Shown: in pieces, positions 1 to 64,000 of the stretch
How positions within the stretch are numbered: the stretch's first letter is position 1
Layout: the number at the start of each line of letters is the position of its first letter
Assembly: GCA_032622095.1 (NCBI GenBank)
Contig: CP136061.1
Span: forward strand, 231,630,944-231,694,943
Reading direction: 5' to 3'
Length of the DNA stretch: 64,000 nucleotides
DNA from: Siphonodentalium dalli
Lineage: Eukaryota > Mollusca > Scaphopoda > Gadilida > Siphonodentaliidae
Notes under the pieces: model-generated
What the model was told of the DNA's origin: nothing
Databases searched by the model: none
Seen by the model: only the letters and a program-made list of their open reading frames with translations
Program-made: the position numbers and the translations under genes

Positions 1-305
1 CTTCTCTTCTGATTGTCACTAGGTATCAACTGCAATTTGATTTGATTTTGTTTTCAGAAATATATATTCTTGACTACATTAGATCTAATTTTTACTTATG
101 GAGCTGACCAAAATTAATGGTCTGTTTCCCAGACACTGTCCCCCGCATTAAAATATGACCCGCTGGGGGATTTTTATGGCCCACCAAAAATATCAATAAT
201 AATCTTTGCTGCTCAGCTTCATAAGGTGATGTACACATTCTCTCCACAAAATTCGCTGAACACATTTCAAATTTTATTTGATATTTTCCTTTGTTATTTG
301 TGATA
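1..305. other. Unassigned AT-rich DNA
   Basis: No open frame, RNA gene or repeat family that recurs in the window could be supported here. A short stretch near 150-175 (gacccgctggggga) is GC-richer but has no partner. Confidence 0.5.
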
Positions 306-564
306 TCCTTTTACATGACTGGAGCTTCCTGAAATTTTTCGAAAATCCTGTGCCAATGCATTCTCTTATATATGCGAGTCTCCCATATGGAGCCTCACAT
401 ATATAAGAGAATACATTGCCCTAACAATATTTACATTGGCCTTGTAAGCCAGTTCATTCATTTAAATATGCAAGGATATGGGAGACTCGCATATATTTAA
501 GAGAATGCACTGGCACATGATCTTTATTGCTGCACCAGTGCAACTCCCTTCAAGAAAGGGTTAA
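306..564 (+). mobile_element. Family B TTAA element, left end decayed
   Basis: The right end reads CAAGAAAGGGTTAA. The left end keeps ACATGACTGGAGCTTCC but has lost TTAACCC. Two hairpins (about 350-420 and 445-520) are built on the core ATTCTCTTATATATGCGA, with the apex pair CTCCCATA/GGAG typical of family B. There is no coding capacity. Confidence 0.65.
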
Positions 565-774
565 ACTGTATTTTCTACAACAAACTGTTAAAAAATTCCG
601 GCACGTATGACCACCCACCAACAAGCAATTTTTTCCGCAACTAAAAAAAAAAATTCCTGCTTGTTTTTTAGTGTTTTGGCAATGAGTTGGGCTTCAAAAC
701 CACTTTGAATGAGAGAAATAATGTAATTCTAACTGGTAAACTGACTGCAGGCAGTTATCGTGTTGTATTTTGTT

Positions 775-885
775 GCAAATTTTGAAATCCAAGATAGCCG
801 CTGTTGGCCATGTTTTTTTGGCCGAATGACTTCAAAATGACTCATTCCTATTTACATGTCCATGTTAACATCCATGATAAATAGT
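775..885 (+). repeat. Isolated monomer of the 31-43 kb array
   Basis: Contains CCAAGATAGCCGCTG, GGCCATGTTTTTTTGGCCGA and a diverged TTTACATGTCCATGTTAAC in the same order and spacing as the 160-bp array monomer 30 kb away. It is a single diverged unit with no visible end sequences. Confidence 0.7.
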
Positions 886-949
886 ATGCACAGAAGTTCA
901 TATACAGCTGTTTACAGTGAATTCCCCCCGCAAATCTCTGTTTTAGTGT

Positions 950-1108
950 TAAAAGGGGGGGTGGGTGTAAAAAAATGGTCGGAAAAAACTGCCGAAAACG
1001 GAAAAAAAATTGGCGGTGGGGGTGGGTGGGTACAAAAAATGATCGAAAGGGAAAAAATGCCATACGTGCCTGAAATTTTTTTCCGACCCCCCCCCCCCCC
1101 CCCCCTGG
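950..1108. repeat. Low-complexity G-run / C-run segment
   Basis: Purine-rich G runs near 953-960 and 1015-1030 precede a C run near 1087-1105. Open frames in this stretch on both strands are composition artefacts (runs of Gly, Lys and Pro). It could form G-quadruplex or i-motif structures, but this is only inferred from composition. Confidence 0.6.
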
Positions 1109-1415
1109 CCTTCTTGGTTTTTTTGTGGGAAAAAAATAAATCTAAAATCAGCTTGTCTGCCCATTTTGAAAACAGATTGTCTGAGAAATAGATAATCAAC
1201 TTTGTGTGGACTAAATGTTATCTTTTTGAAAGTAAACAGTACCAATAGTTCTTAAATGATGTTCAATTTAATGTGAAGTAGTGTCGTCAAATATTTTGTA
1301 TTTCCAGTTTTGATATTTTGTTCAAAAGATAGAAACATTGACATTGTGATTGAGTTTTCATCAGGGTGACATAGACATCTATAAACAAAAATAATCAGCT
1401 GTATTGTTGATTGGT

Positions 1416-1829
1416 TTAACCCTTTACCCAACAGAATGGCCCCGTGCCAATGCATTCTCTTATATATGCGAGTCGACCATAGGTCGCCTTGCATATATAA
1501 GAGAATGCATTGGCTTAACACATATTAAAAATGATCAAATTGTCAAAGAATGTAGAAAATATTATAAGAAAAAATGGTAAAAAGTGTTAAAAAAAGATTT
1601 TTTTTAGGCCAATGCATTCTCTTATATATGCGAGGCGACCTATGGTCGACTCGCATATATAAGAGAATGCATTGGCACAGGGCATAACTGTAACCATCAC
1701 AATGTGGTCAATGAACCGGTTCCAATGATATCCATATTTGTATGGTGTTATTGAGACAGACCGAAGATATTTTAGGCTGTTGAAGGTTTATTTGAGTGTT
1801 TTTGGCCGTTTTGTTGGGTAAAGGGTTAA
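1416..1829 (+). mobile_element. Family A TTAA element (piggyBac-like MITE)
   Basis: TTAA flanks both ends. The ends are CCCTTTACCCAACA and its complement TGTTGGGTAAAGGG, a 14-bp TIR. Inside are two hairpins of about 75-80 bp, arms CCAATGCATTCTCTTATA..., with apex GTCGACC-ATA-GGTCGCC in the first and its reverse complement in the second. An AT-rich spacer separates them, and a 150-bp right arm is unique to the family. A TTAA target and ends starting CCC are hallmarks of the piggyBac superfamily. With no transposase frame it must be non-autonomous. Seven copies occur in the window with very little divergence, which suggests recent activity. Confidence 0.85.
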
Positions 1830-2193
1830 GCCTTTCATGACTGGAGATTCCTGAATTTTTCCAAAAACCCTGTGCCAATGCATTCACTTATATATGCGAG
1901 TCTCCCATAGGGAGCCTCACATATATAAGAGAATACTTTGGCCTAACAATATTTACCGTGCCATTGTAAGACAGTGCATTCTCTTATAAATGCGAGGCTC
2001 CATATGGGAGACTCGCATAAATATATAAGAGATTGCTTTTGTAGATAAATATTTACCTTGAACTTGTAAGCCAGTGCAGTCTCTTGTTAATTCGAGGCCC
2101 CCTATGGGAGACTCACATAAATATATAAGAGAATGCACTGGCACAGGATCTTTAATGCTGCGCCAGTGCAGCTACGGTCATGAAAGGTTTAAA
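1826..2193 (+). mobile_element. Family B TTAA element abutting family A
   Basis: Starts in the same TTAA (1826-1829) that ends the preceding family A copy, then runs CCTTTCATGACTGGAG. It holds three hairpin-arm sets with the CTCCCATAGGGAG-type apex. The right end, GGTCATGAAAGGTTTAAA, has lost the exact TTAA. Confidence 0.75.
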
Positions 2194-2395
2194 AATAGAA
2201 ATTGAAGATTATTTCAATAATTTCAGATAAGCATAGATATTCCTAGAATGAATCCTTTAATTCCAATTTTCCAACAAAGCCTTGTACAGAGTGTGAGTAA
2301 GAAAACACCTGCCTGTCGTTCTTCGTCTCTGTTTTATTTGTTCTATTAGGATGTGTCCTTTGAAGCCTCAGTGATTGTTCTTGCTATCAGTATGT

Positions 2396-2662
2396 AAGCC
2401 TGCAAATAGCGTGTCTGTCATTTGCAGAATGAGGTCCCCAGAGGGTGTATTTAGTGATGCTATCCCGCACAGTGGGCTAGCATCACTAAACTGGGGAACT
2501 TCAATCTGACCCTAGGTCTCCGATAGCAGTTGAGGCCTAAGCAGAATGAGGTCCCCAGAGGGTGAATTTGGTGATGCTAGCCTGCCATGTGGGATAGCAT
2601 CACTAAATTCACCCTCTGGGGATCTCATTCTGCAACTGATAGACACACTACTTGCAGACTTG
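2396..2662. mobile_element. Family H two-hairpin element
   Basis: Ends GCAAATAGCGTGTCTGTCA and its near reverse complement form the TIRs. Inside, GCAGAATGAGGTCCCCAGAG and GGTGAATTT(A/G)GTGATGCTA face inverted copies, so each half folds into a hairpin. A central arm GGTCTCCGATAGCAGTTGAG joins them. No open frame. At least eight relatives occur in the window. Confidence 0.75.
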
Positions 2663-2769
2663 TCAGTCTGTAGTCACTGCTAGCAGCATGTTACCACCCA
2701 ATGCATGTGTTTTCTAACATTCAAATTGCATGATATTCCTCATGGCTGCGAGTGAAAATGAGAGCAGTT

Positions 2770-3004
2770 TTTACCCTTTCTTTACTAAATGGATTCGCCC
2801 ATTCAGTTACAACAGTATACATTGGAATGGTCTATTATTCATTTGGAGGGATTTTAAGGATATATGAGCAGACGTCAGCCAGATGGAAAGATAATTCATA
2901 TTTATTTGTCAGAAATATTCAAATTATATGTTTATTGAACTTATTATGTGAACATTTCCTTAGGGAACTACTCATCGAACAGTATATAGTATAGAAAGGG
3001 TTAA
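2770..3004 (+). mobile_element. Family C TTAA element
   Basis: Left end TTACCCTTTCTTTACTAAAT, right end AGTATAGAAAGGGTTAA. Contains the family markers ACAGTATACATTGGAATGGT and ATTATGTGAACATTTCC. The open frame across it is fortuitous. Another partial end of the family follows at about 3053-3125 (CTCTGTACTAAATACTCATT). Confidence 0.7.
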
Positions 3005-3419
3005 AATGGATATAAAAAAAACCTGGAGATATCAATAGTTTAGCCCTTGATTTAAACCCTCTCTGTACTAAATACTCATTTGCGAGTTGTTCCAATAGAA
3101 AATGTTCAGATAATAAGTAAAATAATGGCTATATTGATCGGTAAACTATCGATCTATGTCTGCTATACGAGAAATGCATAGTGTACTTAAGATTCTTTGA
3201 GAGAATAGGATCGAAACTCGCACACAAAATAAAAAACTATTCAATTTGATTCAGAGGGGTCAATCGAAAATTTAATTTCGATTCGATGCATCACATGGCC
3301 CTTATTGACAATTTTGTTTTCTAAAAATTGAAAGTAGTTTGGTGGATTACTTTCTCCTATGTATAGTACTAATGAGTGGTAAACATACTTTAACATTATT
3401 TTCTAGCTGTAATATTAGG

Positions 3420-3627
3420 GGCTGCTCATGCGAGTCTCCCATAGGGCGCCTCGCATATATAAGAGAATACATTGGCCTAACAATATTTACTTTGACCGTG
3501 GAAGCCAGTGCATTGCATTCTCTTATATATTTGAGGCTCCCTATGGGAGACTCGCATATATAAGAGAATGCATTGGCACATGATCTTTAATGCTGCACCA
3601 GCGCAGCTCGTGTTATGAAAGGGTTAA
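3420..3627 (+). mobile_element. Family B element, left truncated
   Basis: Begins inside the first hairpin (TGCGAGTCTCCCATAGGGCG). It keeps the second hairpin and the right end TTATGAAAGGGTTAA. Confidence 0.65.
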
Positions 3628-3979
3628 GACACCTTTTTTTCTCTATTTACTGCGACCTGACACATTGCTAGCTATTGAATGGTCACTGATGCTTCTTGGC
3701 TGTGTTTTATCTCTTGCATGCATCTTCAGGTAGCAAAACATACAAGGTTACTTCCTTCATGTTCCTCATCTTGTATGTTCTTTCTAAAATATGGTTTTGC
3801 ACTTCATTGTGGAGAATTGTCGAATTTGGCTACTTAATTAGGTAGTATATTAATGAGTTTCATCAAGTTCCAGAATAGCATTATCATATTGTGCTATTTT
3901 ACGAATTGGGGACTACCAACATGTGATTTGCATCTGACGATTTGAGTATTGAGAACAGACTAGGAATGCCATGATGTCA

Positions 3980-4185
3980 TGTGCCACTGCATTCTCTTAT
4001 ATATGTGAGTCTCCCAGGAACCTCGCATGTATAAGAAATTGCATTGGCCTAATAGTATTTAACTTGATCTTGTAAGCCAGTATGTTCTCTTATAAATGCG
4101 AAGCTCCCTTTTGGAGACTCGCATATATAGGAGAATGCACTGGCACAGGATATTTAATGCAGCAACAGCTCAGCTAAAGGGTTAA
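3980..4185 (+). mobile_element. Family B element, left truncated
   Basis: Starts at ATGTGCCACTGCATTCTC. Both hairpins are shortened and diverged. The right end is AGCTAAAGGGTTAA, with TTAA at 4182-4185. Confidence 0.65.
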
Positions 4186-4794
4186 ATCACATGCTATTTT
4201 GGAGCATCCAAGAACGTGGATTTTACTTGATTCAGTTTGGCTATGAGTTCCTTGTCTCAGAAAAGGATTGTAATCCTTTGAAAAAAACAGACAAGGACAG
4301 TATATGATCAGACAAATTTCCTGACAAATTTCCATGAGGGGATTGCACAATACCTGTACACCTAAAATATGGACCATGTTTCCTTTTTGTATAAAACCGC
4401 TTGTGATACTGGTTGAGGTAGTACAAGCTCAACCGATATCATAATCTCTTTTAGAACGAGGCAATATGGTCTACTAAAAATAGATCTAGATGGGAACATG
4501 GAGGAAGGAACATCACTGTTTCGTGTATTTGCTACCTGAATATTGGTAATATGTTGTTTTCTAGAATGGTGATGGCATGATTTGTTTTTACAGATACTTA
4601 AGGATATCCCTAGAATGACCACTTTAGTCCATATACTCACACAAAAAGTGTGCCAAGAGGTAAGTATTCAAGGGACACAAGGCATTCGAAGGAGGAAAAT
4701 ATGTAAAAATTAAAAAAAAATTGGTAAAAACATCACCTTTAAGAAGAATTTGGAGACATTGATTAACTTCATTATCATATGCCCATTTTAAAAG
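4186..4794. other. Unassigned DNA
   Basis: Short open frames on the - strand (up to 92 codons) show no recognisable motif, splice context or composition bias. I do not call a gene here. Confidence 0.4.
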
Positions 4795-5030
4795 CAGGAT
4801 GTATGTATGTGTTTTGGCCTGTTCGTCCGTTCATATTTCATTTCCGGATGATAACTTTAGTTCTACTGAACTAAATTTAATGAAATTTTGTATGTAGGTT
4901 CACTATCATAAAATAAAGGTCAAGTTCAATTTTGCGTTTTGATCTGCAATGTTTACCAGAATTATTGACCTTTTACGACTGAATTTAGGGTTTTCTTTGT
5001 TTCCGTATGATAACTTAAGTTGATGTAGTA
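4795..5030 (+). repeat. Dispersed 'GATAACTTTAG' repeat
   Basis: Carries TTTCCGGATGATAACTTTAG followed by TGAACTAAATTTAATGAAAT, TTTTGTATGTAGGTT and GGTCAAGTTCAATTTTG. The same series recurs at 10619-11058 and 14817-15060, so this is an interspersed repeat with internal units of about 160-170 bp. Confidence 0.7.
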
Positions 5031-5039
5031 ATAGTTATA

Positions 5040-5360
5040 CATAACGCAAATTACAGTGCGTTACAGTGATTTGTTAACATACATCGTTAATCATGTAGTA
5101 AGTTCAAATATTTTAGTCTGATCTGATTTGCAAAATATTTTTATATGTTTTGACCTTTTCCAATGTTTACCATCAAGTTTCGATTAAACTTTGGTATCTT
5201 ATTGGACTAATTGGACTTTGATCCGTAATTCCACTGTAACAGTAATGTTTACATAACAATGGTTTTGACATGCAAAATCTCATTATTGGAGAGTTATTAA
5301 TAATGAAAATAAGAACAAATCTATTTTTACATGTCCTTGTTGATGATAGTTGTTTTACAG
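5040..5360. repeat. Dispersed fold-back repeat, related to 12700-13060
   Basis: Shares ATTCCACTGTAACAG, GTTTACATAACAATGGTTT and TCTCATTATTGGAGAGTTAT (in either orientation) with 12700-13060. Parts match in direct and parts in inverted order, as expected for an element whose two arms are themselves complementary. Confidence 0.55.
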
Positions 5361-6109
5361 ATTTTTATGTTATTTTGCATGAACCCAATTCTAATGCCTT
5401 GGTCCCTTTCAACATTGTGCCGATTTTATCGCAGTCTCAATGAAGGCCATTATTTTTATTACTTGGGTAGCAGTACATAATTTCAAACCAATAAATCAAA
5501 TTCTCCTAATAATCTTGAATTTATTTTCATGAAGCTGCATTCATTTAACTTTATACTTAGACCATGGTTATTTTTCATTAATACACCCCCTCACCGACCT
5601 ACACTTGAATGTACCCCTGGTTAATAGAGTTATCTCCCACATAGTATTTTCAAAATGGAGACCGTGACTTTTGTTGACGAACAATATTTCTGGTGGTTTT
5701 AATTTTGTGGTTTTCAGGAACCACGAAAACCATGAAAATTGGATTACCACGAATAAATATACTTTTTCAGAATTTACTGATACATTTGTATTCACTGCAT
5801 CATGGTGCAATTGTAGTTGAAAATGGTTAATTTTGTCAAAATATGATTAACATCTGATGTTTTGTGACATGATACGAACAAACCAAAGTACAGACAGTTT
5901 TTCATCTTGTCTAAAATATAATAAATTCATAACTCGAATGACTGGTTTGTGCCATTATTAATGATTTTCTGCTGGTCATATTAATTTTCACAAAGTATAT
6001 GTTATGTGTTAGTGGACAGTCGGGGCACTTGATAAACAAATATTTGGGTTAAAATTTGATAAAACTTACTATTCCAAAATCATACCATTCACTCAATTTG
6101 TTTACTATA
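5361..6109. other. Unassigned DNA
   Basis: Nothing recognisable. A - strand open frame at 5568-5810 lacks any family signature. Confidence 0.4.
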
Positions 6110-6320
6110 CATTAATGCTCTAAGTAAGCGACTTCTTAACCACAGCAGAATATGGGTAACTTTTCAGGATTGAGTCGGAAATATGGCTTGTTGCCTTTCA
6201 TCGGAAAGCTCTTGGGGAGAGCTTACCGATGAATGGCAACAAGCCATATTTCCAACTAAATCCTGAAAAGTTACCCATAATTCTGCTGTGGTTAAGAAGT
6301 CGCTTACTTAGAGCATTACT
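6110..6320. mobile_element. Family G Tc1/mariner-like fold-back MITE, older copy
   Basis: Almost the whole element is one palindrome. The arm carries CTTAACCACAGCAGAAT, GTAACTTTTCAGGATT and GGAAATATGGCTTGTTGCC, and is mirrored to GAGCATTACTA at the right. The TIR is diverged (CATTAATGCTCTAAG). TA lies at the ends. Confidence 0.75.
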
Positions 6321-7162
6321 ATAACTTGTAAGAAAGAATTCAGTTGAGTTCTTTCTTTTTTTCACATATTGAAACAGATGAATGCTTGAAACACACTGCA
6401 CATGCGCTGGTTAAAACTTGTAACTGCACCCCCATGTGGTAATGGATGTTTTGTCAAAAGTGCCAAACATCATCATGATTGAAGCATTGTGTTGCGATGA
6501 TGTTTGTTTTCATTGTCAGATACACAAGCGACACACATTTTTTCAACATTCTAACAAATTTTATATCTAAATCAACAAACTCAAAAACAAAGCATTTTGG
6601 TTTAAACAATATTTATTTCTTCCGTAGAAAAGAACATATATACTAGTAATTATGAAACATGACGCGCGTATGTATAGAAGACTAGAAGGGAGGAAGATGA
6701 TTTGACAATAAGCATCAGATGCTTATATAGAGCCATCTCCTCGAAGCATTTTGATTGCTGCACAATACATAAATCAGTACTGGTCATAATGAGAGGCATT
6801 ATCAAACAAGCACCTGTTATTTGGGCTTTTCGGCCTATATAGAGACTGGGCACTTATTTCCAGCCTTCGTACAGTAACCGCTTCCCAAGTTTTTTTCTCC
6901 AAAATTGCTCGAAATGGTGTACTGCTACCTTACTTTGTTATCAGTGGTCTAATGACTTGTATCTTCTTACATTATCTATAGGTTAAAACTTACAACAGTT
7001 TCAGCAGCATTATAAAGCATAGAAGAGTGTAATATTCTTTGCAATACTGGATAGCTGTGTTATTATTTGTCACACAAAATACATATTTCATGTTATTAGC
7101 ATTAGGCAAATAAATAAAAAATTTGTGATCTCTGGTACCTTCCTCATCACTGAAATGTTCTT
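6321..7162. other. Unassigned DNA
   Basis: No repeat family member or convincing coding exon was seen. Short - strand frames at 6650-6853 and 6990-7175 have no recognisable motif. Confidence 0.4.
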
Positions 7163-7625
7163 TTAACCCTTTCATGACAGGAGCTTCCTGAATTTTTGTG
7201 AAAACCCTGTGTCAATGCATTCTGTTATATATGTGAGTCGACAATAGGTCACCTCGCATATATAAGAGAATGCATTGGCCTAACAAATTATAATTATTAA
7301 AGAATGAAAGAAAAAAAAATGATAAAAAATTGTTAACGAATGTAAGAAATAATGATAAAAAAATGATAAAAATTGGTAAATAATGTAAGAAAAAATTATT
7401 AAAAAATTGATAAAGAATGTAAGAAAAAATTATGAATTTTTTTTTAAATTCTGTTAAAATGTAAGATAAATTGATAAAAAATGATTTAAAATTGATAGGC
7501 CAATGAATTCTCTTATATATGTCAGGTGACCTATTGTTGACTCGTATACATTTGTATATAAGAGAATGCATTGGCACAGGGTCTTTAATGTTGCGCCAGC
7601 ACAGCTCCCATCATGAAAGGGTTAA
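7163..7625 (+). mobile_element. Family B ends carrying a family A-type core
   Basis: The outer ends are family B: TTAACCCTTTCATGACAGGA and GCTCCCATCATGAAAGGG + TTAA. The two hairpins have the family A apex (GTCGAC...GGTCACC) and enclose a long A/T spacer of the family A kind (repeats of AATGATAAAAAATT). It is therefore a chimera of two TTAA families. Confidence 0.75.
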
Positions 7626-8025
7626 AAAGCCTCATCAAATTATTTTTTTTTTCAATATTTTCTGTTATAAATATTTTTTGTTTGTTTCCTTAGTATATTT
7701 GCCCATTTGGTGAAAAAAATCCACCCTCCCTCATTTCAAAATTGAGATCTAATTGCCTGAGAACACAGATATTTTATTTTAATAGCCTTATATAATATGA
7801 ACGTCAGTAATATTTGATGTTGTACAGAATACATGTTCTGGTAGTGTCAACAATCAACAGCATTCACACCATCATTTCAAACTTATGCTTCTGTGACCGG
7901 TACAGCCACCTCATGGCCGGCAGATCTGCCAACAGTGTTTTTTTTTATGAAGGACCAATGTTTATGTCAAATTAACGAGAATGGATATGGATGTAAGCCA
8001 AATAATACATTCACCCTGTACTGTG

Positions 8026-8621
8026 ATTATTACAGTGGGCTAGCATCACCAAATTTACACTCTGGGGGACCTCATTCTGCTTAGGCCTCATCTTCTGGGA
8101 AGTATCTATAATCTCAAATTAACATTGTTTTTAGTTACTTTTTCCCTTCTGGGAAGTTTCTATACACCCCCTAGTTTTCTGAAGAAAAAATGTATAATCG
8201 AGGTGACTGCATATCACCTACAGCAATGCCCTAAATAATCGACTCCTTAACCACAGCAGAATTATGGTAACTTTTCAGGATTTAGTCGGAAATATGGCTT
8301 GTTGCCATACATCGGAAAGTTCTCACTGAGAGCTTTCCGATGAATGGCAACAAGCCATACATATGTATTTCCGACTAAATCCTGAAAATTACCCATAATT
8401 CTGCTGTGGTTAAGGAGTTGATTATTTAGGGCATTACAGTACTTCAACTGGGGAACTTCATTCTGATCCTAGGTCTCCCATAGCAGTTGAGACCTAAGTA
8501 GAATGAGGTCACCAGAGGGTGAATTTGGTGATGCTAGCCCACTATGCGGGAAAACGTCACTAAATTCACCCTCTGGGGGACCTCATTCTACAAATGACAG
8601 ACACAATATTTGCAGACTGGC
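8026..8621. mobile_element. Family H element split by a family G insertion
   Basis: The left part (8026-8218: GGGCTAGCATCACC, GGGGGACCTCATTCTGC, GCCTCATCTTCTGGGAAG) and the right part (8442-8621: CTTCAACTGGGGAACTTC onward) are consecutive pieces of one family H element, as shown by the uninterrupted copy at 17766-18184. Family G occupies the gap. Confidence 0.65.
8219..8441. mobile_element. Family G fold-back MITE inserted in family H
   Basis: TA flanks an element running CAGCAATGCCCTAAATAATC to GGGCATTACAG. The long palindromic arms are interrupted by one small insertion (ACATATGT) near the right arm. The TA duplication and the disrupted host element date this insertion after the family H copy. 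Confidence 0.8.
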
Positions 8622-8656
8622 TGTTCTGGCCAGAGAGGTAAGATAAGTTTGAATGG

Positions 8657-8902
8657 TACAGTAATGCCATAAATAATCGACTCCTTAACCACAGCAGAAT
8701 TATGGGTAATTTTTCAGGATTTTGTCGGAAATATGGCTTGTTGCCATTCATCGGAAAGCTCTCATTTGTTGCAATTCATCGGAAAGCTCTCACTTGAGAG
8801 CTTTACAATGAATGGCAACAAGCCATATTTTCAACTAAATCCTGAAAAATTACCCATAATTCTGCTGTGGTTAAGGAGTCTATTATTTAGGGCATTACTG
8901 TA
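8657..8902. mobile_element. Family G fold-back MITE with apex duplication
   Basis: TA-flanked CAGTAATGCC...GGGCATTACTG. Near the hairpin tip the left-arm segment TTGCCATTCATCGGAAAGCT (8741-8760) is repeated imperfectly at 8769-8788, so the left arm is longer than the right. Confidence 0.8.
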
Positions 8903-10419
8903 GGTGTGAGTATTATAACGCAGAGAAGGGAGCAATATTCTGTCATAGAGTGTAAAAAGTCATATACTGATAACAATGCTTTGCTTGTGTAACATGTTCT
9001 TTGTTTGAGCTTTAATTATTTGTATGTGTAGATGCAGTTTGTATAACAGTTTGTTCCAGGTATCACTCTCACATGTATAATTGTTCTTTTCATGCTTGTT
9101 TTGACGTCGGTTCATCTCGTCATGATATGACCTAGCAGCTAAACAACATTAAAACATGTCATAATGTTATAGCCTGCAGTGGCCATCTGATGATGGAGTT
9201 GATTTTACTGCTATGAAATAACTTTGCAGGTCCAGTTTTACATTAAAAAACGTCAAATTATTATCATATACCATTGAAAATCCGCATTGAAATAAATTCC
9301 ATATACAGTCTTTACTGCCCCGAAATTTGCTTTTACCAAACAAAACTGATTTTTGCCAAATGTATTCAGATAAAAAATATATTTTATTAATCGCCAATTA
9401 TTGTTGTTTTAAAACTTTTGTCATGGTTAGATGAGATAAATGAGATAATGTTTATTTTTTTGTCTTATGATATTTAAATGCCTTTAGAGCACAATCCCAT
9501 TGTTACAATCGTTCCCTGATTTTTGGTAAAGCACATCAATTCCCAAGGCTGGCGAAGGAATGGTTCAGTGATTATCCCATTGTTAGGCACACGCAACTCA
9601 TAACAGACAAATCGCACGGGCGCTTCAAAGTGGGAACAGTCTGTGTTGTTTCGGTCATATCTATTCACATTTATACGGGGATCAGTTCAGTTATAGCTAA
9701 TCGCTATCGCCAAGGTATGGGTTAAACATCTCCGATCATGATCAGCCTCTCAATTCTATATCCATCAGTGATTTTTCAAAGATCGTGGGTATGGATTTTG
9801 GAGAAATTGTCACGTGACTTCCAGTTAGCAACTGTATAGAAATTGCCAAAGCGCTGATTCAGAAATGGACCATTGTGATGAAAATTAGTTTCAATCGACC
9901 AATTTCGTTGGTTAGCTTAATGAAAACCAGCGAAGATGTCATAACACGGTTTATGACGTCATTTACGTCATTTTGGATTTGCGGGCCTGAATCCAGACAA
10001 GATTATCAAGATTGCACAATCCATGACAAGTCATGTCATGTCACTTCCGCCGGGACCACTGCATGATATTGCTTAAATTATTCTCAGCATTATACATGTA
10101 TATGTCACCGATAAAAGGCAAATTTGAGGCACAGCATGTGCAGTTGCCCCACTACATGTCACGTACGATTCATATTATATTAAGTGAATTTGCTCTCTCT
10201 CTGGTGCACAGTAGTTTCTTTCTGCATCCTAAGTTACACTGAGCTTGATTTTGATGCTTATAAATTTTATTTTATCTTTGAAAATTTATTTCTTTGCTGG
10301 ATTTTATCTCTTAATTTTCTTATTCTTCCGACTTTCCATCTGCTTGAACACAATCACATAGTAATCTCTATTTGCAAGGTTAAAGGGTGTGCCATTTATT
10401 GACCCTTACTATACATGTA
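8903..10419. other. Unassigned DNA
   Basis: Several open frames of 60-80 codons occur on both strands. None has a recognisable domain or good splice context, and no repeat family was identified. Confidence 0.4.
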
Positions 10420-10618
10420 ATAAATGGATGTCCCACTCCGTTATAAAAGTATATATTGGAATGATCTATTATTCATTTGGATGGGTGTTCAAGAAAAAAT
10501 GAGCAGATGACAGACATGAACAGACAATAAACATTGAGAACGCTTACTATTAATAGGTGGGAAATGTTCAGATAATAAGTTCAACAAACAACCTTATTAT
10601 CTGGAAATTTCCTACTCA
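10420..10618 (+). mobile_element. Degenerate family C element
   Basis: Contains CCGTTATAAAAGTATATATT, GGAATGATCTATTATTCATT, GAAATGTTCAGATAATAAGT and a decayed inverted counterpart. Neither TTAA end survives intact. Confidence 0.55.
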
Positions 10619-11058
10619 TCAGTGAGTTTTTAGATAACTTTAGTAAGTCTGAACTGAATGGAATGTAATTTGGTATGTCGGTTACTAGCAGAAAATATAG
10701 GACAACTTCAAATTCAGGTTCCGCCCACCAATTTTCACCAGAGTTACAGTCCTATTTTTGGAATTTGTACTCAATTTTTGTTTCCGGATAATAACTTTAG
10801 TAAGTCTGAACTGAATGGAGTGAAACTTAATATGTGAGTTTACTAGCACAAAATAAGGTCAAGTTCAAATTTGGGTTCCTCCCACTTATTTTTGCTGGAG
10901 TTATGGTCCTTGTCGACTTTATTGTCGAATTATTTTGGTATCCAGATGATAACTTTAGTTTTAGTTGTCTGACTGTTTTCAAATTTTGTATGTAGATTAG
11001 CCACATAAAGATACAAGTCAAGTTTCAATTTGGATTCGGGCCGCCAATTTTTGCTCAA
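10619..11058 (+). repeat. 'GATAACTTTAG' repeat, three tandem units
   Basis: Three successive units (near 10630, 10790 and 10945) each contain GATAACTTTAG followed by a CTGAACTGAATGGA- or CTGACTG-type segment and a GGTCAAGTTCAAATTTGGGTT-like segment. Spacing is about 160 bp. It is the longest member of this dispersed family in the window. Confidence 0.7.
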
Positions 11059-11667
11059 TCTCGACAAGTATGCATGTGTGAAATGGTAAATCTCGATCAA
11101 TAACAATTTTGATATTATATGATATCACAATGTCTTGTCACCGATGACTATAAACATGTACTAGTACCATAAAACAGATTTTTGATCCAAAACAAGGGTA
11201 GAGAAATATTCATATGTACATTTATATTCTACTCGCTGCACATGGTAATGGTTTTATAATCTGCTTTTGAGAATGATTAAGAACTGAAAATGCCATCGAA
11301 TACAAGACTTTTACAGAAATAATTCTGTCAGTGTGTGAATTTAAAACTGAGCGATAAATAGTACTGCGCGAATTTAAAGGTATATAATTAGGAATGGTAG
11401 GCAAAATTGTATGAAAAAAAATAATGTTCTTGTGTCTGGTAAATGGGAAGAGAAACTAATAATATATTGAGAGTGTTTTTCTGGTAGAATTTAGATGAAA
11501 ACAATGATGGTATGATTCTGCTGCTCTAATCCTATAATCACTTTTCTTCGGATCAATATGATTACCAATGGTGGTGCACCGTAACATTCCTGAATAAACT
11601 TTACATATATGAAATTCATAGTTGATAAATCAATGTTATTTTGCTGAAACTGTTGTTATCCTTTCAG
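11059..11667. other. Probable TBC1D22 intron, 3' part
   Basis: Ends with the acceptor TTATCCTTTCAG at 11667. No further exon was recognised between the repeat and the acceptor. Confidence 0.5.
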
Positions 11668-11788
11668 ATTTTTGAGAGAATCCTATTTATATGGGCCATA
11701 CGGCATCCAGCCAGCGGCTATGTCCAAGGAATTAACGATTTAGTCACTCCATTCTTTGTTGTCTTTCTATCAGAATATATAGCAAATG
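11668..11788 (+). CDS. TBC1D22: TBC1D22 exon with Gln finger
   Basis: Acceptor CCTTTCAG, donor G|GTGAGT, 121 bp, entering in phase 0 and leaving one base of a split codon. It encodes IFERILFIWAIRHPASGYVQ and onward to SEYIAN. The Gln in YVQ (codon 20 of the exon, 11725-11727) is the catalytic Gln finger of TBC domains. Confidence 0.93.
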
Positions 11789-14700
11789 GTGAGTTTCATT
11801 TTTATTTTTCTGGTTATTTATCCCAGCCATTGTTGGTCACAATGAATTAATTGCTAGATTATCATCCAACTTTTTCGAAAATAAGGGTTGGCAGGTGAAT
11901 TTTATTTTGCCAACACAAATTATAATGGCAAGTTTTGAACATTTCTACAGCATTTCTTTAGAAATTATAAATTGGCTTCTACTTAAGCAATGGATGTTGA
12001 TTTGCTTGCGTTCCATTGAGTTTGGATGCAAGTTGATCTGACATTTTGTGTGGAACGCGAAAGCATTCCACACATAAAAATGTCAGACCAACTTGCATCC
12101 ATACTCTTTGGAACGTAACAGAATCAATATCCATTACTTATATTTACACTCAACCGAGTCAACTTGCTGATTAAAAGAGCATTAAGTGCCCATTTCCAAC
12201 ATTATTCTTGTAGCTCATGGCAAGTTGTGTCTACACAAAAATGGAAGCAAGTAGGGGGGTCAGCGTGCGACATTATGTGAAGTAATTTTGACCAACCAAC
12301 GTCCTGCGAATGTATGTGGGAGTGTAAATATAACTTTTTCTATGGCATTGCCTTTTGTTGTAGATAATTTGGAGGGCTGATACCATGTGCTTTGAAACTT
12401 CTCAATTTGAATTTTTTTTATTGATTATTGATTTTTGCAATGTAATTCAACAACTAAGGCATGAAGAAAAAATCAATACCACATTATTAGAATAAATTTA
12501 GTTTTGAGGAGAGGACTAAATTGAGGTCAGGAGGGGATGATAATCTATAACAGTTTTCATTTTGACCTTACATGATACATTGACACTAAAACATTTAAAA
12601 AGGACAGAAGGCAGTGGGTTCATAACATTAAAGTCTGTAAATCAATTATCGTCAACAAGTACATGAAAAAATAGATTGGCTTGCTGATTGACTTTGTTCT
12701 CATTTACATTATTAATAACTCTCCAATAATGAGATTTTTCATATCACAACTGTTGTTTTGTAAACATTGCTGTTACAGTGGAATTACCGATAAAAGTCCA
12801 ATTAGTTCAATAATTTCCCAAAGTTGAATCAAAACGATGGTATTAAAACATTGGAAATGGTCAAAATATTGAAAAAATAGTTAAAAAATCTTATTTAGAC
12901 TGAAATATTTTAACTATTCGATCAACGATGTTTGTTGACAAATCACTCTAACAGTTTTGTTTACATAACAATGGTTTCAACACGTGATATTTCAATAATG
13001 AATATAAAAACAATGTTTATTTATTTCTCCGTGTTCTTCTTAGTGGTGATTTTTTAACAGACTTTTATATTTTTTGCACATTTACCCGCTGCAAGCTCAT
13101 TGAGTGTCTTTGAACCAATCACTCTGGCCTGCTGGATCTCCTTGAATAAATATTTAAATGATAAGATGGTCTTCTCATGTCCCCAGCCTTGACTCAGAGA
13201 TGAAAAGATCAGCCCTAGTTGTTTCACAAAGTCAAGGAAGTTGATAATAACCATCCAGCGGCATTGCATTTTTAAAGTCACTTATGGGGCCATCTGCTAT
13301 AATTCTCAATGGAAGCTATCCAATAAAAGAATTAATATGAGTCAAGAATGAGAGTTAAATGCACTCACGTACATGAAGAATCACGTATAACAACCTGATA
13401 ATTATAACAAAAATGAGAAAAAGGCTTAACCCTTTACCCAACAGAACGGCCCTGTGCCAATGCATTCTCTTATATATGCGAGTCGACCATAGGTCGCCTC
13501 GCATATATAAGAGAATGCATTGGCTTAACACATTAAAAATTATAAAATTGTTAAAGAATGTAAGAAAAAATGGTAAAAAGTGTTAAAAAAAGATTTTTTT
13601 TAGGCCAATGCATTCTCTTATATATGCGAGGCGACCTATGGTCGACTCGCATATATAAGAGAATGCATTGGCACAGGGTATAACTGTAACTATCACAATG
13701 TGGTCAAGGAGCCGGTTCCAATGATATCCATATTTGTATGGTTCTATTGAGACAGACCGAAGATATTTTAGGCTGTGGAAGCTTTATTTGGCCGGTTTTG
13801 GCCGGTTTGTTGGGTAAAGGGTTAAGCCATTTTCACATTTTCGTTATAATTACCATATTGTTTTAAATTATTCATAGAGTTAATTAGTGTATTTTGAACT
13901 CATCCCTGACACAAATTCATTCATTTGTTGCATATTTTCTGTTGAATAAAGTAGAGATGACTTATACAATGCCTGGATTTAGGTACACTCTCCCTTTAAG
14001 AGCTACATGTATTAGCTCTCGGAGACAATCTGAGTTTTTGATGCAAAACTTATTTCTATTTCAATGAAATTTAAATCTCTTTTTGCCAAGCCATGGTTGC
14101 ATCTGCACGGAATTGCCTTTACCGATAGTGGGATTTGTATACCTAAGATTATGTATACCTATAATTTGCTGACTTATTATTTTATATACCTTTGATTTTG
14201 CATAACTTATTTTGTAGACATGATTTTGCAGACCTATGATTTGTTAACCTGTCACTTTGCAGATATCGAACTAGAGAACTGTGATCTTCACGAGTTGCCA
14301 TCAGAAACGTTACGAGTTATTGAAGCTGATAGTTTCTGGTGTACCTCAAAATTACTCGATGGTATTCAAGATAACTACACCTTTGCTCAACCAGGGATTC
14401 AGAGCAAAGTTAATGCTTTAAGAGAACTCATCAAGAGAATTAATGGTTAGTGTACTTATTAACCCTTTATCTACTGAATGGATCATTCCATTCTGTTATA
14501 AAAGTATTAGTTGGAATGGTATAATATTCATCTGGAGGGATGTGCAGGATTCCATTCCATTGGTGGGAAATGTTCAGATATTAAGTACAACAAACAGCCA
14601 ATGTCCGTTTGTTGAACTTATTATCTGAACATTTCCAGGGGAATTACTCATTAATGAGTATTTAGTTATTAAAGCAATAAACCATAAGTATATGTGTAGG

Positions 14701-17700
14701 CAGGAAAATATCATTCACAGTTATGTTCTATTTCCAAACAAAGTCTATGCAACAGTTCTCGCTGGTTTCTTTAACCCTTTCTATACTGAATTTATTCTCC
14801 CAATCAGTAAAAAAGTGTACACTGGTAACTTTAGTTTGGGTTATTGTATCTAAACTAAATTTGGTATGTGAGTTTTCCAGATCAAATTACAGGTCGAATT
14901 TGGGTTCGTTCAGATTATTTTGTACTGACTTATGGCTCTTTTTGACTTAGAATTTTCAATATTTGAGGTTTCCACTGATGATAACTTTGGTTTATTTTAT
15001 CAGAACCAAATTTGGTATGTTAGTTTTCCAGACCAAAATACAGGTCAATTCAGCGTTATGCCCATAATAACATTTCCAATACTACAATTTAGTGTCACTG
15101 CCATTGTTTGTTTGTGTAGAGTTCATAAAAGCACACCAGGCATATTTTGCCATGCCCAGCATAGCTCTTGTTACATATGGTGTTATACAGAGTTTACCTG
15201 CAGACTATAGTTCAGCTAATAGCTGTAACTCTTCCTTTGTAAAGCGGCGGTTACTACTTACAGGCGCACACCCTCCTCCATAATTCCTGTATAGGCTTAC
15301 ATCATGTAGAATTCATGGGTATCACTATCATTAACCCTTTCATGACGGAAGCTGTTCTGATGCAGCATTAAAGATCCTGTGGCTATACATTTTCTTATAT
15401 ATGCGAGTCTCCCACAGGGAGCCTCGCATATATAAGAGAATACATTGGCCTAACAATATTTATCTTGATCTTGTAAACAAGTAAAAACAAATTGACCTGG
15501 AACCCTGATTACATCATTTTTTCCTGTAAGCTCTGACTTAACCCTTTAACCAACAGAACGGCCCTGTGCCAATGCATTCTCTTATATATGCGAGTCGACC
15601 ATAGGTCGCCTCGCATATATAAGAGAATGCATTGGCTTAACACATTAAAAATTATAAAATTGTAAAAGAATGTAAAAACAATGGTAAAAAGTGTTAAAAA
15701 AAGATTTTTTTTAGGCCAATGCATTCTCTTATATATGCGAGGCGACCTATGGTCGACTCGCATATATAAGAGAATGCATTGGCACAGGGCATAACTGTAA
15801 CCATCACAATGTGGTCAATGAGCCGGTTCCAATGATATCCATATTTGTATGGTTTTATTGAGACAGACCCAAGATAATTTAGGCTGTTGCAGCTTTATTT
15901 GGCCGTTTTTGGCCGGTTTGTTGGGTAAAGGGTTAATCCTTTTATGACGGGTGCTGTGCTGTGATCCTGTGTCAGTGCATTCTATTATATATGCAAGTCT
16001 CCCCAATGGAGCCTCGCATATATAAGAGAATGCACTGGCTTACAAAGTCAAGGTAAATATTGTGAGGCCAAAGTTTTCTGTTATATGTGAGAGGCTCCCT
16101 ATGGGAGACTCACATATATATATTTTAGAGAATGCATTGACACAGTTAAGTCCAGTCATGGAAGGGTTAAAAAATATTATCATTTGTTCAGTAAAATTGT
16201 AATTGTCTTCATTTGTCAATTTTCAATGTTGAATTTATGACAATAAGTTATCTTTATATCACTACCGATTTCGTTTCCCCCACTTCAGATACCTAATTGA
16301 CACAAGTATTGTTGCTTGTAAAAATCTTCTAAAGATCTTCTTTATTTTGTATTTTGCAGCTCCCTTACATGTACATTTAGAAAGGCAGTCAGTAGAATAT
16401 TTACAGTTTGCCTTCCGGTGGATGAATAACCTGTTAATGAGGGAGATTCCTCTCGGCTGCACTATAAGACTCTGGGATACTTGCCTGGTAAGTTGTTAAA
16501 TAGAGAATTATCACTTGATTTAACTGGTGATGTGAGATAATTCATGAGAGGCGGGGACGTTCTACAAACACGAGAGCGCAATGTGCTCGAGTGTTTTACA
16601 AAATAGTCCTTGTGTCGAATGAATTATGTCACATCACCAGTTCAATCAAGTGATTATTCTGTTTATTATATATTATTATAAACATCTGATTTACCATAAA
16701 TCTGAATAATACCACTAGTATACCCATGATGCATACATAATGCACCAGTTAAAGTGACATAATTCACTTGTGAAATTATCGTTTATAATTAATTGAGAAA
16801 TCAAGGTAAATCATACATAGGAATGTAATGATGCACCATATCCTTCAATATAACACCCCCAGGCTAAATTCATTTGTTAAAGGTACTCAACCCGATAAAA
16901 CTCCTCTCAATTACTAATTCAATGGCTTCGGGGGTCAAAAATATTTGATTCGAGTCGAGGAAGTCACCCATCAAAGCTCAGATTTGTTAGATATCGATTT
17001 TAGAAATCTATTATTTTTCATTATCGGGAATACTATCTGGCCCAGAACTCAGTCAAAATTGTCTGTTTGAATAGATTTGGAGTACACATCCAGAGCAGAT
17101 TACGGCAGTTATTGGTACTCATCTCGAGATCATAACAAATTTGAAAAATCAATATCTAATAACTCTGAGCTTTGTTTGATGGGTTCCTCGACTCGAATCA
17201 AATATTTTTTACCCCCAAAGCCAAAGAAATAGTAATATAGGACCCTCTGATCGGATTGTTGTTGTTGGAATCTGTTGAGATGGGGACCCTCTTTACGGGT
17301 TGAGTACCTTTAAATTAATCTGTGAATCGAGACCTTTATATAATTTCCTCACTTTCAGTGTGAAGCAAATGGATTTGCTGATTTCCATCTTTATGTTTGC
17401 GCATCCTTCCTGGAAAAGTTCGCCAAAGACATAATGCGAGAGAAAGATTTTCAGGTATGTGTCATGCTTTTATTCAGTTAACCCTTTCTATACTAAATGG
17501 ATTTTCCCATTCAGTTATAAAAGTATATGTTGGAATGGTCTATTATCATTTGGAGGGTTGTTCAGGTAATAAAAGCAAGATGACAGACAGAAAAACAGAT
17601 AATACAAGAGCAGAATGATTCAAATTCATTGGTTGGAAATGTTCAGATAATAAGTTCAACAAATGACCTACTTATCATCTGAACATTTCTACCAGGGATA

Positions 17701-19287
17701 ACCATTCATCAATGAGTATTTAATATAGAAATGGCTAAAAACATGGCTACAGACTCATTGAAATCTGAGTACAGTGTGCCTGTAATTTGCAGAATGGGGT
17801 CCCCAGAGGGTGAATTTAGTGCCTCTATCCTGCATTGTGGGCTAGCATAACTAAATTCACCCTCTGGGGACCTCATTCTGCTTATGCCTCATCATCTCTG
17901 GAAAGTTTCTGTATTATCAAATTTCTATAGAAACTTTTTTAGTTTAGTTTCTCTGTATCCCCGAATTCGCAGACGACACATTGGTAATCGAGGTTCACAA
18001 TGGGTGTACATCACAATATTCACCATTTGGGAACTTCAATCTGAGTCTATGTCTGCCATAGCATATGAGGCCATGCAGAATGAGGTCCCAAGAGGATGAA
18101 TTTGGTGATGCTAGCCCGATATGCGGGATAGCGCCACTAAATTCACCCTGTGGAGACCTCATTCTGCAAGGCACACTAAACTCAGGCTTGGTGAAATCAT
18201 GAATGCTGACGATCATTGCTTTGCATGTGAAATTAACAGATCTCACAGTCATTGATAGAGTAAAAAATAAATTTCTGGTTTTGTTCAAAGCATGGATAGA
18301 CCCTTGCATACAAATCTTTATCACATGATCCTACCCTTATTCCATTCAATAAACCCATTCTATAAGTTATGATATGAAACCTTTGTTACATAACAGGAAA
18401 TAGTGCCAGGTGTACCAATATATATTATTGTTGCACAAACGTTACCTTTGAATTCCGCCAAGTTTGTCGTTAGTATTTTTCCAACAAACTAATGAATGAA
18501 GAGTTTGAATAGTTTTTTCATTTAAATTTACTCCATTAAATATGTCAACAAGTCTTTATTTATCTGGAAACATCATCGCATACCTTATATATGCCAATGT
18601 TAGTTTCACGTCCCATTTGTTGATTTAACTATGTTTTATCGAGGTTTTGGGTCATGTAATAAATAGAATCTGCAGCTCATTCCCAGATTATAGCTGAATT
18701 TACAAAACTCGCCAAAGGCTCGGACCAGACCTAATTTACTGGACACATTTTGCATTCTCTTATATGTGTGAGTCTCCCATAGAGAGCCTCACATTTATAA
18801 GAGAATACATTGGCCTGACAATATTTACCTTGACCCTGTAAGCCATTGCATTCTCTTATGTATTCAAGGCTCCCTATGGGAGAATGCACTGGCACATGAA
18901 GTCCTGATATGGGCATGATTTCGTTGCAGCACGGGGTTGCGTCTTTATCAGAGAATGGCAACGGTGTCCTATGGCCGAGGTAATAATCAGTGTAAAGCGA
19001 ATTAAAATCAATTAATTGTGGAATGTGCTATATAAATGGATCATTTATTATTATTCTTAACACTGGGGTATGTCATGTGGGGTATGCACCGAGTAAAAGC
19101 CCAGCCCTTGTTATATCAAGTGACATTTTCAAATCTTTTTCAGGGAACATTGATGCTTTTACAGAATCTACCAACACATAATTGGGGTGACTCCGAAATC
19201 GGAGAGCTTCTAGCAGAAGCCTATAAACTGACATACATGTTCGCAGACGCTCCAAGCCATCTATGTCAGAAGAAATCGGGGAGATAA
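11668..19287 (+). CDS. TBC1D22: TBC1D22-type Rab GTPase-activating protein, last five exons
   Basis: TBC-domain proteins stimulate GTP hydrolysis by Rab GTPases using an Arg and a Gln finger; TBC1D22A/B are Golgi-associated members. Five exons join in frame: 11668-11788, 14263-14445, 16360-16487, 17359-17454 and 19144-19287 (stop TAA). The product is about 193 residues. Diagnostic blocks are GYVQGINDLVTPFFVVFLSE (Gln finger in YVQ), SVEYLQFAFRWMNNLLMREI, the LWDTCL block, FADFHLYVCASFLEKF and LMLLQNLPTHNW...EAYKL-YMFADAP, which match the C-terminal half of TBC1D22 as I recall it. The Arg-finger exon (IDIPR region) was not found, so the gene starts upstream of the exons seen, probably outside the window. 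Introns hold many MITEs. The C-terminal tail HLCQKKSGR differs from the vertebrate ending. Identity is confident; the A/B distinction does not apply to invertebrates. Confidence 0.92.
11985..12140. repeat. Fold-back palindrome in TBC1D22 intron
   Basis: Left arm AATGGATGTTGATTTG...GGATGCAAGTTGATCTGACA and right arm TGTCAGACCAACTTGCATCC...AATCAATATCCATT are reverse complements with few mismatches. The apex is AACGCGAAAGCATT. No relatives were seen in this window. Confidence 0.75.
12700..13060. repeat. Fold-back repeat related to 5040-5360
   Basis: One arm has TTAATAACTCTCCAATAATG and AACATTGCTGTTACAGTG. The other has TAACAGTTTTGTTTACATAA and GATATTTCAATAATG. The arms are partly complementary to each other and match the earlier copy. 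Confidence 0.5.
13426..13825 (+). mobile_element. Family A TTAA element in TBC1D22 intron
   Basis: TTAA at both ends, 400 bp, same orientation as the first copy. The right arm carries GGCCGGTTTTGGCCGGTTTG before TGTTGGGTAAAGGG, a slightly longer form than at 1416. Confidence 0.85.
13860..14005. mobile_element. Half of a fold-back element related to 19524-19832
   Basis: Shares ATTCATTCATTTGTTGCATAT, TTCTGTTGA and GGATTTAGGTACACT...CCTTTAA with the arm of the 19524-19832 element. Only one arm is present. Confidence 0.5.
14263..14445 (+). CDS. TBC1D22: TBC1D22 exon
   Basis: Acceptor CACTTTGCAG, donor AATG|GTTAGT, 183 bp. The split codon G+AT gives Asp. Encodes IELENCDLHELPSETLRVIE, then ADSFWCTSKLLDGIQDNYTF and QSKVNALRELIKRIN. 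The SFWC...LLDGIQD.Y block is typical of this TBC subfamily. Confidence 0.93.
14459..14672 (+). mobile_element. Family C TTAA element beside a splice donor
   Basis: TTAACCCTTTATCTACTGAATGG starts 14 bp after the exon ending at 14445. The internal inverted pair GAAATGTTCAGATATTAAGT and ACTTATTATCTGAACATTTCC forms a hairpin. The right end GAGTATTTAGTTATTAAAG is decayed. Confidence 0.65.
14770..15060 (+). repeat. Family C left end joined to 'GATAACTTTAG' repeat
   Basis: TTAACCCTTTCTATACTGAA at 14771 runs for about 45 bp, then changes at GTGTACACTGGTAACTTTAG into two diverged units of the dispersed repeat (GATAACTTTGG, CAGACCAAAATACAGGTC). The join shows one repeat interrupting the other. Confidence 0.55.
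15120..15283 (+). CDS. Candidate alternative terminal exon of TBC1D22
   Basis: A pyrimidine/T-rich acceptor (TTGTTTGTTTGTGTAG) precedes an open segment that, if joined to the exon ending at 14445, completes the split codon as Glu. It then reads EFIKAHQAYFAMPSIALVTY and onward to TGAHPPP before TAA at 15281. It would replace the rest of the TBC domain with 54 residues. I do not recognise the sequence and do not know of conservation. It could be chance, since one in three acceptors is in phase, or a retained fragment of another gene. Confidence 0.25.
15331..15483 (+). mobile_element. Family B TTAA element, right truncated
   Basis: TTAACCCTTTCATGACGGAAG, one complete hairpin, then TAACAATATTTATCTTGATC and loss of the remainder. 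Confidence 0.65.
15538..15936 (+). mobile_element. Family A TTAA element in TBC1D22 intron
   Basis: TTAA-flanked. The left end has one substitution (CCCTTTAACCAACA). The right TTAA is shared with the next element. Confidence 0.85.
15933..16170 (+). mobile_element. Family B TTAA element sharing TTAA with family A
   Basis: Starts TTAATCCTTTTATGACGGG in the TTAA that ends the family A copy. Both hairpins are diverged. Ends CAGTCATGGAAGGG + TTAA. Confidence 0.75.
16360..16487 (+). CDS. TBC1D22: TBC1D22 exon
   Basis: Acceptor TTTTGCAG, donor CCTG|GTAAGT, 128 bp, phase 1 in and phase 0 out. Encodes APLHVHLERQSVEYLQFAFR, then WMNNLLMREIPLGCTIRLWD and TCL. The FRWMNNLLMRE block is the conserved TBC motif downstream of the catalytic region. 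Confidence 0.94.
16506..16668. repeat. Imperfect palindrome in TBC1D22 intron
   Basis: The left arm GAGAATTATCACTTGATTTA...ACTGGTGATGTGA mirrors the right arm TCACATCACCAGTTCAATCA...AGTGATTATTCT. The centre is more GC-rich (GAGGCGGGGACG). Starts about 20 bp after the splice donor. Confidence 0.6.
16877..17313. mobile_element. Family F TTAA element
   Basis: TTAA followed by AGGTACTCAACCCG at the left, and CGGGTTGAGTACCT then TTAA at the right, a 14-bp perfect TIR. Complementary internal arms include TTTGATTCGAGTCGAGGAA against TTCCTCGACTCGAATCAAA. A diverged copy is at 44240-44678. Confidence 0.75.
17359..17454 (+). CDS. TBC1D22: TBC1D22 exon
   Basis: Acceptor CACTTTCAG, donor TTTTCAG|GTATGT, 96 bp, phase 0 both sides. 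Encodes CEANGFADFHLYVCASFLEK and FAKDIMREKDFQ. FHLYVCA-FL and the DFQ ending match TBC1D22 proteins. Confidence 0.94.
17478..17741 (+). mobile_element. Family C TTAA element
   Basis: TTAACCCTTTCTATACTAAATG starts 23 bp after a TBC1D22 donor. Internal hairpin GAAATGTTCAGATAATAAGT / ACTTATCATCTGAACATTTC. Right end TTTAATATAGAAATGG is decayed. Confidence 0.7.
17766..18184. mobile_element. Family H element, full length
   Basis: Ends GTACAGTGTGCCTGTAATTT and CTGCAAGGCACACTAAACTC are inverted. It has two hairpins and a middle segment (CTCTGGAAAGTTTCTGTATT, TGGGTGTACATCAC) absent from the short copies, so this is the long form of the family. Confidence 0.7.
18185..18749. other. Unassigned intronic DNA
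   Basis: AT-rich and without a recognisable repeat. It lies in the last TBC1D22 intron. Confidence 0.4.
18750..18902 (+). mobile_element. Family B remnant
   Basis: Diverged hairpin core (GCATTCTCTTATATGTGTGA...CTCCCATAGAGAGCC) and part of the second hairpin. No TTAA ends. Confidence 0.55.
19144..19287 (+). CDS. TBC1D22: TBC1D22 terminal coding exon
   Basis: Acceptor TCTTTTTCAG, phase 0, TAA at 19285-19287. Encodes GTLMLLQNLPTHNWGDSEIG, then ELLAEAYKLTYMFADAPSHL and CQKKSGR. No canonical AATAAA was seen in the following 250 bp, so the poly(A) site is undetermined. Confidence 0.93.
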   Translation, partial: GTLMLLQNLPTHNWGDSEIGELLAEAYKLTYMFADAPSHLCQKKSGR

Positions 19288-19523
19288 TTAACCATGGTTA
19301 CGGTGCAGTGTTAACCCTGTGATCCACCGGTCTTTCATGTTTCATCATTTCCAGATCTGACGATGTGCCATTCAATGTGAATTTATACAGAGTATGACAA
19401 TTAATACAAGCAATATTTTAGTCAAAATCAAAAGTATAACATAAACATAATACATATATAAATACATATAGATTAAGAATTTGGATTGGAGAACAAGCTA
19501 ATACCGGTAATAGCTTCTTTAAA

Positions 19524-19832
19524 GGGGCACTGTACCCTAAATCCGGTCATTTATGGGACCATCTCCTACTACACTCAACATAATATATGCAACAAATGAA
19601 TGAATTTGAGCCATTGATAGTGAAAAATACACTAATGTGCTCCATGAACGATGTACACAACATGGTAATTATAATGAAAAGGAGTTTATGACTCGAGACA
19701 TAAACTCATCTCATTATTGTTAAATCGTTCATAAAGTAATGAGTGTATTTGCACTAATCCATGGCTCAAATTCATTCATTTGTTGCATATATTCTGTTGA
19801 GTATAAAAGGAGATGGTTCCATAAATGGCTGG
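19524..19832. mobile_element. Fold-back element, TTAAAGGGG end
   Basis: Left arm TTAAAGGGGCACTGTACCCT, TCATTTATGGGACCATCTCC and AACAAATGAATGAATTTGAG is mirrored by CAAATTCATTCATTTGTT, GGAGATGGTTCCATAAATG at the right. The right tip is missing, apparently cut by the adjoining tRNA-like sequence. A single arm of the family is at 13860-14005. Confidence 0.65.
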
Positions 19833-19835
19833 AAG

Positions 19836-19915
19836 TAGTGGATAGCTCAGTTGGTTTGTGGGCTGACCTCTGAGCTACACCTTCGACACGGCCGGGGGTT
19901 CGATTCCGACATTGT
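19836..19915 (+). repeat. tRNA-derived sequence (SINE head candidate)
   Basis: An A box TAGCTCAGTTGG (19843-19854) and a B box GGTTCGATTCC (19897-19907) match RNA polymerase III promoter consensus sequences. They are 54 bp apart, about 10 bp more than in an ordinary tRNA. The acceptor stem and T stem do not pair well, so this is not a functional tRNA gene. Confidence 0.6.
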
Positions 19916-19935
19916 GTCGCCATCTGCATTCCCAG

Positions 19936-20190
19936 TACCAAAGGCATCATGAATCAACCATTGATGCCACGATCAGTGCTCTGAGAACGATCCCAGAAGT
20001 AAAAGAATCTCTGACAAAATTTGAAAAATACTTACTGGGCGAATTTCGTACCTCTGCTCCTCTCGTAATGTCAATGTGCGCGAAGAAGTCATGGTTTCGA
20101 CAAAAATTCCTGGACAAATATGGATCTACACGACCCCTCTCTGTAATGTCCGAAAGCCGGACGTGTGACAGTGTAGAGATATATATATAG
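19936..20190 (+). CDS. Open segment, candidate exon of unknown protein
   Basis: A possible acceptor TGCATTCCCAG precedes an 84-codon open segment in phase 0, ending TAG. It begins YQRHHESTIDATISALRTIP and includes KESLTKFEKYLLGEF and SWFRQKFLDKYGSTRPLSV. The composition looks protein-like: charged, mixed and non-repetitive. The TBC1D22 exon ending at 17454 is also phase 0, so splicing to it would be in frame, giving an alternative C-terminus. It could equally be an exon of another gene or part of a SINE-linked unit. I recognise no domain. Confidence 0.3.
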   Translation, partial: YQRHHESTIDATISALRTIPEVKESLTKFEKYLLGEFRTSAPLVMSMCAKKSWFRQKFLDKYGSTRPLSVMSESRTCDSVEIYI

Positions 20191-21818
20191 CTATTATAGT
20201 CAAACATGACTATTACATTATAACTGTTTGCCAATTTTCATTGGATTTACACATTACTTTAAGATTGTGCTGAAGTGACCAATTATTCCAACCTCCGAAT
20301 ATCCGTTCCTCAGAGCTTGAAATTTGAAAATAGTTGTCAAATATCGGCTTCACCGATCTGTAATAGTCATTGTTTGTTGTAATAGCTGGATGTAACTATT
20401 ATAGCTATACATTGGATTTGCCAGACCTGTCAATAACTGCAACTAGAAAAAATTATCTTAATAATGCATCAGTGGGTATAACAAATGCACGCTTTAGGAG
20501 GAAATGTCATATTCAAGAATTTGGGGGAACTTGTCTTAACTTGTCTTAACACCAGTTTGTTCTACCAAAATCACACATATATCAATTGGACCCAATAACA
20601 TCATCAGGGTGATAACCATTACAGTGGATCAGTTAAAATGGCTTTAAATGGCAGTTAAAATCAGTTTTGACAACATCAGTTTGTTCTACCATCATCATGG
20701 CTAAATCAGTTTGAACCAACAACATCAGAAGATCATGATAGCACAACCAGATTTGGAGATACCCCAAGCATAAACTATCTTAGTGGGACTTTTTTATTTT
20801 TTATATTCGAAGGTTAGGTTCTGCCATGATTTTTGTGGAGCTTTTAACTTGAGATATCTCGACCCCAGAAATCTGGCTTCAGTCATAAAACACCTTGTGT
20901 GATGTAAGTTTCAGTGTCAAGCGCAGGTGTCTGATGACATCAGGTGATTGTTGGTTTCAGCCACCTGGTGTGATGTCATCAGCATCAAACTTTACATGAC
21001 TTTCCCTGTGATTGACAGGTGTCAGCAGGAAATTGGGTCAAACATCTGTGCTCTGGCCCATCAGCATGGAATTTTCCTATGATTTGCCCTGTGATTGACA
21101 GGTGTCAGGGAATTGGTTCATGACATGACAAGGTCAGAATGTCACTCAAATGAGCTGAGCTGAAAGTCAATGAAAATAATTTATATAGGACTCTAATAAA
21201 TACCTGTGTTTTCAGGCATTATATAAGAAAAATTTGATGTATTGTGGGGGCCTTGTAAGCAGGGGGGGGGGGGGGGGGGTGGGGTGGATATGGTTGCTTT
21301 TTATGTATGTCTGAGATGCCTAGTAATAATAATAAAAGGACCTTTAACCAAATTAACATTAAAACTTTGGAGTGCATTCATTTAACTTTCTAAATGTCAA
21401 TGGAATAACCAAAAGCTTGTGTTAATTAATGTAAAACAAATCTTAAGGTGTATCATCTCATATTCAACATTTACTCAAACAAACATTGCTTTATTAAACC
21501 TAGAAGCATATCAGCTGATGAACATACTCTGAATAAATTCACCAGTTCGTTGTACTCAGGTCACTCGTGCCTCTCAAACCCTAGCAATATATATAGAAAT
21601 TATCATGTGCACTTGTATGAACGCTAACCAATTTATTTAATATGATTAGATTTGGGGAAAATATATCACCGTTTTATGGTGATGTATAATTCAGTTTCCC
21701 AAGAATATGAATTTGTTCTATTCTGGCAACAAAGATACAAATATTATAAAAATATATTCAGGGTTCCAGACTTCAATTTACAACAACATTCAGAATCTAA
21801 TTTAACTTTTTGGCTTTG
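20191..21818. other. Intergenic, unassigned; short direct repeats
   Basis: Near-identical segments CCCTGTGATTGACAGGTGTCA occur near 21004 and 21089 (19-bp core), and GATGTCATCA motifs recur near 20930-20980. A run of 18 G is at 21262-21279. No coding signal. Confidence 0.45.
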
Positions 21819-22045
21819 TTAAAACTTTCATGACCGGAGCTGCGCTGGTGCAGCATTAAAGATCCTGTGCCAGTGCATTCTCTTATATATCAAGTCTCCC
21901 ATAGGGAGCCTCGCATATATAAGAGAATGCACTGGCATACAAGCCAAATAATGTTAGGCCAATGTGTTCTCTTATATATATAAGAGAATGCATTGTCACA
22001 GGGTTTTTTCAAAATTTCAGGAAGCTCCAGTCATGAAAGGGTTAA
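21819..22045 (+). mobile_element. Family B TTAA element, compact form
   Basis: TTAAAACTTTCATGACCGGA to CTCCAGTCATGAAAGGG + TTAA. The second hairpin has lost its apex, leaving TTCTCTTATATATATAAGAG. Confidence 0.75.
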
Positions 22046-22246
22046 ACTGAAAAAAAGAAGGAAAGCCAAATTTGACATATAAATATCTATATACTAAAGA
22101 ATGTAATTTTGTTATCGAAAAATTAACAAAATGATTATTGGTGTTTCTCTAAAACATGACAAATATATGAAATAATTTAATAGAACATTACATTTCAAGT
22201 AAGATAGTGTCTTTCACATGGCACATTTCATTACAAATGTTGTGGT

Positions 22247-22494
22247 TTAACCTTTTACTAAATACTTATTGATGAATCGTTATTCCGTAGGAAATGTTCA
22301 GATAATATGTTCAACAAACGACCATTGTTGAACTTATTATATGAGCATTTCCCACCAACGAACAGGACTTCTTCTTTCTATTGTCTGTCGCCTGTGCTTA
22401 TATTTCCTGAGCATTCCTCCAGACCAATAATAGACTGTTCCAATTGTATACTTTTATAACTGAGTGGGAGAATCCATTCAGTATAGAAAGGTTG
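22247..22494 (-). mobile_element. Family C TTAA element, inverted
   Basis: TTAACCTTTTACTAAATACT at the left and GGGAGAATCCATTCAGTATAGAAAGG at the right, i.e. the reverse orientation of the other copies. Internal inverted pair GAAATGTTCAGATAATA / TTATTATATGAGCATTTC. Confidence 0.7.
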
Positions 22495-22698
22495 AAGGAT
22501 CAGGGTTCCCCATTTTTTCCTTAGAATTCACTTATGCAATATTCATTATATTTTATAGCTGAATGGCACTTTTGGCCAAAATAAACCATTCCTAACATAA
22601 AATGACCACATAATTCTGAAAAAAAAACAAATTCCATGTGGTTAAACAAGTTACCTAATTTCTAAATATGGTAAATATTGGGGTGCCCTGATCTATCT

Positions 22699-22954
22699 TT
22701 AACCCTTCAGTGACTGGAGCTAAAATTTTGTGAAAACCCTGTGCCAATGCATTCTCTTATATATGCGAGTCTCCCATAGGGAGCCATGAACATATAAGAG
22801 AATGCATTGGCCTACCAATATTTACCTTGACATTGTAAGCCAGTGCATTCTCTTATATATGCGATGCTCCCTATGGGAGAATGCATAAGAGAATACACTG
22901 GCATGGGGTCTGTATTGGTACACCATCGCAGCTCCCATCATGAAAGGGTTTTAA
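22699..22954 (+). mobile_element. Family B TTAA element
   Basis: TTAACCCTTCAGTGACTGGA to CCATCATGAAAGGG followed by TTTTAA. The second hairpin has lost part of its arm (GGGAGAATGCATAAGAGAAT). Confidence 0.75.
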
Positions 22955-23676
22955 ACACTTGGATCTTGATAAGATGTAAAATGTGTTTCATAATTAATAG
23001 CCAGGAACCCTGAATTCATCTTCTGTAATTAGGATAGTTGCACTCACAAACATTAAAATGATCTGTTCATTGCACAGCTGTTGGACCCAACGACGAAAAG
23101 AACATTTCTAAAATTTGGTTTTCTCTCTTTATATCACAAATAATTGAAAAAAAAGAGACCAGTTCGAAAAGCTACCTGTTTTTGATGTTTCTCTTCAACA
23201 CACTTTTTTGCTGTCAAATATTATTTTTGCAATAAAATTTTCTTTCCTGTTGTTATAAATCTGTCTGACAGCTTTACGATCAATTTCGATCAGAATATTT
23301 TTCTAAATTATTTTTGAATTGTCAAGTTTCATCCTTCAAATTCGGCGCACTGTCATCAGCCGCTGTCAGAATGAATGATGCTATAAATGGCAGCGTGCGA
23401 AGTAGCTTTCCAAACTTGTTTCTTTTTATACAAACTCAAATTTGAGCTTTTTGTTTTGGTCCGACATCTGTTGTTCATCGTATTAGTGCTATTCATAATT
23501 GAAGTTTCTTTATCAAACAGGGACATATTGTGGATGGATATAATGGAATCTGATTCTATTCTAGGTAAAAACTACATATCTATGTCAAGCGAATGAGTTG
23601 TGATTTTTTGCGAACATTTCATTATTACATAAGTATTCAATTTCATTATGTGAGGTGTTTTTAAATCATTATTTAG
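22955..23676. other. Unassigned DNA
   Basis: A 69-codon open frame at 23387-23596 is hydrophobic in its middle (LVLFIIEV) but has no recognisable family or splice context. Confidence 0.4.
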
Positions 23677-23816
23677 AGGATATTACTTGGTTTGATATTA
23701 ACCTGATATCAGCCCTCGGTAACCTCATATCAGCCTGAGACCAAAGGTCGAAAGCTGATACGAGGTTACCAAGGGCTGATATCGGGTTAATATCAAACCA
23801 ACCAAGTAATATCCTA
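23677..23816. repeat. Fold-back palindrome
   Basis: GGATATTACTTGGTTTGATA ... GATATCAGCCCTCGGTAACC is mirrored by GGTTACCAAGGGCTGATATC ... CAACCAAGTAATATCC. Arms of about 60 bp surround GAGACCAAAGGTCGAAAG. No other copy was seen. Confidence 0.8.
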
Positions 23817-23919
23817 TTTATTAATTAGATCACATCTTAGTAACTGACAACTCTTTCAAATGAGTGACATCACAAAAATTTATATCTACACATTATTTAG
23901 CAGTGAAGTAGATTTACGG

Positions 23920-24277
23920 GATGTTGTAAAACAATATTACTCAGATTTATGATGTCGCAAAATGATATTACTCGGATTGGTGATGTCGTAAAACCATATT
24001 ACTCGGATTGGTGATGTCGTAAATCCATATTACTCGGATTGGTGACGTCGTAAAACCATATTACTCGGATTGGTGATGTCGTAAAACCATATTACTCGGA
24101 TTGGTGATGTTGTAAAACGATATTACTCGGATTGGTGATGTCGTATAACCATATTACTCGGATTGGTGATGTTGTAAAACCATATTACTCGGATTGGTGA
24201 TGTCGTAAAACCATATTACTCGGATTGGTGATGTCGTAAAACCATATTACTCGGATTGGTGATGTCACAAAATGATA
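23920..24277. repeat. 31-bp minisatellite, about 11.5 copies
   Basis: Unit TTACTCGGATTGGTGATGTC + GTAAAACCATA. The units are contiguous with no spacers. The outermost units (ATGTTGTAAAACAATATTAC at the left, GTCACAAAATGATA at the right) are more diverged than the central ones, as expected from unequal exchange. Confidence 0.92.
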
Positions 24278-24279
24278 TA

Positions 24280-25391
24280 CCGTACTGACCCGGGTTTAGG
24301 CCCAAGGGGCCTTTGTTTTATTTGAGCTCAAAAACACAAGTGGGCTTAAACTCGGATATGGCCCTTTGCAAACCAAAAATCCCAAGAAATCGAGACAGTA
24401 AAACTGATGAAAGCCGATCTAATGCCGAGTATCGGGAAATATACCCGGCTTCCAGATAAATGACACCATTGACTAATTTGTAAACAGTGTGGGTTATCGG
24501 TAAATCCCGTATCTATAGTCTATACTATATAATAATATATCAATGTTGAGACTTAATCCGATTAGAATAATAAACCCGGCGCTTTATTCGTGATCCGTTG
24601 TCCGCATAGAGGATGTTACAATAGCGACTAATTGCATGTTTAACAAAAGCCAGTGAGTGTAATTAATTAACAGTATTGACAAAAGACAGGACGATGTATT
24701 TCTGCTAACAGCATGTGTTTAAATATTTAGAGTTATTGCTCCTAAACTGTTTATACTGTAAAACGTGAACAAAATGCAGTTTAAAAATGTTAATGTCGAT
24801 AAACTTTATTTTGGTTTCGAGTGTATAACGCATTGACATAGTTTGGAAGGCATGGTTGTTGAATGACAAGTTCCCCTTCTGCCCCATTATTATACCCATG
24901 GTGTTAACACTGTGTTTACATAACCAGGAAGCCAGTTCTTTGTGTTTGGCCACATGTATGAACATACCGACGTTGTCGCTGAACACGAAAAATAAGTTTT
25001 TACAGTACCGTCGTTGGACAGGTTAGTTTTGCACGCGCTTGGCTTTTGAAGCACTCATGTTTATCGCGTTTTCAGATATGATGTCTGTTAACGATTGGTT
25101 TCCCCGGGAAGTATAATTGAATAAACAAATGATATTTTAAGATTCACTTAGATTATTCTCACTTGCCTACAAAGTATAATTTTTCCGTTTTTAATATAAA
25201 TATTATATTTGTTGAGTTCGTCAATCTTTTTTGCTGTCTACAAGCTGATAGAAAATACTTACTTACCACCGCTGAAATTGAACAAAATTTGGGGTGGGCC
25301 TAAACTCGAATATACCCCTGTGCATGGAATTTGGCCAAAAGATATGGGTGGGCTTAAACACGGGCATGGGCCTTGAGCCGGGTCAGTACGG
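24280..25391. mobile_element. TIR element with TA duplication, GTACTGACCCGG ends
   Basis: TA|CCGTACTGACCCGG at 24278 and CCGGGTCAGTACGG|TA ending at 25393 form a 14-bp perfect TIR. Further inward, diverged TTTAGGCCCA- and GTGGGCTTAAAC-type segments are also inverted. The 1112-bp interior has no convincing transposase frame; a 93-codon - strand frame (24705-24986) is unrecognised. The TA duplication suggests Tc1/mariner/IS630-type or a similar transposase. Confidence 0.7.
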
Positions 25392-25677
25392 TAGCTTGAT
25401 TTAAAGGCAAATTGAAGCGATATTCACATAGTTCGATAACAGGCCATTCTTGGCAAAAATGTCATCTCTAATTAATAAATGGTCATAGAATTACTGTTAC
25501 ATGTAATATCGTGGGAAATAATATGTTATATTACAGGTTTATTATATAATGGCAAATTTGTTCAATGTCCGACTAATCATATTCCATGGAAATATTTGGA
25601 TTATACTAAGAAGATGGGCTTGTGCATCCCAATATATTGTGTATTATTACCACTTTACATTGGCGTTCGCTAGAGCA
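25392..25677. other. Unassigned DNA
   Basis: Two overlapping open frames of about 60 codons with no recognisable motif. Confidence 0.4.
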
Positions 25678-26010
25678 TTAACCCTTTGGCGAGTAGAACG
25701 ACATATATGTCGTCTATCGGTTGAGGAGTAGAACGACATATATGTCGTTTCAGGAAGTGTTATTTTGTGTAGACATAACTTCAATAAATCATCTGATTTA
25801 TAAATGATTTGTATAGGAGTTATTTTGATTTTTATAATGTCCCAAATGTATAAGTGCAATCGATTATGATAACACACGTTTAAAAAAATGCACATAAATT
25901 AAAACGAATTATTGGACACTTTTGACCCGAACTTGTTAATAATTATTGCTATGACGTTGACGTTAAATTTACTCATGACGTCATGTTACAGATACTCTCC
26001 AAAGGGTTAA
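25678..26010 (+). mobile_element. Family E TTAA element with twin palindromes
   Basis: TTAACCCTTTGGCGAGTAG at the left, ATACTCTCCAAAGGG + TTAA at the right. Near the left end the 16-bp perfect palindrome ACGACATATATGTCGT occurs twice, each preceded by GAGTAGA. Single copy in the window. Confidence 0.75.
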
Positions 26011-26206
26011 CTCTTTCATGATGGGAGCTGCATGAGCCTCTCTTATATAAGAGAATGCACTGGCTTAGAAGCTGCATGTAAAATGTTAGGCCAATGAATC
26101 CTCTTATTTATGCGAGGCGCCCTACGGGATACTCACATAAATAAGAGAATGCATTGGCACAGGGTTTTCAATAAGTTTCAGGAAGCTCCAGTCATGGAAG
26201 GGTTAA
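26007..26206 (+). mobile_element. Family B TTAA element sharing TTAA with family E
   Basis: TTAACTCTTTCATGATGGGA begins in the TTAA closing the family E element. Its first hairpin is reduced to CTCTTATATAAGAG. It ends CTCCAGTCATGGAAGGG + TTAA. Confidence 0.75.
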
Positions 26207-26656
26207 CATGAGTTACACTGGTACGACTAAATCTTATTCCCTGGCATCTGGATCAAACTTCAATTAATAAACAAGTTATAAAATGGCTTGATGGAATAAT
26301 TACCTGTTTTTCAGGAATAAATAACATGCATTTACTTTAGACATTTGGGTCATGGTACATCACCGTACATAAGTGGTAATAACATTAATAACATGAATTT
26401 CTCCAGCATTACAGTTCTATTAACGGCCCTTCTTATCAGACCATTAATAGGATGTTGGACTGTTGATCATTTCTTCAGACCACTAATAAACCGTAATGCC
26501 ATAAAAAAATCATGTTATTATAATAGCAGACAAAAGGCCTGGGAATGATCCCAAAGAAATCGAGAGTATTATTAACCTGTCTCAATTTGAAAATTCTGGA
26601 GTGGTGAGTGGTCCCTGCTTATGTCTGTTGAAATTTATAGAGGTCTATCATCCAGT

Positions 26657-26770
26657 TTAACCCTTTCAGTGCCAGGGGCCGATCTCATCGGCCCTAATTT
26701 TTTTTTTTTTTTTTAGATTTAGATTTTTTTGGGTTGAATTTTGAATTTTGAATTTTGGGTATAGAAATGT
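26657..26770 (+). mobile_element. Family D TTAA element, right truncated
   Basis: TTAACCCTTTCAGTGCCAGG followed by the palindrome GGGCCGATCTCATCGGCCC, then a T run and TTGAATTTTGAATTTTGAAT. It has the same left end as the inverted 49682-49953 element. Confidence 0.65.
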
Positions 26771-26929
26771 TTCCGATTCACCACTCGCGACATCGTCTCC
26801 ATGACCTTTACACACATTCTGAATCGAATTTTAATCATGCTATCCTACCCACCTCATCATAAGTAAGTAGCGTTTAGATGAATCCGTTGTGTTGACACAA
26901 TCCATTGTCTGTGTTAGACCGATCACACA

Positions 26930-26995
26930 GGTGCATACGTTGCATTATAATGCAGATCTTATTAATAATACGTTGCATTATAATGCAGATCTTCT
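26930..26995. repeat. Tandem palindromic duplication
   Basis: CGTTGCATTATAATGCAGAT occurs twice, 32 bp apart. Each contains the perfect palindrome GCATTATAATGC. Lies just left of a family A insertion. Confidence 0.75.
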
Positions 26996-26997
26996 TA

Positions 26998-27387
26998 TTA
27001 ACCCTTTACCCAACAGAAGGGCCCTGTGCCAATGCATTCTCTTATATATGCGAGTCGACCATAGGTCGCCTCGCATATATAAGAGAATGCATTGGCTTAA
27101 CACATTAAAAATTATAAAATTGTTAAAGAATGTAAGAAAAAATGGTAAAAAGTGTTAAAAAAAGATTTTTTTTAGGCCAATGCATTCTCTTATATATGCG
27201 AGGCGACCTATGGTCGACTCGCATATATAAGAGAATGCATTGGCACAGGGCATAACTGTAACCATCACAATGTGGTCAAGGAGCCGGTTCCAATGATATC
27301 CATATTTGTATGGTTCTATTGAGACAGACCGAAGATATTTTAGGCTGTTGAAGCTTTATTTGGCCGTTTTGTTGGGTAAAGGGTTAA
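26998..27387 (+). mobile_element. Family A TTAA element
   Basis: TTAACCCTTTACCCAACAG to TTTTGTTGGGTAAAGGG + TTAA. 390 bp: the GGCCGGTTTGGCC stretch before the right end is shortened. Confidence 0.85.
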
Positions 27388-28241
27388 TAATTGCAGCTAA
27401 TATGTTTGATATTGGAATAAATGCAATATTGCAAATAACTTTACAAATCCCAACTAACACTTTATTGAGAAGTCAACTTTTCTTCACTTCGAAGACTGCT
27501 GCCATCTTTTATTGATTTGAAACAAAAAACGTCATAACACACACCATATAAGGTATGCATTACTTCTTGCATTGAAAATAGAATCTCTCCATTGCGTGTG
27601 TTAACAGATACAACGTAACTGACACATCTCAGCTGTCGGATTGCCTTAGTCTTATTGTCTGTAATCCAATTTCAATGCAACGAACTCATCTGAATACTAC
27701 TGTAGCACACTTATCATAAATTCATCGATTGTGTCCAGCCTTTGTGTGTTTGGTTACCTTGAATACCAACATGTTACAGGATTCTCCACTAAATTAGTGC
27801 TAATTCCAAAGAGGGCTGTTCAGTCTATCTTCTCACAAAGAGGTATCAAATGTCAGACTGAATGAGAATATGTGAGTGGCTGCTCACCAGTTCATTATGT
27901 TCACTAAATCCTGTTTGATGATTAGTCAGCTGCCAATTGAGTCACCTGTTTCATACTCCAATAACACAGACCGTAACATGAACACGACGTCACAAATTGT
28001 TGACCTTATCTGACATAATCACTAAAAGTGGTCAGCAGAATAATTGGGCGTGCTTTTAAAAGTTCAGCTGAATTTCATCTGAAGCCAGTTATTTATATTA
28101 TTATGTTATCGTTTCTAAGTGCTTGGATATCTTATATTGGGCTGACTTAATGTGCTACGTGGGCTAGTTTCAAATTCTCAGCAGATTTTGTGGAAATAAA
28201 TAAGAAAACATTCAATAAATCATCAAAAAGCTAAAGGAATA
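27388..28241. other. Unassigned DNA
   Basis: No repeat family or coding exon was supported. Confidence 0.4.
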
Positions 28242-28414
28242 TAAGAAATGAATGTAGTGGGTATGTGTGTTATTGTGGGATACAGTGCTGTGGTCATTGG
28301 GGGCACATTTAGTTAGAACTGCTTTGTGGTTCACACAATGTGCCCCAACAAGTTGCAACAACCACAGCGTCGTATCCCCTAATAACTCATACACCCACTA
28401 CATTCATTTCTTAA
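28242..28414. repeat. Fold-back palindrome
   Basis: Left arm AAGAAATGAATGTAGTGGGT, TTATTGTGGGATAC and GGGGCACATT is mirrored by AATGTGCCCC, GTATCCCCTAATAA and ACCCACTACATTCATTTCTT. Total length about 173 bp. No TIR family match. Confidence 0.75.
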
Positions 28415-28908
28415 GTGACATATTTTATTTATCTCACAAAACTTTCATTTTGCACATGAAAACTGTCATTTTACTAAATATTTAATTTATTTATTCAATG
28501 GTGCCATTTACATTTATGAGTCTAAGTAAAATCTCAAAATTGAAAGACGCATTTCATTCAATCTATTTCATCCCCATCGTGATTGTATATGACAATGCGT
28601 CATACACATTCACCATAACAAGGTTCTTATCTCCTATAGTGCATTTTCACCGATACCATATTTTAATCAGATGCTGATTACTCTGTAAGAAAGTATTTGT
28701 AAATTATTACAAATGTTGTAAATGTTAGATGATCATATTTTATTGTTACCTTGTGTATGTCGGGAGTATATTAATATAAACCAATGGAAAACTTGACACA
28801 TAAGTGTAAATATGGGTGAAAGAGAGATTAAATATTAATTTTTATATACAATTCTTATTATATCAGTTCATTAGCCCTCATTAATATTCCTGGGATCGGT
28901 TTACACTT

Positions 28909-29240
28909 CTTATACCCCCACTTTTAGAACAAAAATGGGGGGTTTTCTGTCCAATGTCCATCTATCCAGGCATATATCTCATCCATGGGTTTATTATATC
29001 TGAATGAAAATTTGATTTTGAGGTTCACTATTGGCAGTTCTTGCAAAAGAGCGCTCAATCACATTTTGCATTTTACGTTAAATAGTTATCCCTCTTTGCT
29101 TATTTGGAAATTGTGGTTAGTTGACCAACCAGGAATATATCTCAGCCGTTGATTATCTGAATGAAATTTACCATGGAGGTTTGGCATCATGCGTGCTTCA
29201 AAACAGTTCTTTGTATGTCCGATATAATGTCAGGCTGCAT
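28909..29240 (+). repeat. Dispersed repeat with TTATACCCCCA end
   Basis: Starts TTATACCCCCACTTTT and contains two diverged units (CCAGGCATATATCTCATCC and CCAGGAATATATCTCAGCC) about 145 bp apart, with CTGAATGAAA(A/T)TT after each. An inverted relative with the opposite end is at 52180-52443. Confidence 0.55.
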
Positions 29241-29533
29241 CAGGCATGAAATTTCCTGTTATCCAAACTTGGGAGTGGGGGGTGGGGAGACATATCCCAA
29301 CAAACTCCTGGTCGCGGGTTCCCTGCCCATCAGTTCATGGCTTCTTGTCACATTTTGTGTGCACCATTGATGAGTATAACAGTTTTCTGGGAAGTACACG
29401 ATGCATCTGCTATTTTCTTGATATTCAAACTCCTTGACACTCAAAGATATTCATTGCTTCAAACCACATGGCAATTTGGAGTCCCATATTATACCGGTAC
29501 TATTAAGTTCTTCACTGCTAAATTACGTGTTGG

Positions 29534-29845
29534 GTGTTTGACATTGTGGTCAATTTCCAACGGATAAATATAGCGGGGGATGTTACAAAAACCCTAAAAA
29601 TGACTCCATTGAAAGGCTATTATTATTCAAAATTCTGGAACATCATGCACTGTTTAAAACTGAGATACAATGGTTCCGATGTGCCAATCTCCGAGGCCCG
29701 TTTTATTTGTCAAGCCAGACACGGGTCCCGCCAGCCTAATCAGTGTGAAAATGTCCAAGATAGCGTGACTGGAGCACGATGTATAAAACCAATTGCCTCG
29801 TCAGAATTTCTCTGGCATGACCCGATGTGTATGGAATACTGTTAG
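29534..29845 (+). CDS. Unrecognised Cys-containing open frame
   Basis: 103 codons from ATG to TAG. The C-terminal 60 residues contain seven Cys (HCLKLRY, FICQARH, NQCENV, ARCIKP, MCMEYC), and LWHDPMC faintly resembles the end of a sushi/CCP module. The last codons run into the left arm of a palindrome. No homologous exon or splice evidence. It could be an exon fragment, a pseudogene or chance. Confidence 0.18.
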   Translation: MFDIVVNFQRINIAGDVTKTLKMTPLKGYYYSKFWNIMHCLKLRYNGSDVPISEARFICQARHGSRQPNQCENVQDSVTGARCIKPIASSEFLWHDPMCMEYC

Positions 29846-29982
29846 AGCCAACCTACAATGGGGCGGGGATATGGAATCCGCCAAATGTGGAAACCACAGA
29901 AAGCGTTGCTTTCAGCGGTTTCCGCATTGGTGAATTCCATATTCCCTGTCCCTTTGCATGTTGGCCCTAACAGTATTCCACA
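29829..29982. repeat. Fold-back palindrome
   Basis: TGTATGGAATACTGTTAGAG, GGATATGGAATCC and GTGGAAACC are mirrored by GGTTTCCGC, GAATTCCATATTCC and CTAACAGTATTCCACA. Arms of about 70 bp have several mismatches, so it is moderately old. Confidence 0.75.
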
Positions 29983-30274
29983 GAGGAAACCTAATGTGAA
30001 ATATTTTTAAATGGACTTTATGCGCCACAGACTTGTTTTTCTGCACAGGAAATTAATTCATCTTTCAAGAAAAATTGACCAGTTTATTTTCAGTTGTAAA
30101 TGGATATGGCTTATTCAAGACGTAGAATTTCAAAAAATCAAGTCCCAGTGTTTCTTGAAAGCATGAACAAAAATAAAGGGTGTGAACTCAATGCAAAGAC
30201 CGCTTATCTCACTTCTGATCGCAACATTGCTTATGGTTGGAAAACTGCTCTGGCTTGGGCAATTTACAAGAGTA

Positions 30275-30415
30275 TTAACCCTTTCAGTGCCAAGTCCGAT
30301 TTTTGTATCTTAGAGCACTTTCCATCAATTTATCACATTATAATCAATAAATTTGAAAAATGATCAAGGAAATATGGGTTGAGACAAAAATCGGACTTGG
30401 CACTGAAAGGGTTAA
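30275..30415. mobile_element. Family D TTAA element, minimal 141-bp form
   Basis: TTAA, then CCCTTTCAGTGCCAAGTCCG and ATTTTTGT. The right end is the exact complement before TTAA. The TIR of about 28 bp surrounds only about 75 bp of AT-rich DNA. Confidence 0.85.
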
Positions 30416-30482
30416 CCCTGTAGATTGATCCTTCATGTATTTGTTTATCTATCTTACCCTGCTTCAGTTGAGTCATATCACT

Positions 30483-30643
30483 TTAACCCTTTGATGACGA
30501 GAGGTGCAGCATTAAAGTTCGTGTGATAGAGCATTATCTTATATATGCGCGTCTCCCATAGAGAGTCTTGCATATACTCCCATAGGGAGTCTTGCATATA
30601 TAAGAAAATGCACCGACTTATAAGGTCAAGGTAAATATTGTTG
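30483..30643 (+). mobile_element. Family B TTAA element, right truncated into family H
   Basis: TTAACCCTTTGATGACGAGA. The hairpin apex segment CTCCCATA(G/-)GGAGTCTTGCATATA is partly duplicated. It breaks at GTAAATATTGTTGGGTGAAC, where a family H fragment begins. Confidence 0.6.
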
Positions 30644-30785
30644 GGTGAACATCACCAACATCAACTGGGGAACTTCAATCTGATCCTAGGTCTCTCTAAG
30701 CAGAATGAGGTTCCCAGTGGGTGAATTTGGTGATGCTAGCCCACCGTGCAGGATAGCATCACTAAATTTCCCCTCTGGAAATCTA
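30644..30785. mobile_element. Family H fragment
   Basis: AACTGGGGAACTTCAATCTG, then one hairpin (GCAGAATGAGGTTCCCAG / TTTCCCCTCTGGAAATCT). It is the right half of the element with a decayed outer end. Confidence 0.6.
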
Positions 30786-33700
30786 ATTTTTTGGATTGGA
30801 TTGGTTTGGAATGAGAAGTGCGACATGAAGGACAATATCAGGTTTGATATTGAATTTTATATCCATTAATTTCATATAGTTTTGATGTTTTAGTGGGACA
30901 CCAATATTAAATTTTTGTGTTAATTTTTTAATAATGAAAGTGTCAATGACACTGTAGCTCAACTTAGGTAGGGGAATAATTTAATGGTTGACAGTAAATG
31001 GAGGAATAGGAAAGGTGCTAATTGAAATGTCTAACATGCGCCAAAGGATTTAGTGATGCAAAGAGTAAAATACAAGATGGCTGCTGGTGGCCATTTTTTT
31101 TGGCCAATTGACCCCAAAAGAACTCGTTCCCATCTACGTATAATTGTTAACATCCATGACAAATTTTATGAAGATCTGACCAAAGCTACGACATACAAAT
31201 TTCATGATGATCAGACGAACAGTACGACCTGTAGACCGCGCCAATGGATTGAATTTTAAAATCCAAGATGGCCGCTGGCAGCCATGTTTTTTGGCCGAAT
31301 GACCCCACAATGATTCGTTCCCATCTACATGTCAATGTCAACATTCATGACAAATTTAATAAATATCAGACCAAAGGTATGACCTGTAGCCCACGCCAAA
31401 GGATTTAGTCATGCAAAAAGTAAAATGCTGGTGGCAATGTTTTTTGACCGAATGACCCCAAAACGACTCGTTCCCATCTACATGTCATTGTTATAATTAA
31501 TGACAAATTTCATGACCATTTGACCAAAGCTACGACCTGTAGCCCGCACCAAAGGATTTAGTCATGCAAAGAGTAAAATCCAAGATGGCTGCTGGCGGCC
31601 ATGTTTTTTGACCAAATGACCCCATAACGACTCGATCCCATCTACATGTCATTGTTATCATTCATGACAAATTTCATGATGATCAGACGAACAGTACGAC
31701 CTGTAGCCCGCGCCAATGGATTGAATTTTGAAATCCAAGATGGCCGCCAGCAGCCATGTTTTTTGGTCGAATGACCCGACAATGATTCGTTCCCATCTAC
31801 ATGTCAATGTCAACGTTCATGACAAATTTTATAAAGATTAAACCAAAGGCAACCTATAGCCCGCGCCAAAGGATTTAGTCATGCAAAGAGTAAAATCCAA
31901 GATGGCGGCCATGTTTCTCCAAAATCACTCGTTCCCATCTACATGTCAGTGTTAACATCCATGACAAATTTCATAAACTTCCGATCAACACAACGACCTG
32001 TAGCCCGCGCCAAAGGATTTAGTCATGCAAAGAGTAAAATCCAAGATGGCTGCTGGCAGCCATGTTTTTTGGCCGAACGACCCCAAAATCACTCGTTCCC
32101 ATCTACATGTCATTATTAACATCAATGACAAATTTCATGATGATCAGACGAACAGTACGACCTGTAGCCCGCGCCAATGGATTGAATCTTGAAATCAAAG
32201 ATGGCTGCCAGCGGCCATGTTTTTTGGCCGAATGACCCCAAAATGACTCGTTCCCATCTACATGTCAATGTCAACATTCATGACAAATTTCATAAAGATC
32301 AGACCAAAGGTACGACCTGTAGCCCGCGCCAAAGGATTTAGTCATGCAAAGAGTAAAATACAAGATGGCTGCTGGCGGCCATGTTTTTTGGCCGAGCGAC
32401 ACCAAAATCACTCGTTCCCATCTACATGTCATTATTAACATCAATGACAAATTTCATGATGATCAGACAAACAGTACGACCTGTAGCCCGCGCCAATGGA
32501 TTGAATCTTGAAATCCAAGATGGCTGCCAGCGGCAATGTTTTTAGGCCGAATGACCCCAAAATGACTCGTTCCCATCTACATGTCAATGTCAACATTCAT
32601 GACAAATTTCATAAAGATCAGACCAAAGGTACGACCTGTAGCCCGGGCCAAAGGATTTAGTCATGCAAAGAGTAAAATCCAAGATGGCTGCTGGTGGCCA
32701 TGTTTTTCGGCCGAACAACTCCAAAATCACTCGTTCCCATCTACATGTCATTGTTAACATCCATGACAAATTTCATGATGTTCCGATCAAAGCTACGACC
32801 TGTAGCCCGCGCCAAAGGATTTAGTCATGCAAAGAGTAAAATCCAAGATGGCTGCTGGCGGCCATGTTTATTGGCCGAACGACCCCAAAATGACTCGTTC
32901 CCATCTACATGTCAATATTAACATCCATGACAAATTTCATGATGATCAGACGAACAGTACGACCTGTAGCCCGCGCCAATGGATTGAATTTTGAAATCTA
33001 AGATGGCCGCCAGCGGCCATGTTTTTTGGCCGAATGACCCCACAATGATTCGTTCCCATCTACATGTCAATGTCAACATTCATGACAAATTTCATAAAGA
33101 TTAGACCAAAGGTACGACATGTAGCCCGCGCCAAAGGATTTAGTCATGCAAAGAGTAAAATCCAAGATGGCTGCTGGCGGCCATGTTTTTTGGCCGAACG
33201 ACACCAAAATCACTCGTTGCCATCTACATGTCATTATTAACATCAATGACAAATTTCATGATGATCAGACGAACAGTACGATCTGTAGCCCGCGCCAATG
33301 GATTGAATCTTGAAATCCAAGATGGCTGCCAGCGGCCATGTTTTTAGGCCGAATGACCCCAAAATGACTCGTTCCCATCTACATGTCAATGTCAACATTC
33401 ATGACAAATTTCATAAAGATCAGACCAAAGGTACGACCTGTAGCCCGGGCCAAAGGATTTAGTCATGCAAAGAGTAAAATCCAAGATGGCTGCTGGCGGC
33501 CATGTTTTTCGGCCGAACGACCCCAAAATCACTCGTTCCCATCTACATGTCATTGTTAACATCCATGACAAATTTCATGATGTTCCGATCGAAGCTACGA
33601 CCTGTAGCCCGCGCCAAAGGATTTAGTCATGCAAAGAGTAAAATCCAAGATGGCTGCTGGTGGCCATGTTTATTGGCCGAACAACCCCAAAATGACTCGT

Positions 33701-34512
33701 TCCCATCTACATGTCAATATTAACATCCATGACAAATTTCATGATGATCAGACGAACAGTACGACCTGTAGCCCGCGCCAATGGATTGAATCTTGAAATC
33801 CAAGATGGCTGCCAGCGGCCATGTTTTTTGGCAGAATGACCCCAAAATGACTCGTTCCCATCTACATGTCAATGTCAACATTCATGACAAATTTCATAAA
33901 GATCAGACCAAAGGTACGACCTGTAGCCCGGGCCAAAGGATTTAGTCATGCAAAGAGTAAAATCCAAGATGGCTGCTGGCGGCCATGTTTTTCGGCCGAA
34001 CGACCCCAAAATCACTCGTTCCCATCTACATGTCATTGTTAACATCCATGACCAATTTCATAATGTTCCGATCGAAGCTACGACCTGTAGCCCGCGCCAA
34101 AGGATTTAGTCATGCAAAGAGTAAAATCCAAGATGGCTGCTGGTGGCCATGTTTATTGGCCGAACAACCCCAAAATGACTCGTTCCCATCTACATGTCAA
34201 TATTAACATCCATGACAAATTTCATGATGATCAGACGAACAGTACGACCTGTAGCCCGCGCCAATGGATTGAATTTTGAAATCCAAGATGGCTGCCAGCG
34301 GCCATATTTTTTGGCCGAATGACCCAAAAATGACTCGTTCCCATCTACATGTCAATATCAACATTCATGACAAATTTCATGAAGATCAGACCAAAGGTAC
34401 AACCTGTAGCCCGCGCCAAAGGAAATTGTTGACGGACACACGAACACACGGACACACGGACGACGGACGCCAAACCATGGCAATAGCTCAAACTTACAAG
34501 TAAGTTGAGCTA

Positions 34513-34757
34513 AAAACTGACATTCTTGGGTATTTATAGGTCTACTTTATATGTCGTATTTGGGTTCAATATTTTGTTGGCAAAACAGCGTTCAATTACA
34601 TTTTATGTGTTGTTGTAAACGGATGGCTGGAACACATATTTAAACAAGTTTCTCCTGAAAACTTGCTCATTTCAGAGATAACTGGAAATTAAAAGATGCA
34701 AATTTAGATATATTATTTTATCCAAGTTATATATATATGAAAGTGTCAATGCCACTG
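34513..34757 (+). repeat. Inter-element spacer, copy 1
   Basis: A 245-bp non-monomer sequence (AAAACTGACATTCTTGGGTA ... AAGTGTCAATGCCACTG) between two array elements. It recurs at 38761-39005 and 42207-42451 with no difference that I could see. Confidence 0.85.
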
Positions 34758-36145
34758 TAGCTCAACTTGGGAAAGGGAATAATTTCATGTGTTACAGTCA
34801 ATGGAGTGATTAGGAATGTGGAAAGGCCTAGTCATGCAAAGAGTAAAATCCAAGATGGCAGCTGGCAGCCATGTTTTTTTTGCCAAATGACCCCAAAAAG
34901 ACTCTTTTCCCATTTAGATGTCATTAATAACATCCATCACAAATTTCATGATGATCCGACAAAAGATACAACCTGTAGCCAGTGCCAAAGGATTTATTCA
35001 TGTGAAGAGTAAAATACAAGATGGCTGCTGGCGGCCATGTTTTTTGGCCAAATGACCTCAAAATTACTCGTTTCCCATCTACATGTCAATATTAACATCC
35101 ATGACCAATTTCATAATGATCAGACCAAAGCTACGACCTTTAGCCCATGCCAAAGGATTTAGTCATGCAAAGAGTAAAATCCAAGATGACTGCTGGCGGC
35201 CATGTTATTTGGTCGAATGACCCGACAATGATTCGTTCCCATCTACATGTCAATGTCAACGTTCATGACAAATTTTATAAAGATTAAACCAAAGGCAACC
35301 TATAGCCCGCGCCAAAGGATTTAGTCATGCAAAGAGTAAAATCCAAGATGGCGGCCATGTTTCTCCAAAATCACTCGTTCCCATCTACATGTCAGTGTTA
35401 ACATCCATGACAAATTTCATAAACTTCCGATCAACACAACGACCTGTAGCCCGCGCCAAAGGATTTAGTCATGCAAAGAGTAAAATCCAAGATGGCTGCT
35501 GGCAGCCATGTTTTTTGGCCGAACGACCCCAAAATCACTCGTTCCCATCTACATGTCATTATTAACATCAATGACAAATTTCATGATGATCAGACGAACA
35601 GTACGACCTGTAGCCCGCGCCAATGGATTGAATCTTGAAATCAAAGATGGCTGCCAGCGGCCATGTTTTTTGGCCGAATGACCCCAAAATGACTCGTTCC
35701 CATCTACATGTCAATGTCAACATTCATGACAAATTTCATAAAGATCAGACCAAAGGTACGACCTGTAGCCCGCGCCAAAGGATTTAGTCATGCAAAGAGT
35801 AAAATACAAGATGGCTGCTGGCGGCCATGTTTTTTGGCCGAGCGACACCAAAATCACTCGTTCCCATCTACATGTCATTATTAACATCAATGACAAATTT
35901 CATGATGATCAGACAAACAGTACGACCTGTAGCCCGCGCCAATGGATTGAATCTTGAAATCCAAGATGGCTGCCAGCGGCAATGTTTTTAGGCCGAATGA
36001 CCCCAAAATGACTCGTTCCCATCTACATGTCAATGTCAACATTCATGACAAATTTCATAAAGATCAGACCAAAGGTACGACCTGTAGCCCGGGCCAAAGG
36101 ATTTAGTCATGCAAAGAGTAAAATCCAAGATGGCTGCTGGCGGCC

Positions 36146-36947
36146 ATGTTTTTCGGCCGAACAACTCCAAAATCACTCGTTCCCATCTACATGTCATTGT
36201 TAACATCCATGACAAATTTCATGATGTTCCGATCAAAGCTACGACCTGTAGCCCGCGCCAAAGGATTTAGTCATGCAAAGAGTAAAATCCAAGATGGCTG
36301 CTGGCGGCCATGTTTATTGGCCGAACGACCCCAAAATGACTCGTTCCCATCTACATGTCAATATTAACATCCATGACAAATTTCATGATGATCAGACGAA
36401 CAGTACGACCTGTAGCCCGCGCCAATGGATTGAATTTTGAAATCTAAGATGGCCGCCAGCGGCCATGTTTTTTGGCCGAATGACCCCACAATGATTCGTT
36501 CCCATCTACATGTCAATGTCAACATTCATGACAAATTTCATAAAGATTAGACCAAAGGTACGACATGTAGCCCGCGCCAAAGGATTTAGTCATGCAAAGA
36601 GTAAAATCCAAGATGGCTGCTGGCGGCCATGTTTTTTGGCCGAACGACACCAAAATCACTCGTTGCCATCTACATGTCATTATTAACATCAATGACAAAT
36701 TTCATGATGATCAGACGAACAGTACGATCTGTAGCCCGCGCCAATGGATTGAATCTTGAAATCCAAGATGGCTGCCAGCGGCCATGTTTTTAGGCCGAAT
36801 GACCCCAAAATGACTCGTTCCCATCTACATGTCAATGTCAACATTCATGACAAATTTCATAAAGATCAGACCAAAGGTACGACCTGTAGCCCGGGCCAAA
36901 GGATTTAGTCATGCAAAGAGTAAAATCCAAGATGGCTGCTGGCGGCC
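36146..36947 (+). repeat. Extra 802-bp five-monomer duplication
   Basis: 36146-36947 is repeated at 36948-37749. The corresponding stretch occurs once in the blocks on either side (from about 32700 and 40394). This explains why block 2 is 4248 bp and blocks 1 and 3 are 3446 bp. Confidence 0.85.
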
Positions 36948-38760
36948 ATGTTTTTCGGCCGAACAACTCCAAAATCACTCGTTCCCATCTACATGTCATT
37001 GTTAACATCCATGACAAATTTCATGATGTTCCGATCAAAGCTACGACCTGTAGCCCGCGCCAAAGGATTTAGTCATGCAAAGAGTAAAATCCAAGATGGC
37101 TGCTGGCGGCCATGTTTATTGGCCGAACGACCCCAAAATGACTCGTTCCCATCTACATGTCAATATTAACATCCATGACAAATTTCATGATGATCAGACG
37201 AACAGTACGACCTGTAGCCCGCGCCAATGGATTGAATTTTGAAATCTAAGATGGCCGCCAGCGGCCATGTTTTTTGGCCGAATGACCCCACAATGATTCG
37301 TTCCCATCTACATGTCAATGTCAACATTCATGACAAATTTCATAAAGATTAGACCAAAGGTACGACATGTAGCCCGCGCCAAAGGATTTAGTCATGCAAA
37401 GAGTAAAATCCAAGATGGCTGCTGGCGGCCATGTTTTTTGGCCGAACGACACCAAAATCACTCGTTGCCATCTACATGTCATTATTAACATCAATGACAA
37501 ATTTCATGATGATCAGACGAACAGTACGATCTGTAGCCCGCGCCAATGGATTGAATCTTGAAATCCAAGATGGCTGCCAGCGGCCATGTTTTTAGGCCGA
37601 ATGACCCCAAAATGACTCGTTCCCATCTACATGTCAATGTCAACATTCATGACAAATTTCATAAAGATCAGACCAAAGGTACGACCTGTAGCCCGGGCCA
37701 AAGGATTTAGTCATGCAAAGAGTAAAATCCAAGATGGCTGCTGGCGGCCATGTTTTTCGGCCGAACGACCCCAAAATCACTCGTTCCCATCTACATGTCA
37801 TTGTTAACATCCATGACAAATTTCATGATGTTCCGATCGAAGCTACGACCTGTAGCCCGCGCCAAAGGATTTAGTCATGCAAAGAGTAAAATCCAAGATG
37901 GCTGCTGGTGGCCATGTTTATTGGCCGAACAACCCCAAAATGACTCGTTCCCATCTACATGTCAATATTAACATCCATGACAAATTTCATGATGATCAGA
38001 CGAACAGTACGACCTGTAGCCCGCGCCAATGGATTGAATCTTGAAATCCAAGATGGCTGCCAGCGGCCATGTTTTTTGGCAGAATGACCCCAAAATGACT
38101 CGTTCCCATCTACATGTCAATGTCAACATTCATGACAAATTTCATAAAGATCAGACCAAAGGTACGACCTGTAGCCCGGGCCAAAGGATTTAGTCATGCA
38201 AAGAGTAAAATCCAAGATGGCTGCTGGCGGCCATGTTTTTCGGCCGAACGACCCCAAAATCACTCGTTCCCATCTACATGTCATTGTTAACATCCATGAC
38301 CAATTTCATAATGTTCCGATCGAAGCTACGACCTGTAGCCCGCGCCAAAGGATTTAGTCATGCAAAGAGTAAAATCCAAGATGGCTGCTGGTGGCCATGT
38401 TTATTGGCCGAACAACCCCAAAATGACTCGTTCCCATCTACATGTCAATATTAACATCCATGACAAATTTCATGATGATCAGACGAACAGTACGACCTGT
38501 AGCCCGCGCCAATGGATTGAATTTTGAAATCCAAGATGGCTGCCAGCGGCCATATTTTTTGGCCGAATGACCCAAAAATGACTCGTTCCCATCTACATGT
38601 CAATATCAACATTCATGACAAATTTCATGAAGATCAGACCAAAGGTACAACCTGTAGCCCGCGCCAAAGGAAATTGTTGACGGACACACGAACACACGGA
38701 CACACGGACGACGGACGCCAAACCATGGCAATAGCTCAAACTTACAAGTAAGTTGAGCTA

Positions 38761-39005
38761 AAAACTGACATTCTTGGGTATTTATAGGTCTACTTTATAT
38801 GTCGTATTTGGGTTCAATATTTTGTTGGCAAAACAGCGTTCAATTACATTTTATGTGTTGTTGTAAACGGATGGCTGGAACACATATTTAAACAAGTTTC
38901 TCCTGAAAACTTGCTCATTTCAGAGATAACTGGAAATTAAAAGATGCAAATTTAGATATATTATTTTATCCAAGTTATATATATATGAAAGTGTCAATGC
39001 CACTG
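38761..39005 (+). repeat. Inter-element spacer, copy 2
   Basis: 4248 bp downstream of copy 1. Confidence 0.85.
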
Positions 39006-42000
39006 TAGCTCAACTTGGGAAAGGGAATAATTTCATGTGTTACAGTCAATGGAGTGATTAGGAATGTGGAAAGGCCTAGTCATGCAAAGAGTAAAATCCA
39101 AGATGGCAGCTGGCAGCCATGTTTTTTTTGCCAAATGACCCCAAAAAGACTCTTTTCCCATTTAGATGTCATTAATAACATCCATCACAAATTTCATGAT
39201 GATCCGACAAAAGATACAACCTGTAGCCAGTGCCAAAGGATTTATTCATGTGAAGAGTAAAATACAAGATGGCTGCTGGCGGCCATGTTTTTTGGCCAAA
39301 TGACCTCAAAATTACTCGTTTCCCATCTACATGTCAATATTAACATCCATGACCAATTTCATAATGATCAGACCAAAGCTACGACCTTTAGCCCATGCCA
39401 AAGGATTTAGTCATGCAAAGAGTAAAATCCAAGATGACTGCTGGCGGCCATGTTATTTGGTCGAATGACCCGACAATGATTCGTTCCCATCTACATGTCA
39501 ATGTCAACGTTCATGACAAATTTTATAAAGATTAAACCAAAGGCAACCTATAGCCCGCGCCAAAGGATTTAGTCATGCAAAGAGTAAAATCCAAGATGGC
39601 GGCCATGTTTCTCCAAAATCACTCGTTCCCATCTACATGTCAGTGTTAACATCCATGACAAATTTCATAAACTTCCGATCAACACAACGACCTGTAGCCC
39701 GCGCCAAAGGATTTAGTCATGCAAAGAGTAAAATCCAAGATGGCTGCTGGCAGCCATGTTTTTTGGCCGAACGACCCCAAAATCACTCGTTCCCATCTAC
39801 ATGTCATTATTAACATCAATGACAAATTTCATGATGATCAGACGAACAGTACGACCTGTAGCCCGCGCCAATGGATTGAATCTTGAAATCAAAGATGGCT
39901 GCCAGCGGCCATGTTTTTTGGCCGAATGACCCCAAAATGACTCGTTCCCATCTACATGTCAATGTCAACATTCATGACAAATTTCATAAAGATCAGACCA
40001 AAGGTACGACCTGTAGCCCGCGCCAAAGGATTTAGTCATGCAAAGAGTAAAATACAAGATGGCTGCTGGCGGCCATGTTTTTTGGCCGAGCGACACCAAA
40101 ATCACTCGTTCCCATCTACATGTCATTATTAACATCAATGACAAATTTCATGATGATCAGACAAACAGTACGACCTGTAGCCCGCGCCAATGGATTGAAT
40201 CTTGAAATCCAAGATGGCTGCCAGCGGCAATGTTTTTAGGCCGAATGACCCCAAAATGACTCGTTCCCATCTACATGTCAATGTCAACATTCATGACAAA
40301 TTTCATAAAGATCAGACCAAAGGTACGACCTGTAGCCCGGGCCAAAGGATTTAGTCATGCAAAGAGTAAAATCCAAGATGGCTGCTGGCGGCCATGTTTT
40401 TCGGCCGAACAACTCCAAAATCACTCGTTCCCATCTACATGTCATTGTTAACATCCATGACAAATTTCATGATGTTCCGATCAAAGCTACGACCTGTAGC
40501 CCGCGCCAAAGGATTTAGTCATGCAAAGAGTAAAATCCAAGATGGCTGCTGGCGGCCATGTTTATTGGCCGAACGACCCCAAAATGACTCGTTCCCATCT
40601 ACATGTCAATATTAACATCCATGACAAATTTCATGATGATCAGACGAACAGTACGACCTGTAGCCCGCGCCAATGGATTGAATTTTGAAATCTAAGATGG
40701 CCGCCAGCGGCCATGTTTTTTGGCCGAATGACCCCACAATGATTCGTTCCCATCTACATGTCAATGTCAACATTCATGACAAATTTCATAAAGATTAGAC
40801 CAAAAATACGACATGTAGCCCGCGCCAAAGGATTTAGTCATGCAAAGAGTAAAATCCAAGATGGCTGCTGGCGGCCATGTTTTTTGGCCGAACGACACCA
40901 AAATCACTCGTTGCCATCTACATGTCATTATTAACATCAATGACAAATTTCATGATGATCAGACGAACAGTACGATCTGTAGCCCGCGCCAATGGATTGA
41001 ATCTTGAAATCCAAGATGGCTGCCAGCGGCCATGTTTTTAGGCCGAATGACCCCAAAATGACTCGTTCCCATCTACATGTCAATGTCAACATTCATGACA
41101 AATTTCATAAAGATCAGACCAAAGGTACGACCTGTAGCCCGGGCCAAAGGATTTAGTCATGCAAAGAGTAAAATCCAAGATGGCTGCTGGCGGCCATGTT
41201 TTTCGGCCGAACGACCCCAAAATCACTCGTTCCCATCTACATGTCATTGTTAACATCCATGACAAATTTCATGATGTTCCGATCGAAGCTACGACCTGTA
41301 GCCCGCGCCAAAGGATTTAGTCATGCAAAGAGTAAAATCCAAGATGGCTGCTGGTGGCCATGTTTATTGGCCGAACAACCCCAAAATGACTCGTTCCCAT
41401 CTACATGTCAATATTAACATCCATGACAAATTTCATGATGATCAGACGAACAGTACGACCTGTAGCCCGCGCCAATGGATTGAATCTTGAAATCCAAGAT
41501 GGCTGCCAGCGGCCATGTTTTTTGGCAGAATGACCCCAAAATGACTCGTTCCCATCTACATGTCAATGTCAACATTCATGACAAATTTCATAAAGATCAG
41601 ACCAAAGGTACGACCTGTAGCCCGGGCCAAAGGATTTAGTCATGCAAAGAGTAAAATCCAAGATGGCTGCTGGCGGCCATGTTTTTCGGCCGAACGACCC
41701 CAAAATCACTCGTTCCCATCTACATGTCATTGTTAACATCCATGACCAATTTCATAATGTTCCGATCGAAGCTACGACCTGTAGCCCGCGCCAAAGGATT
41801 TAGTCATGCAAAGAGTAAAATCCAAGATGGCTGCTGGTGGCCATGTTTATTGGCCGAACAACCCCAAAATGACTCGTTCCCATCTACATGTCAATATTAA
41901 CATCCATGACAAATTTCATGATGATCAGACGAACAGTACGACCTGTAGCCCGCGCCAATGGATTGAATTTTGAAATCCAAGATGGCTGCCAGCGGCCATA

Positions 42001-42206
42001 TTTTTTGGCCGAATGACCCAAAAATGACTCGTTCCCATCTACATGTCAATATCAACATTCATGACAAATTTCATGAAGATCAGACCAAAGGTACAACCTG
42101 TAGCCCGCGCCAAAGGAAATTGTTGACGGACACACGAACACACGGACACACGGACGACGGACGCCAAACCATGGCAATAGCTCAAACTTACAAGTAAGTT
42201 GAGCTA

Positions 42207-42451
42207 AAAACTGACATTCTTGGGTATTTATAGGTCTACTTTATATGTCGTATTTGGGTTCAATATTTTGTTGGCAAAACAGCGTTCAATTACATTTTAT
42301 GTGTTGTTGTAAACGGATGGCTGGAACACATATTTAAACAAGTTTCTCCTGAAAACTTGCTCATTTCAGAGATAACTGGAAATTAAAAGATGCAAATTTA
42401 GATATATTATTTTATCCAAGTTATATATATATGAAAGTGTCAATGCCACTG
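42207..42451 (+). repeat. Inter-element spacer, copy 3
   Basis: 3446 bp downstream of copy 2. Confidence 0.85.
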
Positions 42452-43718
42452 TAGCTCAACTTGGGAAAGGGAATAATTTCATGTGTTACAGTCAATGGAG
42501 TGATTAGGAATGTGGAAAGGCCTAGTCATGCAAAGAGTAAAATCCAAGATGGCAGCTGGCAGCCATGTTTTTTTTGCCAAATGACCCCAAAAAGACTCTT
42601 TTCCCATTTAGATGTCATTAATAACATCCATCACAAATTTCATGATGATCCGACAAAAGATACAACCTGTAGCCAGTGCCAAAGGATTTATTCATGTGAA
42701 GAGTAAAATACAAGATGGCTGCTGGCGGCCATGTTTTTTGGCCAAATGACCTCAAAATTACTCGTTTCCCATCTACATGTCAATATTAACATCCATGACC
42801 AATTTCATAATGATCAGACCAAAGCTACGACCTTTAGCCCATGCCAAAGGATTTAGTCATGCAAAGAGTAAAATCCAAGATGACTGCTGGCGGCCATGTT
42901 ATTTGGCCGAACAGCCCCATCATTACTAATTCCCATCTACATGTCAATATTAACATCAATGACAAATTTCATGATGATCCGAAAAAAGATACGACCTGTA
43001 GCCCGTGGTAATGGATTGAATTTTGAAATCCAAGATGGCCACTGGCAGCCATGTTTTTTGACCGAACAAACCCAAAATGACTCGTTCCCATCTACATGTC
43101 ATTGTTAACGTCCATGACAAATTTCATGAAGATCCGACAAAAGCTACGACCTGTAGCCCGCGCCAAAGGATTTAGTCATGTAAAGAGCAAAATCCAAGAT
43201 GGCTGCTGGTGGCCATGTTTTTCGGCCGAACGACCCCAAAATGACTCGTACCCATCTACATGTCATTGTTAACATTCATGACAAATTTCACGAAGTTCTG
43301 ACCAAAGCTACGACCTGTAGCCCGCGCCTAAGGATTTAGTCATGCAAAGAGTAAAATCCAAGATGGCTGCTGGCGGCCATGCTTTTTGGCCGAACGACCC
43401 CAAAATCACTCGTTCCCATCTACATGTCAATATTAACATCCATGAGAAATTTCATGATGATCAGACGAACAGTGCGACCTGTAGACCGCGCCAATGGATT
43501 GAATTTTGAAATCCAAGATGGCCACCAGCGGCCATGTTTTTTGACCGAATAACCCCAAAATGACTCGTTCCCATCTACATGTCAATGTCAACATTCATGA
43601 CAAATTTCATAAAGATCAGAGCAAAGGTATGACCTGTAGCCCACGCAAAAGGAAATTGTTGACGACAACGGACGACAACCCATGGCAATAGCTCAAACTT
43701 ACAAAGTAAGTTGAGCTA

Positions 43719-44239
43719 ATAATCGATGGATACTTAATTCAAATTTTCTAGTAATTTTCCTTTGTCCATTATTTAAAAAAATGAGTATCCATTGTTCTCA
43801 TAAAGGAAAGAGATTCGAGATAAAATGAAAATTTATCATAATCATCAAATATATATCAAAACTGTATACATAATCTAACAATTCAGTAACATATTATGAA
43901 ACGTAATCAGATCTATTTTACCTGATGAAAACGTTATGTCCTTTTAATTGACGCTTCAGACTCAAACATATTTCACGAACTTCACGCTCGCCAAAAATTA
44001 TTTTGGCCATTTACAAATTATTTGGCAATTTGTCATAAACATTGGCCAAATTGAAAAAAAAAGAAAAAAGTTTTGGATCATTTTGAAAACCAAAACTAAA
44101 AAACAATAGAATAAATAATAAGTTATATAAATCAAAGCAAGATAATAAAAAGCGCGCCCAATTAAAAAATATAAAAATACCAACATAAGTAAGCACTGAT
44201 TAGCTAATTAGCTAAAAGCCGTTAAGTATTGTCAATTGA
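43719..44239. other. Unassigned AT-rich DNA
   Basis: Immediately right of the array. Overlapping - strand frames at 43998-44196 are Phe/Leu-rich and driven by composition. Confidence 0.45.
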
Positions 44240-44678
44240 TTAAAGGTACTCAATCCGATACGATGGTCCCCATATAATCAGATTCCAACAACAACAACAT
44301 TTTTAGAAATGCCACTTCAGTTATCAGAATCGATTAGTTGCCCAAAAATAATGCTAACCACTGTCAACTATAGAATAAAATTGCCCGAAACGAGTTATTT
44401 ATCAATGTTGTTTGACGAAATTTGGTCTTGTTATCGACAGAAATCCTTTTGCTTTTTGAGTTATCCATATTCATCCGCAATTTGGTCCAAGACCGTCGGC
44501 TCATAGACTGTCTACTGGGCCACTAATAATTCATAATAAATAGTAGATTTCAATAATCGATATGTAATGACTCTGAGCTTTGATAGGTGGGTTCCTCGAC
44601 TCGAATCAAATATTTTTTACCTCCGTATCCAAATAAATAGTAATTGAGGGACACTTAATCGGATTAGCCATCCTTTAG
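44240..44678 (-). mobile_element. Family F TTAA element, diverged and inverted
   Basis: TTAAAGGTACTCAATCCGAT at the left. Inside it shares GATTCCAACAACAACAAC, CTCTGAGCTTTGATAGGTGGG and TTCCTCGACTCGAATCAAAT with 16877-17313 in the opposite sense. The right end is decayed. Confidence 0.65.
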
Positions 44679-44780
44679 GAAGGACACAGTAATGGTACCT
44701 AATCATCATTGTTTTGATAAGTAAGCATGCTATTTCTGGTTTGTTATCCAAACATACTCCTGCTACCCGTTAACTATTAT

Positions 44781-45021
44781 TCCTTCCATGACTGGAGCTT
44801 CCTGAAATTTTGAGAAAACCCTGTGCCAATGCATTCTCTTATATATGCGAGTCTCCCATAGAGAGCCTCACATATATAAGAGAATGTATTGGCCTAACAA
44901 TATTTATCTTGACCTTATATATATATGAAAGGCTCCCTATGGGAGACTAGCGTGTATGAGAGAATGCACTGGCACATGATCTTTAATGCTGCACCAGCGC
45001 AGCTCCCGCTGAAAGGGTTAA
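44781..45021 (+). mobile_element. Family B TTAA element, left end decayed
   Basis: CCTTCCATGACTGGAGCTTCC to CAGCTCCCGCTGAAAGGG + TTAA. The second hairpin is shortened to TATATATATGAAAGGCTCCC. Confidence 0.7.
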
Positions 45022-45333
45022 TTAATGCATTTTTAGAGTTAAGGTGATTTTCTCAGATATAATTGCTGGCACTCTTGAAACATTTTGGCCAAAGCGTGGA
45101 CTCAAATACATAGGAAAATTTATTTCATATTGGTATTTACAAATTTCATATTGCAACTGATTGCAATGTGTTTTGAATCATACGGGTTGCTGAAAGGCTA
45201 AGTTTTGAAAAATGCCATTCAAAATTACAAGCAATAGTTAATTTCTAATCATATATCAATATGGTTGAAGGATGGATGTAGCTAAAGGGTCGTGAATAGA
45301 GGGGTGAGTCCCACCAAATTTTAAACTTCATCG

Positions 45334-45366
<33 letters not shown>
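45334..45366. repeat. Poly-C tract of 33
   Basis: An uninterrupted run of 33 C after TTCATCG. Its length is likely variable or uncertain in the assembly. Confidence 0.95.
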
Positions 45367-45368
<2 letters not shown>

Positions 45369-45884
45369 TTGATTTATAAAAACCCATGAGTTTCAACTTT
45401 TAGAAAAATACAAACATAACCATCTGCTAAGTCGGAAGTTCAAACTTTAAATAAAAATTGTTCATATCAATTATTGACTTGGAGATCACTAAATGTAAAT
45501 TAATGTGTTTAAATTGTTATTACAACAGATTACAATGGAAATTATTTCAATTTTTTTTTACGATGTTCATGATTTCAATTATCGTGGTTGAGACCCTCCA
45601 ATTTCCAACTAAGAAATTTTGGGCTAACATTGGTTAATGGGGTGTGACACACCATCTCCCAGAAGTCCACACACCCCCATATTCCTTGTAACAATATCCT
45701 TGCTGGTAGGGTTATAATTCAACTAAGGCAATGCTAATTTAATAGCTTGCATGGTTTACAACTTTTTGATTCATATCGTAAAAAAAAATAAAACTTTTAT
45801 TTTTATCATTTAATATGATTCAAGTAGTGTAGAAAATAGTTGATGACGGATTATTCTATTTTGCTTTCTTCTCTATCCCATTAT
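45367..45884. other. Unassigned DNA
   Basis: AT-rich, no repeat family or coding exon supported. Confidence 0.45.
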
Positions 45885-46284
45885 TTAACCCTTTACCCAA
45901 CAAACCGGCCAAAACCGGCCAAATAAAGCTTCAACAGCCTAAAATATCTTCGGACTGTCTCAATAGAACCATACAAATATGGATATCATTGGAACCGGCT
46001 CCTTGACCACATTGTGATAGTTACAGTTATGCCCTGTGCCAATGCATTCTCTTATATATGCGAGTCGACCATAGGTCGCCTCGCATATATAAGAGAATGC
46101 ATTGGCCTAAAAAAAATCTTTTTTTAACACTTTTTACCATTTTTTCTTACATTCTTTAACAATTTTATAATTTTTAATGTGTTAAGCCAATGCATTCTCT
46201 TATATATGCGAGGCGACCTATGGTCGACTCGCATATATAAGAGAATGCATTGGCACAGGGCCCTTCTGTTGGGTAAAGGGTTAA
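45885..46284 (-). mobile_element. Family A TTAA element, inverted
   Basis: TTAA-flanked, 400 bp, opposite orientation to the four copies before the array. Shares its right TTAA with the next element. Confidence 0.85.
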
Positions 46285-46547
46285 CCCTTTGATGATGGGA
46301 GCTGCGCTGAAGCAGCATTTAAGATCCTGTGCCAGTGCATTCTTTTATATAAGCGAGTCTCCCATATGGATACTCGCATATATAAGAATGCACTGGCTAA
46401 CAAGGTCAATGTAAATATTGTTAGGCCAATGTATTCTCTTATATATGTGAGGCTCCCTTGGCCATGTGGGAGAATCACATATATAAGAGAATGCATTGAC
46501 ACAGGGTTTTTGCAAATTTCAGGAAGCTCCAGTCATGGAAGGGTTAA
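46281..46547 (+). mobile_element. Family B TTAA element sharing TTAA with family A
   Basis: TTAACCCTTTGATGATGGGA to CTCCAGTCATGGAAGGG + TTAA. The second apex carries a small insertion (CCCTTGGCCATGTGGGAG). Confidence 0.75.
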
Positions 46548-47098
46548 ATTATTTCATGGACAGAAATACCTGTTTACTTCTATAATTTGAATGACAAAAA
46601 ACATAAAAAAAATTGGTGCAAAATTTATGTATAGTTCCACTTTTTTTTGGAGGTGATGAAAATATTTTTTCACTAATTTTTCCCCTCTTGCATCTACTTT
46701 TTCCCCACCAAAATGTTCGTAAACCAGGCTATAATATTTGGTGTGACCTGAGGGACAGATACTGATAGCTCAATATTTAGAGTACTTGATAGTTCACGAT
46801 TGAGTGGCCATGGTTCAGAACTCAGCTACAGAAAGCTACCTGTGTTCAAAATAACATGTGTCAACAGCTGGTTAATGGTAATTGTGTATAAATAAACAAC
46901 AACAACTCTGTATATAAAGTGTTGATATTGTGTGAAAAACAAATTAGACATCTGAATAACAAAAATCTAGACATTCACCGGTATCGTAGATTTGAATTTA
47001 GCAATAAATATGCAAATGATAAAATTTATTAAATTCTCTAAAAACAAAAATAGATAGCACTTTTTATTAAAAATGTAATTGTGCCGGTCAAAGGAGTA
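46548..47098. other. Unassigned DNA
   Basis: No element or exon recognised. Confidence 0.45.
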
Positions 47099-47346
47099 TA
47101 ACCCTTTCATGACGGGAGCTGCAGCATTGAAGATCCTGTGCCAGTGCATTCTCTTATGTACGCGAGTCTCCCATAGGCAGCCTCACATATATAAGAGAAT
47201 GCACTGGCTTACAATGTCAAGGTAAATATTGTTAGACCAATGCATTCTCTTATATATGCGAGGCTCCCTATGGGAGAATCACATATATAATAGAATGCAT
47301 TGGCACATAGTTTTCGCAAAATTTCAGGAAGCTCCCGTCATGGAAG
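47099..47346 (+). mobile_element. Family B TTAA element, altered ends
   Basis: TATAACCCTTTCATGACGGG at the left and CTCCCGTCATGGAAG at the right. The terminal TTAA is mutated on both sides. Both hairpins persist. Confidence 0.7.
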
Positions 47347-47466
47347 TGAAAATAGTGAGGTTTAGATTGATAACGTCTAACATCGCCCATCAAGAAACAT
47401 CAGACTATACTATTTGTAGCAGTGTGGCTGGAAATGTTGACCAATTGTAGAACAACTAAAGGCTTG

Positions 47467-47748
47467 TCAATAACTTCTCCACAACCAAGCCTTGAAATAG
47501 GGTGTCTGTCATTGGCAGAATGAGGTCCCCAGAGGGTGAATTTAGTGATGCTACCCCGCATAGCGGGCTAGTATTACCAAATTCACCCTCTGGAGACCTC
47601 ATTCTGATTACACCTCAGCAGAATGAGGTTCCCAGAGGGTGAATTTGGTGATGCTAGCCCGCTATGCAGGGTAGCATCACTAAATTCACCCTCTGGGGAC
47701 CTCATTCTGCAAATGACAGACACCCTATTTCAATAACTTCTCCACAAC
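47467..47748. mobile_element. Family H element between 19-bp direct repeats
   Basis: TCAATAACTTCTCCACAAC lies at 47467-47485 and 47730-47748. Between them is a compact family H copy (GAAATAGGGTGTCTGTCATT / AATGACAGACACCCTATTTC) with two good hairpins. Confidence 0.75.
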
Positions 47749-47940
47749 ACCGAGTGTCAAGGTTATGCACAAGTATCAGCCTTATTTGATGCTGTCTTTA
47801 GTATTGCATGTGTTTCGAGTCTCATTGACAACTAACAAAATTTCTATGTTATGTTGCATGGATTTCTATTGAAAATAGAACATAGCTGATTGACTACTGG
47901 GTAATACTGTCGAGCCATAGGCAATTAGAACTATAGTCTG

Positions 47941-48197
47941 TTAACCCTTTCATAACTGGTGCTTCCTGAATTTTTGCGAAAACCCTGTGCCAATGCATTC
48001 TCTTATATATGCGAGTCGCCCAAAGGGTGCCTCTCATATATAAGAGAATGCATTGGCCTAACAGTATTTACCTTGATCTTGTAAGCCTGTGCAATCTCTT
48101 ATATATATGAGGCTCCCTATGGGAGACTCGCATATATAAGAGAATGCACTGGCACGGGGTCTTTAGTGCTGCACAGCTCACGTCATGAAAGGGTTAT
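47941..48197 (+). mobile_element. Family B TTAA element with a third apex type
   Basis: TTAACCCTTTCATAACTGGT to CGTCATGAAAGGGTTAT. The first hairpin apex is GTCGCCCAAAGGGTGCC, different from both family A and typical B apexes but still self-complementary. Confidence 0.75.
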
Positions 48198-48256
48198 GCT
48201 TGACAGCAGAAGTTTTAACAATCTAACCATCCCCATATTAAGACAATTACCGGACA

Positions 48257-48516
48257 TACAGTAATGCCCTAAGGTCTGAGGAATTGACCTCTTAACCACA
48301 GCAGAATTATGAGTAACTTTTCAGGATTTAATATGGCTTGTTGCCATTCATTGGAAAGCTCATTTAGTCGGAAATATGGCTTGTTGCCATTCATCAGAAA
48401 GCTCTCCCCGAGAGCTTTCCGATGAATGGCAACAAGCCATATTTCCGACTAAATCCTGAAAAGTTACCCATAATTCTGCTGTGGTTAAGAGGTCGATTAC
48501 TTAGGGCATTACTGTA
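48257..48516. mobile_element. Family G fold-back MITE with apex duplication
   Basis: TA-flanked CAGTAATGCCCTAA ... TTAGGGCATTACTG. The left-arm block ATATGGCTTGTTGCCATTCA is present twice (48331 and 48374) and the right arm only once. Confidence 0.8.
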
Positions 48517-49493
48517 AGTTGGGAGCGACAAAGTCATCTTTAAAATTGTTAAGGTATAATGAAATACTCCGGAGATCTAGAGCCAATCATCATCTTTACT
48601 TAAAAGATAAATCATTCATTCATGGGGTAGTCTCCATCTATTAAGAGACAAAAATCTTACCAAATTCAAAGGGTGATGACACTACTTGGATGTTATAGCC
48701 TATTAGGTGCATGGTGTTCATACATAGTGCAGTTAAGATCGTATAAGCATAACAAGAGTCATATTGTACCCAAGTAACACTTGAAATGACCTGACATTGT
48801 ATCAAGATGCGATATTTATATATCCAATCATATGATTCATTTTCAGAAATGATGATTCAATGAATAATGCTGATATAACAATATGGTAATCAAGCAAATG
48901 TCTACTTACAGTGTGTCCAAAATGTTGATGCCCATCGTATCGTTTTTTCACGATATGTGACGCGTCAATATAAACTTAATCCTGGGGACGCTCAATGAAT
49001 GACAGTGATCACGGCCTTAGTCACAGTGTAATGTATCATGCAGTTTGGACTCAAGAGAATTTTAAAGCCAAAATTGTTTCTAATTCGTAACCAAAAGTGA
49101 CTGTCAAACACATTTAAAACTATATTCCATATCTCACTGGGAGAGCATACTACACACACGCCCTCTCCATGCAAGCAACCTCACAGTTATATAAAGCGCT
49201 CGGATGTATTTGATTATGGTCATGAAGGAACTACCCTTTGCTCATACATGACCGTTTTATGTTGAGGTCTGGTTAAAGATTTGAAGGTAAATTTGTTTGC
49301 ATGCTTTCTGCAATCCTAACCATCAGACATTGTCTCAACAGTGCTAGGGTTATGAATCATATGTCAGGGAAATCTGTGTAACCATCATTTGTTTTGGGAA
49401 AATTAATCAGATTTTCAAAAGCAGACGATGCTCAGCCAAAAAAGCAGTTTTGATTAAAATCATACTCTCGAACAGCTCTGCATTACAACTGCA
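48517..49493. other. Unassigned DNA
   Basis: No repeat or exon could be supported. A 60-codon - strand frame at 48992-49174 has no motif. Confidence 0.4.
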
Positions 49494-49685
49494 TTAACCC
49501 TTTCAGTGCAAAGTCCGATTTTTGTATCAACCCTGTGCCAATGCATTCTCTTATATATGCGAGTCGACCATATGTCGCCTCGCATATATAAGAGAATGCA
49601 TTGGCCTAACAATTTTTCATCATTTGTTATTATTTTTTACAATTTTTTACAATTTTAATAATTTTTTCTTATATTCTTTAATTAA
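49494..49685 (+). mobile_element. Family D end fused to a family A-type hairpin
   Basis: TTAACCCTTTCAGTGCAAAG and TCCGATTTTTGTATC are the left end of family D (as at 30275). Then AACCCTGTGCCAATGCATTC opens a complete hairpin with the GTCGACC-type apex and the AT-rich spacer of family A. The second hairpin and right end are missing; the next element begins at TTAA 49682. Confidence 0.65.
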
Positions 49686-49953
49686 CTCTTTCAGTGCCAG
49701 ACTTATTTTGTAGGTTTAGTGCCAGGGAATCTTACGTTTTGCATGGGCATAAAAATTATTACTATCAATACTTGGTGATAGTTTTGAGTTATAACATGCC
49801 CCTAAGGTTTAATCCAGTTTGTTTTTAAATTCGCTATAGCATGCTTAAGCATACCCAAACAAATCTCATAAATAATATTATTTTTTTTAGGGCCGATTTT
49901 ACAGACCGTAAATTAGGGCCGATGAGATCGGCCCCTGGCACTGAAAGGGTTAA
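49682..49953 (-). mobile_element. Family D TTAA element, 272 bp
   Basis: TTAACTCTTTCAGTGCCAG at the left. GGGCCGATGAGATCGGCCCC, CTGGCACTGAAAGGG and TTAA at the right. The palindromic GGCCGAT(G/C)...CGGCC block matches the truncated copy at 26657. Confidence 0.75.
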
Positions 49954-50004
49954 ATCCATGCTGTATGATGTCACATGATCGAGGCTAGCTTTTTGGTATG
50001 AATC

Positions 50005-50351
50005 GCATACAGGCAAGCCTGAGTTTAGTGTGCCTGTCATTTGCAGAATGAGGTCCCCAGAGGTGAATTTAGTGACGCTATCCTGCATAGTGGGCTAGCA
50101 TATTAAATTCACCCTCTTGGGACCTGACATTCTGCTTAGGCCTCATCTTCTCTGGAAAGTTATCAAATTTTACCATTTGGGAACCTCAATCTGAGTCTAT
50201 GTCTCCCATAGCAGATGAGGCCATGCAGATTGAGGTCCCAATGAGGGTGTATTTGCTGATGCTAGCCAGCTATGCGGGATAGGGTCACTAAATTCACCCT
50301 GTGGGGACCTCATTCTGCAAATGACAGACACACTAAACTCAGGCTTGCATA
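50005..50351. mobile_element. Family H element with 9-bp flanking repeat
   Basis: GCATACAGG flanks both sides. The TIR AAGCCTGAGTTTAGTGTG is perfect at both ends. It contains both hairpins and the middle segment. It is the best-delimited family H copy and gives the family's likely true ends and target-duplication size. Confidence 0.75.
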
Positions 50352-50507
50352 CAGGTGCAGATTGTGTCCCTTGTCACAGACTGTGAGTATATGAATACAG
50401 TTTGTTGACTATGTCGCTCTCATTACAACAGAAAAAAGAATATGAACATGAAAAATATTATGCCATTTACAAAATTTTAAATTGACTCAAGATGGAAAAC
50501 ATGGAAA

Positions 50508-50935
50508 AAATCTAGAAATATAACAAAAATAATTAATGTGTTGCAGATTTTAAGACTAAACTCATGCAAAATTTAAATCTTATTTGCAGTGTATAAATGA
50601 AACTAAAAATTCTTTTTTCACCGGGGAAAGATCAATAAATAATTCTAGAATGAAAACAAAAATAATTAATGTGTTGCAGATATTAAGACTAAAGTCATGC
50701 AAAATTTAAATCTTATTTGCAGTGTATAAATGAGACTAAAAATTCTTTTTTCACCGGGTAAAGATCAATAAATAATTCTAGAATAAATCTAGAATTATAA
50801 CAAAAATAATAAATGTGTTGCAGATTTTAAGACTAAAGTCATGCAAACTTTCAATCTTATTTACAGTGTATAAATGAGACTAAATATTCTTTTTTCACCG
50901 GGGTAGATCAATAAATAATACAGATAAATAATTAA
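50508..50935. repeat. Tandem repeat of about 133-145 bp, three units
   Basis: GTGTTGCAGATTTTAAGACT, TTTAAATCTTATTTGCAGTG and TTCTTTTTTCACCGGG recur three times. The units differ slightly in length because of an AATAATTCTAGAAT insertion. Confidence 0.85.
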
Positions 50936-50981
50936 AAACATTCTTGATCTGTAAGAAATTAATTCCTATCATAGATTGAAA

Positions 50982-51037
50982 TTAACCCTTTCTGTACCAA
51001 ATGGATTCTCCCATTCAGCTATAAAAGTATTCATTGG
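50982..51037 (+). mobile_element. Family C left end fused to family G
   Basis: TTAACCCTTTCTGTACCAAA runs to GTATTCATTGG, then switches directly to the family G arm AAATATGGCGTGTTGCC. Confidence 0.7.
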
Positions 51038-51183
51038 AAATATGGCGTGTTGCCATTCATCGGAAAGCTCTCAGTGAGAGTTTTCCGATGAATGGCAACA
51101 AGCCATATTTCCTAACTAAATCCTGAAAAATTACCCATAATTCTGCTGTGGTTAAGGAGTCGATTATTTAGGGCATTACTGTA
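51037..51183. mobile_element. Family G fold-back MITE, left half replaced
   Basis: Only the inner part of the left arm is present. The right arm is complete to GGGCATTACTG|TA. The missing left end is replaced by family C sequence. Confidence 0.75.
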
Positions 51184-51524
51184 TGTATAAACAGACCTGT
51201 TTTGACACAGTTAATCCATTGATTATGTAATGCTTTGCAGTGACACACAACAATGTCAACAGCATGTGGGGTCTGATATGTCATATGCGACATAACATAG
51301 TTCTTCTGCAAGAGTATATTCTGTTGAATGAATGGGAAGATAAATTTGCTACCACCACTGTAGGTTCCCGAGATTGGTATTAAAGTTACGCTACTTTCTC
51401 TGAGCTGGCTATCTTGTCCTGCAGACTTGTCATTGGATTTCCCACAGAAAGTAGCTCGACTTGAATATGGATCTCTGAAACCCACATGGTGGTGATAATC
51501 TATATATATTTCAGAAACAGACAT
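51184..51524 (-). CDS. Unrecognised - strand open frame
   Basis: Open on the - strand from 51524 into the family G end. It contains RESSVTLIPISGTYSGGSKF followed by IFPFIQQN. The SGTY string recalls the neighbouring terminal exons (TGTY, SGTY), so this may be a decayed third version, but the rest does not align well. Low confidence. Confidence 0.15.
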
Positions 51525-51901
51525 TTCAATTCACACTTAAATCTATTAAACAGGGTAAACTAGAGTATTATAGGCTGTCAATGCTTGAAGTCTGATGGTT
51601 GAGGTTCTCATCTAATCCAGGTAATTATATCTATGAGGCCTAAAACTGCAGTTTGTGAGACTTGATACAGAACATTTGCATGTTTGCTGGATACTTTTCG
51701 TAATAAAATCCAATGAGTACTCAGACTTGGAACGAATATATTTCTGCATATGTGAATGATAATAAATAGTTTTATGAGTGTTATAAAATTGTTCCACTCT
51801 CTCGAGGTAGCATGTTGGTAAATCAACATAGATGATTGAAGGACTAGCTATACAACAGCTCGAGATAAGGACACTTTAGCATGTTATTTGTTACCAGTGG
51901 A

Positions 51902-52019
51902 CTACAGTTTACCCTTGTCAGACAGAGACACCTGAGAAGGCCTCTTTGTCCAGAAATATGTCCCGGTGTAGATAAAGTTGAATTTCTTGCATAGTTCATC
52001 ACTCTCGTTTGGGCCCCGT
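51902..52019 (-). CDS. Alternative terminal exon B of an unrecognised gene
   Basis: On the - strand an acceptor TTATTTCAG precedes one base of a split codon, then RGPNESDELCKKFNFIYTGT, YFWTKRPSQVSLSDKGKL and TAG: 38 residues. It is clearly homologous to the exon at 56775-56853 (15 identical residues in the first 23) and has the same phase. The upstream exon(s) lie at higher coordinates. I do not recognise the protein family. Conservation between the copies under synonymous and conservative changes, such as Y-TGTY versus YSGTY, argues for selected coding sequence. Confidence 0.6.
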
Positions 52020-52043
52020 CTGAAATAAAAAGAAGAAATACAT

Positions 52044-52164
52044 TTAACCATTCCATGAAATTTTCATGAGAGGCTCCTTACGGGTGACTAACATATATAA
52101 GAGAATGCACTGGCTCAAGATTTTTAATGCTGCACCAGTGCAGCTCCTGTCATGAAAGGGTTAA
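52044..52164 (+). mobile_element. Family B TTAA element, internally deleted
   Basis: TTAACCATTCCATGAAATTT at the left, only the second hairpin's right part, and CTCCTGTCATGAAAGGG + TTAA at the right. It lies just upstream (in the - strand sense) of terminal exon B, within 25 bp of its acceptor. Confidence 0.65.
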
Positions 52165-52179
52165 GCATGCCATATGCCA

Positions 52180-52443
52180 CAAAAAGCAGTCATGATGGCT
52201 AATTTCATCATCGGATTTCATTCAGATCCGATAACCAATGCCTCGCATATCTGTCCAGACGGACAAAACACCAAGATTTCCAGACAAACAAAGGATAACT
52301 CTAGAATTGCAGTCATGATGGCAAACCTCCATACAAAATTGAATTGAGATCCGATTTTAAACCTAATTATATATGCCTGGACAGACAGACGAATGGACAA
52401 AGTCAATCCAGTATCCCCCCCTTCATTTTGGGGGCATAATAAA
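52180..52443 (-). repeat. Dispersed repeat, inverted relative of 28909-29240
   Basis: Two units share GCAGTCATGATGGC(T/A)AA and AT(A/T)CAGATCCGAT-type segments about 125 bp apart. The end TTTTGGGGGCATAATAA mirrors TTATACCCCCACTTTT of the other copy. Confidence 0.55.
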
Positions 52444-52730
52444 TACATAGAGCATCAGCGTGACTAGTTGAGTTTGTTCGACCTACAATCAGTTTCTGTG
52501 GTCAAATTAGTATACATGCCATGCATTTATTTCCATTGTTATTCGACTGAAATTAATTTCATTGAATTTACAGTGCCTGATACTGACTGATATGCAGATT
52601 TTGGTTTCAGAAACCCATTCTAGTAGACTAATAGTTGTATAATTTCCACCAGAAAACTTGTCTCTTCTAACTTTTCAGTTTTGTACGGATTAAGTCAGTT
52701 GATAATTCAAATCATAACAGGCAATCCTGA

Positions 52731-53090
52731 AAATATGGTGCTCGACATTTGCAGAGTGAGGTACCCAGCAGGCAGTTTTAGTGATACTACATTGCACAGT
52801 GACTAGAATCACTAAATTCACCTTCTGGGGACCTTATTCTGCTTAGTTTCTCTATAAATGTATCACCAAACTGGCATAAGACACGATGCATAATCAAGGT
52901 GCCCACTGGGTGCACATCACCATCATCTGAGAACTTATCCGAGTCCAAGTTTCCCATAGCAGATGAGGCCATGCAGAATGAGGTCCCAAGATGATGTATG
53001 TGGTGATACTAGTCTGCTGTGCGGGGTAGTGTCACTAAACTCACCCTCTGGGTACCTCATTCTGCCAATGTCTGGCACTATATTTTTAAT
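52731..53090. mobile_element. Family H element, older copy
   Basis: CAATCCTGAAAATATGGTGC and CTGGCACTATATTTTTAATC are its inverted ends. Both hairpins are recognisable (GCAGAGTGAGGTACCCAG; CTCTGGGTACCTCATTCTGC). Confidence 0.65.
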
Positions 53091-53183
53091 CCTGGTAGGA
53101 AACCATTCCATATCTCTTTCGTCAGCATAGTATGCTTTTAATTAAGTATATGAGATTCCGTACAAGCTTCAGAAATTATAATT

Positions 53184-53346
53184 TAAATAAGATTGTAACA
53201 CTTTTATAGATTTGTGAATTTTATTCCACGAGCTTCCAACCCTGCTTCCAACCCTTCTAGGGGTATTTTCCCAAGTGTCATTAGAAGGGTCGGAAGCTAA
53301 TGGAATAAAATTTCACAAGTCCATAAAGGTGTTCAAATCTTATTTA
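53184..53346. repeat. Fold-back palindrome
   Basis: TAAATAAGATTGTAACACTT, GTGAATTTTATTCCA and AGCTTCCAACCC are mirrored by GGGTCGGAAGCT, TGGAATAAAATTTCAC and AGGTGTTCAAATCTTATTTA. No relatives seen in the window. Confidence 0.75.
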
Positions 53347-53791
53347 CATGCTTAAAATTGATCAATTCGGCTATGGTTAGAATTATGAGGATTCTGAAAG
53401 TTTGAGATAGTGACACATTTTATTGTGTTAGAATAAATTTTGTTGTGGTACATTCTAAAATTTTACCACAAATAGACATCGATATTTCAATAGGAAAACA
53501 GACCACTGACCAATCAGGACAGGTCTTACAAGCAGTTTTAAGCAAGGTCGTATTTAAAATTGGGGTGCTTAATTAGATGGGGATCCCAGAAAACAATATA
53601 TATATTGTAACATTTATTATAGAATTTCTAAAAAAGTACAAATAATAACCTTAACCAATAAAGACATAGATATATTAATATTCTAACATGGTCTCTGATT
53701 AACAGCTTATATTATGTCCAACATAAATGACTAACTTTAACAAGAAATTACGTATATATAATTTAATAGCAAACATGCAACAGCACTTTCA
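53347..53791. other. Unassigned AT-rich DNA
   Basis: No element or exon recognised. Confidence 0.45.
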
Positions 53792-54191
53792 TTAACCCTT
53801 TACCCAACAAACCGGCCAAAACCGGCCAAATAAAGCTTCAACAGCCTAAAATATCTTCGGTCTGTCTCAATAGAACCATACAAATATGGATATCATTGGA
53901 ACCGGCTCCTTGAACACATTGTGATAGTTACAGTTATGCCCTGTGCCAATGCATTCTCTTATATATGCGAGTCGACCATAGGTCGCCTCGCATATATAAG
54001 AGAATGCATTGGCCTAAAAAAGAGATTTTTTTAACACTTTTTACCATTTTTTCTTACATTCTTTAACAATTTTATAATTTTTAATGTGTTAAGCCAATGC
54101 ATTCTCTTATATATGCGAGGCGACCTATGGTCGACTCGCATATATAAGAGAATGCATTGGCACAGGGCCGTTCTGTTGGGTAAAGGGTTAA
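53792..54191 (-). mobile_element. Family A TTAA element, inverted
   Basis: TTAA-flanked, 400 bp. Differs from the copy at 45885 by a few substitutions (for example CTTGAACACATTG, and AAAAAAGAGATTTT in the spacer). Confidence 0.85.
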
Positions 54192-54231
54192 TAGAACCTA
54201 ATGCGATAAATTCAAGCAAGTTTTAATAACG

Positions 54232-54539
54232 GGGACCAGCCTAGAGGGATACATGAAAGATATCTTCTCCCTAAAAAGTGTCACTTCTCCCTATTTTCAA
54301 ATATATCTCTGAACAGTGTAATTGAAGTGTATTTGCTAATTATAATAGTGCAATTACAGATTATAGTGACGTTATAAAAGAGCTCTTGTATTAAATAATA
54401 CTTAATGGATCATAGAAGACTGATATAGGGCTGTAAATTGAACTTCAGTCTGTGTGCCTTCTCCCTAATAGCAGCCCACTTCTCTCTAATAAACAGAGAG
54501 GGAGAAGTCACTTCTCCCAATTACATCTAGGCTGGTCCC
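54232..54539. mobile_element. TIR element with GGGACCAGCCTAGA ends
   Basis: GGGACCAGCCTAGA at the left and TCTAGGCTGGTCCC at the right. The arms contain several TTCTCCCT/AGGGAGAAG-type segments (CACTTCTCCCTATTTT, GAGAAGTCACTTCTCCC). 308 bp, no frame. Target duplication unclear. Confidence 0.6.
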
Positions 54540-55074
54540 TGAGAGAGACATTTGCTCAGAAACAAATGGGACTTAGTGAGCTTAGTAACAAGGACTAAAA
54601 TAAATACATTATGGTAATGATATATTTATGATATATTATTCAATTAAGAAATGGTACGCTATGTAAAATCCTGTGTTCAAACACAATTATTCAGTATCGA
54701 CAGGCTCTAATCCTCTCTGGATTCGATTTGCTGATGTGTCCAGAGTTGGATGGATGAAGGGCATGGCCATATCATAATTAAGTGGCATAAAATTATTCTG
54801 TGAAATATCTTAGTTGAAATGAAATTTTCCTTGATTGAAGGTGCTCACAGCATAGAATTCTCCCTCTTGGTATGCTCTGATTTCTGGTCTAAAAATAGTC
54901 CCATTTACTGTCCAGGTAATGTGATAATAAATTCTAAATATAATTTATATCAATTGATAGAAGCATTTTATACCCTGGAAACTATATAAAATTTCCTAGG
55001 AAAAGATACACTATCTTTTACAAGTTTGTAAACCTTGCATTCATATATCCGTAAAAACACTTTTCTAATCACTT
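54540..55074. other. Unassigned AT-rich DNA
   Basis: No element or exon recognised. Confidence 0.45.
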
Positions 55075-55327
55075 TAGAGTAATGCTCTAAATAATCAACT
55101 CCTTAACCACAGCAGAATTATGGGTAATTTTTCAGGATTTAGTCGGAAATATGGCTATAAAAGCTATAAAAGTATTCATTGGAAATATGGCTTGTTGCCA
55201 TTCATCGGAAAGTTCTCGGTGAGAGCTTTCTGATGAATGGCAACAAGTCATATTTCTGACTAAATCCTGAGAAATTACCCATAATTCTGCTGTGGTTAAG
55301 GAGTCAATTATTTAGAGCATTACTGTA
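55075..55327. mobile_element. Family G fold-back MITE with family C fragment inside
   Basis: TA-flanked. After GTCGGAAATATGGC the left arm is interrupted by TATAAAAGCTATAAAAGTAT + TCATTGG, then restarts with AAATATGGCTTGTTGCC. The inserted piece is family C sequence. Confidence 0.75.
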
Positions 55328-55368
55328 TTTGGAAAGTAAAATTCCCATTACTGAACTATTTCAAAAGA

Positions 55369-55473
55369 GTATTCCACTGATAATCCAGTAATGGATGGAC
55401 GAGTATAAATAGTATTTCAATAATAATCCAGTAATGGATGGACGAATATAAATAGTTTTCCAATGATAATCCA
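55369..55473. repeat. 48-bp tandem repeat, about 2.2 copies
   Basis: GATAATCCAGTAATGGATGG + ACGAGTATAAATAGT is repeated at 48-bp spacing, with a third partial unit ending GATAATCCAGTT. Confidence 0.8.
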
Positions 55474-55902
55474 GTTGTTGAGCCTTTATTTCCCGCAGGA
55501 TAACTTTTACTTGAAAATTTAATGGAAGACCCTGTTAATAACATTGTATTCATCATTATGAATAATAGTATGTCAATAAAGGCAAAAGGCACAAATGTGG
55601 CTAAACATTAAGGTAGCTGTATGTGAGTGAAATGGTGAGACAAGAGGATTTCGAAGATATAAACATGACAATATTATGTTGAAGGAGTCACACTAATTAG
55701 AACAATATGACTTGTCAGATGTACAGAATGTGGCCAATACAGTTTTGATGGGAATGACTTCAAATTGATCCCATAAAGATATAAATTTTAGTGGAAGATT
55801 AACCTCTTGGCTGCTATATGTCCGTCCTGAGTACTGAGTACAGATGTAAAATGTCATGTCAGTTTTCATGCCTTTCCTGTTATATTTTTCTGCTGGACAA
55901 GC
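55474..55902. other. Unassigned DNA
   Basis: A - strand open frame at 55693-55908 runs into a family H end and is not supported as a gene. Confidence 0.4.
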
Positions 55903-56022
55903 CTGCAAATAGCATGTCTGTCATTTGCAGAATGAGGTCCCCAGAGGGTGAATTTAGTGATGCTATCCCGCATAGCGGGCTAACATCACCAAATTCACCC
56001 TCTGGAGACCTCATTCTGCTTT
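55903..56022. mobile_element. Family H half element
   Basis: GCAAATAGCATGTCTGTCAT and one hairpin, ending at CTCATTCTGCTTTAGG. The second half is absent. Confidence 0.65.
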
Positions 56023-56139
56023 AGGTTTTTCGTGAGTTTTTTTGTTACATGTTTCCACCAGGAAATAGCCATAATGGCAACAACCCAGCACATGGTGGCA
56101 TCATGACGTTATTCAGCAGTGAAGAGGTTAAACCTTGTG

Positions 56140-56358
56140 TACAGTAATGCCCTAATTAATCGACTCCTTTAACCACAGCAGAATTATGGGTAACTTTTCA
56201 GGATTTAGTCGAAAATATGGCTTGTTGCCATTCATCGGAAAGCTCCCAGGGAGAGCTTTCCGATGAATGGCAACAAGCCATATTTCCGACTAAATCCTGA
56301 AAAGTGATCCATAATTCTGATGTAGTTAAAGGAGTCGATTAATTAGGGCATTATTGTA
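56140..56358. mobile_element. Family G fold-back MITE
   Basis: TA-flanked CAGTAATGCCCTAATTAATC to TTAGGGCATTATTG. The arms match almost throughout; the apex is CTCCCAGGGAGAG. Confidence 0.85.
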
Positions 56359-56774
56359 TCTTTTCCACTTTTGGTGACAAAATCATTTTTGATTATGTCT
56401 TTAACAACAATTTAGAGTATGTTAGGGTTAATTTTAATATGTAATTTGACATACAAATTAATGGATGGGAGATGGAAAATTTTGGCAATAGTTGAAAGAT
56501 ATGATATACCATTTAAACTTGGATGTAGATGCATTGGCCACTATGGCACTTCAAACCGGACGGTGATACTGGCGACATGGATAGGTCATATAATAAAACA
56601 GTTAATTCAATGTCTCGATGTTGACATAAGGATTTGTCAACCCTTGGGAGTTGATATTCAACGAGGCTTGATAGATCCTCTATTCAACCTCAAAACAATG
56701 GAATAACTGTATAATATGTTCAAAATTTAAAGGTTTAGAATAAATATTTAGGTAATGCATAGTATTATTTCTAT

Positions 56775-56853
56775 TTATAGCTTCCACTTGTATGTGCCGG
56801 AATACTTGAATCCAATTCGTTTGAGTAGTTCATCCGATTCTGCTGGTCCTCGC
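56775..56853 (-). CDS. Alternative terminal exon A of an unrecognised gene
   Basis: On the - strand an acceptor TTAATTTCAG precedes one base of a split codon, then RGPAESDELLKRIGFKYSGT, YKWKL and TAA: 25 residues. It is homologous and phase-identical to exon B at 51902-52019, 4.8 kb further along the - strand. The arrangement suggests alternative 3' ends of one gene whose other exons lie at higher coordinates, possibly outside the window. I could not find them in 56854-64000. Family unknown. Confidence 0.6.
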
Positions 56854-57045
56854 CTGAAATTAACAATACACCAACATGCAAGTGATATCACGTGTGCACA
56901 CAAAATAATATGAAGAATGTGAAAAATGAGGTACACAGTGGGGACTAGAAACAATACTGTACATATGCATCTGATATAAATAGTGAGAGTTGAGAGCAGA
57001 ATGAGAATGGTGTGCGACTGTTGTGTGGTATACTGGATATGTGTG

Positions 57046-57145
57046 CAGCCCTGGGAATTAAGGAAAAGATGCCTAAGCAATATTTTTGCCTGGGTGGAAG
57101 AAAACGGCCTGAGCAAAAACTGATTTTACCTGGGCAATTTTGCAA
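57046..57145 (+). mobile_element. Fragment related to the CAGCCCTG element
   Basis: CAGCCCTGGGAATTAAGG and AGATGCCTAAGCAATATTTTT resemble the left end of the element at 57908. No partner end seen. Confidence 0.4.
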
Positions 57146-57215
57146 CAATATTGCTTTTTGAAACATTGCCAATTAAAATCAATAATAACCTTACAATCCA
57201 TGTATGCCATTTTAT

Positions 57216-57662
57216 TGTCCCCCCGACATTCCATGGAGAACTATAGTAATGACCCTTGTCTGTCGGTCTGTATGCGCGTCCATCCGGAACTTTGTCCGAG
57301 CCTGTATTCTGTCATTTTCTGGTTAATTTTTTTAAAACTTGGCACAGATGTCAACCAGCATAGGAACCTGCGCACCTGCAATTTTAAGTTCAGTCGGACT
57401 CATTTTGGTGGAGTTATTGCCCCTTTTTTGACATAGAATTGTACATCCTGGGTCGCAAATTTTGTCCGAGCCTGTATTCCATCATTTTCTAGTAAATGTT
57501 TTAAAAACTTGGCACAGATGTTAACCAGCATGGGAACCTGCATGTTTGAGTTCAGTTGGAGCCATTTTGGTGGAGTTATTGCCATTTTTTCCACATAGAT
57601 ATTAGAGTTATTGACCCTTTTATGACACATTGAAGAAAATATGCCACCTTCGTCGGGGGACA
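57216..57662. mobile_element. Short-TIR element with tandem core
   Basis: Ends TGTCCCCCCGAC and CGTCGGGGGACA are inverted. Inside are two units of about 200 bp, each with TTTGTCCGAGCCTGTATTC, AACTTGGCACAGATGT and CATTTTGGTGGAGTTATTGCC. The plan is the same as the large array: short inverted ends around tandem units. Confidence 0.75.
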
Positions 57663-57907
57663 TTTTGGTCAGCGACCTTTTATTATGATTATTTATCTAA
57701 GAAATTATAGACAATACTGTATGCTTAAATCTAGTTCACTCTAATTAACTGACATCTAAATTCTTAGTAAATTGGGGAACATGTTTTGTAGGCCACTGCT
57801 CAACATATAAATGTATGTACAATTCCCCAAACATCTCACGCATAGTGTCCTTATAGTAAATGTCCCAGTACACAGCTGCAGTACATGGCTGTTATTGTAG
57901 GACATTG

Positions 57908-58698
57908 CAGCCCTGTTAATTAGCTAAGCCAAGGCGAATGCCTAGGAAAAAAAATAATTTGGTCGGCTAATTTTTAGCCGAGGCAAATTTCAGAGCCTGT
58001 CGATGTTAAGTGAAAATTTCTGGAGATATTGACTTAACCCTTTACCCAACAAACCGGCCAAAACCGGCCAAATAAAGCTTCAACAGCCTAAAATATCTTC
58101 GGTCTGTCTCAATAGAACCATACAAATATGGATATCATTGGAACCGGCTCCTTGACCACATTGTGATAGTTACAGTTATGCCCTGTGCCAATGCATTCTC
58201 TTATATATGCGAGTCGACCATAGGTCGCCTCGCATATATAAGAGAATGCATTGGCCTAAAAAAAATCTTTTTTTAACACTTTTTACCATTTTTTCTTACA
58301 TTCTTTAACAATTTTATAATTTGTAATGTGTTAAGCCAATGTATTCTCTTATATATGCGAGGCGACCTATGGTCGACTCGCATATATAAGAGAATGCATT
58401 GGCACAGGGCCCTTCTGTTGGGTAAAGGGTTAATGTCACATTGGAAATCTGCAGATGGTAAAAATTAATTGTTTAATCCCAAAGACTACTGAGATAACAA
58501 GGATTATCTAGATAATCAGCAATTTTAAACCACAATGAACCAAGGTCTGCCAGGTCAATGGACCAAGTTCCAAATCGTAAACTGAAGTAATTTGTGTAGA
58601 GCATGCAACTATGCGGATCCTGGGCTATTTAGCTGAGGATATTTTCTGCCTGAGGAAATATTTTTTTAGCCTAGACAAATTTCTAATTAACAGGGCTG
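57908..58698. mobile_element. hAT-like TIR element hosting a family A insertion
   Basis: CAGCCCTGTTAATTAG at the left and CTAATTAACAGGGCTG at the right form a 16-bp perfect TIR. Flanking octamers GGACATTG and GGACAATA agree at 5 of 8 positions, consistent with a decayed 8-bp duplication. A 400-bp family A copy occupies 58034-58433. Confidence 0.65.
58034..58433 (-). mobile_element. Family A TTAA element, inverted, nested
   Basis: TTAA-flanked 400 bp inside the CAGCCCTG element, showing family A moved more recently than its host. Confidence 0.85.
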
Positions 58699-58708
58699 GG
58701 ACAATATA

Positions 58709-59166
58709 TGACCCGCCATATCAAATCCAGTCGTAAGTCGGGATGATTTTTTTACCCTGTGCCAATGCATTCTCTTATATATGCGAGTCGACCATAGGTC
58801 GCCTCGCATATATAAGAGAATGCATTGGCCTAACAATTTTTTACAATTTTAATAATTTTTTCTTGTATTCTTTAACAATTTTATAATTTCACCCATACAG
58901 AGCCCCAGACAAACATGAGCAGACAACACTCTTCTATATGCTTCTATATATGTGTGGGGCTCCCTGCAGGGTAATGGATGTTTTTTATTTTATGTCCTAA
59001 AAATTGTAAGAAACATTTATTTTTAAAAAATGATAAAAAATTGTTAGGCCAATGCATTCTCTTATATATGCGAGGCGACCTATGGTCGACTCGCATTTAT
59101 AAGAGAATGCATTGGCACAGGGTAAAAAAAATCCCAACTTACAACTGGATTTGATATGGCGGGTCA
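58709..59166. mobile_element. TGACCCGCC element carrying the A-type hairpin core
   Basis: TIRs of about 55 bp start TGACCCGCCATATCAAATCC and run to TTTTACCCTGTGCC at both ends. They directly enclose two GTCGACC-type hairpins (58755-58831 and 59046-59120) that match family A. The middle is different (GAGCCCCAGACAAACATGAG). There is no TTAA at the ends, so a different transposase probably moves it. Confidence 0.75.
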
Positions 59167-59430
59167 CATATATGTAATGAAGAGTGAAAGGAAGTCATTT
59201 TGGCTAAAGAGGTTGTTCTTCTGATCGACACAATAAAATTTTAATAATCCAATAAACTTGTTTGACCTAGGCCATAGCTGATTTTGCCTCTGCTTTTAGC
59301 TAGGTATTGCCTAGGCTAATGTGTGAGATGAAGATAGGAAGATATTACAATTGGCTGCATGTAATACTTTGTATGTACAGGTATATGGTATGAATAGTGG
59401 AAGATGATGTACAAAGATTGGAAAGTAACA

Positions 59431-59613
59431 TACAGTAATGCCCAAAGTAATTGACCACTTAACCACAGAAATATGCCTTGTTGCCATTCATCGGAAAGCT
59501 CTCGGCGAGAGCTTTCTGATGAATGGCAACAAGCCATATATCCGACTAAATCCTGAAAAATTACCCATAATTCTGCTGTGGTTAAGTGGTCAATTACTTT
59601 GGGCATTACTGTA
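59431..59613. mobile_element. Family G fold-back MITE, left arm shortened
   Basis: TA-flanked CAGTAATGCCCAAAG to TTTGGGCATTACTG. The left arm lacks the segment between ACCACAG and AAATATG. Confidence 0.8.
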
Positions 59614-60396
59614 GTTGATGAGTGTCTTTGTTAAAGGTATAACACATTTTCTGTTTATTTAATTGTTTGTTAGTAACAACTACTGTATTTGAACTATGAT
59701 GTTCAATTACAAAAAGAAATCCTTCACATCTAAGCATTAAATTCAACATGAGTGACTATAATTGGGTGGGAGTGACAAGGCCCAAATGGTCTGTCTTCCT
59801 GCTAGGTATGCATGGTATGGAAACAGCCCGGTTGGTTGACTTTCTGCTTGGTATGCATGATATGGTGATCAGTTGGAAGATGGGAACTGTTTGATAATAA
59901 TAAATAACAACAAATGATCATAATCAAATTTAAAGATAAACAAAAAAGCAAGCCAAATAAATACTACTAAAGCTGTCAGCAATTAAACACCACACCATAT
60001 ATGCATTCAAGCCTTTAACGTTACAGTATGCAAATTTAATAACAAAAATATAATTCTTATTTTGTTTTGATTTGCATGTTGCACCATTTAAAAAAATTCT
60101 GCTATTAAAATAAGGGTCTCAAGAATATAATAGTATTAATACACAAACAATGTGATATTTGAGTGTGACATTTATTTTTTTCCCAAATTTTGTTTGCAAA
60201 CATTACAGAACATTACAGAAATATTCAAAGAGAGACTTTTTTCCAGACGCCTACTAGTACACTTCCCTACAGATAATTAAGGAATTAACGATATATCAAA
60301 TGAGGCTCATTTCTCAGTGCCAAAGTGTCAAGCTAGGAGCCCGAGAATGTTTCGTAAATTTATTACCCCCTCCCAACAGTATCTGTTTATGCTCAT
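59614..60396. other. Unassigned DNA
   Basis: A short direct repeat (CTAGGTATGCATGGTATGG / CTTGGTATGCATGATATGG, near 59803 and 59850) is the only structure noted. Confidence 0.45.
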
Positions 60397-60764
60397 GATA
60401 TAAGGTAGTCCAACAAATTAGACTATTCGGATTAATACATATTTTAATATTTGGACATTTACGATTGTATTAATCCTTCTAGTCTAATAAAAGAGCTGAA
60501 AACCAAGATTGCACAATTTGAAGCAGGTCAACACCAGTGACCACCGATATAACCCCTTCAAAATACCATTCTATCTGAAATTTTCTACAAATACATGAGT
60601 CTTACCTGTAGTGGAGATAATATTCTTTGTGTTCAAACATAGATTATGATATAAAAGTTGTCAGAATTACAGATTTGTTAGTTTAATCCCGGATTGGAAA
60701 ACATATCACCATTTTCAAATACAAATAAATTATGTTAATTTCGTGGGTTTTCCCAGATTTCTGA

Positions 60765-60899
60765 TCTATTACGCATGCGCGCGCTTTCGTTTTCGTTTGT
60801 GTTCGCTCGCGTAGACGGGTTTGAATATTTCTGTCGGTTGAGTTGTTATAAAGTTATATGGATTAATAGTGACACAAATTTATGCTAGTTAGTTCAGTC
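60765..60899 (+). promoter_or_regulatory. CpG-rich promoter-like region inside the Mutator-like element
   Basis: ACGCATGCGCGCGC is within one base of the NRF1 consensus GCGCATGCGC. It is followed by CGCTCGCGTAGACGGG, the most CpG-dense stretch in the window. About 120 bp downstream is an ATG. Confidence 0.45.
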
Positions 60900-60924
60900 A
60901 TGATATTTAACATTCCAACAACAG
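60900..60924 (+). CDS. Possible mini first exon inside the element
   Basis: ATG at 60900 opens eight codons (MIFNIPTT) followed by ACAACAG|GTATGT, a strong donor match. It looks like the start of a spliced gene whose remaining exons have been lost from this deleted copy. Speculative. Confidence 0.3.
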
Positions 60925-61136
60925 GTATGTGCTTTTTATTTATGGTTTTATTTGTGTCATTGGACGTAAACAGTGTAAGTTAAAGGGGCATGCCCTTGCC
61001 ACATAAAAAATGTGGCTTCGTAGCGTTCAAATTTTTCACGTGTTCCATTAGACTGAAGGATTAAAAGGTCCATAAATGTCCAAATATTAAAATTCCTATT
61101 AATCCGAAAGTCTAATTTGTTGGACTAGATATAAGG

Positions 61137-61470
61137 AGTTACCATTGAGTACTTTTGATTGTTAAGGTTCTTCAATAACTCAGCCATTCTATTATAAACT
61201 CTACTGAGGTAAGCCTAAAATAATTAGACAATTCACTTTGATTTACAGTAAACAAAAATATAAATGTGAGTGGAATTGTTGAGAGGACAATACGTGAAGT
61301 AATGATAATCACTATATTTAGTTCTAGCTTGACATATGAATAAATAAAACATTAATCATTACAGATTAAGCAAAAAACCTGGATTTAGTGCAAAGGCAAA
61401 GAGAAAAATACATAGAACAAATCCTATTAGAAACAGCATCAATGTTTCACTCTACAGCATGTTCGGGATA
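61137..61470. other. Unassigned AT-rich DNA
   Basis: Nothing recognised. Confidence 0.45.
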
Positions 61471-61675
61471 TTAACCCTTTTGATACTAAATGGATTCTTC
61501 CAGTCAGTTAAAAAGTGTACATCGGAATGGTCTATTATTCATTTGGTGATAAAAGCAGATGACAGATAAATAAAAGTGCAGAAGGAGCCCTATTGGTTGA
61601 GGGAAATGCTTAGATAATAATTGTTCAACAAGCGGCCAATGGGATAACTACTCATCAATGATGCTTTATTATATA
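61471..61675 (+). mobile_element. Family C TTAA element, right end decayed
   Basis: TTAACCCTTTTGATACTAAATGG at the left, internal AAAGTGTACATCGGAATGGT and GAAATGCTTAGATAATAAT. The right end is reduced to TGATGCTTTATTATATAATG. Confidence 0.65.
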
Positions 61676-61702
61676 ATGTGGTTTAAATGTTTTAGTCCGA
61701 TC

Positions 61703-63339
61703 AAGCCTTGAAATAGTGTCCGACATTTGCAGAATGAGGTTCCCAGAGGGTGAATTTAGTGACGCTATCCCACACAGTTGGCTAGCATCACTAAATTCAC
61801 CCTCTGGTGACTTTCTGCTTAGACCTCAACTGCTATGGGAGACCTAGGATTAGATTGAAGCTCCCCGGTTGAAGTTGGTGATGTTCACCCATTTGTCACC
61901 TTGATTATGCATTTTATCTTCTGCAAATTAGGGGATACATGTACATACAAACTGAACAGAAGGGAACAGTAACTAAAAAAAATGTTAATTTGAGACTATA
62001 GATACTAGTGATGAGCCGATAATCGGGAACGACAATCGGAATCGGCCGATTGTGGCCCATCGGATGACAATCGGTACTCGGGTTTGAACATCGGGATTTC
62101 CGATTGTCTAAATAATAAATGAGTGCTTGTTTTTCTTCAATAAACTGTTTTATATATGACGATGTTTTGTTGAATAAATGACCAGTAAACGTGGGGAAAG
62201 TGATACCAAACACAAACTTGATATACATACATGTATACCCCGGCCATACCTGGCTCTATGTTTAAACAATATATTAGTGGGGATCGCCGGGAAGCACGTG
62301 ACACTTTGGGTTAGAGTGAGGCAACAAGCATGACGCCGTGATTGCGCATAATAATTCATTAATTATTGACATACCAGAACAGTCGTTTCAGTCGATTGAT
62401 TTCTTTAGCATTGTGATGTACACAACATACATATCATGGGACTCATGTACGCCCATAGGTAACTTTATTGTTCGTCAACATGTAGACATTTGGATTTATG
62501 TATGTCAAACTATCAAAATCAAAATGTATGCATACGCGCAGTACAACAAAGCTATCTATATAGTACATACAGCGTAACAGGTATAAACACTACTATATAA
62601 ACCGAAAGTGCATGTCACGTGACTTTAGATAGTTGAAGACAATGTCATTCCATCCAGTCAGCCTCGTGTGACGTCACGTATATGTCACCACAAATGATTA
62701 TTATGATGACCACGCCAAAATCAAATCGTGTCTGTGAAATTGACATGAACATGGTGTAACTTGCAACTAGTTCAGTCTGCTCATTTCCTTTGATGTGATG
62801 TCTTTGAATTGGGATCAAAGTAAAATGCCGTTTGATGAATTGTTATCAAAAACGGACCATGGACATGTCGTCATGCACGTGGCTACATCAAACTTTCAAA
62901 ATTGTTTTTGTGGAATAGCCTAGAATACATGGGTATGTTGCCTGTATTCGATCACTAGTCTGCCCATACCCACCTATCTACTTACCCAAACATATACTTA
63001 TGTATACAATGTACTGGCATATTACTATGTTTGTTGCTTGCTTCTAATTCTAAGTATTATATAACACATATCACATATTCTGCTATAATTATTTAAATAA
63101 TCGGAATCGGCACCTGAATCAGCCGATTGTGATCTCAAATAATCGGCAATCGGCGCACGGCTCTATTTGACAATCGGCTCATCACTAATAGATACTTCCC
63201 AGAAGATGAGGCCTAAGCAGAAGGATGTCCCCAGAGGATGAATTTGGTGAGGGCTAGCCCACTGTGCTGGGTGGGATCACTAAATTCACCCTCTGGGGAC
63301 CTCATTCTGCAAATTTCAGATACACTATTTCAAGGCTTG
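61703..63339. mobile_element. Family H element split by an hAT-like insertion
   Basis: CAAGCCTTGAAATAGTGTCC at the left and ACACTATTTCAAGGCTTG at the right are its TIRs. The first hairpin is at 61728-61816 and the second at 63219-63310. The middle segment (TGTCACCTTGATTATGCATT ... AGAAGATGAGGCCTAAGCAG) is interrupted by the element at 62006-63187. Confidence 0.7.
62006..63187. mobile_element. hAT-like element with 8-bp target duplication
   Basis: ATAGATAC lies directly outside both ends (61998-62005 and 63188-63195). The ends are TAGTGATGAGCCGAT and ATCGGCTCATCACTA, with further CGGAATCGGC/GCCGATTGT repeats inward (subterminal repeats). An 8-bp duplication and short TIRs fit hAT. No transposase frame longer than about 100 codons; the - strand frames are unrecognised. 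Confidence 0.82.
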
Positions 63340-63759
63340 AGACCGATTCATGACAGTCTCCAAATTCTGTTCACCTACTTATAGATGCCAAAGCCATGAC
63401 TATAAGAGGACAAGACATAGAAACCAGACAATGCTGAAATGCTTGAAAGATTAACTAAAGTCTTCAATAGTAGAAATTCCAGTGCTTTGATACCAACATT
63501 AATGAAGAGCTACATATAACAGATAATAAAGCTGCACTGACCACCGGGATATACAGTAATGCCCTAAATAATCAACTCCTTAACCACTGCAGAATTATGG
63601 GTAATTTTTCTGAGAGCTTTCCGATGAATGGCAACAAGCCATATTTCCGACTAAATCCTGAAAAATTATCCATAATTCTGCTGTGGTTAAGGAGTCGATT
63701 ATTTAGGGCATTACTGTAAAAACTATACAATTGCTGTCATGAATCGGTCTCAAGCCTTG
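63331..63759. repeat. 26-bp perfect inverted repeats enclosing family G
   Basis: CAAGGCTTGAGACCGATTCA + TGACAG at 63331-63356 is exactly complementary to 63734-63759. The left copy overlaps the family H right end. The interval contains unassigned DNA and one family G copy. Confidence 0.8.
63552..63718. mobile_element. Family G fold-back MITE, left arm shortened
   Basis: TA-flanked CAGTAATGCCCTAAATAATC to TTAGGGCATTACTG. The left arm stops after GGGTAATTTTTC, so the palindrome apex is lopsided. Confidence 0.8.
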
Positions 63760-64000
63760 TCAGTATTATCCAATTAAACAATATAGGGTAAAATAATTTT
63801 AATTTGTGGTGGTCTATCATTTTGTTCATTTCGTGGTATGGCCAAACAACGAAATTAAGAGCTAACGATTTGAGACTACAATATTTATTGGTTCTGCTCT
63901 GACTTACGGACTGTATATTTTGGCGTGTCATAAATTGCGTGTAATAAAACATGTCAGGTGAGATGAAATGTAACTAATTTATATAAAATAACCCATTGTC
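63760..64000. other. Unassigned DNA to window end
   Basis: A 71-codon - strand frame (63737-63952) has no recognisable motif. Confidence 0.4.

Follow-up and report, generated by a model that had tools for sequence, protein, structure and literature searches.

The end hairpins of IS200/IS605 elements are mismatched and in this respect resemble the hairpins of the cassette described here. As to other systems that come close to it, a dimer of the C-terminal domain of the piggyBac transposase is reported to bind a 19-bp internal palindrome (PMC7351741, PMC11707139), compensatory changes in paired inverted units and stems are reported for bacterial REPINs (PMC3116915), and PMC8794818 reports compensatory stem changes that arise by template switching. 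The cassette was analyzed in a stretch of 64,000 nucleotides (the window; C1:231,630,944-231,694,943) from an assembly of 2.23 Gb in nine contigs, whose size and repeat content point to a eukaryote. Like piggyBac-superfamily MITEs, its carriers have TTAA at both ends, CCCTTT tips and a length of a few hundred bp, and piggyBac-type transposase genes are present elsewhere in the genome; unlike such MITEs, they contain a twin 67-nt palindrome cassette, which occurs also with at least one terminal repeat that lacks TTAACCC. The internal palindromes of its most thoroughly described carriers (family A) lie, like the piggyBac 19-bp repeat, farther from one tip than from the other, but they are much longer and have a triloop and a mismatch, and as a binding site they would be putative. 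As in the REPINs described in PMC3116915, the cassette has two inverted palindromic units with compensatory stem changes; unlike REPINs and IS200/IS605, it resides in a eukaryote-sized genome and has TTAA tips. Its stem bases change in pairs, like those of the RNA-gene stems for which template switching was reported (PMC8794818), although in resident cassette copies there is no sign of that process. Among the open-access paper titles listed, none concerns such a twin-hairpin cassette. The cassette is an extremely abundant twin-palindrome MITE form with lineage-level covariation, by its form a variant of the piggyBac-type MITEs.

The preliminary description of this DNA placed twin hairpins at 1441-1682, and both are present, at 1447-1513 (plus strand) and 1609-1675 (minus strand), within a 414-bp family A element (1416-1829, plus strand) whose ends, TTAACCCTTTACCCAACA ... 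TGTTGGGTAAAGGGTTAA, were read directly and which, judging by its form, is probably a non-autonomous piggyBac-type MITE. Each 67-nt hairpin consists of 26 pairs followed by T opposite C, five further pairs and an ATA loop. In the first one the 5-bp apex helix is CGACC/GGTCG, the apex GTCGACC-ATA-GGTCGCC occupies 1472-1488, and T1473 is opposed to C1487; folded as DNA, this hairpin has an MFE of -29.9 kcal/mol against -5.17 (sd 1.97) in 200 shuffles (z -12.55). The second hairpin, reverse-complemented, matches the consensus of the first, a relation that the preliminary description extended to all elements; it holds for consensus copies of family A, while the twins of family B usually differ at pair 4-64. 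The hairpin core, with up to 3 mismatches, has 78 matches in the window, where chance would give 0.02, and window GC is 0.33-0.38 away from a satellite block near 31-44 kb. Further family A copies lie at 13426-13825 (plus, with two consensus hairpins), 15538-15936 and 26998-27387 (both plus), and 45885-46284, 53792-54191 and 58034-58433 (all minus). All seven listed window copies, 390-414 bp long, have TTAA at both ends, and the tips next to it are CCCTTTACCCAACA and TGTTGGGTAAAGGG, starting with CCC and ending with GGG; the copy at 15538 has the variant AACCAACA. In three of these copies one TTAA also belongs to a B-type tip that abuts the element (1416-1829; 15538-15936, with the B-type tip at 15933; 45885-46284, with the TTAA at 46281), which is expected of TTAA-targeting elements.

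The exact 27-mer arm of family A has 128,888 matches in the genome (64,566 + 64,322), and its reversed control has none. Genome pattern counts are in general lower bounds, and places were drawn from the first 100 matches listed, owing to which all fetched B loci are on C1. The generic apex pattern, which admits 16 combinations of bases at the two variable pairs, gave 72,321 + 72,322 matches, and the B apex CTCCC/GGGAG accounts for 23,215 copies (11,571 + 11,644). The A and B apexes are as previously claimed, GTCGACC-ATA-GGTCGCC and GTCTCCC-ATA-GGGAGCC; two pairs differ between them, and both differences are compensated. A third, fully paired type, CGCCC/GGGCG (GTCGCCC-ATA-GGGCGCC), stands one pair away from A and one pair away from B and is present in 415 exact copies (213 + 202). 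Hence, descent of A and B from two unrelated ancestors with no intermediate apex types, the case named beforehand as refuting, need not be invoked. Full chimeras are rare: there are 27 with the B left and A right arm (12 + 15) and 64 of the opposite kind (31 + 33), whereas several thousand of each kind would be expected, by an estimate based on the B share of 6/100 among the generic-apex matches listed, if the arms were independent. The apex arms are linked almost completely. Predicted RNA energies are -50.9 kcal/mol for A, -51.7 for B, -53.0 for the intermediate and -45.6 and -43.1 for the chimeras, which makes the latter approximately 5-10 kcal/mol weaker than the paired types; these predictions lend weak backing to selection at the level of source elements. 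Within family A, the wobble variant GG/TC (G.T) occurs in 304 copies (131 + 173) and the mirror mismatch GA/CC in 184 (95 + 89), p 6e-8 provided that the copies are independent. We give this excess little weight, as one amplified lineage may suffice to produce it, and the two variants would be equivalent in a DNA cruciform.

The general layout of the cassette is CCCTGTG-hairpin-spacer-inverted hairpin-CACAGGG, and, with flanks read by eye, it lies behind at least four terminal sequences, TTAACCCTTTACCCAACA in family A, TTAACCCTTTCATGAC in family B, TTAACCCTTTCAGTGC and GACCCGCCATATCAAATCCAG. In the window, family B includes a three-hairpin element with tips TTAAGCCTTTCATGAC and TTAAACCTTTCATGAC (1826-2192, plus), whose TTAA at 1826-1829 is common to the family A element; an element at 47098-47345 (minus, right edge approximate), where pair 4-64 is G-C in the hairpin 47141-47207 and A-T in the hairpin 47237-47303; and an element at 47941-48197 (plus). 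The hairpin 47990-48056 of the latter (GTCGCCC-AAA-GGGTGCC) had been cited as a case of restored pairing; in fact it holds G.T, which is not a Watson-Crick pair, and it reads as a decayed copy of the CGCCC type, its partner at 48086-48152 being of the CTCCC type. The element at 7163-7625 (plus) is an intermediate one, with B tips (CATGAC / CATGAT), one A apex (GA/TC), one A-derived apex (AA/TC) and an A-like spacer, and B tips accompany A or A-derived apexes also at the fetched loci L036, L037 and L052. The third terminal sequence, TTAACCCTTTCAGTGC, was found in one copy (49494-49680, plus, right edge not defined), where it precedes a single A-type hairpin, 49538-49604. The fourth, the terminal repeat GACCCGCCATATCAAATCCAG, lacks TTAACCC tips and surrounds A-type twin hairpins (58762-58828 and 59049-59115) at 58710-59165, with a second copy at L066 6622-7054. 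At ten fetched loci with CGCCC hairpins the partner hairpins seen are B-type or decayed, and one of these loci, L130, has an A-like spacer. Such types between A and B likewise remove the need for two unrelated ancestors. The simplest history, suggested by these sequences and not by a tree, would start from a CGCCC ancestor, with pair 29 altered toward B and pair 30 toward A. We also considered whether the cassette stands free as a TTAA element; TTAACCCTGTGCCARTGCATTC matches only 337 times, and therefore this is not its main form.

Covariation along the stem was analyzed in aligned hairpins. Of 249 matches, 195 passed the filter (no more than 2 gaps and 18 mismatches), and 189 were left after removal of duplicates; 151 B-like and 27 A hairpins were analyzed, and 11 were left out (ten TC/TC chimeras and one AA/TC). 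The 195 rows came from the window (43), 31 B-tip loci (28), nine arbitrarily placed 10-kb stretches (4), 60 B-apex loci (88), ten paired-intermediate loci (19) and ten chimeric-apex loci (13). At pair 4-64, G-C doubles number 51 in 149 rows of B-like hairpins, with an expectation of 30.9 (association p 1e-13, a statistic that counts cells and not independent events). This excess is mainly a contrast between the twin hairpins within B elements: exactly one A-T and one G-C hairpin is found in 27 of 47 B twins, and in 39 of 47 under a looser class rule. The remaining 29 stem pairs, in 150 B-like hairpins with 881 arm changes (411 left and 470 right), contain 34 private Watson-Crick doubles, where within-class shuffles give 32.3 (sd 4.8; p 0.40). 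The same is seen at apex position 30, where a base belonging to neither A nor B (G or T) is present in 617 hairpins genome-wide: among the matches listed (contigs C1 and C2), a Watson-Crick partner opposite the novel base occurs in 0/100, the pair is G.T in 85/100, and the opposite base is still of the A, B or CGCCC type in 99/100. Thus, the covariation that had been proposed for checking at the apex exists at the level of lineages, in pairs 29-39 and 30-38 and, outside the apex, in pair 4-64, and private changes show no excess of it. Pairing was established in lineages; resident copies do not regain it, and common hairpin-templated repair in these copies, in other words, ongoing repair of one arm from the other, is not supported.

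Pair 29-39 also shows an excess in the aligned rows, but it must not serve as a test, as it stems mostly from ten loci picked for the paired intermediate; for this reason, what serves as evidence on pairs 29 and 30 is how often A, B, the intermediate and the full chimeras occur in the genome. In places not picked by the intermediate or chimeric apex, G at column 29 is opposed to A in 4 rows, to T in 2 and to C in 1, and forms mismatched at this single pair are not rare among the rows fetched from such places. Uncompensated change is widespread at column 61, altered in 61 of 151 rows with the partner unaltered in 52 of those. Nominal association was observed at two CpG-bearing pairs, 24-44 (p 0.044) and 23-45 (p 0.071; uncorrected, 33 pairs), which CpG decay on both arms would yield as well. 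Private changes common to both twins (17 against 11.2 expected, p 0.04) give a weak signal, open to duplicated loci. The mismatch that was said to be kept in most copies sets T (column 27) against C (column 41), retained in 83/86 and 84/86 B-like hairpins, and in 75/76 and 74/76 of a stricter subset with all targeted places dropped. Its retention alone is not exceptional, because several paired A/T positions are conserved about equally.

Three routes remain to explain the lineage-level pairing: selection on a folded apex, selection on a dyad-symmetric duplex site, and rare template switching. The preliminary description held that either hairpin-templated repair or stem selection was needed; the repair is unsupported as an ongoing process, stem selection is possible at the level of source elements only, and the duplex route was absent from it: a symmetric protein dimer that reads the palindrome in duplex DNA would favor matched changes without any folding. 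The explanation we prefer, to which we assign a probability of about 45%, is that a few paired changes at the source level were inherited widely, that the palindrome is read during mobilization, and that resident copies decay without repair. The carriers of the twin-palindrome cassette would be MITEs of piggyBac form, present in very large numbers, apparently inserted at TTAA and presumably moved by a piggyBac-type transposase. The compensated differences would have arisen a few times in source elements, at 29-39 (G-C or T-A), 30-38 (C-G or A-T) and 4-64 (A-T or G-C), and many copies would then have inherited these paired states. That the paired states dominate large lineages would most likely mean that the complementarity of the palindrome, i.e., its dyad symmetry, is read while the element is mobilized, whether in the form of a hairpin, extruded or single-stranded, or as a duplex palindrome under a dimeric transposase. 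After insertion, the copies would accumulate independent mutations, and no repair of one arm from the other is detectable. We infer that selection, and not a rare copying event or an accident, set the paired states; source-level selection is favored, with its folded and duplex forms not separable here. Against this explanation stand the unpaired forms at 29-39, the changes at column 61 and the persisting T.C mismatch, and the lineage-level pairs known are only three.

A specific form of this explanation, whose odds overlap with it, has a symmetric transposase dimer bind the apex as a palindrome in duplex form, with both half-sites changed and no hairpin ever formed. Taken by itself, we consider it rather unlikely, despite the piggyBac precedent (PMC7351741, PMC11707139). 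Some other TTAACCC tips do adjoin palindromes whose sequences are unrelated, such as AACGACATATATGTCGTT and GGGCCGATCTCATCGGCCC near the TTAACCCTTT tips at 25678-26010 and 26657-26700; however, when 34 distinct tips were each tested by one representative with 60 shuffles, only 9 proved to have a nearby palindrome at p < 0.05, and 6 of these 9 are the hairpins under study. Moreover, the stem of 31 pairs is longer than such a site requires, and half-site symmetry fails to predict the prevalence of GG/TC over GA/CC. As for the transposases, 128 genome matches to PF13843 (piggyBac transposase) exceed the cut-off, with the best E of 2.2e-94, and many have no internal stop; the scoring covered 116 of 649 candidates, and some of the matches are two pieces of one gene. 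One piggyBac-type gene (L019, C6:126588385-126592661) has an open frame of 680 aa behind TTAACCCTTTACCCATCACATCGG, which is similar but not identical to the left tip of family A; neither a right end nor a hairpin core was found in the stretch examined. The core is likewise absent from all 28 transposase loci (L001-L028) in stretches of about 4 kb, which often miss the element ends.

According to the next explanation, each paired change arose in one step, by a rare template switch in a source copy, under little or no stem selection, and amplification followed. Both apex changes are pairs of transversions (G-C to T-A and C-G to A-T) with no wobble intermediate, the CGCCC/GGGCG type is one pair away from both A and B, and such switches are a reported producer of compensatory stem changes (PMC8794818). 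On the other hand, private paired doubles are not in excess, and none was listed at position 30, so that the process, if it occurs, is too rare to be seen; besides, the T.C mismatch next to the apex has not been erased. We hold this origin to be doubtful. Still less probable, in our opinion, is that A and B are plain inherited subfamilies whose paired differences are accidents of a few founders. Founder events were few, private mutations are unconstrained, uncompensated change at column 61 is widespread, and the G.A forms at 29-39 in unselected rows take some weight from the preferred explanation and add it to this one; nevertheless, three separate lineage-level pairs have changed in both arms, and the counted paired types far outnumber full chimeras. 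Selection of the stems as small-RNA precursors is highly improbable, for, although the hairpins are long and stable, the loop has 3 nt and no Rfam family reaches the gathering score in the window, a search that covers described RNAs only.

The family separates lineage-level covariation from copy-level repair, the latter being unsupported, and its approximately 140,000 near-intact apexes together with several source lineages amount to a natural experiment on pairing in long stems.

A second set of palindromes, family F (about 91 nt; 2542-2632, 17790-17880, 47516-47709, 52974-53064, 55928-56018 and 63218-63309), has an unrelated outer stem and the apex CTA-T-CCCGC-ATA-GCGGG-C-TAG, i.e., T opposite C, five pairs and a triloop (ATA or ACA). 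Among 22 such hairpins from the window and the fetched loci, T.C is kept in 17 and C.C is found in 4; the twin at 47516-47709 has C.C in both copies, the altered base being on the outer arm. TTAACCC tips are absent from the flanks of family F copies. Counted together with CGACC, CGCCC and CTCCC, CCCGC of this family would bring the paired forms of the apex helix to at least four. The apex geometry common to family F and the cassette, noticed post hoc in two families, may reflect shared recognition, shared origin or coincidence. That T.C (T on the outer arm, C on the inner one), a GC-rich 5-bp helix and the ATA triloop form a recognition module of several unrelated palindromic mobile elements, with the cassette passed between terminal repeats, is a speculative reading that we consider very unlikely. 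If true, it would provide a eukaryotic parallel to bacterial hairpin-recognizing transposition and would make structure-guided eukaryotic transposition directly testable.

Several tandem arrangements were also observed. The family B tip TTAACCCTTTCATGACNGGAGCT occurs in dense same-strand clusters at C1:3257437-3273396, 4325740-4329315 and 4907344-4924003, with spacings that include 37-bp steps and multiples of 37, resembling a minisatellite born from a transposon tip. Single hairpin units stand in tandem at L039 150-348 and L043 84-341, with steps of 79 bp and 96 bp. In the window, a large tandem satellite with 155- and 164-bp spacing in alternation and a strong strand skew occupies 31259-44000.
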